Part shown: one piece after another, positions 1-64,000 of the stretch
Position numbering within the stretch: position 1 is the stretch's first letter
How the letters are laid out: each line of letters opens with the position of its first letter
Assembly (NCBI GenBank): GCA_030581615.1
Contig: JAKTTT010000031.1
Coordinates: forward strand, 186,001-250,000
Reading direction: 5' to 3'
DNA: 64,000 nucleotides
Source of the DNA: Alloascoidea africana
Lineage: Eukaryota; Ascomycota; Alloascoideomycetes; Alloascoideales; Alloascoideaceae
Made by a program: the position numbers and the translations under genes
The notes under the pieces: generated by a model
Seen by the model: only the letters and a program-made list of their open reading frames with translations
Told to the model about the DNA's origin: nothing
Database searches by the model: none

Positions 1-271
1 CTGGGAAATGGAAAATAAAATTTGGCGCTATGTATGATGTTGCTTGAAGGATTTCAAGTCTCGATCTAGTAACTCATCCTCAAGCTTAAATAAACACCTT
101 CGAGATGATAGTTAGAGACCTTTCCCTGACTAGACCTCACTACAAAAGACGCAACTTTTAAAAACAATTTCATTTTATTATCGTCCTACTTTTAGATACC
201 AATGTGTATTACAACACAAGATCTTTTTATCGAGCCTATGTCTAGGAGTCAGAAAGCGTTTGAAGAAACTT
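1..271. other. 3' flank of HSL7, no gene seen
   Basis: AT-rich sequence downstream of the HSL7 stop. No open frame of note, tRNA or repeat is visible. It probably contains the HSL7 3' untranslated region. Confidence 0.5.
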
Positions 272-2584
272 CTACAATCGCATAGAATAATGTTTCCCAT
301 TTGGATTGTGAAGAATCGTATTGCCAATTTTTAATCTCTCTTCCTTATTTTCCACAATCTCAACAAAGTTTTCGCCGTTTCGAGACAAGCGACCCTTGTG
401 CTGGTTTGGCTTTAGTCTCTCCTTGGAGGATTTCCCATGATCTTCAGTGCTGGTATCTTTGGAACTGCCAATGATATCAGTAGCGGGCGAGGATTTCCGG
501 TTCTTCTTATCTGAAATTCTTAATCCACTCATTTCTGTACTCGAATCACCCTCAATATCAGTTGATTCTGGTGACTTGACTTGGTTCCGATGGGATACCA
601 GAACATTCACAAAACTGCTAACACACCATTCGTACCAAACACGAGTTCCATCTGAGCAACGGCTCATCAGCACCTCTACCTCTGAATTATCCATGGTATA
701 TAAAGGTGTTTGCAAAGGGAACCAGAAAGGGAACCATGACAGCATGTTTGGTGATTTAGCAGTCATTGTATCTGGCTTGATAGAAAGACCAATTTGTTTG
801 TACAGCGAACACTCAAAAAACCCAGCCAAACCATGGATTTCTGCCTTATGTGATACTTTAAACCTCGTAATACTGTGTCTAGTGTTCTGGCTGTTTGAAA
901 AGCCGTGTCTAGACCAGGAGTAAGCCCCATTTGGATGAGAAAATTCCCAACATTTTTCATACTTTTTGCCCAAGTAATCAACTCCGGTGATCATACTGAC
1001 ATATGGAGCATGGAACGAACTATCGAACCCTTTCTCTTTCACTCGTTGATATAACACAGGCGAACAGACAGGGGCAATGTATGAGGAATATGATTGAGGG
1101 ATCATTATCCCATTAGGAGTCAAATGCTGTTCAATATTCTCAAGGCATTCAGGGGAAAGCTCATTATCTCCAAAACTCCCTAGTAGCTCACTGATAACAA
1201 GATCTAACTTTCGGGGAGGAACCCAACTTCTCATATCGCATCCTATTACCTCTACGAGGTCCTTCCATTCGGTGTTTTGTCGCTGTCTTAGGTATATCAA
1301 GGCACTTGAATTCTTCTCCACAGCGTATATAAGAAAATTGGTCAGATCTCCATGCTTTTGAACAGCTTTGATAGCTCGAGTGACTAGAGGACCTCTACCG
1401 GCTCCCACAACCGCAATTACAAGCATCTTGTCCAATGGTATCTGTTGTCTTAGATCACAAATTGCGGAGTAAATTGCCTTCTCATAGTTGCTGTATTTCA
1501 CCTCATCTTTCTCAAAAATCTCATAAATGTTGTCCGGTAAATTGCTCGAAAGAGGTTGAAGTGGATCCTCCAAGAAATTATGGTATCCGATAGAAAAAGT
1601 CTCAATATCTGGTGGCTTTGGTGTCTTTTTCATCAAATGACGAAGATACAACAGATATGCTGGTCTACCTCCTTTCATATCTGTCTGTTTTTCCGTTCCT
1701 TGTAAAACGAAAGGCACATTTTGCCTTTGAAATTCCCAGAAGATAGATTGGTGCATTCTACTGAGAACGGGAAAGTTCTTTGCATTTGAAATAAACATGT
1801 CAGTAGAAATGAAAAGGAAACCAATAGGCTCCGCACGCCATCGGTTCATAAGTGAGCTGGTGAATTTTGCACAGGTGGAAAATGAAAATAGGACTTTTAA
1901 TCTGCTGTTATAGCTGTTTATAGATCGTATCGTATTCCATGTCTCCCAGACAGAAAAAGAATCAGATTTGGTAGTTTGGCTTGCTTGTGACTCTTCGGGT
2001 TGACCAAATGAAATGTATAAGGTCAAAGAGGAAGCAATCAAGAGCGATTGGTTGATAACTTGAGCATATTGAGCTTGGTTGGAACTATTGCTAGGAGCAG
2101 GAAGGACAACACCGCTGAGACCACAGTACGAAGCATAGTCCAGTTCATGCTTTAGAATCTAGGCATTGGAGGACAGAAATGTTAGCAAGCACCGTTACAA
2201 TTTACGATCAGTGAGATAACTTACTTGAAAAGAAAATTCAGCAGTCCAGGGGTCCGAGGAATCAAGCTCAATCCAGCGTGAAACCATTCCAATACATTTC
2301 TTAGCTTTATCACCGGCGAAAATACCAACATCCTGGAAAGTTGGAGGCTCAATGAACGCCAATCGAGGTGACAAGCACCGCTTATCAAGCTCTATGTGCT
2401 CAGAATTTGCTGATAAGAAAGCCGCTTGTGAACGCTCTCTGTATGACTCGTTTGTGATTGATAATAGAACAAAATCGTATCCCTCGTTCAGTGCGTCGTT
2501 CAGAGTGTCTTGTGGTTCTGCCTGTGAAGAACTCTTGTACCCGATGGTAAGTTGGGGAGGTGAAAAATTGGTCCAATTTTGCAT
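272..2584 (-). CDS. HSL7: Hsl7/Skb1, PRMT5-type protein arginine methyltransferase
   Basis: Two exons: complement of 272..2158 joined to 2225..2584, giving about 748 residues (S. cerevisiae Hsl7 is 827). The 66-nt intron has donor GTAAGT, branch TGCTAAC and acceptor TAG. It joins the N-terminal TIM-barrel-like part (exon 1, start MQNWTNFSPPQ) in frame to ILKHELDYASYCGLSGVVLP, a family hallmark. The SAM-binding motif VVGAGRGPLV and the double-E loop SELLGSFGDNELSPE are both intact, so the enzyme looks active, making symmetric dimethylarginine. The C-terminal beta-barrel follows and the last roughly 100 residues are polar, Ser/Lys-rich and variable. In S. cerevisiae Hsl7 works with Hsl1 to target Swe1 at the bud neck; the role here is inferred. 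It is divergent from SRP54. Function is secure; the exact start is the first Met of exon 1. Confidence 0.93.
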
Positions 2585-3914
2585 GCTAGTTGTTTCTCTA
2601 ACCTGGGTTGGTGATGCCTCTCTTTAGCACTAGAATGCTGGTTTTGAGCAAATCGCATATGTGGAAAGAGTAAGCGTGATCAATTCTGTTTTTGACTGAT
2701 GTGGATAGTTTTGTACCAGGCAGTTGTTGACACCTGAAAAAAAAAACAATTTTTTATTGAAGATACATAAATCTACGGCTAATCTAATCAGGTATTTTGA
2801 GAAAGCTTTTAGCAAGTTAGTAAAACAGCTTTAACTTGTAGCAACGCTCAACTTGAGCTTTCAAGGGCTTTTGATCAGTGCAAAGTAATATGTCAACACA
2901 AGAATGATAAATCAAACTATTCTGACAGTGTGAATAAATGATAGTACATCATTTTAAAAGTCACCTCGAAGTCAAATTAAGCAAATGAGCAAAACTCGGC
3001 TTACGTCAAACTGAACACAAAAGAAACTTTGCATTCTAAAATATCATCAATTGTTCAAGTTAGTTGTCAATCCTAATCCCGGTAAGCAAGGCAAATTATC
3101 TCCAGTGTGTTGAGAGTCAGAGAAGGACCTCTTCAACTATACCTTCCCACAGTCCAAATTGTACACGTAGGACTGTTTTTAACCAAACAAGTTGGTGAGA
3201 AGAGTACGCATTAAGATCGCCCGGTCGCAAAGTTTCTTCATCCAGACAAGTAGGAAAACGCGCTTCAAGTTAAATAAAAAAAAATACCTATATCAAATTG
3301 TTAGAATTTTCATTCATTTGATAGCAATTGGAGAACAAAAGAGTGATAAAGATAATATCCCATATTGATTGGCTCATACAAGGCTGAAACTTAACGAATT
3401 ACCATTGTCAACATATAGTTCAGAAGGAACAAGTGTTTGGAAACTTATAATCACAGCAATCGGATATCATTATCATCTTCTGGTAAACAGTGGTAACAGT
3501 ACTCCACTTACCTTTTCACTTTCAGTTGAATAGTTTGGAAAATAGAAATGTTAGGGAATACAAATTTTCATTGTTGCTTCTTATAGAAGCCAGGACATAA
3601 CCATAAAGTTGTCCGATGCATTTGTGGCATAATCATGAAAACGCAGATGGCATAGAGAAGCCCTAATAGGGCTTCCTCTCTTTCTCCATGCTCTCGATTC
3701 TTATCAAAAAAAAGAATATCAGATTGAAGAAATGTATAATTTTTTACTTATAAACAGTAATACTGGAAATCTTTGTAAGCTTAATCCTGAAAACTCTCCT
3801 TTGTAATAATGATGAAAACTGTCAAAGATACAAACCCATTTGGGGTGTATGGATGTTTTCCTTTTTGTCTGAATTTGCCAACTTCCACGCTTTCCACTTT
3901 ACACTTTGTGAGCA
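2585..3914. other. Divergent intergenic region HSL7-SRP54
   Basis: About 1.3 kb of AT-rich sequence between two divergent genes; it should carry both promoters. No coding exon is convincing. A 19-bp perfect palindrome lies at 3657-3675. No RNA gene was recognised. Confidence 0.5.
3657..3675. repeat. 19-bp perfect palindrome
   Basis: Arms GAAGCCCTA and TAGGGCTTC around a central A, about 240 bp upstream of the SRP54 start. It could be a dimeric factor site or chance; no known consensus was recognised. Confidence 0.45.
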
Positions 3915-5601
3915 ATGGTTTTAGCAGATTTAGGGAAACGCATTAACAATGCGGTCTCTGATCTGACGAGGTCAAATGTAGTCGATCAACAAGTATGAAC
4001 GATTTATAAACGCTTTGGATCAAAGTTGATCCTGAATCATTCATTGTACAAAAGCTAACCATTTTTTTTTTTTTATTGGCAATCTAAAGGCAGTCGATAA
4101 CATGTTAAAAGAAATATGCAACGCTTTATTAGAATCAGATGTCAACTTTCAGCTGGTAGCAAAGATGAGGAAGAGCATAAAGACGAAAATCGGTTCTAGT
4201 GATGCACCTGGAGTCAACAAGAAGAAATTGATTCAGAAGACAGTTTTTGATGAGTTATGTGCACTTGTAGATACCAAAGTTGAACCTTTCAAACCAAAGA
4301 AGAAGAGGGCAAACGTCTTAATGTTTGTAGGTCTTCAAGGTGCAGGAAAAACAACCTCGGTAACCAAACTGGCACTGTACTACAAACGAAGAGGTTTCAA
4401 AGTAGGAGTGGTCTGTGCCGATACTTTCCGAGCCGGTGCCTACGATCAGTTAAAGCAAAATGCAAACAAGGCAAAGGTAGCTTTCTATGGTTCTGTTACA
4501 GAAACTGATCCAGTGAAAGTGGCAGCTGCTGGTGTGGAGCTGTTCAAGAAGGAAAAGTTTGAGATCATTATTGTGGACACTTCTGGAAGACATCAACAGG
4601 AATCGGAATTGTTTGCGGAAATGGTTCAAATAGGAGAGGCTATCAACCCAAACCAAACAATTATGGTACTGGATGCTTCCATCGGTCAAGCGGCAGAATC
4701 CCAGTCCCGAGCTTTTAAAGAGTCCTCAAACTTTGGAGCTATCATTTTGACGAAGATGGACGGACATGCAAAGGGAGGAGGAGCAATCTCAGCGGTGGCT
4801 GCTACCCATACTCCTATAGTTTTCATCGGTACCGGCGAGCACATAGGAGATATAGAAACGTTTTCCCCTCGGCAATTCATTTCAAAGCTTCTGGGGATTG
4901 GGGATATTCAGGGGCTGATGGAGCATGTGCAGTCGTTGAATCTGGACCAAAAAGAGACCATGAAACACTTTGAGCAAGGCATATTCACAATCAGAGATTT
5001 CAAGGACCAGCTAGGCAACATTATGAAGATGGGTCCGCTATCTCAAATTGCGAATATGTTGCCTGGCGGTATTGGCCAACTCATGCAAGGGGCAGGAGAA
5101 GAGGAGGCATCAAACAAGATGAAGCGAATGATATACGTTTTGGACTCAATGACCGATAAAGAGCTTGATAGCGATGGTCGTATTTTCATCAAAGAACCTA
5201 CGCGAATCGTACGAGTGGCCAAGGGAAGCGGTACGAGCGTTATGGAGGTCGAGTCTGTTTTGCTCCAGCAGCGGATGATGGAGAAGATGGCCGCTGGAAT
5301 GAGCAAGAACATGATGAACAACAAGAACATGACTCCCCAACAGCGACGAGCCATGATGCAGATGAAGAATGCTGCTGGCGGAGGAATGGGAGGAATGGGC
5401 GGAATGCCCGACCTTGGGAGCATGATGAAGATGCCAGGGGTGGCCGACATGATGAAACAATTCGGTGGAGGAATGGGAGGCATGCCAGGAATGGCAGATA
5501 TGATGAAACAGTTTGGAGGAGCAGGAGGCATGCCGGACATGAGCAAGATGATGAACAACCCCCAGATGAGAAACATGATGAAGCAGTTCGGTATGGGCTA
5601 G
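3915..5601 (+). CDS. SRP54: Srp54, signal recognition particle GTPase subunit
   Basis: Two exons, join(3915..3992, 4090..5601), 529 residues. Exon 1 encodes [17 protein letters not shown], the conserved SRP54 start. The 97-nt intron has donor GTATGA, branch AGCTAAC, a T-tract and an AAG acceptor. Exon 2 resumes with [21 protein letters not shown] domain: G1 [10 protein letters not shown]3 [10 protein letters not shown]4 [11 protein letters not shown]. The M domain is methionine-rich and binds signal peptides and 7S RNA. SRP54 recognises signal sequences at the ribosome and delivers them to the ER SRP receptor by GTP hydrolysis. The last roughly 75 residues form an unusual Gly-Met tail with repeated units such as [10 protein letters not shown]. 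The unrelated minus-strand frames here are shadows of this low-complexity region. Confidence 0.96.
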
Positions 5602-5811
5602 TCGGTTTGCTTGAAGGACCAGAGATTTGTAATAATTTATACCTCATAGCTCATTTTCATTTTCATTTCCAGTACTTCTCTTGCATGTGTGCGGGCGACC
5701 TGGGACATTCCTACTGAATGTGCTGGGCGGTATGCTACCGTATCTCTCTGGTATGGCACAGGAAGCTCTCTTCGTCTCTTCTCCATTTCTTCCCGCTCTC
5801 CCTCGTCGCCC

Positions 5812-7251
5812 ATGAGATTCAGATCGCGGTCCTTTGCTCGGGAGAAAGAGCCCACCGCACAGCTGCCGCCGGTGCCAGGAAGTTCCAAGATCAGCGGCCG
5901 CGAGCCGGCCTTTGCTGGAGAAGGAGCAGCTTCCAAGGGCGAGTCCAACCCAGGCACAGGCACAGGCACCACCTCCAGCACGAACACGACCGCCTACGCT
6001 ACTCCACCGCTGCCTACGGGCAATACTTACTTTAACGAGGCCAACTTTGCGACCGTGAGCACCGAAAACAGCAGTCCGGACTCTATCAGCAAGTCCAGCG
6101 ATTCAAGGTCCTCCGTATACTCCACAGACTCGCTGTTTTCGCTGGACCCAAACGCGCAAAAGCCTCGGCAACCACTGTTTTCCTCCTACTCATCCCACCA
6201 GAATCCTGCTCATACAAACACCGATCGTCACAGATCATCAGATTTCAGGGCAGCACATTCCTCGACCCGTTCTCTGGACTTCAACCCAGAGTACCCCCCG
6301 ATATCTATACCAAAGTCTCGTAGTAAAAGCCCACACCACTCCAGAAGGTTTCATTCTTTTGCAATTGCTCGCCACGCTTACAAGCAATCGGCACTTTCTG
6401 AACAAATAATAATGGAGAGAAGTAATGGCAGGGATACACAGTCGTCTCCCCTAAAGATGGAAATCGCTGCTGATGAGACCAAGAAGGAGCAGTCTTCCTC
6501 GCGAGTCATTGATAGACTTCAAACCTCAATCGACCGTCTGCGACGTGAGCATGACGCCATGAAAGCTGAAACACAAGAATTCCAACGAGGCAACACACAG
6601 CATAAAAACAGGTGTATACAGTTGGATGACCAGATTTCAGCTGTAAACCATAGAAATGAGTCCCTGCGTGCCATTTTGACCCGCAAAGAGAGGAAAATAG
6701 AGCTTTTGGAAGCGAGCATTTCCGGTTTGGAAACCAAGGTCGGTGGGCTTACGATGCACAGAGACCATCTCGATGAGAGATGTGAAATGCTCGAGCAGGA
6801 GTTGAAGGATATTGAAAAGGACAGGTTACATTTAGAACAGGCTTACGAGTCTGTGTTCTCAGGCCAGAAGAATATGAAGGTTGATTACACTTCACAGTTC
6901 CAAGAATTGAATAATCGGCTGCTTAGGTATGTGGAAGAGGAACAGCTTGGTGCCCAAAAGATCAACCACTATATGAAGCGTCTTGAAAAGCAAAAACAAA
7001 TACAGACCATGATCCTTGAAGAGAACGCAAAGCTAAAACAGTTGAACGAAAAAAGAGAAGAATCCCTAAACCATCTCATGAGAAAGCTACAATCTGAAAA
7101 TTCCCGCCAGAGAGAAGCTGTAAATCCTATAATCAACACATGTAGGGAGCTTATTGCCGAGATTTCAGAAATTCAGAGTGATATTGTTACACCAAAGGCA
7201 CTTCAATATTTGGAAAACCTTGAATTATTGGCAGTGAATCGTAATATCTAA
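5812..7251 (+). CDS. SHE3: She3-like coiled-coil adaptor protein
   Basis: About 479 residues from the ATG at 5812 (MRFRSRSF). The frame is open to an ATG at 5689, but a CT-rich leader just before 5812 and the short gap to SRP54 favour the later start. Residues 1-200 are Ser/Pro/Thr-rich and disordered. A conserved block begins with SSSRVIDRLQTSIDRL and continues as an almost unbroken coiled coil to residue about 450. The SRVI..L start, and a later segment with NESLRAILTRKERKIELLE, match the She3 family pattern. She3 links the RNA-binding protein She2 to the myosin Myo4 for mRNA transport to the bud. Other filamentous coiled-coil proteins are possible because coiled coils attract false matches. 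It is convergent with ASA1. Confidence 0.7.
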   Translation: MRFRSRSFAREKEPTAQLPPVPGSSKISGREPAFAGEGAASKGESNPGTGTGTTSSTNTTAYATPPLPTGNTYFNEANFATVSTENSSPDSISKSSDSRSSVYSTDSLFSLDPNAQKPRQPLFSSYSSHQNPAHTNTDRHRSSDFRAAHSSTRSLDFNPEYPPISIPKSRSKSPHHSRRFHSFAIARHAYKQSALSEQIIMERSNGRDTQSSPLKMEIAADETKKEQSSSRVIDRLQTSIDRLRREHDAMKAETQEFQRGNTQHKNRCIQLDDQISAVNHRNESLRAILTRKERKIELLEASISGLETKVGGLTMHRDHLDERCEMLEQELKDIEKDRLHLEQAYESVFSGQKNMKVDYTSQFQELNNRLLRYVEEEQLGAQKINHYMKRLEKQKQIQTMILEENAKLKQLNEKREESLNHLMRKLQSENSRQREAVNPIINTCRELIAEISEIQSDIVTPKALQYLENLELLAVNRNI

Positions 7252-7469
7252 AAACGGTGGGGGGGAAATCTTATATAATGGTTTATGAAGCGCTTTGATT
7301 TAATTCTATGGTCATGCCAGCATTACTTGATTGATTTTTTTATGTTTGTTTGTTCTCTCTTTTGCTATTTAGAAAAACAAAAATCTGTTCCATTACTTTT
7401 CATCTTGGCTTGGCTTATCAGGCGCTTGTTGGTCTCACTGGTATTGATGGGACGCAATATGGGAAAAGG

Positions 7470-8792
7470 CTAATATATTTCGTATACAGATACAGTTCCA
7501 TCTTTGTTACCAATAGATGCCCAGTGTTTAGATATAAGCTGTAATTCTCTTTTCATTTTTGAAGTTTGGGACAATGATTGCTGGGTCAGAGATGTCAGGC
7601 TCCTTTCACTTGTCTGGCTTCGGTTTTTGCTGCTAACAGCCAGGGACTTTGATCCATGTACACTGGTCGAGTCTTGCAAAAGAGCAAAAAGACCAATAAT
7701 GGGTTTATCCTTCAAAGCCTCCTCCTTTGGTTGTTTCCCATTTCGATTCTCTTCAATAGAATGGCGCTTTGCAGTGGTGAAGACCGCCAAAGGTTTAAAC
7801 TTGTTGTATCGATAAAGTCTCACGTTTCCATCCCATCCAACCACTAAAGCTAGTTTCCCATCAGATCTGATATCCACCATTCCAAGCCTGTTATGACGAA
7901 GATCAATGGACTGTGTTTCTATTTTGGAAAGCTCACCTTCACCAAAGGTGTACTTTATAATTTGTGGGCCAGCGCTCGTCGTTAAGAATTCTGCTTTTGA
8001 TGGATTCACTGCAATAGAAAGTATTGGCTGTTTATGAAGGTTATCAATGTTTATGGTTCTTACAGTCCTGGTATTTTCCTCAAGCTTAAACACTGCAACA
8101 TGTCCAGACTCGTAACCTGCTATAACAACCAGGTCATCCCGGATTCTTATCAATCTTAAAACCATTACAATGCCATGCTTTATTTCTTCTATAGTTCCAT
8201 CACTTGTTTGGGGAGAAAGGGGATCATATACTCTGAATCCTGTTTTCAGATCGTAAATGTCAATCTTTTCTGAATCAATATTGTTTGGCGTGGCAATGAA
8301 TGTAGAATGACAAGAAACGTTACAGAAATTCAAACAGTTGACTGTCTGAGAGTACACCATCCATGGGAGCTGCCAATGAGATTCGTCTTTTGAAAAATCG
8401 GGCAAATCTTTACAGAGATCTGCTGGTGTGTATCGTTCTGAAGCTTTCTGAAGTATCTTGAATATAAACAGTTTATTATCTTTCCCATGAGTTAGCAGCA
8501 GGTCATGTGTATGTCCCTCATAGCTTAGCTGCTGTATCGTGATTATTGAAGAATTGTGGCATTTCCAGACTCCAAGCGGTCGACGCGTTGCCATTGACCA
8601 CCAAATACACCAACCTTGTTCATCGCCAGACACTATGGTTGGTACTTTAGGGATATTCAATTCAGGAACGCATTCCTCCGCATCATTGATTTCTAAGGGT
8701 ATATAAAAATAATGGATTGTTGTTATAGAATGTAAATGCCCTCGGAGTACAAACTGTGGAGGTGGGAAACTGAGCTGTACATCAGGTGCCAT
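7470..8792 (-). CDS. ASA1: Asa1, ASTRA-complex WD40 protein
   Basis: 440 residues without an intron. The start MAPDVQLSFPPPQFVLRGH, followed by a WD40 blade and VSGDEQGWCIWWSMATRRP, is the Asa1 pattern. Blades recur (LLTHGKDNKLFIF, VIAGYESGHVAVFKL, LVVGWDGNVRLYRYN). The end WASIGNKDGTVSVYEIY closes the propeller as in Asa1. A Ser/Lys-rich insertion lies before the last blade. Asa1 is a subunit of the Tra1-Tti-Rvb ASTRA assembly that helps stabilise PIKK kinases; its role here is taken from the family. It is the last recognisable gene before the mating-type region. Confidence 0.88.
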   Translation of the reverse strand: MAPDVQLSFPPPQFVLRGHLHSITTIHYFYIPLEINDAEECVPELNIPKVPTIVSGDEQGWCIWWSMATRRPLGVWKCHNSSIITIQQLSYEGHTHDLLLTHGKDNKLFIFKILQKASERYTPADLCKDLPDFSKDESHWQLPWMVYSQTVNCLNFCNVSCHSTFIATPNNIDSEKIDIYDLKTGFRVYDPLSPQTSDGTIEEIKHGIVMVLRLIRIRDDLVVIAGYESGHVAVFKLEENTRTVRTINIDNLHKQPILSIAVNPSKAEFLTTSAGPQIIKYTFGEGELSKIETQSIDLRHNRLGMVDIRSDGKLALVVGWDGNVRLYRYNKFKPLAVFTTAKRHSIEENRNGKQPKEEALKDKPIIGLFALLQDSTSVHGSKSLAVSSKNRSQTSERSLTSLTQQSLSQTSKMKRELQLISKHWASIGNKDGTVSVYEIY

Positions 8793-11700
8793 GTAGGTTG
8801 GTTCTTTTCAAGTGAGAACGCACAGTTCACAGAGTGCGTAAATCGCACTCTGTGGTGCGTAATGTTCAGCACGTAAAGCTTATCGATAAGAGTATGGAGT
8901 AAGTGGTATTCATATTTATTAGCTATGCAAATGGAGTTGAACTATCTGTAGAACAAGCGAGAATAGATTAATGTGGATGTGCTACAGTCTAATTTAATTT
9001 TTACCTAACTAGCTTAAGAGTCAGTAACATAAAACCTTCTTAGGAAGATAGAATTAGAAACTTGGTGATGAATGGGATCTCGCAATTGTTTAGAAGCGAA
9101 TCTCAGACAACGCAAAAAATGGATTACCAATGATAGGATTAGGGGAAACCAGGAGTTCGCTAATTCATCGACAGAGCTGCTGAAATATCCAAGAAAAACT
9201 AGATGCTAGCAGTAAATAAACGCTGGTAACCGGCAAAGTAGTATAGCTATACGATCCTTGGCTCGTTTGGCTTGTTATATGGATGACCAATAAGTATATC
9301 CTTTTTTTGATTGTTTGCTTATCCAAAATTTTTGCCAATTGAGTTGCTTTCAGTATCACTACAAAGAAAACGCTCGACCTTGACACTGTATCGTTTGTCT
9401 CATCGTCGTCCAGGTTAAGGCGTAGTTGGGATAAACCGATTATTGCAGCTTGCCATCAAGGTAAACAAGAGTTGCTCTTGGTTTTCATGGTTGAATATAC
9501 GACAGTCCCGTTTGTGTATGGTTTTTCCTCTTTTCCTGTCCAACTCATTCCATTCATTGTTTGCGCAGGAAGCACAAGTATGTGCCATTCATCAATCACA
9601 CAGAGTGAAGACTTGAATGCAATTCTCTTAGCATAAGTCAAGGTAGAAATAAGTAAGCACAGAGCTAAAAAAAACCAGGAAATGGTGATAGGTCATATAT
9701 TACTTGGGTATACTTCCCATGAACGATGAATTCTGGGGTCAAGGAGAAGTGGACCCCCAACCATGCCTCTCTACTCATGGACAAAAGATCCCTCTAGCAT
9801 CGCTAAACGCATCCAGATCATCGCGTAGTGGCATAGTTCCTTCAATGGCGAAAAGGTGAAAAGAAAAAATGTGATGTGTAACCAGATGAAGGAGGCATAA
9901 AAACTCATATCGATAAGCATCGGTTTGCCTCTTGTCAAAGTCACATCCATGAAACTCTATTTTGAAATTCTTGCCCTTCATCTTAAGAAAAGAAGGTCAA
10001 GAAGTTTTCAAACTGTTGCAATGAACCAATGGATCGATTTTTAGTAAACCAAAAATATTGTCTAGTGACTGGGATCATTTAAAACCATTGTCTTTTTAAG
10101 CTCGTTTGATAGGAACACCTAGTGGGCAAAAACTTGGCATCTGTAGATTGCAACACCATGAACGTTGCATTTTCAAACGTTTGAATGCATTGTCATTATG
10201 AATTTTCCCGTTGAAAAAGTCAAAACTATTCGTTGGTAAGATTTTAACGAGAATAACAAAGAAAGTCCTGCGATCCAGGTTATGAATTCTGATGATAGTT
10301 TTTTTCAAGCACAAAAGCTATTTCATAGGAATAGTGGGTCATTCTCGGCATTGCATCCGAAAAATGCTCTTCTCTTCCAACAGCACCATTTGCAATGATA
10401 TCTTTGGGCCGTCTTGTTTTGGTCAAACTGTTCCTTGAGAATTCTCGGCATGTTCAGAGTGTGAGAGTTTTATTGCCATTTCTGTGGTTGTTTCTTCACA
10501 CCAATGGAAATATCTGCAAACTCCAATGATCACAGAGAATTCTGGAGTATTCAAAAATTAAGCCTAAAGGTGACCAGCTAACTAGCCAAAATCCTTAACC
10601 TGGTACTCTTCTAGCCCTAACAATGATTTTAACGTTTGCATGTAAAACATGGGTAAAAGCAACATGACATTTGAGACTGGGGATATTAGCTAATGAGATA
10701 AAAGACATCACTCATTAACTTTGCCACTGCTAGTAAAACAGAAGGGCTGAATTGAAACTTTTCAATGTGTCGCAGCTGAACAATAAACCCTTGCATAATA
10801 CTTGATGCCAATAGATACCAATTTTCAAGCCATCACTTTTTTTCTAAAGGTGGCTTGATATTCTGACACCCGGAAACCCTTACTCTTTAAGTTTTCTAAC
10901 ACACTGGATCCTTCAATCTACTGCCATTTCTTTAGTGACCAGCGAGTAGAGCAGTAGATAAATTGGTTTGTATTGTCTAAAGATAAACAACGAAGTAGCA
11001 TAAAAAATATTGTAAAAGCTATGCTAAAGCAAGCTGCCCATGGTCCTTGATGCAAGTGATAATGCTAGATAGTTTAACATTTCCAAATGAAGAAGTGGTT
11101 CATGAAAGCATAGGAGCCGTACAATGCAACCATCAAATCATTAGATTGAAATAAGAACGTACTCTAAGATTGCATCACACATAAGCAATTTTTGTAATAG
11201 TGTGTTACACGCTACTTAGAATTCCAGAACCATGTGTATGGTAGAGTTCTATCAACAATGTCAAATTGACAGAGTGTTTTTGTTAGACGGTGACGTGTGG
11301 CATGTGATAGTGTTACGAAATTTCACGGGACCTTCTATCTATCTTAAATCTAGCACTCCAAGACAACCTAACATCTACCCTTGCTGATATCTCCAACAGC
11401 TGAAGGCTGAAACGAATGTATTCGCTTCCCGATTTGGACGGAATACTTCACGGCTGAAGCGTTTCTCCCTATGAATCATGATGGAGTAATACTGAACTTC
11501 TGGTTTGTTAGTTTTTTTTATAGTTTGTGAGTCCTGACATATGTTCGGCACTATCCGATCAAGATTGTCGATTGACTGCGTCAGGCTCTCTGACCCCAGA
11601 GAATTTTCTGTTTTACATGTTATGAACATAGAAAAGATTCACAAAAAAGTAAGTTTAATTCGGAATTGCGAGAAACTGAAAAGGTAATATACTCCTCGAA

Positions 11701-14509
11701 GCTCTCCTATTGGACGGTCTTATAGAAAGTCGGCAATTGAGAAACCGTGCGCGGCTAGGCGCGGCTAGTGGGAGCTTGAAAGACACTACCTGCATCTCTT
11801 TGGCCATCATTCCTTTGAGTGCTTAAGCTCAGCTACTAACATCCTAGCTGAAGGATAATTCTTTTGTTGTCTCGGACTTTAAATAAGGTGCAGCATTTTT
11901 CTCATGACTTCCGAGATCTCCAGAAGATCGCAGGCTTGCAGTTCAAGGATCCCTGGATCAAAATTTGAGGGTTGCAGCATGGGTATCGGGAAGTTACCTT
12001 TGCCTTGGAGAGTGTAGGTGACATTATTTCCCAATTTGGCAATAAATATTGTGAGCTGGTCAACTTTGGATGTGATGTCAATCCCTTTTGTACGTCAATG
12101 ACTTCAATTGAAACAAAACACAACCCTATTTCGGAAAAAACACTGACTTGTTGCATTCGAATATTTCCCATAATTGGAAGTTTCGGAAATTTTGAAACAG
12201 AGGACTCAGTGCTGCCAAGCTCAGGACTTTGGTGCAAATAGTTAAGAAACATTGCTTGTTCTTGTCACTCAAACTGTGATGTTTTAACTTAGATGAATTC
12301 GGATTATTTAAAAACAACAACATGATTTACCAGGATTGCAGTAACAGATTTCCAATATCTATTCGGCCGCAATAAAACTATGGTTCTCCAAGGGTCTCTC
12401 CCGCCAAAGCTTTTTGCGCAGGGGAAAACGATATCCAGCAGTATACTTCTTTTCAAAGCCGTAAAAACCTTAGATAATTTTTTTCTTCCATTCTTCTAAA
12501 GTTTCTTGGAGATGAATCTTTAATCGGTTCCGACAAGTAGCTGAATTAAAGTTTGATTTTTGATTATGGGTGAAACAATGGAAAGGTTTCCATTGAAGCG
12601 CTTTCTTTGAAAAAATATCTAATACTTGGCCATTAATTATTCAAATACTGCTAATAAAGTACCGTAACTGTTATCTTGTACACTGGTAAACAACGCCAGT
12701 GCTCAGCGAAACCTCGTTTAGTTTTGGACTAAATGAAGCAAGAAGAGTAGGGTAGACTAAAGAGTGTTAAAATAGAAAAATAACATTCTGCAGGTGTGTA
12801 TGGCCTTACATGGTATTGTTTCAATCCAACAAATAGTGAACTCATATTTTGCTATCACTCCGCATTTTTCAACTTTACCAGCAAACTCTCAGCATAGTTG
12901 TTCGGAGATGTACGAACAATCAAAGAAGAGAATTTTTCACAAATTATAGGCTAATACATATTTGCTTAATTCATTTCTCACGCCAGGTCTTGCCTTATAC
13001 GTAACTATAGCTGTTGAGAGCACCATGTATAATACAAGAAGTTGCCTTAAAACAAGTAAATGAACTCATAATATATGGAGCCTTTTCAAAAATTAAGCTC
13101 AAGAATGGGAGAGCATTGGTGGTTGCATCCCAGGAACAAGTCTATCTTACTTACGCTCAAGGTGACAATTATCCGGTTTGAAGATTCTAAAGATCGCGTT
13201 TCATATTCAGTAGACCACAAAAGATATAACACGGCCTGGTTTTGAATCGGGGACTTGAAAGTTGGTGGAAATGGAAGAGCCATAAAGCTACTCCAAAACT
13301 CCGGTGGTTGAGTTACAAGCCAGTTTTTGCCTCTTATTAATCGCAACATGGGTCTTCTAGAATAGTAGAAAACGTTTAAGGAATAAATATCTAATAAATA
13401 ACAGTTGTATTAAGGATAGATATAAATCTTATGCTTTTTTACCAAAGATAATACTTGCTGGTTTACAATCAGAGGATACTTAAATTTAGCTAAATGCCTC
13501 CAGGTTTAATGCCTTGTGTTAACAGAAGCTTCGACATATAACCGAAAGAGCTTGGCATGCGATAGCTCATAGGTCAGCATGATGAAAAGAACCTTTTACA
13601 ACTCCCCAAGTAAGCGAGGGAATAATTGAATGTTTTGATTTTTTTTTTCATTTTCACAATGAAATTATGATGATTTAGACATCCAACTGCAGAAGTTTTG
13701 TTGACAACCCTTGAATAGCATTCCGCAGCATTCTTTTGCTCTAGGGCTTTGATCAGACAATATTTGAAGTAGTTGTAATGATTAATTCATCAGATGCCCA
13801 TAAACATGCGAGTGGCTGTTAATTAACAGTTTTCCCCGAAAAGAGGCATTTCCAAATAAAAAAAAGACTTGACTGAAGCAGGAAAAATTGGTCCTTTAAT
13901 CGTCTACATCTAGATAAATACACAAAGCAAAATGCTGGGCATTTACCCCAAACGGCTGCGTAGTCTCAGGGACTAACAACTCTTCTCACCTTGACATTTT
14001 TCTAATTATGCACATTCTTCAACACAAGCAATTGAATATTTAATTTTTTGTTTACCGACCTTTCAGTTCCATTGCAATAAGTTTTATTATCATGAAATTG
14101 AACTCGTACTATTTGAAAGATTTCATTTTTTTCAAGTTATCCTACGAACATGTCTCCTGTCAAACTCTGATTTGCATGTAGCTTGGCGTTTCTAGAAGCA
14201 TTACAGGTAACATAAAACAAGGATTAGAAGAGTTTCTATTAACAATAGCTCATGTAACAAGATAATTATAATCGTATGACCCGAAGTATTCCTTGAGTGT
14301 GTTTGTATTATAGAGTTTTGAGAGCCATGGGTTTATGCGAGCCGGAGCTTAGCGCAGGGATGCTTTCGGTAGAGTCAATATACACTTCTTCCTGCCATCA
14401 CGTTTCATTTTCTTTGACTATCGGGTCATGGCTTCGCGAGATAAAGACTATAAGTTAAAAGCGTTTTCTCCAAGTTTTTCAAAAGCCTCTTCCACTATTC
14501 TGATCAATT
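8793..14509. other. 5.7-kb gene-free left flank of the mating-type gene
   Basis: AT-rich sequence with only short frames on both strands (none above 116 codons) and no recognised domain, tRNA, LTR or inverted repeat. Several of the short frames sit on the minus strand (9.2-10.3 kb and 11.4-13.3 kb). Their translations are protein-like to the eye but match no family I know. It may be decayed idiomorph or regulatory DNA. A short promoter for ASA1 must lie next to 8793 and that of MATalpha1 next to 14509. Confidence 0.5.
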
Positions 14510-15526
14510 ATGCGGGAAAAAATTACAAGAGATCTTCAAAGAAGTGGCCTAGTTTCTACATTTAGATGCCTCCACAAACCAGATATCCCACCACCTTCTC
14601 CGGATTTACAAAGCTTTCTAAACAAGATATCAATTCTTCATAGCAATTCAGATAGAAGCCATATTAGAAAGAGAAAAAGGAAGAAGAAGCCCACTTCTCC
14701 TTGCAAGCCAAGAAGAATCAATGGATTTCTAGCATTCAGATCTTTTTATTCTCGAAACATAAAACATCCAATTCCACAATGGGAACTCTCAAGCACATTC
14801 GCCAGACTCTGGGCAGTGGAGCCAAATCAACATGTTTGGGAACGATATGCTGAGGAGTACAACACGCTTGGGAACGACAAGCCTTTGTTTCCAGACTGGT
14901 TGGCAGCTTCTAATCCACCTGATAGAGAACTGGTAAAAACACCCCAAACAAGTACTAGTTCTGTCTCTGATCTCTCCTCTCCTACTAAGACATCGGTATC
15001 CGCCAGCTCCCCAGATACTCCTTACACGGATTGTTTTATAAATCCACTTCAAGATGGCTTTATGGCCTTACAAGACTTTACGAATGCCTTCGACATAAAC
15101 GCTTCCAATGTGGAGCCAAATCAACTCAAGCCAAGTAAAAGCCAGGTTTACTACCCGAGTTCTTACGAATTATCTGTCGAGGATGTTATGTATCCAGACT
15201 CTGCTTTATGCGCCGATCTGAAAAATGAGCTCACTTCACTTTCAATGGATCCACGCCAATATATACAAGACTTTGAGTATGAAGCCTTTTTACCTGGTCG
15301 AAATTCTATTCAACCTCCTCCACCTCCCGCACCCCTACCTGAGTTCAACACCTTCCGAGGCAATAGCACACGGAGCTCTAGGATATCTCGTGATATAATA
15401 TTCCCAGATAGTCCTTTATTTCCTTATTATTTCTGCGATTTCTTGCCAGGCAGTGACGATCGAAAAGAACGTGCCTCGGAAGCCACTCTTTTTAAACTCG
15501 AGCAGGATCCTTGGATAACTAACTAA
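14510..15526 (+). CDS. MATalpha1: Mating-type protein alpha1 (alpha-box transcription factor)
   Basis: 338 residues, one exon. Residues about 66-131 form an alpha-box: a basic run RKRKRKKK leads into RRINGFLAFRSFYS, then WELSSTFARLW, HVWERYAEEYN and FPDWL. The alpha-box is an HMG-like DNA-binding fold restricted to fungal alpha1 proteins, which activate alpha-specific genes together with Mcm1. The remaining 200 residues are Ser/Pro/Asp-rich with PPPPPAPLPE and are likely activating. The protein is longer than S. cerevisiae alpha1 (175). A TATAAG motif lies at 14449-14454. SLA2, the usual neighbour of MAT loci, lies about 5.4 kb downstream, convergent, with a retroelement in between. No a-type HMG gene and no second alpha gene were found, so the strain is probably haploid alpha at this locus. 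Confidence 0.92.
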   Translation: MREKITRDLQRSGLVSTFRCLHKPDIPPPSPDLQSFLNKISILHSNSDRSHIRKRKRKKKPTSPCKPRRINGFLAFRSFYSRNIKHPIPQWELSSTFARLWAVEPNQHVWERYAEEYNTLGNDKPLFPDWLAASNPPDRELVKTPQTSTSSVSDLSSPTKTSVSASSPDTPYTDCFINPLQDGFMALQDFTNAFDINASNVEPNQLKPSKSQVYYPSSYELSVEDVMYPDSALCADLKNELTSLSMDPRQYIQDFEYEAFLPGRNSIQPPPPPAPLPEFNTFRGNSTRSSRISRDIIFPDSPLFPYYFCDFLPGSDDRKERASEATLFKLEQDPWITN

Positions 15527-15853
15527 CGGGAAAGTTTCTTCTGAGCTTACACTCATCGGTAACGATGTTTCTTCGTTCTGCTTTTTTTCTCCGTGTTGGC
15601 ATTATTTTTGTTATTTTATTATGTTGGGATAAATAGTCTTAGCGTTTGTGGAATGTCTTTCGCGATTTTGTTTTTTGGAGGCTGTTTCTCCTCCAAATGT
15701 AAGATAGTTGTGTTTGTTGATTTGTCACGTTAAAGAGGCCAAACTGTATCGATAACCCAAGTATAGAGCTCTTATGAGCTGCAAATAAATCTAATAGGAT
15801 TGGTCTGTGTATGACTACCTAGACGTGCAGCGCGGCTGCTGCCAATGTGAGAG
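15527..15853. other. MATalpha1 3' flank
   Basis: T-rich sequence after the stop, then unique sequence up to the target duplication of the Ty3-like element. It should hold the MATalpha1 terminator. Nothing else is seen. Confidence 0.5.
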
Positions 15854-15858
15854 TATGG

Positions 15859-16003
15859 CGTTGGGATACGGATGTCCCTGCCTCAAGGCATCCCAGTTTC
15901 AGCCGAGGCATTTCTCTATTTAAATAGCCTAGTTCTTACATAACAATAGAGGATCCTCAAGAAAGTGTGTGAGTCGTGAACATATAATTCTCGAACCCTT
16001 ACA
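15859..16003 (+). repeat. Left LTR of the Ty3/Gypsy element
   Basis: About 145 bp, similar to 18785-18931 over its whole length and ending in ACA. A short copy of the LTR end is repeated just inside it. The flanking TATGG duplication defines its outer edge. Confidence 0.85.
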
Positions 16004-18784
16004 TGTACATCTTCCCCGAACCCTTACATGGAGGTCGTTCCTCGTGTCTTTTAATCCTATACAGTTCTTCTACATTTCTATCTCTCCTCTTATTCTCCGA
16101 TCAATCACTCTCATGTCTAAGGTCAAATCAGAACATTCAGAAGAACCATCGTCTGGCGACAGCACGGCCCTAACCCGACCTTGGACCTGGCCACCTTTGT
16201 GCGACTCGCCACGCTTGCCAAGCGCCAAGACAGAAGGGCGGCCAAGCTCGACCTGCATTACAAAAGGCTCGGCGACTGGACCGTTTTCCAAAGCCGTCCA
16301 GCCGTCCATACCAAGCTTCACAGGTATTTGCAGTCCATCTCCTGGTCTGCAGAACACCTGTACGAGGCGCTATACGATGATGCTTTAGACGATGCCACGC
16401 GTGCCTTCTGTGATGAATACCAGGACATGGTCATGGTACGAAAAAGACCAACAAAAACCGCCGACCAAACCAGGCCATTCGTATTCAGCAGGCCACATAG
16501 CCAAGCATCGATGTACATACCACCTGAAGTAGTAATGAAGCTTCTGAGTCCGCCTACCCTCGGGTGTTCGCGAATCGAGACCGCCCATTTTGTAGACGAG
16601 TTGTTTTTATCTTTGCCGAATGCACGAGGCCATCCCGCCTCTTGCTGAATTGACACGGGATCGGATGCTCTATGGCACCGTTCGACGCATGGTGCCCCGA
16701 AACGGTTAGATGTGATTCTCCTCCAATGCCTGACAGGAAGGAGCGCCAGGTGCTTGAATCGAACTGAGGACCCCTATAGCCCAGTTTTTCTCATAACTGG
16801 AGAACTTTTTGGATCTGTACTCCACGGGCCTAAAACTCTTTCCGTCGTCCTGCAGCAGTGCAGCGCCGACTCCGACGTCGGACGCGACCGTCATAATTTT
16901 AATTCGGGCGTCGGGTGCAAGGAGATATCATGTCCCACCCAATGCACTTTTGGCTGTGTGAAAACGCATTTCTCCATGTTGACAACCAACTTGTTAGCGC
17001 CCAACGTGGAGAAAATGCGTTGTAGGTGCCTGAGATGATCGGCAAGAGGGCTGGAGAACATCAAGCAATCATCCATGCAGATGCGTGAAAATTCTCTGCA
17101 GGGCAGTAGTATATCCTGAAAAAAACGGAAAAGACCTGTGGCCCGTTTCTGATCCCGAAAGAAACAACTTCGGCATGGGTTCGGAAAGTCGTCAGAAGGA
17201 CACTCTCGTCCGTCAATCTCAGCTGATGGTAACCTGATCTAAGAGCCAGCACAGAGAAGATCGTGCCTTGAACGCCTGCAGCTAATTGCCTGAAATTGGG
17301 CATCGTAGGAGTGGCCGGGACAGTATTGGCTTTCAAGTTCCGATAACCCAAAGCCATCCGTAGACTGCCAGATGCCTTCCGAACGGTGTTCGGAACTGCA
17401 TAATGTGGATATGCAGACCTGCAGATGAATTTCCGTTTCAAAAGCGACTTGACTTCTGCTTCAATAAACCCTCGTTTTTCGAGAGAGAATTCTGGGAGTG
17501 GGCGGTTTCCTTTCCAAACAGGCGCACTTACTAATTGGATAGCATGGCCATGGATAGGCTTAGGGGGAAGTGAAAAGGAAGCGTCGAAGAGCGACCTCAA
17601 CTGCCACTTGATCAAGTTTGTGACAGCCTGGGGAAGCTCTTGGGAAATAGTTACTGAGACTGCAACCACTAACAAAGACTTTCGAATATTTATCTTAAAC
17701 GGAAATTGTGATTTGCGAGAACGAATAAGGAGCGTAACGTCATGATCGTCAAGGAAAATCCAATCCGACGACAGCAGTGGCACCGGCGGCTAAATTGAGC
17801 GTCGTAACATAGAAAGTGATCTGATACTCTCGTCCGTTGACGATCACAGAGGAGTGCGACTGTTTTTCGAGAACAATGGTAGAGAATTTACCGAATCGGA
17901 TGTGAATCATCTGTCCTGTAGTTTCTACTGGAAACCCGTTTGTCGCAGCGAATGTCGCGTCCAGGAGGGACGCGGGTACACCGATCGATTGAAACTTACC
18001 TCCGGTGCTTACGTCCATACAAATGAGCAATGGTTACAAGCACTACCAGTGGGCGAGTTTATTTACAATTCAAGTGCACCCTCAGCACTGGACAACAAGT
18101 CGCCCTTCTTGATCGACTTGGGGTACGTCCTAACTAAGCCCGTCGATTTTGTTTTCCCAAATACAATTACCCAACACGATGACGAACTCTTGGGAACGAC
18201 ACTGGCGGACAAACTCAACCGCCTCGGAAGTGCTGCAAAAACGGCACTGGTCTTAGCTCAGGCTGCGAGCAAAAAGCATTTCGACTGAGCAAAACCTCAC
18301 CCTACAATCAGGGTTGGACAGGAAGTTTACATTGTGGCAGAGGATTTCGGATCCTATCCCGACGCAAAAACGAGAGTCTTGTCGCCCAAGTTGCGACCCA
18401 AGTACTTTGGTCCCTTTAAAGTGCTCCGAGTACTCGACGCATTGAAACTAGAACTCGAGCTCCCAGGTCAATCCAAAATGAGCCCAATCTTTCACCTCTC
18501 ACAAGTTGGAGCGAAACCAGAGGTCCCCAGCTCCTTAACCGCTGGACTTTCCCGTCTAAGCTTTTACACGATATGCCGATGGTTCCGTGCTGGTGGAAAT
18601 TACGAAAATTTCACAACACAGAGCACGAAAACGAGGACTCGCTTATCAAGTTCGCTACATGGACGGATCCACGGATTGGGTCCCGCGATCTCTACTTATG
18701 CGCACCGCCAAGGACATGGTGGATACCTATGAGAAGGACCACCCTCGTTAATAGTGTACATCCCAGATCCACACTACGGGGGGA

Positions 18785-18931
18785 TGTTAGGATCCAGATG
18801 TCCCTGCCTCACGGCATCCCGGTTTCAGCTGAGGCATTCCTCTAGATTAACAGCCTAGTTCCTATATAGCAATAGAGGAATAATCAAGAAAGTGTGTGAA
18901 TCGTGAACATATAGTTCCCCGAACCCTCACA
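18785..18931 (+). repeat. Right LTR of the Ty3/Gypsy element
   Basis: About 147 bp, starts TGTTAGG and ends CTCACA (TG...CA termini), followed directly by TATGG, the duplicated target. About 20 differences from the left copy. Confidence 0.87.
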
Positions 18932-18936
18932 TATGG

Positions 18937-20966
18937 GGAAGATTTAAAGGTTTTTATAGTAACCGACAAAAGGTTTTGCTCAACGCAGAGTACCACACAA
19001 ACAGCACATACAAAATCTTCTGTAATGTTACACAGAATTATGTAGTATGTTTGAGTTAGATGTTTTGCGTTGCTAAGATATGAGAGTCTGAAAAGCTCTA
19101 AAGTTTTGGCACTCTCGGAGCACTCTAATTTTCTACAGCGTGGCCGAACCTCTGTCCGATAGAGGATTCTCAACGGTTCGGCCTCTAATTCTGAACCGAC
19201 ATAGATTTACAAATATAGGAATGGAATCATTTGCTACTTTTTCAATATTTATGTTCTTGAGACACAACTACGACAGCTTCCGAATCTTCGTATTTATAAA
19301 CTTAAACTAAAATCAATAAAGAACCAAGTTCAGGTTGAATTTTCACAGTATGACCTGAGTTGTGATTGACAAGCTACAGATCATTTTTGTGACTTCAAGA
19401 TCATGCTTCAAAGGTTAGGGCACTACCTCGGTACTATTTAAGCATGATAGCAATACCGACACTCCAAATTGGGAGTTGGTTCTCATGAAAAAAGTAGAAG
19501 ATATCTGGGGAAGATAGGGACTACTGATTGACAGAATGTGGGGTTCCGGATGAGAGTATAGGTACTAGCTATGTATGGAGAGTGGGATAGAGTGAACTCC
19601 AAAGTTTAAACGGTAAACGGCAGGTCAATCACTACTTTAAACCACGAATCATTTGATATGCTCTCAACATGTGATGAATCGGACCCTGCTTACCTCTTAC
19701 TACCTGTAAAGAAGCTTATTCTTGGGAAAACTAGTAACTTATTTTTGTTTCACAGATTAGAAGCAGATGATGGGAATGTGATAAAAACTTGGAGATAGAT
19801 GACTCTGGCAAACTTTTACCGAGTACTCTAACCCTAAGCTGCTCATACATGGTCTCAATTAAAGTTTATCCGTGAATAACCGCGTGTAGCCGGCCCTGTG
19901 CAGCCAGCTGTGTGCAGCCGTGCGTTTTCTAGGTTTCTTTTTATGCTTATCTCTCATGCCACCTAACTGGGGGTCGGTTACCTGTATCTCACAGAATGAA
20001 TAGATCGTGCTTTTCACCACCGAAGCTTTGGTCACACATCTACGTTTCGCTGGAATAAAAAGTTTAATGTCTTTTGTTTAGTCACAAACGAGAATTCAGT
20101 AAGTTGTTCTTATTGTGCGATAGCTGAGAGGAAGAAACTTTTCTTTTTCTTTCGGGCCAAAGAGCAAAATAAAAAGGCTGCTTTTTTAGCACTCGATATC
20201 TACCCCATTTTTTGAAGATCCTTCAATCGGATAGGAAGATAAATGCTATCATGAAAAAGCAAACTTTCTATTCCTTGTAGGATATGTTAGAGGACCGACT
20301 TCGGCTTTTTTAAAGAACAAAAGCATCCGCCTGCTTAAAAATTCCACTTCAAAAGTAGTTTTTTTCAATTTTTATGCCATAGCCTACTCGCGGTCAAGTC
20401 GTCTATATACCCGACGATTCAAACGCTTAGAAGCCTGACAAGTATGAAAGAAAACGTAACAGTAAAGTCTGATTGTAGTCCAAAATACTGCTATTCTTAA
20501 AATCTTCTTTTCCAGAACTTGAAAATTGAGAACTAAACTACTTGCACACTTTTCTAATGCCATATTCCATTTATTCAACCAATCTTTTTTTTAATTCTCC
20601 ATAATTCCAATCTTTCCTGCACTACGATTCTCTTTCCAGGATCTCAATTCCCCACCGTCAACAGTTTGGAGCTTTCAATAGCAAAAAAGAAGCCAATAAG
20701 CTGATATTTCCAAATGTAATCTTAATCGGAGACTGTGCCCCAAAGATACAATCATACTAACAATGCTTTGCAACAAGATTTTTTGAAGAACATAAACCTC
20801 TCTTCGAAATCAGTACAATTTTAGTGTAAACACCATTCTTGAAGATTGGAGCTTGACGGGCATACACACTGAACCCTCTTTTGGCGACGTAAATCCATCA
20901 AAACACGACAAAAAAAAAACAAATAGGCTTTATTATTAATACTTAACGACTTAATTGGCATATGGT
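18937..20966. other. Gene-free 2-kb region between the retroelement and SLA2
   Basis: AT-rich with no convincing gene. It contains a compound hairpin at 19142-19183 and short GC-rich repeats of GTGCAGCC type near 19.89 kb. The proximal end should hold the SLA2 3' untranslated region. Confidence 0.5.
19142..19183. repeat. Compound inverted repeat (nested hairpin)
   Basis: Outer arms GGCCGAACC and GGTTCGGCC (9 bp, perfect) enclose an inner pair CCTCT and AGAGG. It lies about 210 bp beyond the right LTR. Its function is unknown. Confidence 0.55.
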
Positions 20967-23900
20967 TTAAGATGATTCTTCATCTGAATCATCTATGTAA
21001 CTATACTTTCTGATTTCTCCTAGCCTCTTTCTCGCGGCATTCAACGAGTTCTCGAGTTTCAAGATCTCCACTTGTTGTTCCATCTCAGTTGTCTTTAGCT
21101 GATGGGGAGCATATGTTGAATAGTCAATCTCCTGCTCCTTGGTATGACGTTTAGAAATGATGTCTTGCACTTGGTTAACCAAAGACCGGCACGCGGAGGT
21201 AACAGCTTTACTGGCAGATTCCAAGCGGTCTTGTGTCTTTGACATGAATGTAGCCTTGACTCTGGAAGCTGCAACCAACTGGGCTGTAGAGGCAGCAACT
21301 TCATTGGATGCCACGATCAACTGCTCTGGAGTGTTTTTCGCACCAAGGACACCATCTGCAGTTTCGATCAGAATGTTTGTGGATGCGGCTACAGCCTTAG
21401 CAGCTGAAATCAAACCTTCAGTCCACCTGTTATGGGTCTTGTAGAAAGCAGTTCTCGAGTTTGTGCCTTTGCCCTGCGCAACAATTTCTCTTTGAGAATC
21501 TGTAGCAGCTTTAATCAACAACGCAATTGCATTTGTAACTGCAATGGCAGCTGCCAAGATGGCCTTGTTGATCTTCATGTCAAACTCGGAAATGGTAGGA
21601 TCTCTAGGCTTATCCAAGAGAAGTGTTAGACGCTCGCTTGCAGCCGCAATAGCTTCGGCAGCCTGTTCCATTTCTCTGTCAACCAAATCGCCCAAATCTC
21701 CATTTCCTAAAGCAATCGCATTGGTACGAGGAACCAACTTCTCCGCAAGCTGAGACAGCTCCAATAGTTTTTGCTGAACATCAATGTTTCCGTTAATGAC
21801 TCTATCATTCTTTTCCTCAATGTTCAATCTTTCAAGTTTACTAGAAAGAAGGCTGTTGAAAAATTCTTCGGCTACCTGTGCAGCGCTACGTGCCGAGGCA
21901 ACAATGTTTTCTGCAGCAACGTCTGATCTCGCGAGCCTGATGACACCCTTTGCGTCTAACACAACATCAGACACAGAAGTGGAGAAAGTTGAGGCTGCGC
22001 TAATGATTGCAGAATGATCTCCATTAGGACCATCTGCGATAAAGTCGTTGAAACTTGTGGCAAAATCAGTTGCAGAAGAAGATGCCTTTTCAACAACGGA
22101 TAGGAGGTATTCAGGGGACGTGTTTTGATTTCCAGCTTGCATAGGGGAGTCCAATTCAAACAAAGCATCCTGAATCCGCTTCGCACTACTGATAAGAATT
22201 GCATCTACAATACTGTTCAGCTTTCCGAGATGTTCTAGAATAAGTTGGTCAATTTGCTCGTCCAAAGTCTCTTGCATGATCTCTAGCTCATCTTCCTTTT
22301 CTTGCAATTTCAATTCAATGTCCTCATCCACAGTCCGCTTGCCGGCATTATCTGCCAATTGTCTCTCCAAATCCTCAACCTCTCTCTTGTGTTGCTTTAG
22401 AATCATGGATAGATTCGAATTCTGAGACCGCTCCGAACTGTCTAGCTTCTCCTGGAGCAGTCTAACCTCCCGTTCCAACTTTTCCACCTCTGAGCGAGAA
22501 CTTCCTCTTGCCTTGTCCAGATCATATCTCGCACGATCTCGTTCTCTGATCAAATCTGCAAGTTCCAGGTTCTTTGTCTTCAAGTCGCGTTCTGCCTTTT
22601 CCCGTTTTTCAATCGCCTCTTGTGCAGATGCCGCCTTTTGTTGCAAGTGCTTGTACTTGGTCAAGAAATCGAGATGCTCCTGTCTTAATTGGGAGTACAG
22701 CTTTGCAAGCGCCTCATACTTGGATTTCCAAAGTTTAATCTGTTCCTGAAGAGTCTTGATCAGCTCGTCCTTAGATACAATTTGTTGGCTTGTATTTGCA
22801 TTGACTTGAGCAAGCTCGGTTTCCAGTGCCTTGACACGTTGGTCGTACTGTTGCAACAACAATTGGTCCTTATCAAATTGGCCTCTCAAGTTGAGAATAT
22901 CACGTTCCAACTCAGCTACTCTTCCTTGTGCTTGTTGTTGTAGTTGGTCTCTGAGTAATTGTTCCTGTGCCAACCTCTGTGCTTCAGCCTGTTGCCTTTG
23001 TTGTTCTTCAAATTGTTGTTGTTGTTGGACAGCGAGCTGTTGCTGTCTCATGAACTCCGCTTCTCTCTCTTCCTGAAGCCTCTTTTGCTCCAGTTCGTAC
23101 TGCTCCTGAGCTTGATCACCATTAGACCAAAAATCGGTGACAGGAGTAGGGTCCATTGACCGATCCGGAACAGGAGTAGGTTGCGGCGAGGGACTAGGCG
23201 GGTTTTCCTGGGGTCTTTTGGGGAGATTTGGGGCATTTCCATCATCCTCTCCGAAAAGATCAGGAGGGTCAGGGGAAAGTCTTGGAATAGCAATTAGAGA
23301 GGTGAGGTATCTTAAAGATTGGCAATCGCTATAGAAGCCCACCAGTCTTATGTGCTGGGCCCCGTATCTGCTCCTCAGTGGCTCTAGAGCTTCATCAGAA
23401 CCAGTACTACTATGCATTGCTCGCAACATGCTGGTACAAAACTTGTAGATTCCATAACTCTCGTGAATAAGGGGAACAAGAGCGGAAATCTTGCACTCAC
23501 TTGCTCTTGTATGACTTATGCTTGCAAAAATCAGCTTTTGGAAATCGTCTATTGAGTCTTGCAAAGCCATCAGGTCCAAAATCACCTCGTAGCCTTCATT
23601 CGGATCACTGATTGATCTCAAGCTAACGTACTCCTCGTATTCAAAGGTTCCGTTAAATGCCGGGTGAATCTTGTGAAAGTGCAATTTTTGAAGTAGAAAC
23701 CGGTCATATTCTCTTATGAGCCGGCCATAGCCCTTGAAACCATCTCCGTGAATTGTTCTGCTGAAGGATTCAATGTATCCGATGTTCCGCTGTGCCTCTA
23801 CTAGAGACACAGGATGGCCTTCCTGCAAAACTTTGTGGATTGTGATCAATGCTTTGAATGACTGTACCTCGTCAGACTGGATTGGCTGGATTTTCAGAGC

Positions 23901-24023
23901 ATTCCAAAAGCCTCTAGAAGTTTTGTTATCCCAAGTATAAACAATGCAGTTTCGAACGTGTTTCCGTTTGGGAGCAGATTCCTCAGTACTTGTGGCCTTT
24001 TTAACGGCTTGGTTCAAGTCCAT
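20967..24023 (-). CDS. SLA2: Sla2, ANTH/talin-like endocytic adaptor
   Basis: 1018 residues, one exon. Domains in order: ANTH lipid-binding domain (about 1-270, with APKRKHVRNCIVYTWD and HPAFNGTFEYEEYVSL); Pro-rich linker; Gln-rich coiled coil (about 310-600) that pairs with clathrin light chain; and a C-terminal talin-like I/LWEQ actin-binding module (about 780-990, with TAFYKTHNRWTEGLISAAKAV). The protein links membrane and clathrin to actin during endocytosis. The length is close to the yeast protein (968). SLA2 borders MAT in many Saccharomycotina and other Ascomycota, which supports calling the neighbouring alpha-box gene the MAT locus. The many plus-strand frames inside are shadows. Confidence 0.97.
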   Translation of the reverse strand: MDLNQAVKKATSTEESAPKRKHVRNCIVYTWDNKTSRGFWNALKIQPIQSDEVQSFKALITIHKVLQEGHPVSLVEAQRNIGYIESFSRTIHGDGFKGYGRLIREYDRFLLQKLHFHKIHPAFNGTFEYEEYVSLRSISDPNEGYEVILDLMALQDSIDDFQKLIFASISHTRASECKISALVPLIHESYGIYKFCTSMLRAMHSSTGSDEALEPLRSRYGAQHIRLVGFYSDCQSLRYLTSLIAIPRLSPDPPDLFGEDDGNAPNLPKRPQENPPSPSPQPTPVPDRSMDPTPVTDFWSNGDQAQEQYELEQKRLQEEREAEFMRQQQLAVQQQQQFEEQQRQQAEAQRLAQEQLLRDQLQQQAQGRVAELERDILNLRGQFDKDQLLLQQYDQRVKALETELAQVNANTSQQIVSKDELIKTLQEQIKLWKSKYEALAKLYSQLRQEHLDFLTKYKHLQQKAASAQEAIEKREKAERDLKTKNLELADLIRERDRARYDLDKARGSSRSEVEKLEREVRLLQEKLDSSERSQNSNLSMILKQHKREVEDLERQLADNAGKRTVDEDIELKLQEKEDELEIMQETLDEQIDQLILEHLGKLNSIVDAILISSAKRIQDALFELDSPMQAGNQNTSPEYLLSVVEKASSSATDFATSFNDFIADGPNGDHSAIISAASTFSTSVSDVVLDAKGVIRLARSDVAAENIVASARSAAQVAEEFFNSLLSSKLERLNIEEKNDRVINGNIDVQQKLLELSQLAEKLVPRTNAIALGNGDLGDLVDREMEQAAEAIAAASERLTLLLDKPRDPTISEFDMKINKAILAAAIAVTNAIALLIKAATDSQREIVAQGKGTNSRTAFYKTHNRWTEGLISAAKAVAASTNILIETADGVLGAKNTPEQLIVASNEVAASTAQLVAASRVKATFMSKTQDRLESASKAVTSACRSLVNQVQDIISKRHTKEQEIDYSTYAPHQLKTTEMEQQVEILKLENSLNAARKRLGEIRKYSYIDDSDEESS

Positions 24024-24591
24024 GATAGCCTAAATTAATATTATTCCTTTCAAGAAAGTATTTCTAGGAAACGGCATGTTAGTAAATTACAATTGAACAA
24101 TCCCTGCTTCTCCACTGAACCATAATAATCAAGTGTGCTGTTCAAAATGAAGATGCAAAAGTGGGTGTACAACTCCTTTTCACGTCTTTATCAGTGAATG
24201 GGAATGGTGCACTGGTTGAAAGCCTCTAGAAAAATCGCCACAAATAATGTGTGCTTACCTAGCCAAGCCTATTCGATAACCGCAATCGGCTCTCTTTTAT
24301 GATGACAATGATGTAAAAACAAATGAAACACAGTGCTTGCTGGTATATTTCCGAGTCTCCTGACTCTTCTCCAATGGTGGGGGATCAAGAGAACAGGACA
24401 GGAGGGCGAGATGTACGGGTGTAAGGGAGCACAAGGCTGTGCGTTCCCGGTGCACACGGCATCCGCGACAGTTATGCGCGGAATGGACATGAACAAGAAA
24501 AAGTACAAAATGATGAGGATTAATAGTAACTACAAAACACAATAAAGGCTATTCTTTACAAAGAGTAGACCGCACTGGGAAGCACAAGAAA
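24024..24591. other. SLA2 promoter region
   Basis: 570 bp between the SLA2 start and the VPS75 stop, both on the minus strand. It holds the SLA2 promoter and VPS75 3' end. No gene is seen; the short overlapping frames are not supported. Confidence 0.5.
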
Positions 24592-25660
24592 TCAATTCTT
24601 GTCCTTCTTGGTCTTTCTTGGAGAGGTTTCGGTGTTTGAGCGTTTCCGCTTTGTTGGAGGTTCAGACTCTGATTTTTTGTCTTCATCCTCTTCATCATCA
24701 TCATCATTCTCCTCTTCATTTTCATCATCGTCTTCACTGTTTTCATCTGAGCTCAGTAAAATTTCTCCATCCTCGTCTTCCTCATCAACCCTCATAGCCT
24801 GTTCCGTGTAGTATCTCGCAGCATTCGGGAAGATTTCCTCTGCAATCAAAAGTGCCAAATCGCAGGCATCCTGGAACTCACCAGAATTTTTCCCTGTGTA
24901 TGCAAACCACTTGAAAAAACTCTTACCCTTTTCCGGATTCTTGCCCGACTTTGTCTTCCACTTGATTTCTACCGGCTCAGAGACAAAACGTTGGACAATT
25001 TTGGGATCTTTATTTTTTGTAAATACTTTTGTCACAACTTGATCCTCAACCAATTTACTCCCTTTGAATTCAAACGTTATCGAGATTGTATCTGGATCGG
25101 GATGTGCCTCTTTACCATCTCCATTTAGTCGAGAAACGTGAAGCTCAGAAACACTATCCAAAACCTCAAAATCAGTAGGTGCAGGGACATAGTCTTCCAA
25201 ATCGTCGATTTCTGCAAGTACAATGGGCCAGAACCTAGGGATTTTCCGTAGCACTTCACGACGTGTATCGAAAATAGGCTGAGTCTTTTTGATGTGGAAA
25301 GCAACTGTTCATTGTAAATAAATTGTCCTTAAGAATTAGAAAAAACTGTGATGGTGATGGTGATGGTGCTGCAGATTACACGATCGTTGAACAAATGGTG
25401 ACAACGCTTTCAATTTCAGCGTTCATGTTCTACATACGCGATTCTCTTTCAACATCTTCAAGATCCTTTTCGATATCAGCGAGCTTTGTAAGCTGGATAT
25501 CTAAACGAGAGCTGCAAGCAAGAATGTCGTTAGTACCCATCCATATCCACGCATGTGCTCATCATAATCATATCATCACAATGGGAACAACCCCCTAAAA
25601 AAATTTAGCGTACTCTTCTCCGTCCTTGGCCACTTCCGTTTTGGTCTCTTCTTCTGTCAT
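24592..25660 (-). CDS. VPS75: Vps75-like NAP-family histone chaperone
   Basis: Three exons by my reading: complement of 24592..25304, 25438..25511 and 25614..25660, giving 277 residues. Exon 1 starts MTEEETKTEVAKDGE; its donor is GTACGC, and the branch is GTACTAACG before the TTGCAG acceptor. Exon 2 encodes the dimerisation helix (LDIQLTKLADIEKDLEDVE); its donor is GTATGT. Exon 3 opens with KKTQPIFDTRREVLRKIPRF, the NAP/SET helix-to-earmuff junction, followed by FWPIVL, the earmuff beta domain (SITFEFKGSKLVEDQVVTK) and SFFKWFA. The tail is a long Asp/Glu run followed by a basic end (PTKRKRSN), as in Vps75/SET. Vps75 binds H3-H4 and stimulates Rtt109 acetylation. A frame calculation alone would miss the first two exons. 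Confidence 0.87.
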
Positions 25661-26032
25661 TATTACCAGCAATTGCCTAAAGTTGGTAGCTATGTGGGCG
25701 TGGTAGGTTGAGGTTCAAGTTGAAATTTTGAGAAATTCAGATGAGGCTTTCACAACACTTAATACCGGGTTACCACTCCCACTAACTACCACTACCTTGA
25801 ACGACCTAGTTGGACGGGTAAACGAACACCGACAAGAGAATCGGAAATATCATGTAATTCGTATTTACAAGTACATGGAATGATAACATCTAGTCTAGAT
25901 CCACTTAATAGACATGGTGGTATGATGTTGTTTGTTGGCTTTTGTTGAACTCTTGGAACTGCTATACTGTCTCGATAGGATTCATCAGCTTATTCACATT
26001 TTCTTTGCTTCCCATCCAATCTCTTCTCACTC
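25661..26032. other. VPS75 promoter region
   Basis: 370 bp between VPS75 and the MRPL17 stop. Nothing beyond expected promoter and 3' end sequence is seen. Confidence 0.45.
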
Positions 26033-27084
26033 TTAGACATCGGCGATTAGGTCGCTTACAGCCTCGAAATACGCGGGATCCACCTCCTTCTCAATCTCCT
26101 CCTTTGATAACCATGCAAACTCAGAGACATTTGTGTTGGCATTAGGGGTCTGGAGTACAAACTCGCCTGCGATGATATGCGACTTTATGAAAAACTCGCG
26201 GAGAGTAGAACTCGAGGTAGAGTCAGCAGAGTATCTACGGACTGCGGCGGGATGCCTTGAGACAGTCCATGTGTTTATATTCTCACCTCCAATTTCCCGT
26301 AGTCCTTGTTCAGCCCTCTCGTGTAGTGTTGTTTTCTTGACCATGGGGAAAGATGGGAAGCTCCATTCCCCAGACTTGGAGTCCTTTACAAGGAGATATA
26401 GGGTTCTTGGCAGCTTTCGAGCCAAGCTCTTGACGTTGCCAGTTTCATCAGCATCTGTGATACGTGGATTACGATGAACTGGTCTTGAGACCTGTTGGTC
26501 GTCTGTAAGTCTCCCTTCTGCAAAGGCTTCGGCAGCCTTGATCTCCTCTTCGGTCTTTGGAATGACAATATCTTGCTTTGACCTTCTTTCTCTGTTGAAC
26601 CTTACATCTGGCACACCCTTTTCGTAGAAAACGTTGGGCTGTTTAACAACAATTTTGGGCTGGGAGGTCATGTATCTGCGCTCCGCAATGGTTCCTTTCT
26701 TGAAATAGTAATAGTAAGGAAACGTCCACATTAGCCTTTTTTCGAGTTCCGACTGGAGGTTGTAGTAGAGTTTTTCAAATGAAGAAATTTCTGGAGTGAC
26801 GAGCGGTGGCCGACTCAGAATGATCGAGGCCCGCACCGAGTCTAGAGGAACAGAAAACGATGAAAGATCCTCTGGTGGAACTTTCTCTCCAGGTGTTGAA
26901 ACAGGCGTTGATGATACGGGTTCAACTTGGTGGAGGGGCCGGATTAGGCTGAATCTGCGAACGACCTGGGGCATCACTCGAACAGCTGGCAAATATGGTA
27001 TGTGTGTTAGATACTAATTGACAAACGTTATGGGGCCGTGGGCAACTTACAAGGCCTCGCAGCCACTCGAACACTTCTCAACAT
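26033..27084 (-). CDS. MRPL17: Mitochondrial large-subunit ribosomal protein mL46 (Mrpl17)
   Basis: Two exons: complement of 26033..26985 and 27051..27084, 328 residues. Exon 1 encodes MLRSVRVAARP, the start of a basic mitochondrial presequence; the intron (65 nt) has donor GTAAGT, branch TATCTAAC and acceptor CAG. The mature part has the mL46 core EKRLMWTFPYYYYFKKGTI, then a degenerate Nudix fold (PRTLYLLVKDSKSGEWSFPS, LHERAEQGLREIGGENIN). The Nudix catalytic box is not conserved, as is normal for this structural ribosomal protein. It sits near the central protuberance of the mitoribosome (family knowledge). Without the upstream exon the frame appears to start at a TTG, which the intron explains. 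Confidence 0.9.
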
Positions 27085-27240
27085 GGGGCCGTGAAGATAT
27101 TATGGATCTGGACTATTTCAAGACACCGATTTGATGAAGTGAAAAAGAGGGTGTGTAAATAGCAGCACAGCTTAGTCATGAAACAGTAATCCGAGTCACG
27201 TGCTGTACAGAAAGACGAGTGTTTGGAAACGCAACGCAGC

Positions 27241-27293
27241 GAAGAAGACGAAGAAGATGAAGATGAAGATCAAGATGAAGATGAAGATGAAGA
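27241..27293. repeat. GAAGAT/GATGAA microsatellite
   Basis: About eight imperfect six-base units in the MRPL17-PBI2 spacer. The reverse strand is a CT-rich tract. Confidence 0.7.
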
Positions 27294-27674
27294 CAAAGAA
27301 TAGACGAACATAGACGGTGACCACTGCTGGTCCCGCTCTCCGTTCTCTGGAATTGGCCTCGCCCGGCCGCGTAGTTACGATCAGACCGTCCGCCGACAAC
27401 CATCAAACAGCTTGCTCCCAGGTCTCTTCGCCAGTTGACAGCCCGTTTAGCTGCCTGGACAAGTTTGACAGGCACAAGAAAGAGACAAACACACCTTCGT
27501 AGAACCGCAGAGCTCTTTCCAGTCCGTTCTTCGCCGTCTCTCCCTCTTGATGATAGTGCGAGGCCGCTGGAGGTGTCTGCTCCCTCGTTCTCTCTCGTTC
27601 TCTTTCTTCGCACCCTCGCGGTTTTGCCACCACGGCGCTACAAGTCCAAACTCATTTGCTATCGTGCCCGCGCC

Positions 27675-27680
27675 TATAAA
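27675..27680 (+). promoter_or_regulatory. TATA box of the PBI2-like gene
   Basis: TATAAA in a GC-rich context, about 85 bp before the ATG at 27766, a usual yeast spacing. Confidence 0.5.
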
Positions 27681-27700
27681 GTCCGGCATCTGCCGTTTCC

Positions 27701-27730
27701 GATTTCGATTTCGATTTCGATTTCAATCTC
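27701..27730. repeat. GATTTC microsatellite
   Basis: Four to five GATTTC units in the 5' leader of the PBI2-like gene. Confidence 0.7.
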
Positions 27731-27765
27731 ATCTTCTCCCTTCTCCCTCTCGATACACAGCAACA

Positions 27766-28399
27766 ATGACCGCAAACTCTTTCATTGTATGGACATGAAC
27801 AATTATGCACACACCATTAGACTCTCAACTGACATGCCTGCCCTTTTGTCTAGTTCGTGTTAAAGGACACTGCTACCGATGCAGACGTCAGAGAGTAAGT
27901 TCCCATCTTGTCGAATCTAGACCCCACGATCATCATCATGATCAATGTCAACAGATTACTAACGTAGTTGCTTTCTTTTCTAGTCTTAAGAGTGACATTG
28001 CTTCAAAAGGAGGTATGTCAAAACCCCGGGCCCCAAAGCCTCGCCACTCTATATTGATTTGATTTGAGACGACGACGACGATGGTGATGCCATTATCGCA
28101 ACATGATCTTCAAATTCGAAATCAAAGTGTACCATGCTCATATTCCTAACTTTTGAGAATGGTCATCTTAATAGGTAAAATCCAAGAGGAATTCAGCCTT
28201 ATCAAGGGATTCTCGTAAGTACTGCCTAAACTTGTTTCGTTTTCCCCATTCCAAGGGGCCCCATTCTTCATCATCTAACGCTTCATATTTGATCTCTAGT
28301 GCCGTTCTTCCTGAGATTCATGCCAGTTCTTATCAGAACCACAAACATGTCTCCACCGTTGAGCCAAACCAGGAAGTGTCAATCCAGCCAATTAAATAG
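27766..28399 (+). CDS. PBI2: Proteinase B inhibitor Pbi2-like (I9 inhibitor)
   Basis: Five short exons: join(27766..27786, 27854..27894, 27984..28012, 28175..28214, 28300..28399), 231 nt, 76 residues (S. cerevisiae Pbi2 is 75). Donors are GTATGG, GTAAGT, GTATGT, GTAAGT; all acceptors are TAG, and CTAAC-type branch sites are visible in introns 2-4. The product reads MTANSFIFVLKDTATDADVR, then the LKSDIASKGG helix end, IQEEFSLIKGFSAVLPE and a C-terminal EPNQEVSIQ. That is the inhibitor I9 fold (a free-standing subtilisin propeptide), with FSLIKGF matching FDIIKGY of Pbi2. Pbi2 inhibits vacuolar protease B and, with thioredoxin, aids vacuole fusion (LMA1). The first exon junction is the least certain. 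Confidence 0.86.
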
Positions 28400-28686
28400 A
28401 CATTGGTGACTGATCATCAAGAATCCTGCAATTGTCAAATGAACGGATCTAAGTACTGCTAGATCTAGAAGCTTTTTTCTTTTTTTATTTCATAGATTAA
28501 AGCAAAGATTTTACTTTTTTATTTTCCCTCGATCTCGTGTTAATCATAAATGCATCCTTCCAGATTTGATCATTATCATATTTACAAGCAATGACATCCA
28601 CTTGAATGCAATTCATCCTTCAAAATGCGTAATGTAGTGTAGAAGCAGACAAAATGCCTTAAGCTGTTTTTCACTTTTTTTTTATT
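28400..28686. other. Convergent spacer PBI2-HEM25
   Basis: AT-rich 290-bp spacer between convergent genes, with T-runs near 28480 and 28680 that suit 3' ends. No gene seen. Confidence 0.45.
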
Positions 28687-29838
28687 TTATTTTACAAGCT
28701 CCTCGTAGATACACCATGCTATTCCCGAGCTAAGTCCTTTTCTCGCCAATCTCAGCGACAGGCCATCAAACAGGTTTTTAAAGTTCAACTTGCTGCTATT
28801 GCTGTTGCCACCATCCTTTATGATCTTTACAAATGAGGACCCAAAACTGGTATATTTGGAAGGCTCGAGTTGCATACGGGTCTTTACCGTATCAAAGGGT
28901 CCTGTTATTGTGGTTGCAAGAACCGCTGCAAACACAGCAGACCCGGAATTGACCAACGCGGAGGTTGAAAGATCAAAATACTCCGTTTCATTGCCATCTT
29001 GTTTTCGAATGCTATTGCTACCGAGGTGTAACAATTTTGGTAGAATTACCTTGGACTTTTCATAGAAAAGTACATAGAGTCCAGCATAAGGAGCATCTCG
29101 TAGACATGTTGCACCAAATCCAGTGAAAAATCCCCTTGTGCCTTCCTCTTTCGCAATCGACCTTACGGCTTCGTAGAGCGATGTGTATCGGTAGAAAGAC
29201 GACTCGTAACGGACCTTGACAACCGTTATTGGCATGGTGATGAATCCAACCGCCGTTCTTGCAAACGCTCCAGTCGCCAGGTTTTCAGCCATAGTTAGCT
29301 TCGGCAGCGAGGAAGAGGTAGAAGATGGGTGCGCACCACTGCTACCATCTTGCTGATGCAGTGAAGATTTCGCAAGAGCCGTCCTAATAGCATTCAGTGA
29401 TGTCAGATAGAGGGCACTTCCAATCGAGGTTCGCAAAGCGCTGGGCAAGGTCCCACGCCAGAGCTCCAAAACGGCAAATTTTCTTGTTTTTGAAGCCACG
29501 CCGGCCGACGATGAGGCAGCACCGGCCGCTTGGGTCTGGGCCAAGGCCAGCTGTTCTTTCAGTATGCCGATGATGCCTGCGGACTTTGAAGAGGCAGACT
29601 GCTGGAGCCGAGTCTTTAGCAGATCAAACGGTTGCAGAGTGACGGCGGAGGTGAGACCGCCCAGGAATCCCGCGGCGAGGTGCGAGATGGTCGAGCTGGC
29701 CGCGCGGTCAGCCTGGGCCTGGGGCTGTTTCTGAGTCGCACCGACCTCTAGAACAGCGGAGTGGGAGGGCGAGGCCGACATGGAGCGAGAAGCGAATGGA
29801 AGCGGTGTGAGTGGTGCGATGAGAAAGCGCATGGGCAT
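28687..29838 (-). CDS. HEM25: Mitochondrial glycine carrier Hem25 (SLC25A38)
   Basis: 383 residues from the ATG at 29838; an alternative start at 29781 (MSASPSHS) gives 364. Three mitochondrial-carrier repeats are present: QPFDLLKTRLQQ in the first, MPITVVKVRYESS in the second and GPFDTVKTRMQLEP in the third, with SHLAAGFLGGLTSAVTLQP as the first helix. This helix and the PIT..K.RYES motif are typical of Hem25, which imports glycine for 5-aminolevulinate (haem) synthesis. Two Ser/Ala-rich insertions, in the matrix loop of repeat 1 and between repeats, make it longer than the 301-residue yeast protein. The reading frame continues open upstream to 30402 over a microsatellite and into the divergent PEX14 gene; that extension is not coding. 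It is divergent from PEX14. Confidence 0.9.
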   Translation of the reverse strand: MPMRFLIAPLTPLPFASRSMSASPSHSAVLEVGATQKQPQAQADRAASSTISHLAAGFLGGLTSAVTLQPFDLLKTRLQQSASSKSAGIIGILKEQLALAQTQAAGAASSSAGVASKTRKFAVLELWRGTLPSALRTSIGSALYLTSLNAIRTALAKSSLHQQDGSSGAHPSSTSSSLPKLTMAENLATGAFARTAVGFITMPITVVKVRYESSFYRYTSLYEAVRSIAKEEGTRGFFTGFGATCLRDAPYAGLYVLFYEKSKVILPKLLHLGSNSIRKQDGNETEYFDLSTSALVNSGSAVFAAVLATTITGPFDTVKTRMQLEPSKYTSFGSSFVKIIKDGGNSNSSKLNFKNLFDGLSLRLARKGLSSGIAWCIYEELVK

Positions 29839-29866
29839 TGCACCGCGCTGTTGTGGAGGTGGCGAC

Positions 29867-29917
29867 CACAACATGCACAACATGCACAACATGTGTAACA
29901 CACAACATGCACAACAT
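29867..29917. repeat. ACAACATGC minisatellite
   Basis: About five 9-base units, one diverged, directly upstream of the HEM25 start. It encodes the spurious Met-Leu-Cys repeats of the upstream minus frame. Confidence 0.75.
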
Positions 29918-30204
29918 CGCCCGCCTCGGCTGCTCACCTCTCTGCGTTTCGGGCTGCTTCTTCTTTTCAGAGTCCTGCGTCCTCTTCTCTTCTCCAGCAC
30001 GCCTTGACTTGTGTCTAGAACGCACGCTCGGACAGGCTTATTATCCTTCAAGTTCTCTGCTTCTTGCCCCTTTTTTCTCTTCTCTTTGCCCCTTACTCTT
30101 ACTCTTCTTCTTTTGCCTCTTGTCCAGAACGGAAACCCTGTGATTTTCCACATCCAAATAAATCCCCACCCCCCTCCTCCAAAATCTAGAATCTGACACC
30201 CTCC

Positions 30205-30233
30205 ACAAACCAAACCAAACCAAACCAAACCAA
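30205..30233. repeat. CAAAC pentanucleotide repeat
   Basis: Five to six CAAAC units ending 14 bp before the PEX14 ATG, within its 5' leader. Confidence 0.75.
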
Positions 30234-30246
30234 GCATTTCCGTACA

Positions 30247-31359
30247 ATGGCTCTGCGTGAAGACCTGATCGACTCCGCCGTGGCGTTTCTGAGAGATCCC
30301 GAAGTGGCCTCGGCGTCTTTCGCAAGGCAGATTGAATTTCTGGAGTCGAAAAAACTCACCCAGGATGAGATCGAGGTGGCCTTGAAAAGGGCCAAAAATC
30401 AAGCATCATCTTCTGTTTCGAGCACCAATAGCAATGCCAGTAGTGGTGGCCCAGGAGGTTCCGAACTCATAGGGACAGCCCAGAGCCATTATGGACCTCC
30501 GCCTCGGCCAGCGGCGATATCTCTTCAGCAAAGATCGATGTATGCACGGGATCCATATCTGGCGTCACATCAGCGTGCCAGGCACCTGGATTGGAAAGAT
30601 CTGTTTATAATGGGCACGATGACGGCTGGGGTTATCTACACAGGGTTCCAGTTTCTACAGACCTATGTGTTGCCTCTTCTCAGACCCGATTCCAAGACTG
30701 CTCTTGAGAAAGACCGAATTTCAATAGACGCCGAGTTTTCTAAAGTTCAGCGATTGTTGGATTCTGTTGAGCAGGAGACGGCGAAGCTGCGGGAGCTGGA
30801 AACAACCCGGAATGAGAAGATTACAGAGGTGGTGAAGGCGATTGACCTTGTATTGGATAAGGTTGATAAGAAGCAGGAGAGAATCGAGGATGATATGAAA
30901 TTGGTCAAGGCGGAGGTTGAAAACATCAAAACTGGAATGACGAGAACGGGTGAGAAACACAGGGACATGATCGAGACGGAGATGAAGTCACTCAAGGAGG
31001 ATATCAAGGGACTAAAAGAGATTGTTGAAGCGAAAAACACAAACAATAAAAACTCATCAACAGGAGGAGGAGTGGGTATCCATCTAACCAAACCAGGCCA
31101 TCACCATAACACCAACAACAGTAGCGGTAGTTATCATGGTTCTGGGAATGGTAATTTGAGTCGTATTTCTCCAAACTCTTCAACAACCTCTCTTTTATCA
31201 GCACAAGGAACAAATGAAGGAAATGTATCGACCCGTCGAAGAGGCTCCTCATCCACAAACATAATTGGTTTCTCACCTTCATCATCATCCCCTTCATCTT
31301 CTTCCAAAACTGGAATCCCAGCATGGCAAATGGCAGCACAAGGTTTGAAGAAATCATAA
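30247..31359 (+). CDS. PEX14: Peroxin Pex14, peroxisomal docking protein
   Basis: 370 residues, one exon. The N-terminal 3-helix domain MALREDLIDSAVAFLRDPEV...FLESKKLTQDEIEVAL (1-50) is the Pex14 signature; it binds Pex5 WxxxF motifs. A Pro segment (PPPRP, about 84-88) could bind the Pex13 SH3 domain. One hydrophobic segment at about 118-146 spans the membrane, followed by a coiled coil (about 160-260) and a low-complexity Gly/Ser/His/Asn tail. Pex14 is the central part of the peroxisomal import pore with Pex13 and Pex17. The length is close to the yeast protein (341). The last residues AWQMAAQGLKK may be a conserved end. Confidence 0.95.
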   Translation: MALREDLIDSAVAFLRDPEVASASFARQIEFLESKKLTQDEIEVALKRAKNQASSSVSSTNSNASSGGPGGSELIGTAQSHYGPPPRPAAISLQQRSMYARDPYLASHQRARHLDWKDLFIMGTMTAGVIYTGFQFLQTYVLPLLRPDSKTALEKDRISIDAEFSKVQRLLDSVEQETAKLRELETTRNEKITEVVKAIDLVLDKVDKKQERIEDDMKLVKAEVENIKTGMTRTGEKHRDMIETEMKSLKEDIKGLKEIVEAKNTNNKNSSTGGGVGIHLTKPGHHHNTNNSSGSYHGSGNGNLSRISPNSSTTSLLSAQGTNEGNVSTRRRGSSSTNIIGFSPSSSSPSSSSKTGIPAWQMAAQGLKKS

Positions 31360-32336
31360 TTTTGAAACAGTGAAAGAACCTCCCCCATCCAATAGAAGGA
31401 ACTTTTTTTTGAACTAGATATTCTTGCTTTCCATCATCACCTAATACGTATATATAGACCTGGCAAAAACAAGCTTTTGCTTTTTGATCTTTCACAGAAT
31501 GAAAACACAATCTGAAGACAAAAAGCGCAAGCGCAAATGCAAATGCAAAAAAGTGTTCTGTAGGTTTTTGTTTCCCTTTAGCTTTGATATACTATTATTT
31601 ACTGTATCTGGACATTTATGGATATGTGCTTATTCCATCATCATCATCATCAGTCATTTTGTTCCTTATTATATTGTTTAACCTGTGTAAGAAATTGTAA
31701 GCAATTTTTCTGGTTTATTTTTTCTATTCTCTAACACTTTATTCACATGATGAATATACAGTACAATATACAATACACCAGAACAACAAAACCAAAGGAA
31801 ATGATGGGGGCATATATATATATATAGAGTGTTAAACGTCCGTATGATTGTTTCTTTTTTTTTCTTCCAGAAACATTCAAATATATAAACCATCTAATAC
31901 AAAAATCAAAAAACAAACAAACATGATATTCTTACAGTTAATTTACATCTTCGTGTTTTTCTTGTTTGTTTTGACGAGTTAAAATCCAAATCTAACAAAA
32001 TATAATATATATTTGGCAAAATTTTTACACCTCAATCTCGTCTTACTCTTTTCCAGTCTTCCTTCTTGGTCATCATCACACTTTCCCATCTGTGATTCTT
32101 GCATTAAATTCTCTCAAAATCAAGTGATTTGATCTATTTAAGTGTTGTATTTTTTTTGTGGGGGAGGGAGGGGAAAGTCAAAGAAATCAGATATAAAACA
32201 AATATAACAAAACAAAACAAAACAAAAAGAAATATAGTTAGATAGATAGTTAAGTTAGATATAGATAAATCATTACAGTTACAACTTCCAACTTCCAATA
32301 TCAATATTAGTTATTAGTTGAGAGTATCACAAAAGA
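31360..32336. other. Convergent spacer PEX14-INO80
   Basis: About 1 kb, very AT-rich, with TA-rich, CAAAA and A/T homopolymer runs. It holds the two 3' ends. No gene recognised. Confidence 0.5.
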
Positions 32337-35300
32337 CTATACACGGGCCCTCTTGTGGTTATTGGGAGTGGATCTGCCACTACTTGTAGCACTTCGCTTA
32401 GCACCACTTCTTGACCCTAATCCTCCTGTACCGGATTCACGAGCCTGTTGGGCCTGTTTCTGTTTTTGCTCAAGTGCCGCATTAACAGCTGCATCATCAT
32501 CCAAAAGCCAATACGCAACTTCTCTTGCAGGCTTTTGGAAATCAACACCAGTACCTGAACCACCGATATTACTTGCTCCAGTACCACTTGCAGAGTCTTC
32601 AGCACCCGAGGCATCGGTGGATGAATCGTCTTTTTTGGTTTTTCCCGTGCCTTCCATAACAACATGTTGAACATGTTCTTTTTGCTTTGCACGGTCGCGC
32701 ATCCGCTCTTCAATCGTACCCTTGACAAGTAATCGATACACAGTAACCTGTTTTTTCTGTCCTAAACGATGTGCACGATCCATGGCCTGACTATCAATAG
32801 TTGGATTCCAATCCGAATCGTAAAAAATAACAGTGTCTGCTGCAGTAAGATTGATACCTAGACCTCCCGCTCTAGTCGACAGTAAAAAAATGAAAATCTC
32901 AGGCTTGGTTTGCCAATCATTAACAAGATCTCTACGATCTGAAAGTTTGGAAGAACCATCCAATCGGATATATTTTAGTTGTCTGAACGTCAAGTACTCT
33001 TCCATCAGATCCATCATCTTTGTCATTTGGAAATAGATTAGAACTCGATGGTCTTCTGCTTTGAGTTCTTGTAATAACGAGTCAAGCCTTGCAAGCTTGC
33101 CAGATTCTGTAACAAACCGGTTCATCGAGGGTAGTCGAATTGTCGAATACCCACATCGCCCATTTATTGGAGCTGGGAGTAAGTTACTTGCGGGTAGATC
33201 ACAAATGGGTACCTGTTGCTGCTGAACAAGTTCCCATTCTTTATCCAAAGTCATGGGGAAAAAAATTGAAAGAGTTGAATGATCAAACAGGACTCTTTCC
33301 TTGTCGTTATGAAATCCACGATCACTGCAGTCAAAGTCAATCACAGGTGCAATAACACGTTCATCGGCACCGGGCTCGATAACTTGTAAGTAAAGTTCCT
33401 CGTATACTCGATCTTTAACAGAACAGAGGTCGGAGAAAACATTGGATCCTGCAATGCGTGCTTGCGTGTTGAAATCGGATATCAAAAACTTTTTATGTAC
33501 AGGTATTGCAAGAGCATCATCATCATCATCATCATCATTCTCAGAATTTAGAGCAGCTCTCAATAGAAACCCACTATTCCAGTTATTCAAAAATTTGTTA
33601 TCCAAAGCTTTTTCTAAAACTCCTTTCCTCATTGTTTTCGCTATGGTTGCAGGCTCGGAATTCACAAATTTGAGCCATGAAAATGAATCTGATTCCTCCT
33701 TGTTTTGATGAATGTACTTGGGGTTCCAAATGTTGAACAAATGATCCACAACCTTGTTTCGAATAGTGTAGTTTGAATGACGGTTCGGAATGTCCAGCAT
33801 GCCTCCTTCCCGATACACCATTTTAGGAATTTGGAACTTTATTGGGTTGAAACCCGAAAATTGTACATCCAAAACAGGTATATCTTTCTCTCTTAAAAAT
33901 GAGGCTGTTTCGTTAAAACAGTTGAATGCAAATGCCGATTTTGTATCTGCTCGTTCAAACAGATCAGGATGGTTACAAACTTTTCGAAATTGCATTACCA
34001 GATTCATCAAACTTTGAGTTCCATCATCTGTACCACTGGTTGCTTTTTCAATAAGGTCCAATAAACTAATCTGTGATCGAAGCATTTTGTACATTGTCCG
34101 TTGTCGATTTGTGAGATCACAATACACATCAATTTCAATCTTGTCACCAAGTTCCGATTGAACGTTTTTCTTAACACGACGCAACATGAAGGGCTTCAAA
34201 ATTACATGTAATCTCCGCAATTGTTGTTCGTTCAATTGTGTATTTGATTGTGCATGGCTCTCAATATCTTTTGAAAACCATTCACTAAACTCATCATGAG
34301 AATCGAAAAGTGTAGGCATGATGAAATGGAGTAAAGCCCATAGTTCCTGCATCGAGTTTTGAATAGGAGTACCTGTTAGCAGAAGCCTGTTTCTGCATTG
34401 GAAGCTCAGTAATGATTTCCATCTCGAGGATTGAGAAGATTTGATGGCCTGAGCTTCATCCAAAATCATATATTGCCATTTAACTCTTTGAAAGTATTGG
34501 GCATCCGAGACAACGAGTTGATAAGAAGTGACCAAAACATGGAAAGGTGAATCTTTTGTATAGGTAACCTGTTTCCTATCCCAAAATTTTCGTAAAATCT
34601 TTCGGTCTTTACCATTACCCCAATAGGGCAGGACTTTAAAACTGGGCACAAACTTTGCAATTTCCTGTTGCCAATTGTGTAATGTTGAGGCGGGGGAAAC
34701 AACGAGAAAGGGACCCCAGATTCCATGTGTTTCAGCAAGATAGGCAAGAACAGAAATACTCTGAACAGTTTTACCTAAACCCATCTCATCTGCTAGAATA
34801 CCATTGATACCCTGTTCATACAGATTCGCAAGCCAGTTGAGACCCTTTAATTGATACTCTTTCAACTCGCATGTAAGTAGACCTGGTTGGGATATCTGGA
34901 CATCACCAAGGGAGGTTGGGTTTTGGAAATTCATCTCATCGTCATCAATATTAACCTCTTTAAGTTCACCCTTCCCATGATTAAACTGCTGAGCTCGTTG
35001 TTTAGCATTCTGGATTGCGGTTTGTGCATTTGCCGCGGCGGCCTGTTTCAAAGAAAGATCATCTGCTCCGTCAAAATCAAGTTCGGACAAGTTGTGATTC
35101 CCAGCAGCAGTGTTTAAAACATCCGAATGTTTATCGGAGTTATTTGCGTTTTCTTCACCTGCAATTTCATCCGTCTTGATTTTTCTTCCAATGAAATGGG
35201 AATAGAGTTCTGTTTGTGTAATCAAAAAGTTGAGTTTGCGGGATTGTCGTCGGGCTTCACGTTCCTCTTCCTCTTTCTTTGCATGTTCAACAGCTTCCTT

Positions 35301-37205
35301 TTCCGCTTTCCGTCTCGAGTCACGTTCTTCCTTTTCATTTTTTCTCCAGAAACTGAGCATTTCTCGCATGGCTCTTCGCGCTTTCGCCTGAAGATCCTTT
35401 GTGCTCTTTGTTGTTCGTAGCTGCCATTTTCGGGCTTCTCTAGCGGCTAGCAAAGCTGTTTTCCTCGCGTTGCTCTGACGCACACTGATCAGCGATTGGA
35501 GTAACTTGTGGATTTTGGGAGCATCTTTACGGGCCATGTCTTTCCATATGGAATCGTAGGTGTTGTGGTACAGCCGGGCAATCGCCTTGATTTCCTTTTG
35601 AGAAGGAGCTTTTGGAGGTTTTATGACAAGCTTTAGACCCTTTTTGTCATCATCTTTGCCATTTCTCTTTTGCCGCTGGGAACTTCCTCCTGTGGTGGAG
35701 ACGGAAATGTCATTGTTTTCGGCCATAAGCCTGTCCTCTTCATGTATAAACTCCAGGTTCATATTGCCATGGCCATTCGGGGTCGACGGCTCTTCAGACT
35801 TTCTGCGGGATCGTCGAGGGGTTTTTCTCTTTGTACCATCCTCACCATTTGCAAGTTTTCCAGACTTTCTGCGACCACCTTTTTTAGGCGCATTCAGGTC
35901 ATCGGCAGTTCCATCGTCGGGCTCGTTGATTTTGAGAGCTATACTTCTATATACAGGAGGCGTGCCACTGCCGCTTCCATCTTGGGAGTCGGGAGAGCCT
36001 GAGGCGGCGGCCGCGGCAACACCTCCAGGGCCGTCGCCCGTGGTGGTGGAAGCTGAGGTAGCGGCGGCGGCCGCAGCTGCAACAGCGGCAGCAGCAGCTT
36101 GTTTAGCCTGTTTGCGTTTTAGTCTCTGAGCGGCTTTCAAGAGTCGTTTGCGCTCCTGCTCCTCTTTTTTCTCCTTGCGGACGACGCGTTCCATTGCTTC
36201 ATCATGTAAAAGTTTTGTACTAAACTGTTGCATTATGCCTGATTTCACGGCGTAGAGGTTTAAAGAGCGATGGAAGTAGGCGTTTCTCTGGACAGCTCTT
36301 TGTTGCTCTTCGAGTTGAGCCAGTAGCGCAATCCGGGCGGCTGTTGCATGTTTGAACTTTTTCTTTTCGTCTGCAAAATTTTTATTCACGTCTTGTAACG
36401 CTTCCTCGAGCAACTGTGCCGAGGTAGAGAGCTGAGGAGAGGAGCCAGAGCCTGGGCCAGAGCTAGAGCTAGAGCCGGAGCCGGAGCCATTCAAATTCCT
36501 GGTATATAGATTATTATGATTGGGATTATTGTCATGTACAAGGGAGGAATTGATGTCGAATGGGATTATGGAATGGGTTGGCGAGGGCGGTGTTTTGAGA
36601 TCAGTTGGGGTTGACAAAGAGGAGGCAGTAGCATGTTTGCGGGACTTTTCAACGGGAGTTATTGTAGAAGAAGAACAGGGAATTTGCTTTTCAGTGGGTC
36701 TCTTTGGCGTAGAGACTCTTGAAGAAGGAACAAACGAGGTTGCTATTGGGTGAGGATCGTTGTGGTCGAAAGAGGAAGCAGAGGGAGGGATTTCACGAAG
36801 AATGGCAGTAGACGAATTGGGAGTACCGTTTGTGGAATTTGCAGGCATGGGCGAGGGTGAGGAGGAGGAGGCCTTTATAGGCATGAGGGATTTTGGGGGG
36901 TCTATGGAGCTAGGAGTATTCTTGTCTGGAGGAGGAGGAGGTGGTGGTATTATAGTCTTTGGGTCTGTTGTGGTGGTGATAAAAGCAGGATCGATATTGC
37001 GGGTGTCGAAGGAGACTTGGGGAGAGGAAGGAGAGTGGCGAAAGCGTTGCTGTTGGTGTGTTGGGGAGGGAGTAAAGGAGGAATGGACAGCTGTGGCCTT
37101 GTGAGCTACGTTAAAGGAGGATGGTGCTACCGTGTCTTCAATAGGGTTGGCGAGCAGGGCTGATATTGCCATAGAGGACTCTCCGCGCTGGGCAGCAGCA
37201 GCCAT
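32337..37205 (-). CDS. INO80: INO80 chromatin-remodelling ATPase
   Basis: 1622 residues from the ATG at 37205 ([11 protein letters not shown]); an in-frame ATG at 37328 would add a hydrophobic stretch with no counterpart and is unlikely. The first about 500 residues are disordered and repeat-rich (Pro, Ser, a Gly-Ser run and an Ala run near residue 370). The DBINO domain (about 535-670, from [17 protein letters not shown]) binds actin and Arps and is specific for Ino80. The Snf2 ATPase part has [12 protein letters not shown] (about 800), DEAQAIKSS (about 910) and [10 protein letters not shown]. After a long family-typical insertion comes helicase lobe 2 with [20 protein letters not shown] and [19 protein letters not shown]. 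It slides nucleosomes and handles H2A.Z. The end is basic ([18 protein letters not shown]). All catalytic motifs look intact. Confidence 0.97.
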
Positions 37206-37724
37206 AGTTAGTATGGGGAGGGAAAAAAAAAAAGAGTAGAAAAACATTACTGATGGAGAAAAGATGAAAAAGAGGGCAGTTTCGTGTGGCGGAGCGAGGA
37301 CATACTTGAGGAGTGTTGGTCTGAGCATTCGCCATTGTTGAGCAAGCAGCAGAGCAACAACACAGGGCTGTGGTGGTAGCAGTGGCGGGAGACTAGGCAG
37401 CGACGGTTGTCGTTGTCACTTTGCAGAGAGCAGGGTCGCGGGCAGCGGTCGGGGCGAGGTCCGGGAAGTCGAGCGCGGGCGGGCTGGGTCGAAGGGTCCG
37501 GGGGGCGGGAGCGAGGGCGACGACGAGGGCGACGGTGAGAGTGAGGGAGAGGGAGGGAGAGGGAGAAGGAGAGGTGGCCGGGACGGGAAGGGCTGGACAT
37601 CGATGGAGGTGGTGGAAGCTGCTGGGCTAGCTGGGATGGGATAGGCTGGCCGGGCCAAACCCACGATCCCGCCGGGGCTGGAGCCCGGGGCTCCGGCCGC
37701 GAGGGCACCGGGCACGGGTGTGGG

Positions 37725-37730
37725 CACGTG
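37725..37730. promoter_or_regulatory. CACGTG box upstream of INO80
   Basis: Perfect CACGTG, the core bound by yeast bHLH factors such as Cbf1 and Pho4, about 520 bp upstream of the INO80 start and 4 bp from the long palindrome. Its function is inferred. Confidence 0.35.
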
Positions 37731-37733
37731 TCA

Positions 37734-37766
37734 CGGGCACACGCGCAGCAGCTGCGCGTGTGCCCG
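37734..37766. repeat. 33-bp perfect inverted repeat in GC-rich DNA
   Basis: Two 16-bp arms (left arm CGGGCACACGCGCAGC) around a single central A. The short words GTCACGGG (37730-37737) and CCCGTGAC (37781-37788) form an outer second pair. It is able to form a hairpin or cruciform, or to be a dimeric site. Confidence 0.85.
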
Positions 37767-37979
37767 GGTCCCGTGAGGGTCCCGTGACAGGCTGGCACTC
37801 CTACTCCTACTCCTACACCCGTGCACCCGCCCACCGGCACTAGGCAGCCTCAAATTCCAGCGAGTCGGCAGCCCATTCCCATTCCCAGCGCAGTCCGTCC
37901 GTCGCTTGTCTTTGCTGGCAGGCTCGTAGAAGTAGGGGGATCTGCTCGGTAGCGTGGACATGGGCGTGGACTTGCACTT

Positions 37980-38001
37980 GCACTTGCACAAGTGCAAGTG
38001 C
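37980..38001. repeat. 22-bp inverted repeat built on GCACTT units
   Basis: Arms GCACTTGCAC and GTGCAAGTGC with a 2-nt spacer, preceded by further CTTGCA units. It lies about 780 bp upstream of INO80. Confidence 0.75.
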
Positions 38002-38100
38002 TTGTGGGCAGCGTGCACCCTCAGCCGCTGTCTCCACAGCCGCGGACCTCGCTGTGGAAGCCAGACACACCTGAGTAACCTCCGGTGACAACACTGCAAT

Positions 38101-38126
38101 CCTCATCCTCATCCTCATCCTCATCA
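38101..38126. repeat. CCTCAT hexanucleotide repeat
   Basis: Four CCTCAT units, with looser CAT units following. Shadow frames show it as Met-Arg runs. Confidence 0.7.
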
Positions 38127-39372
38127 TCGTCATGATCGCCATCCATCCCTTGGCCCGTCTCGTTGGTTTTAAACCGTATCGATACCTCTCCACACAATGC
38201 CTCCCTGGCGACCGACCGCCCTCGGAAGTGAAAATCAAAATCACTCTATCAAAGTTCCCGCTTCTCCCCAATTCCAATCAACATTGGTTGTAGTAGATAG
38301 ATAGTTAATGACTTTTGCATGTTCCCATTCCCTTTCCACTCTGTTTGTTGATGTGCAAAACTTGTGCACACCACTCACCCAAGACACTACTAGAATATCC
38401 AAAGATCTACAATCAATTCGATCATCATTGCAAAATGTAAATGTACTAGGTGTGACGCAATTTTGCTAAAAGAAAAGAGAAAAAAAAATTAATCTAATCA
38501 CTAACCTCCATTACACTTTTTCAAATTTATATATAACTATACATCCACCAACCAAAGTACAATACTACTTGTTATTCTTCTTCAAAGTACACACGTAATA
38601 GTGGTCAAAATTTTGAAACTAAAGACTAGAAACTAAGAATAAAACCTGAAAAAGTTTAAAAAACAGATGGGATAACAGGATAAAAAAAGTGAAACTAAGA
38701 CACAAGCGCTTTTTCTAGGAATGTCATACACTCCCTTCTTTATGTTAAAGCTATAAAGAAAACGTGTTGATAAACACTGAGGACAAGAAAAGATAAAAAT
38801 AAAAATTAGGAACTAGAATAGGACGCCCAACACACAGGAAAGCCAAATTAAACAAACAAAAGAGAGAAACTTCAAAAATAATTGATAAATACTGATAGTG
38901 TGACCAACCGGCAAAAAAAACGAACTATATGGTTCGATTCCACTAGGTAAACGTGTGGTGTAAACTGAAGATAAAGTAAAAATGAGGACAGTATTCCCCA
39001 AAGTATGCCATCACAACCATGATTCATCATGATCATCCAGCAATACAAAAAAAAACAAACAAAAAAAAAAGCGTCTTGATCTCAATCTCAATCTTGATCT
39101 TTGTGTATGCATTGATTGAAAAAGCGATCAAGTCCGTAAACCCTGTGATACACTAGAAAATAAATATAAAAAGAAAAAAAAAAAGTCTCAAAACGTTTTC
39201 TGTTTTCCCACTTGAGATCCAAACTCAACAAAACTTGGATATCAAATATCCAAAACCGTGGAATCGATACAACAAAGGGATAAAACTTGAAGTAATGGGG
39301 GAAAAAAAAAATGAAATGAAGGCCAAGGCCACAAGAAGAAACAAGAAAAATAAATAGTAACAAATAACAACA

Positions 39373-39373
<1 letters not shown>

Positions 39374-39411
<38 letters not shown>

Positions 39412-39412
39412 G
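39374..39412. repeat. TAA trinucleotide microsatellite
   Basis: About 12 uninterrupted TAA units in the FLO8 3' flank. Confidence 0.85.
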
Positions 39413-39671
39413 TGAAGCTTTAAAAAGAGGAAGGAATATAAGTCAAAGCATGAGAGAGACTAGACAGGATTAATCAACCAGCACAACTTTCTCCTCCTCT
39501 TCCTCTTTTCCTCCCACCAAAGAAAAAAAGATTTTGCATTCAAGGTTTGTGTCATCATATAAACAAGAAGTTTAAAAGGTGGGTAGGAAAGAAAAGAAAG
39601 TCAAGTGAGATGAAATGAATGAATAGGCCTGCTGGTGCTGGTGCTACTGAGCCTGCATGTGTTGTTGAATG

Positions 39672-42600
39672 TTACACCACACCAGAGACATCATCGGTGT
39701 TTAGGAACGTATTGATATCAAAATCATCCCCATCGTTCTGGAAAGTGAATAGATTCGAACCATCATCGTCCAAAAACGGAGCAGTCAACCCATTTGATCC
39801 ATTGTTCATTCTCGAGTTGGCCCCTGTTCCCGATGATCCACCCCCACCACCACCACCATGCGGTGCCAGTAACAAATTGGGATCCCCCCCACCAACACTA
39901 AACTGTGTGGAAGGATCCCCCATCATTGGATCCGTCAAGAATTCGGAACTTTGATGTCCGTTCAACGGTAACGTGCCAGATTCGTGGAAATTCGTATTGT
40001 TCCCATTATTGGTATTAGGATTGTTGTTACTGTTAGTATTGTTATTGGTATTATTGGTATTGTTTTGGAAATTTGGTCCCATCATTCCAGTACCATTAGG
40101 ATCCCCATTTTGTCCATTCATTACAGCTTGAGACAGCATAGACCTTTGAGAAGGCACCGTTGAGCCAACCTTGTTATTCCCACTGCCATTGTTACTATTG
40201 TTGTTATTACTAGTGTTATTATTATTATTATTATGGTGGTTTGCAGTGGGAGAAGGAGGAGTAGGCAGCTCTGATGAATTGTTCGAAGCACCGGTTAGAT
40301 TAGAATTAGGCACCACCACCTTGGATGAGGAATTTGAATTTGCATTGGCATTGTTTTGCTTTGCATTGCGCCGCGCTTTATGCTCCTTCTTACCATCTTT
40401 CCCATTGCCATTTGCAGAAGGAGGTGATGTGGATGATAAAGGTGAAGGCATTTGCGAGGGCATCTGTGCCATTGGTGAGTTTCTATCCAGCTCTTTCAAC
40501 TTTTGCTGCTGTTGCTGTTGCTGCTGCTGCTGCTGCTGTTGGGGTCCATACTGGTTAGGACCACCTGCTCCTCCATGGAAAGAAGAAACACTTGCTCTTC
40601 TACTCAACTCGGCAGGTGAAGCTGTCAAAACTCTTGGTGATGCGCTTGTTACTCCAGGCTGGTGCAATCTAGGTGTTCTATGCTGTTGACGAGGAGTAGG
40701 CTGTTGTGGAGGAGGACCAAACCGGTTGTTTTGATCCATATTCTCAGGTTTCGCCTCTCCTTTGCCCGGCATACCCATATTGATCCCCCCACCACCACGG
40801 TTCATGTTATTTACATCACCGCCAGGCCAGATATTCCCTCCTTCCGATTGCTGCTGCTGCTGCTGCTGCTGCTGTTGTTGTTGTTGTTGTAGAAGTTGCT
40901 GTTGCTGTGAATTCATCCTTGTTACCATAATCTTCTGGTTATTCTGATTCTCCAAAAACCTCAGCTGAACTTGGTAATCTTTAAGCGCAGTACCACAATT
41001 TCCATTCTTGTCATTAGGGTTCCCATTCCCCATACCCATTAACGACTGTGTCTGCTGAGCCTGGCCCGGGCCTGGGACCGGACCCTCACCCATGGTAAAT
41101 TGTGGTTGGCCGCCGTTCATCTCTGGGTTGGAAACGAGCGGGTGCACTGTTTGTGCCTGAGCAGTGATTCTCGCCTGGGCCTGTGCTTTGATATGGGCCT
41201 GGAGCTCCATGGCCTGTGAGTGGATTAGCCTAGGGTCGCCAGCACCATTCATCATCATGCGGTTCCGCATTGGAACGCCGTTGATCATCGGAGTATTACC
41301 AGAGTTGAAATTTGGAGGAATCTCTTGCATGTTCCCAGGCTTCGTACTCGGGGGTTGTGGCTGTTGCTGTGGCTGTGGTTGTGGCCCTCTCTGATCTTGT
41401 TGCTGTTGCTGCTGCTGCTGCTGTGGTAGAATGTGCCCAGGTGGACCTCCAGCTGCTCCTTGATGATGTGGGCCCTGCTGATCAAAAACCTGAGGAGGTC
41501 CAAACTGGTTCATATTGGGATTCATCCCGTTGTTTGCCATAAACTGCTGCTGTCGAGGACTGTAGATGGCACCGGGAGGAACGTTACCGTTGGGCATCAC
41601 GCCTGGACCCGAAGAAAACGGATTGTTATTTGGCGATGACATGTTGCCAGTCATGGTTCGCTGACGCTTTGCAGGAGACATGGGGTGTTGATCTGGTGCC
41701 ACTTGCTCGCCCACGCTGGGCATGACTCCGAGATTAGGACCAGGACCAGGGCCAGGGCCAGGACCAGGACCTACTCCAACGCCAACGCCAGGTCCGGGAC
41801 CAGGGCCAGGACCAGCACCAAGGGGCGCTCCTGGTCCTTGTTTTAGCCGCTCTGGTGGTTGTCCTCCAGGTCCAACTCCTCCTCCATTGTTGCCTCCAAG
41901 TCTTGGAGAAACTCCATTCACAAACTGTCTGGCATTTGCCTGTTGATACATCCTTTGCTGCTTCATCATTTCAAATTGGTCTTGTGCCTGTTGGGGTATG
42001 TGATGACCGTTATTCATCACTGCAAGACGGGCAGCTGTAGCAGGGTCCATTCTCTGTTGTTGAATTGGACCATTTCCGGTGTTCTCTTCCTCGCGTAATT
42101 CGGGAGGAACAGGTCCAAACTGGGCATTTGGCCGCATCATATGCGCAGTCATTTGAGATGGTCGTGGCTGCTGTTGGGATAGAGTAACTTGAGGTTGAGG
42201 AGGCTGCTGGGGTTGTTGTTGACCCTGGTTTTGAAGAGGTTGAGGCTGCTGTTGATTTTGCTGCTGCTGGGGTTGTTGTTGTTGTTGTTGTTGAAGCTGG
42301 ATTTGTTGTTGTTGCTGCTGTTGTTGCTGCTGCTGCTGCTGTTGTTGTTGTTGTTGTTGAAAATTGTGGAGCTGTTGTTGTTGGAGCTGCTGTTGTTGTC
42401 TTTGTCTTTGAATAAGAGCAGCTCTTGAAGGTATCGTTTGTGGTTGGTTTTGACGATGGTTCTGAGAGAGGACCAAATATTTGTGTGCAAGTGAGGACCC
42501 TCCTCCTTTGCCTGATTTGGCTCTTTGTACATCCCAAAAGATCTGCCACCACTCAAACAAAAAGCTCTGAGAGGCATTCATCGTCATGTTAACCTTCATT

Positions 42601-43204
42601 AAATCATCAGGGACTATATCAAGGCATTTTTTTTCCCACAGTTAGTTCGGAGAACAAAGATGTGCAAAGGGGGAGGAGTGAACATGAAAAAAAGAGATTA
42701 AAAAGAAGAACAAAAAAAAAACTTACGTGTGTCATTAGGATTGTTATTGGAGTTATCGCCAGTGGGGCCAGACGCAGAGCCGTTTGGATTCCCACTGGTG
42801 CTTCCAGTGCTGCCCGGAGGTACTCGCACTTTGGGGACATCTGCTTCGCGGCCAAAGGAGCGAGCGGTATCATATAGCTTGTTTCTCAAAAAATAATCGT
42901 ACAGATAAGCATTTAGGAGTTGCTTCGAGTCCCTTACGGAGTCAGTGATCATAAACTCAGAGTTTGGTATAGAAGAGTTGTTATTGGGGTTTGAGTTTGG
43001 GTTGGGCATCCCAATAGCCTTGGGGTCGGGGCCAACACCAGGACCAGGACCACCTCCACCACTGCTGGTGACAGGGGGATGTGATGGAGGAGGTTGAGGT
43101 ATAGGCTGGGGATAAAGGTGGTATGGTCGGGATAAATTTGATTGAGACGGAGCAGGGGCCGGACGACGGCCCTGCGGCTCGTAGTAAGAGTTATCGGCAA
43201 CCAT
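39672..43204 (-). CDS. FLO8: Flo8-like LisH transcription factor
   Basis: Two exons: complement of 39672..42613 and 42727..43204, 1139 residues. The 113-nt intron has donor GTAAGT, branch GAACTAACTG and acceptor TAG, and falls directly between the LisH motif (about 94-126, KQLLNAYLYDYFLRNKLYDT) and the Trp-rich extension FLFEWWQIFWDVQRAKSG. This LisH-LUFS pair defines the Flo8/Som1/SSDP group. The rest is low complexity: poly-Gln runs up to about 18, a Pro-Gly/Val-Gly tract near the middle, Asn/Ser-rich stretches and an acidic, aromatic C-terminus (NLFTFQNDGDDFDINTFLN) that looks like an activation domain. Flo8 drives adhesion and filamentous growth downstream of PKA. Mfg1/Mss11-type partners were not seen here. 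Confidence 0.85.
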
Positions 43205-43401
43205 TTAGAGCACTGTTCAGTCTTCCGAACGATGGGGAGAAATGGACACCGACGCTTTACTTGAAGAAGGTGGTGGAGGTCAAGGAGAGGCAGAGGAGGG
43301 AAGGAGGGAAGGCAGAGGTGTATGGGTGCACGCCCGGATTCCGTGATCGAGTCAGCTGCTTGGAAACAGCCCAGGCCAATCCAAGACGTCCAGGAACGGG
43401 A

Positions 43402-43830
43402 ATGGGAATGGAAGCACACAACACCCCGGACAAGGTGGCCGCCCAGGCGGAAGAGTACTGCTACGAGCAGGTCAAGAGCCTGTCCCAGAGCCCCCGGGAC
43501 GGCGTGCTGCTGATCGAGGGCCGCGAGCAGAAGGAGCTGGACCAGCAGGGGGTCGTCCCCAACGCACTGCACATCCCTTATCTCTCCCACCCTGACCCGT
43601 TCAGCTACGATGATCAAAAGTTTAAGGAGGCCTTTGGCTTTGAAAAGCCCGATAAGAGTGCGCTGCTGGTGTTCACCTGCCGCACCGGGAGAAGAGCCAG
43701 GCTGCTAGAAAAGAATGCGGCCGAGAATGGCTACCCCAAAAGAGCCTGGTATCCTGGTTCCTGGAATGAGTGGGAAGTCAAAGAGCAGCAGAAACAGAAC
43801 GAGGCACAAACATCCTCCACGCAGAGTTAG
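43402..43830 (+). CDS. RDL1: Rhodanese-domain protein (Rdl1-like sulfurtransferase)
   Basis: 142 residues from the ATG at 43402 (MGMEAHNTPDKV); 43408 is an alternative. A single rhodanese domain: LLIEGREQKELDQQGVVPNALHIPY (written as VDVRE in most relatives), SHPDPFSYDDQKF as in yeast Rdl1, and the active loop FTCRTGRRA with its cysteine, then YPGSWNEWE, a conserved Rdl1 end. Rhodaneses move sulfane sulfur, for example from thiosulfate; Rdl1 is reported mitochondrial. No presequence is clear here. The spacer to the divergent FLO8 start is only 198 bp, so the promoters overlap. The frame is open further upstream, but that part overlaps the FLO8 exon on the other strand. The whole gene is GC-rich. 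Confidence 0.85.
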   Translation: MGMEAHNTPDKVAAQAEEYCYEQVKSLSQSPRDGVLLIEGREQKELDQQGVVPNALHIPYLSHPDPFSYDDQKFKEAFGFEKPDKSALLVFTCRTGRRARLLEKNAAENGYPKRAWYPGSWNEWEVKEQQKQNEAQTSSTQS

Positions 43831-45094
43831 GTCCTGTCTTTTGTCAAGCTATAGTAGACCAGTATCAATATATCTTCAGTGCCCCTAAATCAAGGGCCAT
43901 TGCCAGTAATGCACGTGTAATTAGTACTGGGCCAAACCCTTAACGTTTCGCTCTGTTTTTGCTTCCCTCCTGTGGGATTGCAAACGGTGCTTAAGCCGTC
44001 TTGCCCCCAAGGCTAACTTACTGCTACGCATTACAATACATATTCCCATAACTTGCTAGCAGTGGAACAAATGGGAAATGGGCCCATTGCACAAAGACCA
44101 TCTAAAGGTAGTAAATCCGCTCTCAGCCAACACTGGATCAACTCATTGTTCCTCAAAGAGCCGTGGTCTCACAAGGGATGGACACCCAGTTACCCGGCGC
44201 GTGTCGGACTTGGCTGCCGCTTTTAAAAAGCTCATGATCGAGTCGCGAGTTACAAAAAGGGGCTCTCTGATACGTCGAGCCCAGGTAGGGCATAAAGTTT
44301 TTTTTTCGGTCTGGATGTGTAGCTCAGGGTATCGAACGTGGGAGCGAGTTTTCGGAAATGGTGTGGTTTCTGTGAAACGAATTTCATCGTTTTGGAAGGT
44401 GGTTCTGGTCTTTCGGCCTCTCTACGAATTCTGCATCAGGATTCAAATGTGTGTAATACCTGTCCTGAGATCGCTCCCGCTCGTTGAAACCCGTGTACGG
44501 TGTTTCAGACCAGCTGAATTGTTTTGCATAGAATATAGCTAGTACCGCAATCAAGCTAATGGTTACCAAAGTTTGATTTAACAAAATGCGAAACTGTAAG
44601 CTTTTCACTTCATCTCTCACACAAAAGCAACTTACGTGCTGTACTATGATGGAGTTTTTCGTACCACCCTGGGTAGATGTGATCAAACAGCACATACCCC
44701 TTTTCTCTGGAGCTCTCCTTCCACAGAGTGTCTCAAACATCTACGAATAGGAACTGGGTCACGTCAATATCAAAAGTTTGCACTCTTCCTCTCTTAGGAA
44801 AGAAGATGGTAACTTTTTGTTACAGTGGTCCTACAAATTCGTTTCAAAATTCTCTGTCTCCAATAGCGGCAGTTCCGGATCATGCATTTTTTCTGGAGAG
44901 GAATCTTGCGATTATCCTCTATAACTGTATCTCACTACGTAAAGTTGTAAACTAAAGACGGATTAGGATTCTTTGTGTTTGTACGCCAGTTGACCTTAAG
45001 ACTTGAGACTATTGGCGATGCCGGGTAACACATTTCAAACCCATCTCCTCCATCCAAACTGATATCAATATATACCAGATCAAAACATGCTCTT
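43831..45094. other. 1.3-kb spacer, at most one doubtful small gene
   Basis: Between the rhodanese and cyclophilin genes. Two overlapping frames exist on opposite strands (44078-44542 + and 44384-44740 -). Only the minus one shows a possible signature (one membrane segment), and it is listed separately with low confidence. No tRNA found. Confidence 0.45.
44384..44740 (-). CDS. Hypothetical small single-pass membrane protein
   Basis: 118 codons. I do not recognise a family. A hydrophobic stretch (TLVTISLIAVLAIFYA, about residues 57-72) is followed by a polar end with FNERERSQDRYYTHLNP and a basic terminus, a shape seen in small mitochondrial or ER membrane proteins. The segment before the helix contains a GTAAGT and a TTACAG 36 nt later in phase, so a very short intron is conceivable but unconvincing. 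It is opposed by an equally long frame on the other strand. It may not be a gene. Confidence 0.3.
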   Translation of the reverse strand: MFETLCGRRAPEKRGMCCLITSTQGGTKNSIIVQHVSCFCVRDEVKSLQFRILLNQTLVTISLIAVLAIFYAKQFSWSETPYTGFNERERSQDRYYTHLNPDAEFVERPKDQNHLPKR

Positions 45095-46630
45095 ATGCCC
45101 ATGAGGCCAAGGGTGTATCTAGACTTAAAGTCCAAAGCTGTGAATGGCAGATTTGTATTTGAGTTATTTGCTGATAAAGTACCCAAATCTGCAGAAAAGT
45201 ATGCTAGTAGAGGTTACCGGGAGCCCCTTTTTACTATTATCTAACCAATCATCAAATTGATTTGAATAGTTTCCGTGCCCTTTGTACGGGAGAATTGGAA
45301 GAAAATGAGAGAGGGGTCAAGTTGACTTATCAGGGCTCATACCTCCATCGTATTGCTAGCCCGTATCTTGTCCAGGGTGGAGACATTGAATATTATGATG
45401 GCACAGGTAAAGTCGCATCTGTTGAATTGTGGTTGCTCAACCAGGGCATACTCCTAATGATATCCTTTTTCATCATATGAATAGGCGTTACATCGATTTA
45501 TAATGGTCCATTTGAAATGGAAGACCCATTATGGAGAAAGATTGATGAGCCTGGTCTTTTGTGCTGTGCTTGTGTGAATTCCACTTCTTCAGCCCAGTTC
45601 TTCATAACTGTAAGTTGCAAAAGTGTTTTGCTTTCTTTGCCCTCCTCCCCCCACACAAAATTTTTCTAATAAGATGATATCCTAGATTGCTTCCCTCAAC
45701 AATTATCCTCCGGTCAATGCAAAGCATACTGTCATTGGCAAGGTTGTCCAAGGTCAAGAGATACTGGAAAACTTCAAAAATGTGAAGGTGGATAGCCACA
45801 ATGGTTATAGACCTTTAGCTGGTGAACAAGTCCAGATAGTAAAGTGCGGACAATTACAAGTACAAGCTAGTGATTCTAATAAACGAAGCAAACCAGTGGT
45901 GAAAGAGGCGCCCAAAATTGAAAATGCTATACCAAGAGACTCTGATAGCACAATCCAAATTCCAAAGCGCGAACATTCTCCAGAAATTTTAAACGATCCC
46001 CTTGTGAAATTAGAAGAGCCTTCATCTTCGAGAACATTATTCTCTGTTATAGATGTACCGAATGGTGATCGCCAAAATGGCAAAAAGAAAAAGGAAGTTA
46101 TGTCAAGACAAGCAATAAAAAAGAATGGTACACAAAACTATGGTAATCGCGTTAAAATGGAAGAGGAGACATCTTATGAACCAAGGAGATCTAATAGCCT
46201 CCGGGAAAGGCTCGACATCAAGCGAATTCCTCCTTCTCCTGATACGAGGCAAAGATCTTTACCTGATGAGGAAAGAGGTAGACATGGTAGAAGCGAGAGT
46301 TATCCTGACTATTATAAGTATTCCAGGAGGCCATCTCCGCCACCGCCATACCCGCGATATACTGAAAGGCGGGACGAATACCACGAAGAAGATAGCTACA
46401 GATATATTCGGCCGGATTATAGACATTCGGATTATTACAGGGAAGACGACTACGATCCCTATGATCGGAGGCCACTGCATCGGGACGAATATCCCTATGC
46501 CGCTGATTTACCGATGAATGACGCTTACTATGACAGGCATGCGTTTGATTCACCTGGGTATAGACCTCGACGAGATTCCTACGAGTCTAGTCCAGGAGAT
46601 TCAAAACGTTCGCGATATCCTCGTTACTAA
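45095..46630 (+). CDS. Divergent cyclophilin (peptidyl-prolyl isomerase) with charged Arg/Tyr-rich tail
   Basis: Four exons: join(45095..45198, 45270..45406, 45485..45609, 45686..46630), 436 residues. Donors are GTATGC, GTAAAG and GTAAGT; all acceptors are TAG. The cyclophilin domain (1-180) reads MPMRPRVYLDLKSKAVNGRF, VFELFADKVPKSAENFRALC, then GSYLHRIASPYLVQGGDIEY (with the catalytic Arg), SSAQFFIT and KHTVIGKVVQGQE. Differences from typical cyclophilin A: the segment around the catalytic Trp reads SLNNYPPVNAKH, without Trp, and LLSMAN is LLCCACVN, so activity may be low and cyclosporin binding weak. The rest (180-436) is Lys/Glu then Arg/Asp/Tyr/Pro-rich with RRPSPPPPYPRYTERRDEYH, like nuclear SR-type cyclophilins linked to splicing. 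The start is the upstream of two nearby ATGs. Confidence 0.87.
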
Positions 46631-47668
46631 GATTATAGATAGCAATTGCACTTGCCTAATCTTGTATTTTAGAGCATTGGAAAATGTGTATCTTGCTATT
46701 ATTCATAAACTGCTATATGTATTTGCGAGCAACCTGTCCTTGTAGGCTAACAGTATCTTAAACATGGAGTAAGAACGCCGCTCCAACGTGGTTCAAAGAT
46801 TGCCAAACCTTCACAAGCACAAGAAGCCGAAGATCGGGGTAGTCTAAAAATATATCACAGCGGTTCTCCTTCTCGAACGGGTCCAGCGGAAACGTTGGTA
46901 TCCGAGCAAACGAAATTCTGTTTCTATTCCAGCGATTCTATGAACCGTGACCCAACAGACCTTCGCCGCAAACAGCTTTTTTTTTTCTCAAAGTTGCGAA
47001 TTGTTGTGCGCTGATAGGTCATGCAGCACGGTTTATAGTGGTAAATTTAGACCGACGGCGCATGGAGCGAGATACGAGCCCTGCCGTATCACAAATACGA
47101 AGCTCCAGTTGAACCACCTTCTAGGAACAAAAGCAGGAGCAAAAACTAAACAAATAGCCGGAGCATAGACCTGACAAGCAGATATCTGTTCGAGGCGTGT
47201 AGTATTTGTACAAAAGCATTCCTCTTGGCCGGCTCTCTGGCGAAAAAAAAAAAGCTCAGCGGCTACACGGCCAGCGCAACGCTGAAAACCGCGCAGACAT
47301 AGTGGTATCCACCCCCACACACCTGCCTCTCCGACGTCCGCTTCGTCCGTCCCGTTCCTCTCTTCTTTCCTCCCACAAGCGTGCTACTCAGCTTTTTATA
47401 TTCTCCTAGAGACTGCTGCGGTCATTGACTTGTATCACTTTTCTTCTCTGTGTGCATTTGTTTCGTTTCATAGATCAACGACAAATAAAAACCACAGATA
47501 AGCGCAGCAGCACTTGTGTCAATTTCTTTTGCCGCTTTCTTACTCGCCAATCACATTTTGGATTATCCTCGTTTTTAATAAAGCAAAAACCATCCACAAT
47601 TTGCTTTTTCAGTTAATTTAAGAATCGTCTTTTTTTTTTGTATTCACCCAAAAAGAAATTGTTTCATT
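46631..47668. other. KGD1 upstream region
   Basis: 1 kb between the cyclophilin and KGD1, both on +. It contains GC-richer sequence near 47.2-47.35 kb and pyrimidine tracts before the KGD1 start. No gene recognised. Confidence 0.5.
47547..47551 (+). promoter_or_regulatory. Possible HAP (CCAAT) site of KGD1
   Basis: CCAATCA about 118 bp upstream of the KGD1 ATG. KGD1 is a Hap2/3/4/5 target in S. cerevisiae; the match here is only a short motif. Confidence 0.35.
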
Positions 47669-50600
47669 ATGATTAGAGCATTCAAAACTTGTTCGTTCTC
47701 CCAGAGTACGAAATCAATCAGATTTCCCTTCGCCTCCGGTGTCGGGAAAAGTTCCAACCTTAGTTTCATTAGGAAGTTTGCGGTTGTATGTTGAGGAAAA
47801 TTTTGATTCTCAATGAAAACAAACATTGTGATAATTGATTCATGAATATGACTAACATTAAGCAACCTTTGCTTCTTCTTTTTTTCTAGGGCTCCGATGT
47901 CTTTCTTCAAACGAATAATGCCAACTATATCGATGAAATGTACGCAGCTTGGAGGAAAGATCCTTCTTCAGTCCACGTTTCCTGGAACGCTTATTTCTCT
48001 AATATGGAGAAAAACACTCCACCGTCCCAGGCTTTTGTGGCTCCTCCTACCATTGTCCCAACTCCTACTGGTGGAATTCCTACGTTACGACCAGGAACAG
48101 ATTTGACAAGCTCTGAGGATGTTACAACGCATTTGAAAGCTCAACTTTTGGTCCGTGCCTACCAAGTTCGTGGCCATCAAAAGGCAAAAATTGATCCCTT
48201 AGAGATCTCTTTTGGTGATGACAAGTCAAAGCCTATTCCCCGAGAATTGACGCTTGAACATTACAATTTCACCGAAAGCGATTTGGATAGAGAAATCACA
48301 TTAGGGCCAGGAATTCTTCCTCATTTCGCCACCAATGAAGTAAAAACAAAGACTTTGAGAGAGATCATTGCAGACTGTGAGAGACTCTATTGCAGTTCCT
48401 ACGGTGTTGAATACATTCACATTCCTTCTAGAGAGCAGTGCGATTGGATTAGGGAGAGAATTGAAATCCCAAGTCCATTTGCCTACAATAAAGATGAAAA
48501 GAGAAGAATTCTTGATAGACTGATCTGGGCTACATCTTTTGAATCTTTCCTTTCGACAAAGTTCCCAAGCGACAAGCGTTTCGGACTTGAAGGAGCAGAG
48601 TCTGCTGTTCCAGGAATGAAATCTCTGATTGACAGATCTGTTGAGCTCGGCGTCGAGGATATTGTGATTGGAATGCCCCATAGAGGACGTCTAAATATGT
48701 TATCGAATGTTGTCCGGAAACCAAATGAATCTATCTTCTCCGAGTTCCAAGGTTCAAGCTCTATTGATATTGAGGGTTCTGGTGATGTCAAGTACCACTT
48801 GGGTATGAATTACCAGCGTCCCACTCCATCTGGCAAGCGCGTTAACTTGTCAATTGTTGCCAACCCTTCTCATTTGGAGGCAGAGGATCCTGTTGTGCTT
48901 GGCCAGGTTAGATCTATCCAGCACTACAAAAAGGATGTCGGGACTTTTAATAAGGCTATGGGAGTTTTGCTCCATGGTGATGCTGCTTTTGCAGGACAAG
49001 GTGTTGTCTACGAAACCATGGGATTCTCAGAATTGCCAGCTTACTCTACTGGAGGCACAATCCACATTATCATCAATAATCAAATTGGTTTCACCACCGA
49101 CCCCAGGTTTTCTAGATCTACGCCTTATCCTTCAGATTTGGCCAAGTCTATTGACGCTCCCATCTTCCATGTAAATGCAGATGATATCGAAAGTGTCATT
49201 TTTATTTGTGATTTGGCTGCTGAATGGAGAGCCACCTTCCACTCAGACGTTATTATAGATGTGGTTGGTTACAGAAAGCATGGCCATAACGAAACTGACC
49301 AGCCCGCTTTCACACAGCCTTTGATGTACAACAGAATTGCAAAGAAGCGTTCTGTGATTGACATTTATGTTGACAAGCTGCTCAGTGAAGGAACTTTTTC
49401 GAAAGAGGACATTGAAGAGCACAGAAACTGGGTTTGGAGAACCTTGGAAGAATCTTTCTCAAAGGGTAAAGACTACAAGCCTACCACAAGGGAATGGGTA
49501 ACTTCTCCTTGGGACGGATTCAAATCTCAAAAAGAACTGGCTACAGAAGTGCTCCCACATTTGCCCACTAGTATCAGCGAAGAGAGATTAAAACACATCG
49601 GCGACGTCATTGCTAGCTGGCCTGAGGACTTTTCTGTTCACAGAAACTTGAAACGTATTCTCAATAGCCGAAAGAAGTCAACAGACACTGGTGTCGGCAT
49701 TGATTGGTCCACTGGTGAAGCATTGGCCTTTGGTTCTCTTGTTGAGGAAGGTTATCATGTCCGGTTGTCTGGTGAAGATGTAGAAAGAGGTACATTTTCC
49801 CAACGTCACTCGGTCCTTCATGACCAGGAGAAAGAGAGCGTTTACACTCCCCTGAAACATGTCTCTGAAAACCAGGGTGATTATGTTGTCTCGAACTCTT
49901 CTCTCTCCGAGTATGGTGTCTTGGGATTTGAGTACGGTTACTCTCTAACTTCCCCTGATGCTCTTGTTATCTGGGAAGCACAGTTTGGTGATTTTGCCAA
50001 TACTGCCCAGGTTATCATTGATCAGTTCATTGCAGCTGGTGAAAGCAAATGGGCCCAGAGGACTGGATTGGTACTAGGTTTGCCTCACGGTTATGATGGT
50101 CAGGGTCCTGAGCACTCTTCCGCCCGTATTGAGCGCTATTTGCAGCTGGGAAATGAAGATTCCCGTTACTTCCCATCAGAGGACAAGTTGAACAGACAGC
50201 ATCAGGATGCCAATATGCAGATTGCCTATCCTTCCACACCAGCAAACCTGTTCCATCTTCTCAGAAGACAGATGCACAGGCAGTTTAGAAAGCCTTTGAT
50301 TCTGTTTTTTTCAAAATCATTGCTTCGTCATCCCTTGGCTCGTTCCAATATTGAGGATTTCACTGGTGACAGTCATTTTGAATGGATTATTGAAGACGCA
50401 GAGCACGGAAAGTCTATCGATGACAAGCGAGACATTTCAAGACTGTGTATCTGTAGTGGTCAAGTTTTTGCTACTCTTCACAAGTATCGAGAAACTAACA
50501 ATATAAAAGATACTGCCTTTGTGAAATTGGAGCAGTATCATCCTTTCCCCTTTGCCCAACTCCGTGACACTATCAACAGCTATCCAAACCTTGAGGACAT

Positions 50601-50808
50601 TGTCTTTGTACAGGAAGAGCCAATGAATATGGGAGCTTACTCGTTTGTTGCACCCAGACTCAAGACCGTCTTGTTGGAGACTGACAACTACAAGTCATTT
50701 GACTTGAGATATGCAGGTAGGGACCCATCTGCTTCTGTAGCAGCGGGATCAAAGGCTAAGCATAATGCTGAAGAAGATGCTTTCCTTAGAGAGACTTTCG
50801 CCTCTTAA
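47669..50808 (+). CDS. KGD1: 2-oxoglutarate dehydrogenase E1 component
   Basis: Two exons, join(47669..47785, 47890..50808), 1011 residues (S. cerevisiae Kgd1 is 1014). Exon 1 encodes a mitochondrial presequence rich in Arg, Lys and Ser ([19 protein letters not shown]). The 104-nt intron has donor GTATGT, branch GACTAACAT, a pyrimidine tract and TAG. Exon 2 starts [20 protein letters not shown], the E1o N-terminus that contacts the E2 core. Thiamine diphosphate and active-site motifs: [43 protein letters not shown], and [15 protein letters not shown] in the transketolase part. It decarboxylates 2-oxoglutarate in the TCA cycle with Kgd2 and Lpd1. Domains appear complete with no damage. Confidence 0.97.
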
Positions 50809-52481
50809 ATTTAGTCTCGCCCGTCCTTCATTTTTTGCTTGTGTATCGATTTGCTCTTCTAGATAACTGTGTCTAGTATCCGAGTTGTTGGTTCTTGGCT
50901 TGCTTGTTTTTACATAGTAGTATATACAAATATATTTATTTATCGAGTTTCTGAAAGAATGCTTGAATAGAGATTACCCTTTACTTGTGTTGTTTAGACA
51001 GACCAGGAGCACTGGAACTTTCTATAGATGCTACAAGAGTCAAATACCACCATAATACATAGGAGTGTTTTTCTAATAAAATGGGGAGATCGAAATGTTT
51101 TTTGTATTTCGATAGATTTTCAATCATTGGAAGCTTCTCTCTATAAGCGCTCTTCCTATTGATTGTAACAGGTCGCAAACTAACAATGTGCTGCCGGAAA
51201 ATCTTGGACACAAATCTTGAAACTTTTGATTTGCGCAAGCTTTCGTTTTCATTTGGCCTATGTCTCTGGGCCTCAACCAAAGAATTAACTATTTTTAGTA
51301 ATTAGATGCTTCAGCTCCCATTCTGGTACGGGGTTGGTTTGATTTAGCTGTAGCTCATCACTATATTAGCACCATTTTATCTCTTGCAATTGTAATACAG
51401 CATTGGTGAGACCTTGGTTCCCCACAAACTCTAACAAACAACGGGATATACAAAACCCTGTTAAAATCTAGAATCTTTTTGAAGCTTTAGTTTGGGTGCT
51501 ATCTGTTATAGAATGATTTTGTTTCTGATCGTAAATATCCTGTCTAGTTATTCCCCTGTTTGTTAATAGTGTTATGGATAATTGCTACAAGTACAGACTT
51601 ACTTTAGAACATCTGGCTATTTTCTTGATTCAGAAAAGATGAGCCAGTGAGTTAGCATGGAGAAAAGCTGGTGCTCAATGTTCGTTGTACCGGTACTCCA
51701 CTGTGAAGGTCCATGCACTCAAATCTTCATCAAAAGGCAAACAGTGAAACTTTCAATTTTCACCTGCATGTAATACAAACAGTTTGGTGGATCCAGATAA
51801 TATCGGCCTGCAGTTTTTCCCATTTAGTGGTTGTAATCAGGAATCGTCATTATTTGTGTAGAGTGTATGTTGAATGTGATAAACATACTGCTTCTACTGG
51901 GCATATAGTTCGAGGTCTCTTACACCACAGCTTTCTGCTTGGCAAATATTCTAATACCGGAAGGCAGTAATATCATTTAAAACATAAAGTTTCGGTTCGA
52001 ATTAATGAATAGATCTTTTCATTTCAGATTTCTCAACATTTGTAGTGTCCAGTTAGCAAGCCTAGGCATTCAGCTTCACCCCGGATGTTTAGCCTGGTTC
52101 TAGACTAAGTTTGCAATATTTGCTAAAACTCCACCATAATATCGTTATTCTATAGCAGAGTTTATGTAGTTAAGAATATCTATTGAGACTACAAAACAAA
52201 TGATCATCTCTTGGATAATGTATTCCTACATTTCTCACCTTTTCCTGTGACTTATCATCTGTACTGCACTTGTCTGAGATGTCACATGGAACAATGGTTA
52301 ATCCTTTCACAAGCAGCGGACTGGAGAGACAGAATCATCTACGCATTTTTCAATTTAACCGAGTTAGGAAACAGACTTACGATTTCAGGCTTTCACATAA
52401 GCGCGTACATAATGCAGAAGAGCCATTCTCACAACAAAGTGACCCATTGGGAAACGAAGATTTTGCGCCGTTACTTAGAAC

Positions 52482-52520
52482 CTAGATTCGCACCGGGCCG
52501 GGGCCTGGAAGCGAATCTAG
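52482..52520. repeat. Inverted repeat with GC-rich loop
   Basis: Arms CTAGATTCGC and GCGAATCTAG, 10 bp perfect, 19-nt spacer of mostly G and C inside AT-rich DNA. Confidence 0.6.
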
Positions 52521-53264
52521 ACTCCACGACAACGCTCGGCTTTGTTAGTAGGCTATAGACCTACCTGATCCAATTGTTCAAGTTCTATTATTTAGTCTAT
52601 TGTTTTCCAACCCAAAGTATCAGACTCAAGTCGGCGAATATTATTCACAAATGCCAGATTTCAAAAAGGAATACATATATTTTGTTTAATAATTTCTAAT
52701 TGGAGGTTAAGACGATAGGGTAGTACCAGCATCTCAAAAATGACCCGTCTTATTATGATCTCTTAACAAGATCTGGCATTCATTGAAAGGAGCGCCGCAA
52801 GCCCACTAAAAGCCTCCTCGACATGTATATTATGAAGGAAGTTCCCGCGTTGGTTTTATAGTTTTTTACTAGTCCTATTTAACCCAAAATGGAACCAATC
52901 AGCTACCATTTTGTGCTGGTTTTGAATAAAGTTTTGGTTCTGTAACACCTCACGAACAACATCGGCATTAGCATTTATGAATCTCCATTTTCCATTTTTT
53001 TTCCTTTTTCCTTTCCTCTTTTCCTTTCCCAAGTGCCTCGAAAAAGAACATTCCTTCCGGAGTCTAACCACAGTCATTCCTTTGTTACTGGTTACATAAC
53101 TTCACTTTGCGACTTCACTTTTAACCGAAACACGGCCAAAATTACATTCTTTTATTTTCGGTAAGCATCTTTAACAGTCATTTATATACATTGCCACATT
53201 ATCATGAGAGAAGGCGTAGCGCATTTCCCCCTTTTTTTTGATTTTTACACACACCGAGGAGGCG

Positions 53265-53272
53265 TATTTATA
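53265..53272 (+). promoter_or_regulatory. Possible TATA element of the SUN-family gene
   Basis: TATTTATA about 265 bp before the ATG. The long gap fits a long CT-rich leader, but other start points are possible. Confidence 0.3.
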
Positions 53273-53537
53273 CGAAACGCAGGCGATCACATACGAGACA
53301 CGATACTCCTTCCCAACTAGCTGCGTGGAACGGTCCTACGAAACCTAAATCACATTCGAGTATAAACATTCTCTTCACCAAGAGAAGATCTAAAATCTAA
53401 AAAAATAAGACAGGGGAGAGCTTCCTTTCATTCTTCATATCGCCATCTCTCTCTTTTTTTCCTTTCCTTCTGATTTTGCTTTCAAGTCACTCTTTTTGTG
53501 TATGCTAATCTGATTTCTGATCTAGATTCGGTGTATT

Positions 53538-54713
53538 ATGAAACTTTCCACTCTTTCGCTTTTAACCTTCGCAGCTGGCGTTCTTGCCTCGCCCGTTGCA
53601 GAGCCAAACGCGCTCAGACATAGCCATAACCAACACAAGCGTGCTGTTGAAGTTGCCTATGTCTATCTCACTGTCACCGTCAACGAAGACGGAAATACGC
53701 TCTCTCCTCTTCAGACTGAAGGTGTAGCCCCCGTTAGTACTTCAATCATTCCAGCCAGTTCCAGCGAGACTTCAAGCACACCAACCACTACTTCCACAAG
53801 CAGCATTGCTACTGTCGCTTCCAGCTCAAGCTCCGCCGCCCCAGCTGCCAGCTCAAGTTCAGCTTCAAAACCTTCTCACAGTTCTGGAGGTAGCGGCGGA
53901 TACTATGGTGACTTGGGTCTTTATCAGTCACCTTCTGAAGAGTTCCAAGATGGTGTTTTGAGTTGCGACGAGTTCCCAAGTGGTAACGGCGTCATTGCTT
54001 TGAATCATCTTGGCTTTGGCGGCTGGTCTGGAATTGAGAACTCTGATACCTCAACCGGCGGAAACTGCAGAGAGGGATCTTACTGCTCTTATGCTTGTCA
54101 ACCTGGTATGTCCAAGACCCAGTGGCCCTCATCGCAACCTGGAAATGGTGTATCCATCGGTGGCTTGTTGTGCAAAGGCGGCAAACTCTATAGAAGTAAC
54201 ACTAATGCTCAACACCTCTGTGAATGGGGAACCGACTCTGCTGTCGTCACTTCTGAACTCTCTGAACCTGTTGCTATTTGCAGAACTGACTATCCAGGTA
54301 CTGAGAACATGGTTATCCCCACATATCTTCAGCCTGGTGGCTCTTTGCCCTTGACAACTGTCGACCAGGATACATACTACAAATGGCAAGGTCTTCCAAC
54401 TTCTGCCCAATACTATGTCAATGATGCAGGTGTATCAGTTGAAGACGGCTGTGTTTGGGGATCTGAAGGATCTGGCATTGGAAACTGGTCACCAATGAAC
54501 TTTGGTGCTGGTTACACCGGTGGAATTGCCTATTTGTCTTTGATTCCCAATCCTAATAACCGCAATCCAATCAACTTTAACATCAAAATTGTTGCAGATG
54601 GAAATGGTGTTGTTAGCGGCAGTTGCAAATATGAAAATGGTCAGTATAGTGGTGGCTCGGATGGATGCACTGTTGGCGTCACTTCCGGCAGAGCAAAGTT
54701 TGTTCTGTACTAA
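53538..54713 (+). CDS. SUN4: SUN-family secreted cell-wall protein (Sun4/Sim1/Uth1/Nca3 type)
   Basis: 391 residues, one exon. A signal peptide ([18 protein letters not shown]) is followed by a Kex2-type site (HKR, about 33-35), a long Ser/Thr/Ala/Pro-rich O-glycosylation region (about 70-115) and the SUN domain. The domain starts [19 protein letters not shown] and includes [18 protein letters not shown] with its cysteine pattern, [18 protein letters not shown] and [13 protein letters not shown] near the end. SUN proteins are beta-glucan-associated and act in septation and cell-wall remodelling. No GPI signal is present at the end (SGRAKFVLY), consistent with a soluble or covalently linked wall protein. 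The family is clear; which of the four S. cerevisiae paralogues it corresponds to is not. Confidence 0.92.
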
Positions 54714-56782
54714 ACTGAGATATTGGACCTGGAATGATGGTTATAGATTCAACCGTGATACCACCAGGACGATAGGGAATTAGGATATTTTTATTTTTGT
54801 TTTGTCAACTTACAATTTGCTCCATACTCTCCATTATCCAGGGATAATGGATGCAGTATGCATTGACTTTTATGTTTTTGTTAAAGCTATTTACAAGAAA
54901 CAATTACTATAAATACCAATGGTTTTTTTCTCTTCTGTTTGTCAGGTTAGTATGACTTATAGACTTGTAGTCTGGCGATCTGATAATGGTACTTTTCCAT
55001 TTAAAATAGAGATGTATATGTAGAAACAGGGTTCAGAGTATGTGAAGAGATTCGTAACGGTGGAAATTGGTGTGTTTTTCCTATCGCGGTCAGAACAGTT
55101 GGTTAGAATTGCTAGCTCTAACTTCTGGTGGCACGTTATTAAAAGAGCTATATTGCTGAAAAGGTAAGGTGTCAATGAAAATGGTATAGGTCCTAAGCAA
55201 AAAGTAAAATTAACCACATTGACGATAGGAAACTTCTCTACCTAGTCGTTACAATAATGCTCATTCCGTTGAATATAAACTCAGGTCTACTAATCTGTTT
55301 GGAAAGTTGATCTGCAGTAGCATGATATGTCCAAGAAACCCTTCATTGTCTAACCACATGCATGGTTCTGTCCTAAATATCAGAATGTCTTGCAGGAGAT
55401 AATCGCGAAAAATAATGTAGAATGTATGATATTCAAAAGGTTCTTTGCGCTTGCTGGGTAGCTTTGAGGACAGGAAGAAGATGAAGTGGTAGTCGCAAGA
55501 TACTTGTAGGACTGACCTATAGTTGATCCCCCAAAATTGTACGGAAATGATTGAATCTTCCACTTTACACACTTAGACACAACTTCTGATGATCGCAAAC
55601 TGGAAGCAGAATCGACTTTTCAGGAACTGTTGCTATTAGAATGGCATCGATCTCGCAGCAAGGTAGTGGCAAGGGAGCCTATGGCACATTGTCTTTATGA
55701 GCTGACGAACAAGGCAAGAAAGCTATGGGCTGCTTGCCTATTTACTCGTAAATTGCGGGTCTAACAATCACTTGATCAGTTTCCTGGTTGAAGGCTTTCC
55801 GCTTGTGACAAACTGTCGAGTGATCTCAAAGGTGGGAGTGATCCTGGAATAATATCAGTTCTATCTCCTTTGGGATGTTTCGATCACATCGCTGTACTTT
55901 TAACGCAAATTCAGGCGTATTCTAACTTTACACCTGTTAGAATTCCGGGGAATACTGGTTTGACGGCTCCAAAGTCATTTATGCGACTTCATATTTCTCA
56001 AGAAAGCTTCCACGTTTCTGTATTCATGCCCTATATTGGGCAAAGCTTGTTCTTGCTTTTTCTTCACAATAAAATGCTGCTATTTGTTTTTCAGATGCTC
56101 TTTTCGTTTCCAGGACAGTTAAAAACCAGATGTCTTTTTTGTTTGTAATTGATGTATCTTACTTTTTATCTAAATCTAGCTCTTGTGTAGCATTAGCAAA
56201 CGCTGGGACTATTTTCATACCTTCTTGTCATTCTTCTCGAATCATCGTCATAGCAAGCTGTAGATACACTGTCATAACCTGAAGCCATCATATGCTTCTT
56301 CCATAGCCTGCAATCGCTTACCAGATTAAGACTTAATCTTCTTTCGGGCCTCAATCCTTTGACAAATACCTCCTCTTCAAGTATATTCATGGTTTCTCTG
56401 GGTAAGAGTCATTCTAGTGAATGAAATACTCGGCGTAGTTCACAACGACAGCTTTCTGTTTTGCACTCCATAATTTCCTATGAGTACTGGTCAAAGCATT
56501 TCTCCAAAGTAATTGTTGAAGCAGCTGTAATAGATCTGGCTTTCCGTTTGAGATCGTATTTCTTGCGTACTGTGTGACTTTGGTGACTGGTGCTCTCAAG
56601 TCATAGATCGCCTAGCTCAAGTCTTGGAAGTGCTTTCGCCGTAGTTTCTGATGGACTAGTTTCATAAAAAAATAAGATCGAATTGAAATAAATAAGACAC
56701 GTAAATGATCAGATCTTGGTGAATCGTAGAGAGCCATAAAGTTTCTATCTCTCTTGGGTCTTGACTCGGCTTACTTACAACA
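54714..56782. other. Gene-free region after the SUN gene
   Basis: About 2 kb of AT-rich sequence with only short, unmatched frames on both strands. Part may be decayed transposon sequence continuous with the Helitron relic that follows. Confidence 0.45.
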
Positions 56783-57309
56783 TTGTTGATAATGAAGGTG
56801 CCTGTCTTCTCATATCCACGATTCCCGTCAGAGTTCATCTTCAAAAAACGAAGTGCAAAGTGGTCCCAAATCCAGTACGCAATTGGCACCATTAACAGAT
56901 CGTCCTTCTCCAGTATGAATAACAAGGAACTCTTCTACTTATGTTGGCAGCCGAACCTATTCACAAGCGTTACTAAGGACCAACTTCTTAGAACTTGGGA
57001 TGTCGTTGTTATCACCCATGGGCTGTTAACCGATGACCAAGAGTGGTTGTGGTGTTTCAAAGAAGCCTGCTATGTCCAAACAGGTTATATTCCGAGACAG
57101 CTTTTTGTAACCACTATATTAGAAGATTTGAAGAAGCCCGAGTTTGGGGCCAATTGAAAGATTTCATTTATGATGATCTTCCTCGAAATTACCCCAGTGG
57201 GATCCGCATCTGGACTTATCAACAAGTCCTTGACAAAGCTAGCGTGAAAGATTTTCGCCAATTCGATCTTCCAGAGTCTTTCCTGCTAATTTGGTCAAGG
57301 AGTTTTTGA
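56783..57309 (+). mobile_element. Helitron-type rolling-circle transposon relic (helicase N-flank)
   Basis: Two overlapping forward frames carry a pattern known from Helitron Rep-helicase proteins, the stretch just before the Pif1 helicase domain. In order: FPSEFIFKKRSAKWSQ, AIGTINRSS, NKELFYLCW, HGLLTDDQEWLWCFKEA, QTGYIPRQLFVTTIL, and after a frame change near 57157 FIYDDLPRNYPSG. In intact elements these correspond to LP..F.W...KW, (A)IGR.Y, GE.FYLR.LL, GLL.DD.EW, QTG..LR.LF..ILL and F...DL. The segment is truncated on both sides and shifted once; the region between FYLR and GLL is shortened, and no helicase Walker motifs follow. It is a dead fragment. Terminal Helitron ends (TC...CTRR with hairpin) were not found. 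Confidence 0.72.
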
Positions 57310-57537
57310 TTAGATACAGGCCATCGTCTAGATGAGGATTTTCCAAATTGGCATCCCACCAGGATAGTCATGTAGCAGAAGGATAGGTAGAGAAAATCTA
57401 TGTGATTACGAACAGCCTAGAAAAAAAGGAAAAACCGAATACCTGAGAACAGAGCGAAGTCAGGAATGGAAAGGAATGATTTCTTTCTAACAGAAATCGG
57501 CCAAAGGCTTAATTGTGTTTCAATTGGTTCCATTAGT

Positions 57538-57730
57538 GTTGGTGATAGACGTGCATGAACAAAGAATCATTTGGTTTCCTGTCCTTTGTTGAGAATAGAA
57601 ATGCATGCACAAAAGCACCATTTGGGTTTTCTTTTCTCTTTTGCTGCCTTTTTGGTTGTTTCTTACTCATAGATATTAATGTATAAATAGTGATATATTT
57701 CCCATCAATTCTAGGATTAGGGAACACAGA
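57538..57730 (+). repeat. Copia-type LTR, left copy
   Basis: Starts TGTTGGTGATAG and ends near AACACA before a gag-like start. An inverted relative lies at about 59290-59486. The end is placed by comparing the two copies. Confidence 0.6.
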
Positions 57731-59289
57731 TTCTTTCGTTTTCTTTCTCTCATAGATTCGTATTATCCTTCACCTCCTCTCCAGAGCTTGTCCAAGACTT
57801 CTTTCAGGGTCGAGGAACTTATGTCTGCTTGCAAAGCAACTTCAGAGCCCACAAGTCCGATATGGTAGCGATGCACGTATATTACCAACAAAGGACAGAA
57901 AACCAAATGATGCTTTATTCATGCATGTCTATCACTAACAATCCTTCACGACACCTATTTAATGTTATTCATTCAATGTTGAGTGAACATCAAGAAATCC
58001 ACTGCTTTATGAAAAATAGTTGAAGTAACAGGCTTAGTGTTAAAATCTGTCCAATTGTCAGAATGATGGATAACTGGTTGTTCGCAAGATGAATGTGATT
58101 GAAGAGGTAATTGCCCTAGTTGATGATGCAAGTATCCCAGTCCAGGAGAAATCACAACCCAATCTTCCTCACAAGACAAATCTATTTCTTGACTCAGATG
58201 ATCTTCAATTAATTGCCAATAAAGATTAAACATATCGAATTGTTATCGGAAAGTTACTTCATATTGCCTATGCAGTTTCCTTCGCAGCTCGATTCACATC
58301 TACCGAATCTGTTGAGGCCTGGGGACTGTTGATCAGGATTGTGGATTATTTGAGACTACACAAGTACAATGGTCTTATTTTTCGGCCTGCCTCTGAAAAC
58401 ACTGGAATTGTTACACTTGATGTATATGTGGATTCAGATCACGCCTCAGGTCGTGATTCTAGAAAATCTACAACTGGGTTGATAATATTACTCAATGGAA
58501 ACCTCATCTCGTGTTCAAGTAGAAAACAGACCAGCATCACTCGCAGTTCTAGTGCTGCTGAATTTTTAGCATTGGATGAAGCTGTTTATCAAGTTCAGAA
58601 ATTATCTGGAATTTTGGATTTGGTTTATGGTAAGAGTGGTTATCAAGTCATCTATCATGAAGATAATGAAAATGTGATGCGATAGCTCACATCTGGAAAT
58701 ATTAAATGCGCAGAAAGTGTCATGATGTTATTCTAAAAGATTTACATCTTCATTTTCAAGACACCAATGAATCTATAAAGCCTGTTTGCACTTCTGACAA
58801 TTGGGGAGATTTTAACACTAAACCTGTTACTTCAACAATTTTTCATAAAGCAGTGGATTTCTTGATGTTCACTCAACATTAAACGAATAACTTCAGAGCC
58901 CACAAGTCAGATAATTAGAATTCAACCTGGAATTACACAAATAGTAAGGCGATGATAAAAGAAACACAAAAAGTCAAAAGATAATTTATCAAGTATGGCA
59001 CGAAACCTTTGGGCGCCTTTAGAGGAGTCTATATGACGGATTCGGTAACTTTTCTCGCTTTAGCGTAACTATGATTATTACTGGAGAGGTATTGAAGAAC
59101 ATTGTGTAACATTATTATCGGACTTGTGAGCTCTGAAGTTGCTTTGCAAGCAGAGACATAAGTTCCTCAACACTGAAAGAAGCCTTGGACGAGCTCTGGG
59201 AAGGAGGTGAAGGATATGACGAATCCATGAGAGAAGATAATCAAGGAACTAAAAAGAATCAAAGAATTTGTATTCGATAATCCTAGAAA

Positions 59290-59486
59290 TGATGGGAAGT
59301 ATATCACTATTAATACATCAATATCTATGGGTAAGAAACAAACAAAAGAGCCGTAAAAGGTCTCAAAACAGAAAAGAAAAACCAAAATGGTGCTTTGTGC
59401 ATGCGCGTTTATCACCAAAAAAGGACAGAAACCAAATGATTCTTTGTTCAAGCATTCCTATCACCAACAATTATTACCAATACCAA
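59290..59486 (-). repeat. Copia-type LTR, right inverted copy
   Basis: Reverse-strand counterpart of 57538-57730 with the same TGTTGGTGATAG start and similar interior, continuous with a gag-start segment to about 59120. Confidence 0.6.
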
Positions 59487-59500
59487 AAGTACATTTAGGA

Positions 59501-60607
59501 TTGCTTGTGTATTTGGTTTCTTCTTTGAGTTACTTGATGTTAAAGCATTTTCCCATCAGGATAATTCTCTATAACCTTGTAGCGATGCTCGGAATATGCA
59601 AGGCTATCAGGTTCCTTTTTGACCTTGAATTGCAGTAGAAGAGGACAATAACCACTGGGATATCAATGGGGGTAAGCCACCAAAAATATCAGATCTGGCG
59701 CTATGATTGTTTTTATTTTTGAAACTAATCTTTCCCAGTCGCGTACTTATAGAGAGGATAGCCATGGATGGTTATGAAGTAATCCACCAAAATGTGGTCT
59801 CCGTCAAGAATGAGCTAGCGGCTGAGAATCACCACTGTAAGCAAGAGAACAAAATCTCTGTTCTGTGATCTCAAATTTATAGTCAAAGATTTAAAACTAG
59901 ATAACTTAGAGAAGAGAAAAATCTAAAAATACGACCAAAGGCTATTTATCATGGTTGATGTCAAAAGCATTGATGTTCACGGTTCTTCAATGTATTTGCA
60001 ACGAGAATCCGAATTCCTTTATTACCACGGAAAAGATGCCGAGCCCGTCGAGCATCCTGTAAAAGTCGCAAAAGCGACATAAGCAATACCCTTAGAATCT
60101 TCTGACTGTTCATTTTGTTCTTCATAAAGATTCTCTAAGTTAGTGTGTGTTGCAATTGTTTGAATTATGTAAACCGATGGCCTTCCTTTAGCAAGGACAT
60201 GTCGAGGAATTGAACTATAATACAAATCATATTTTATTTTTAAAGAGTAAAAGCCAATTCTAATGGTTGATACATCACATGTGAAAGAACGGCAAGTCTA
60301 CTTTGATTTGGGTTCACGGCTGTAGTTCAAGGGGGCTATAATCAAGAGACTTAAAGACGAAATCATCTAGATGCTTCTTCCCCGTCTATATCCGAAGTCT
60401 TTGTTTCAGACGGCGGAAAAATTCTGTCTAGAGAATCCTGCACGCCACCAGATGTACCTTTTTCTCCCCGCAAGCAGACATCTTGAGGGTGTACACCGAC
60501 TTTTCGGAGGCCTGAATTTTCACCTCTAGTTCAAACATATGGCAAAGTCTTGTATTAAAGACTGAACCTAATACTAAAAAACAGCTAGTTTTCAAGAGTA
60601 TATCTAA
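59501..60607. other. Gene-free spacer before tRNA-Val
   Basis: AT-rich, short frames only. No recognised gene or repeat. Confidence 0.45.
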
Positions 60608-60680
60608 GGTTCGGTGGTGTAATGGTTATCACGTCTCGTTCACACCGAGGAGGCTCCGAGTTCGATCCTCGGCCGAATCA
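60608..60680 (+). tRNA. tRNA-Val(CAC)
   Basis: 73 nt, no intron. Acceptor stem GGTTCGG pairs with CCGAATC (one G-U), followed by discriminator A. Anticodon arm TCTCG-TTCACAC-CGAGG gives anticodon CAC (valine, codon GTG). T arm CCGAG-TTCGATC-CTCGG. The internal A box (TGGTGTAATGG) and B box (GTTCGATCC) fit Pol III promoters. A T6 run three bases downstream is the terminator. It is the only RNA gene recognised in the window and lies about 1.1 kb from Copia fragments. Confidence 0.95.
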
Positions 60681-63600
60681 CTTTTTTGATTTTCTTTTCT
60701 GAGTCGTTTTTCCGTTGTCCCCAACAGTATAACAACTAGAAAACGGTTGTAAATTTAGAAGTTTTTTTCGAGTCGTCGTTCTCAACTATTGAGTAGGTCA
60801 TTATCTATTCGTTTTTTGTATTATGGGTTTTAAACGGGCACTGGTCACCTTTTTTCAACGGTCTCCGTCATTTCAATTGGCTCATTCATACTTAGAAGGA
60901 CCCAGTGATTTTGTAATGTTAAGTGTGGACTGAGAAGTGAGGCATATGCTTTAGGATATTGTTTTTATTTTTTCATCGGTTAGCTAGAATGGCTGAAATT
61001 CTCTAGTTGTAAGAAATCCCTGACTCTTTGTAGATGTCTATCCAAGATACGACGTTACTATATTATAACAAAAAAGTCCCCTTTCTGTTAGCTGAGAGAG
61101 ATTTATTTATGTTTCGCGAACAGTGTATCTATTCCAGCTTCAAATAGATCAAATTCAAGAGATTTGACTTCAAGCAAAAGGTGTCTTAATCACAAGGTTC
61201 AAAAAGGCTGAGTGAGGGAGGCAATCAACTTTTCTGTTGTTATCGTTTACGCCTCAATAAAAGCAGGAAGTGGGTACAACGGAAAGAACAATAGCAAGAG
61301 CATATTAATTTAACCAGTAGATGCACATTGTCTAGGACCTATCATCGAAGGAGTAGAGCAGGATTCATAAAGCAAAGGGTTTTTGAAGGGTTGTAAATGG
61401 CAATAGACTTTGAATAACTCTATCTAACGAGATTGGGATTGAACAAAAGAAAACTAGGTACAAAAAAGATGAAAAAACCTTTAAAAAAATTTGCTTAAAG
61501 ATAAATCAGGCGCCGTTTTGTCAAGGTTTGAACCGCCGTGCTTTGGCATGGTGCCTAATTTCATTATTTGAATTGAAATTGATATGGTAGCCGATATCAA
61601 CGAGCAATTCACGGAGAGAAAACTGTTGGTACAAAAAGGTGGGCAGTATTTAAGTGTCACACAGGCCCCCAAACCCCAGAGACCAAGATAAAAAACATAT
61701 CAAGATCAAAAGCTATTCTTTCGAGATGATGATTGAAATGGGCTGGGAAACTTTTTGAAATGTATATAGTATATATTGTGTGCTTCCAAAGTAGAATCTG
61801 ATTTGTCTTAACTATAAAGTTAGATACAGATATAGTCCAAATTGTGCTTAGAAAAGAAGACAAGTTCTCCTATTATGGAAAAGTGGACATTCTCTATGAC
61901 TTTTGGAAGACCAGCAGTTAAGAGAAGTTATTGGATAGAAGCGAGTGTATAAGACGCTTCTCAGTCAGCTACAGAGGACACTCTCACTTTTAATTACAAG
62001 TAGTTGATATAATTGATAGTGTTCACAGAGAACTGATAGCATTCTAAAATGAACTATGGCTTTACAAAATCTTGAGGACAAAGCATAGCATTTTGTAACC
62101 CCAAAATATCGTAGTCCACACCTAAGATTGCAGACATACCAAAAAATTTCCATATGCTCAATATGTAGATAGATTGTTGGCGTGGAGGTTGTATCCTCTC
62201 CATATGCGCTTACTGGCGTAATAGTGTTTGTCAACATTGGCTAAAAGTTTAATCCAGATACCATCACAACATTGCAATTGATAATGAATAAAATCATAAT
62301 GTCCATTAGAAAATTCTATAATAAGAAAAAATAGTGTTTATGAGTTCGAAAAATGTATTGTATTCTTGCCTTTGGATAATTGCAGTGTAATTGAGTTTTT
62401 CTGATTTTTCCTACTCTGGTGAATCCAAAAGTGCACACAATGTTAGAGTTTTTCGCTCAAGAATAAATCGGGAATTACAAAACCCTTAGACTAATCTTGT
62501 TCTACAAACATGCTTAAAGCTTCTGCTCAAGTTTAAGATCAAACTATGAAAATAACAATAAAACGTTAATACTATTATTATCAGGAATTGTGTTTTCAAA
62601 ACTCTGTTCCTCAAGTCTTCACTACTATCTGCAAAACTAATGAGCAAGACAGAGTATACATTGGGCTATGTATGGTCTCTGAAGAAATTTCCTGGAAATG
62701 TAATCCTTAGGTATTCCTCTGATTTGCCCTGCACCAGATACGTTGTTAGACAATCACCTTCGGTTTGTGGACAGAGGCATTCTGTAACAAGGAAGAATGG
62801 ACGGAGTTGAGAACCTCTGTAAGAACACACAACAAGGAAACTTCAAACTCTTCCATCACAAACAACAATTTGTATCTACAGCCCTAATTTGAGCAACTAA
62901 GGCACAAAATACAAAAATTCTTGGTATCTGCTTTTTATAGCCCTATGCTGTTCAAGCAATGTGTCGACGGCGATGCGGTTTTCAAAAGTGGTATAATCAT
63001 CGGGCCCTTCTTGTATGCATCTGGCTAATGAGTTAAACAAAAAAAAAAAGTTGAATAGTGTGGCTTTCTTGACACACTGTGCCTATCTTTTGGATCCATC
63101 CATATGCATGTCCTTTCTGTTTCTACCAATTGTGTTTTCCAAAAAGCGCCTAAAAAAAAAAAAAAAAAGATAATGAAGAAATTGTTGCAATTGTGAAAGA
63201 ACAGATCACTTTCAGTATCTGAGCTTTTTAAAACCCCACTATTTTTTTTGATGCCACGTAGAATTATAGTGATGGGAACAAAGTGTCGTCATATAGTTGA
63301 ATTTTTTGATTTTTTAGTGTAAACCAAATAAGTTTCTTAGTTAAGATTCATTGAATTGAGTATTGGTTCTTTTTTAAAGTGTCTGATTATTGAGTCAAAA
63401 TTCTCTTAATGTATGTATACAAATCCAAAGTCTTTCTCAATCTATATATATTATGGAAATAAAAATATCCATCCCCTGCAGATTACATAGATCAAGGTCC
63501 CTTACCACTAGTGTTTTAAGGAAATGGGTTCTACATGCTGATATATAAACTTTGAAACTAGAATTTGATGATCTTTGGATCTGTCAATGACAATGTGATA

Positions 63601-64000
63601 GGGATCTTAGCTGAAATTGTTTCAAAAAAGTACCAAGTCAGGCAGACAGACAGGCAGATTATTTGATTCCATGAATGACACCCTTCTGTTAGGAAGGTGA
63701 TGTAGAGGCCATCAACTAGGTTGAATTTTTGATTCACTTTCAAGGATATATGTGTAATATTGAGTATTTACTTGCATCATTGAAAGCTTGTGACGCGATG
63801 TCTTACACAAGAGCGATTCTTTCCACATGTTGTATCTTCGCGTTTGATAGTCGTGGTGGTCACTTTCCTAACAATCTTTTTGTGTTCCGAATTTTTTTTT
63901 TTTTTTTAAACTTCTAGATCCTTTTTGCACTTTATTCACACAGCAAAGTTCGGGAGGTTTGAAATTTCAATTTCAATACTGAAAAGTTTGTTTTTATTTG
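60681..64000. other. Gene-free AT-rich right end
   Basis: 3.3 kb with only short frames (none above 90 codons), poly-A/T runs near 63.05, 63.15 and 63.90 kb, and no recognised domain, RNA or LTR. A gene edge beyond the window cannot be excluded. Confidence 0.5.

Follow-up and report, generated by a model that had tools for sequence, protein, structure and literature searches.

Several described yeast mating-type (MAT) loci resemble the one analysed here. In the cited part of the Trichomonascus vanleenenianus report (PMC13130702), this species and its three closest relatives have MATalpha1 beside SLA2, with alpha2 unreported, APN2 not adjacent and the opposite mating type not found so far. Blastobotrys loci, as given in the cited sections of Krassowski et al. 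2019 (PMC6692504), likewise have MATalpha1 adjoining SLA2 without alpha2, the other neighbour being APN2. The same sections give for Lipomyces oligophaga an ancestral locus, MLH3-SLA2-MATalpha1-APN2, in which no alpha2 was detected, along with a further locus, of MATa type, close to a telomere; for Ambrosiozyma ambrosiae and A. philentoma, the MATa context is the ancestral SLA2-MATa1-MATa2-DIC1-ASA1. The order SLA2-MAT-DIC1 is called the ancestral state in the cited part of a further report (PMC13148404). It should be added that DIC1 and APN2 are usual but not defining neighbours, Starmerella and relatives having TFC1 next to MAT according to the cited sections of PMC6692504. Our literature search found no paper naming the mating-type locus, SLA2 and ASA1 together.

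The locus studied here lies in a stretch of 64,000 nucleotides, hereafter the window (C31:186001-250000), of an assembly of 23,180,953 bases (23.18 Mb) in 138 contigs. Every search was made in this one assembly, in which identical repeats could be collapsed. The following features were recognised, with positions counted within the window.

7470-8792, minus strand: ASA1-like WD-repeat gene, left neighbour of MAT, with weak WD-repeat matches
8793-14509, no strand: 5.7-kb spacer from the ASA1-like gene to MATalpha1, with no recognisable gene
14086-14176, plus strand: two-copy intergenic element upstream of MATalpha1, its second copy at C19:311826-311923 (L051:1501-1598)
14510-15526, plus strand: MATalpha1, ATG start, single intact frame of 338 codons, alpha-box match
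15854-15858, no strand: left copy of the target-site duplication TATGG, five bases flanking the retroelement
15859-18931, no strand: decayed LTR retroelement in the MATalpha1-SLA2 interval, recognised by its LTR pair and target duplication
15859-16003 and 18785-18931, no strand: LTRs of the retroelement, about 85% identical over 147 columns
18932-18936, no strand: right copy of TATGG, five bases flanking the retroelement
18937-20966, no strand: right spacer, from the retroelement to SLA2, free of Pfam matches in all six frames (E <= 1)
20967-24023, minus strand: SLA2, single 1018-aa frame, ANTH 251.4 bits and I/LWEQ 201.9 bits

In yeasts the DNA-binding protein MATalpha1, whose alpha-box belongs to the HMG superfamily, turns on alpha-specific genes, for example those for alpha pheromone and the a-factor receptor, and SLA2 is a classical neighbour of MAT. 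Judged by its sequence, 14510-15526 encodes MATalpha1, with a predicted role in alpha-specific activation. Residues 16-121 of the product match Pfam MATalpha_HMGbox with 47.8 bits (cut-off 28.1; E 1.4e-12), and the genome-wide Pfam alpha-box search, at a threshold of E <= 0.001, returned one match in the 23.18-Mb assembly, which was this same gene (E 6.5e-12). The core consensus of alpha1 proteins, given as F-[MIV]-[AG]-F in the cited part of PMC2999568, has no exact match in the protein; FLAF at residues 73-76, inside the alpha-box, is one residue off, with L for M/I/V. A single-sequence structure prediction of the alpha-box shows three main helices at low confidence (pLDDT 64.3, pTM 0.41), and the sole Foldseek match of this model at E <= 10 was an HMG protein, at a non-significant E of 8.1. 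MATalpha1 adjoins SLA2, only the decayed element and spacers lying between them, and the search of the assembly with the SLA2 protein scored seven candidates, one of which, SLA2 itself, matched at E <= 1e-5. The original prediction had placed an alpha-box gene and SLA2 at 14510-24023; Pfam domains and intact frames confirm both, and the coordinates of both ends are exact.

On the left side, the product of 7470-8792 gave weak WD-repeat matches, all under curated cut-offs where such exist, and its comparison with PDB yielded 23 weak matches (best E 0.0058) with no ASA1 among them; the name ASA1, used in the original prediction as well as here, is presumptive. Beyond this gene, on the left, come a SHE3-family gene, SRP54 and a PRMT5-type methyltransferase, and to the right of SLA2 there are a frame with a weak BUD22 match (19.4 bits, under the cut-off), a gene for mitochondrial ribosomal protein L46, a mitochondrial carrier and PEX14. 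Neither DIC1 nor APN2 adjoins MAT opposite SLA2; the ASA1-like gene is there instead. The six-frame Pfam scan of 1-8792 found no APN2-, COX13- or MLH3-type family at E <= 0.001, a scan that small or spliced genes could escape, and the one match to the GRF zinc ribbon in the genome (E <= 0.1) falls within an APN2-like frame on C48. The left neighbour had been said to be neither APN2 nor COX13, and this holds; broken APN2 synteny has a precedent in the cited part of PMC13130702. The view that an ASA1 neighbour is itself a departure from synteny has to be abandoned, since ASA1 belongs to the ancestral order reported for the two Ambrosiozyma species in the cited sections of PMC6692504, and an ASA1-like gene beside MAT therefore fits the old order minus DIC1.

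The locus shares with T. vanleenenianus and its three closest relatives all the features listed above for them (PMC13130702, cited part), whereas the genomes of that paper measure 13.7-15.8 Mb against 23.2 Mb here. It resembles Blastobotrys and L. oligophaga in the SLA2-MATalpha1 adjacency without alpha2 and differs from the former in lacking APN2 as the other neighbour, and from the latter, which has both APN2 and MLH3 as neighbours and a MATa locus besides (PMC6692504, cited sections). As in A. ambrosiae and A. philentoma of the same sections, SLA2 stands on one side and ASA1, here ASA1-like, on the other, but the present locus has alpha1 only and no DIC1-type carrier before the ASA1-like gene. 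A MAT locus of this type is already known, and the locus is ordinary, expected biology. The analysis adds to the original prediction that ASA1 has a place in an ancestral order, that DIC1 is missing, that a decayed element lies in the locus, and that the genome has a dispersed HMG family. It is one more genome with a lone MATalpha1 adjacent to SLA2, in this case with an ASA1-like gene on the other side, and helps to date the exit of alpha2 and DIC1 from the locus.

Both spacers were covered by six-frame Pfam scans (8808-14509 and 18940-20965; stops read as X; threshold E <= 1), and neither yielded a family; for 8808-14509 this includes homeodomains, HMG boxes and mitochondrial carriers of DIC1 type. 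The longest ATG frame of 8793-14509 has 116 codons, a length that 21 of 200 composition-matched first-order Markov sequences equal or exceed. The stretch 15859-18931 is an old insertion that has since decayed: its minus strand holds a reverse-transcriptase-like remnant at 17064-17789 (19.9 bits, under the cut-off of 29.6), and five of its six open pieces, scanned singly, had no match at E <= 0.1. A related LTR is present at the start of contig C101. The description of the region as a MAT locus was sound, and the retroelement and the 5.7-kb gene-less stretch were absent from it.

Genome-wide HMG_box and homeodomain family searches, at a threshold of E <= 1, placed neither kind of domain in the interval from the ASA1-like gene to SLA2; the nearest matches on C31 are at 174000 (an NHP6-like HMG_box match, 26 kb off) and 101008. 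Altogether there were 22 HMG_box matches, none of them at MAT. By eye, we take two to be NHP6-like, two NHP10-like and three ROX1/STE11-like; four others lie in an apparent single 319-aa frame (C40), two in one C80 frame, one in a short C2 frame, and the remaining eight form a dispersed split-box family. The two homeodomain families had seven and five matches, the five falling within five of the same seven genes and none at MAT; by eye these are presumably three PHO2-like, two YOX1-like and two CUP9-like genes, and none appears a1- or alpha2-like. Neither the family searches nor the six-frame scans found an alpha2, a1 or a2-type gene at the locus, although very diverged or finely spliced genes between the ASA1-like gene and SLA2 could escape both. 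A single MAT gene, with no a2-type HMG gene and no alpha2, had been proposed, and it is what we see; an a-type HMG gene was looked for at this same place and none was found.

The search for second copies covered 8808-15859, which holds MATalpha1 and its left spacer; except for a 98-bp piece, this stretch has no other copy in the assembly. In addition, 7000-26000 contains no inverted repeat of at least 30 nt, though imperfect repeats of 22 and 25 nt do occur. A haploid heterothallic strain with the alpha idiomorph is therefore the most likely explanation. Furthermore, the single alpha-box and the single SLA2 match, together with the lack of a duplicate of 8808-15859 and of a long inverted repeat, argue against a switching system as well as a diploid assembly that contains the two alleles; the alpha-type MAT locus of the original prediction agrees with this, as the single SLA2 and the unduplicated searched stretch are what a haploid alpha strain would have. 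In terms of the classes in the cited sections of PMC6692504, the genome is a candidate for HET with MATalpha genes only: it has one alpha-box, no a1-like homeodomain and no a2 at MAT, but also eight unassigned split-box HMG genes elsewhere. Repeated MAT flanks and silent copies, the signs of flip/flop or three-locus switching, were not seen within the copy search of 8808-15859 and the repeat search of 7000-26000.

We consider it quite probable that a haploid ascomycete yeast, probably one of the Saccharomycotina, has its MAT locus here, with an alpha idiomorph that consists of MATalpha1 alone; we infer that the species is heterothallic and early-diverging. The Saccharomycotina are suggested by the complex I 51-kDa subunit, whose closest solved structures are the NUBM entries (942 bits; Yarrowia lipolytica), and by the SHE3-family gene. 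Geotrichum candidum was rejected on a weak argument: one of three esterase frames (L030) scores 221 bits against 1thg, the solved lipase of that species, which does not exceed the score against other yeast lipases (1lpm, 226 bits). Alloascoidea hylecoeti was rejected, as far as assembly BCKZ is concerned, since the ten P450 places of the present genome disagree with the positions that PMC6723986 prints for it. MATalpha1 would switch on the alpha-specific genes, and cells of the opposite idiomorph would be expected to have MATa2, MATa1 or both in the space that separates SLA2 from the ASA1-like gene. On the way to the present state, alpha2 would have been lost and DIC1 would have gone from between MAT and the ASA1-like gene, loss being assumed rather than original absence, and the LTR element entered between MATalpha1 and SLA2 and decayed there afterwards. 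The interval from the ASA1-like gene to SLA2 is a direct PCR target for strain typing, and with a strain of the opposite type heterothallism would become testable via the locus.

The dispersed HMG genes bear on an alternative that we regard as unlikely, namely that the strain is primary homothallic in a non-contiguous form and self-fertile, with a-type information elsewhere, e.g. in one of the dispersed HMG-box genes. The split-box family among the 22 HMG_box matches consists of eight frames of 411-724 aa on contigs C7, C11, C14, C19, C46, C82, C101 and C102, at the following places.

L033:3397-5448, split-box HMG gene
L034:1629-3392, split-box HMG gene
L035:2879-4198, split-box HMG gene
L036:3449-4984, split-box HMG gene
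L037:3358-5529, split-box HMG gene
L038:3119-5023, split-box HMG gene
L039:3318-4550, split-box HMG gene
L040:2068-3675, split-box HMG gene

Their identity to the first member, the reference of the alignment, is 23-60%. Six of the eight have a Pfam HMG box above the cut-off; L039, with its box under the cut-off, shows a weak alpha-box match (16.2 bits vs a cut-off of 28.1). A profile of the eight proteins matches SOX-type HMG boxes in PDB (best E 5.3e-07). The second half-box resembles MATA-type boxes by eye, a point for this alternative. The genes on C46, C101 and C102 lie less than 5 kb from a contig end, and there is precedent in the cited sections of PMC6692504, where 12 transitions to primary homothallism are given; in eight of these the opposite MAT allele was acquired close to a telomere. 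On the other hand, this is a family of eight members sharing an N-terminal region and an HMG box with an insert after helix 1; only one SLA2 match exists in the genome, so no split-box gene stands beside a second SLA2; the neighbours of the C19 and C101 members (two of the eight, viewed by eye) are non-MAT genes; and no a1-like homeodomain was found genome-wide at E <= 1. Nothing ties the split-box family to MAT, yet its sequences weaken any statement that the genome has no a-type HMG gene, and leave some room for one. That MAT has shrunk from a four-gene system to MATalpha1, with a-type identity set outside MAT by at least eight amplified MATA-type split-box HMG proteins, seems to us very improbable.

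Further candidates connected with this family were rejected. Kinship of MATalpha1 to the family was dropped, the profile aligning 22 columns with a probability of 2.7% (E 0.017) outside the box. A second MAT locus on C19 was suggested by a 98-bp match of 73% about 3.3 kb from the HMG-family gene; nothing else of window 7401-24100 aligns there, and by eye the surrounding genes, one of them a transporter, do not belong to MAT. Contig C101, with its related LTR and HMG-family gene, was considered as a MATa allele; the next gene is anion-exchanger-like by eye, and the first 8 kb contain none of the MAT neighbours.

It is still more doubtful than primary homothallism that the locus is a relic, MATalpha1 having been retained in a lineage that no longer mates. 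A retroelement within the locus, a long gene-poor spacer and the missing alpha2 would suit such a history, as would the STE2 receptor search, which returned nothing from the one genome at E <= 0.01 and thereby also counts against the heterothallic account; no control gave a match in that search, so that absence is not implied. However, all 338 codons of the MATalpha1 frame are intact and encode a good alpha-box, and SLA2-MATalpha1 without alpha2 is known in other species from the cited parts of PMC13130702 and PMC6692504. Secondary homothallism, with switching by inversion or silent cassettes, is scarcely credible in spite of at least 11 origins of such systems in yeasts (PMC6692504, cited sections), as there is no second 8808-15859 beyond the 98-bp piece, one SLA2 match, no other alpha-box and no inverted repeat of at least 30 nt in 7000-26000; a collapsed or distant repeat could escape these searches.

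The 98-bp match on C19 is the second copy of the intergenic element at 14086-14176. The two copies have conserved ends and a variable middle, and the 20-nt end occurs twice perfectly and three more times with three mismatches, the reversed control pattern giving no occurrence. The element ends in CTGA, which we take to resemble a box C/D snoRNA motif; Rfam had no match at E <= 1 for the window copy, and near the C19 copy only mir-308 was returned (17.4 bits, E 0.88), outside the element. Elsewhere in the window, the snoRNA snR41 is encoded at 3369-3460 (minus strand, 69.3 bits) and a tRNA-Val (CAC) at 60608-60681 (plus strand), and 58230-58685 (plus strand) is a retroelement fragment with a weak RVT_3 match (13.7 bits, under the cut-off of 21.6), presumably Copia-like. 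Outside the window, the complex I 51-kDa subunit is present in two copies, on C23 (L047) and C25 (L048), identical at 466 of 496 residues, with a DNA identity of 78% and dN of 0.05, dS not being computable by the method used. This pair, along with the NHP6-, NHP10-, CUP9- and YOX1-like paralogue pairs, could point to an old duplication, either genome-wide or of a large segment.
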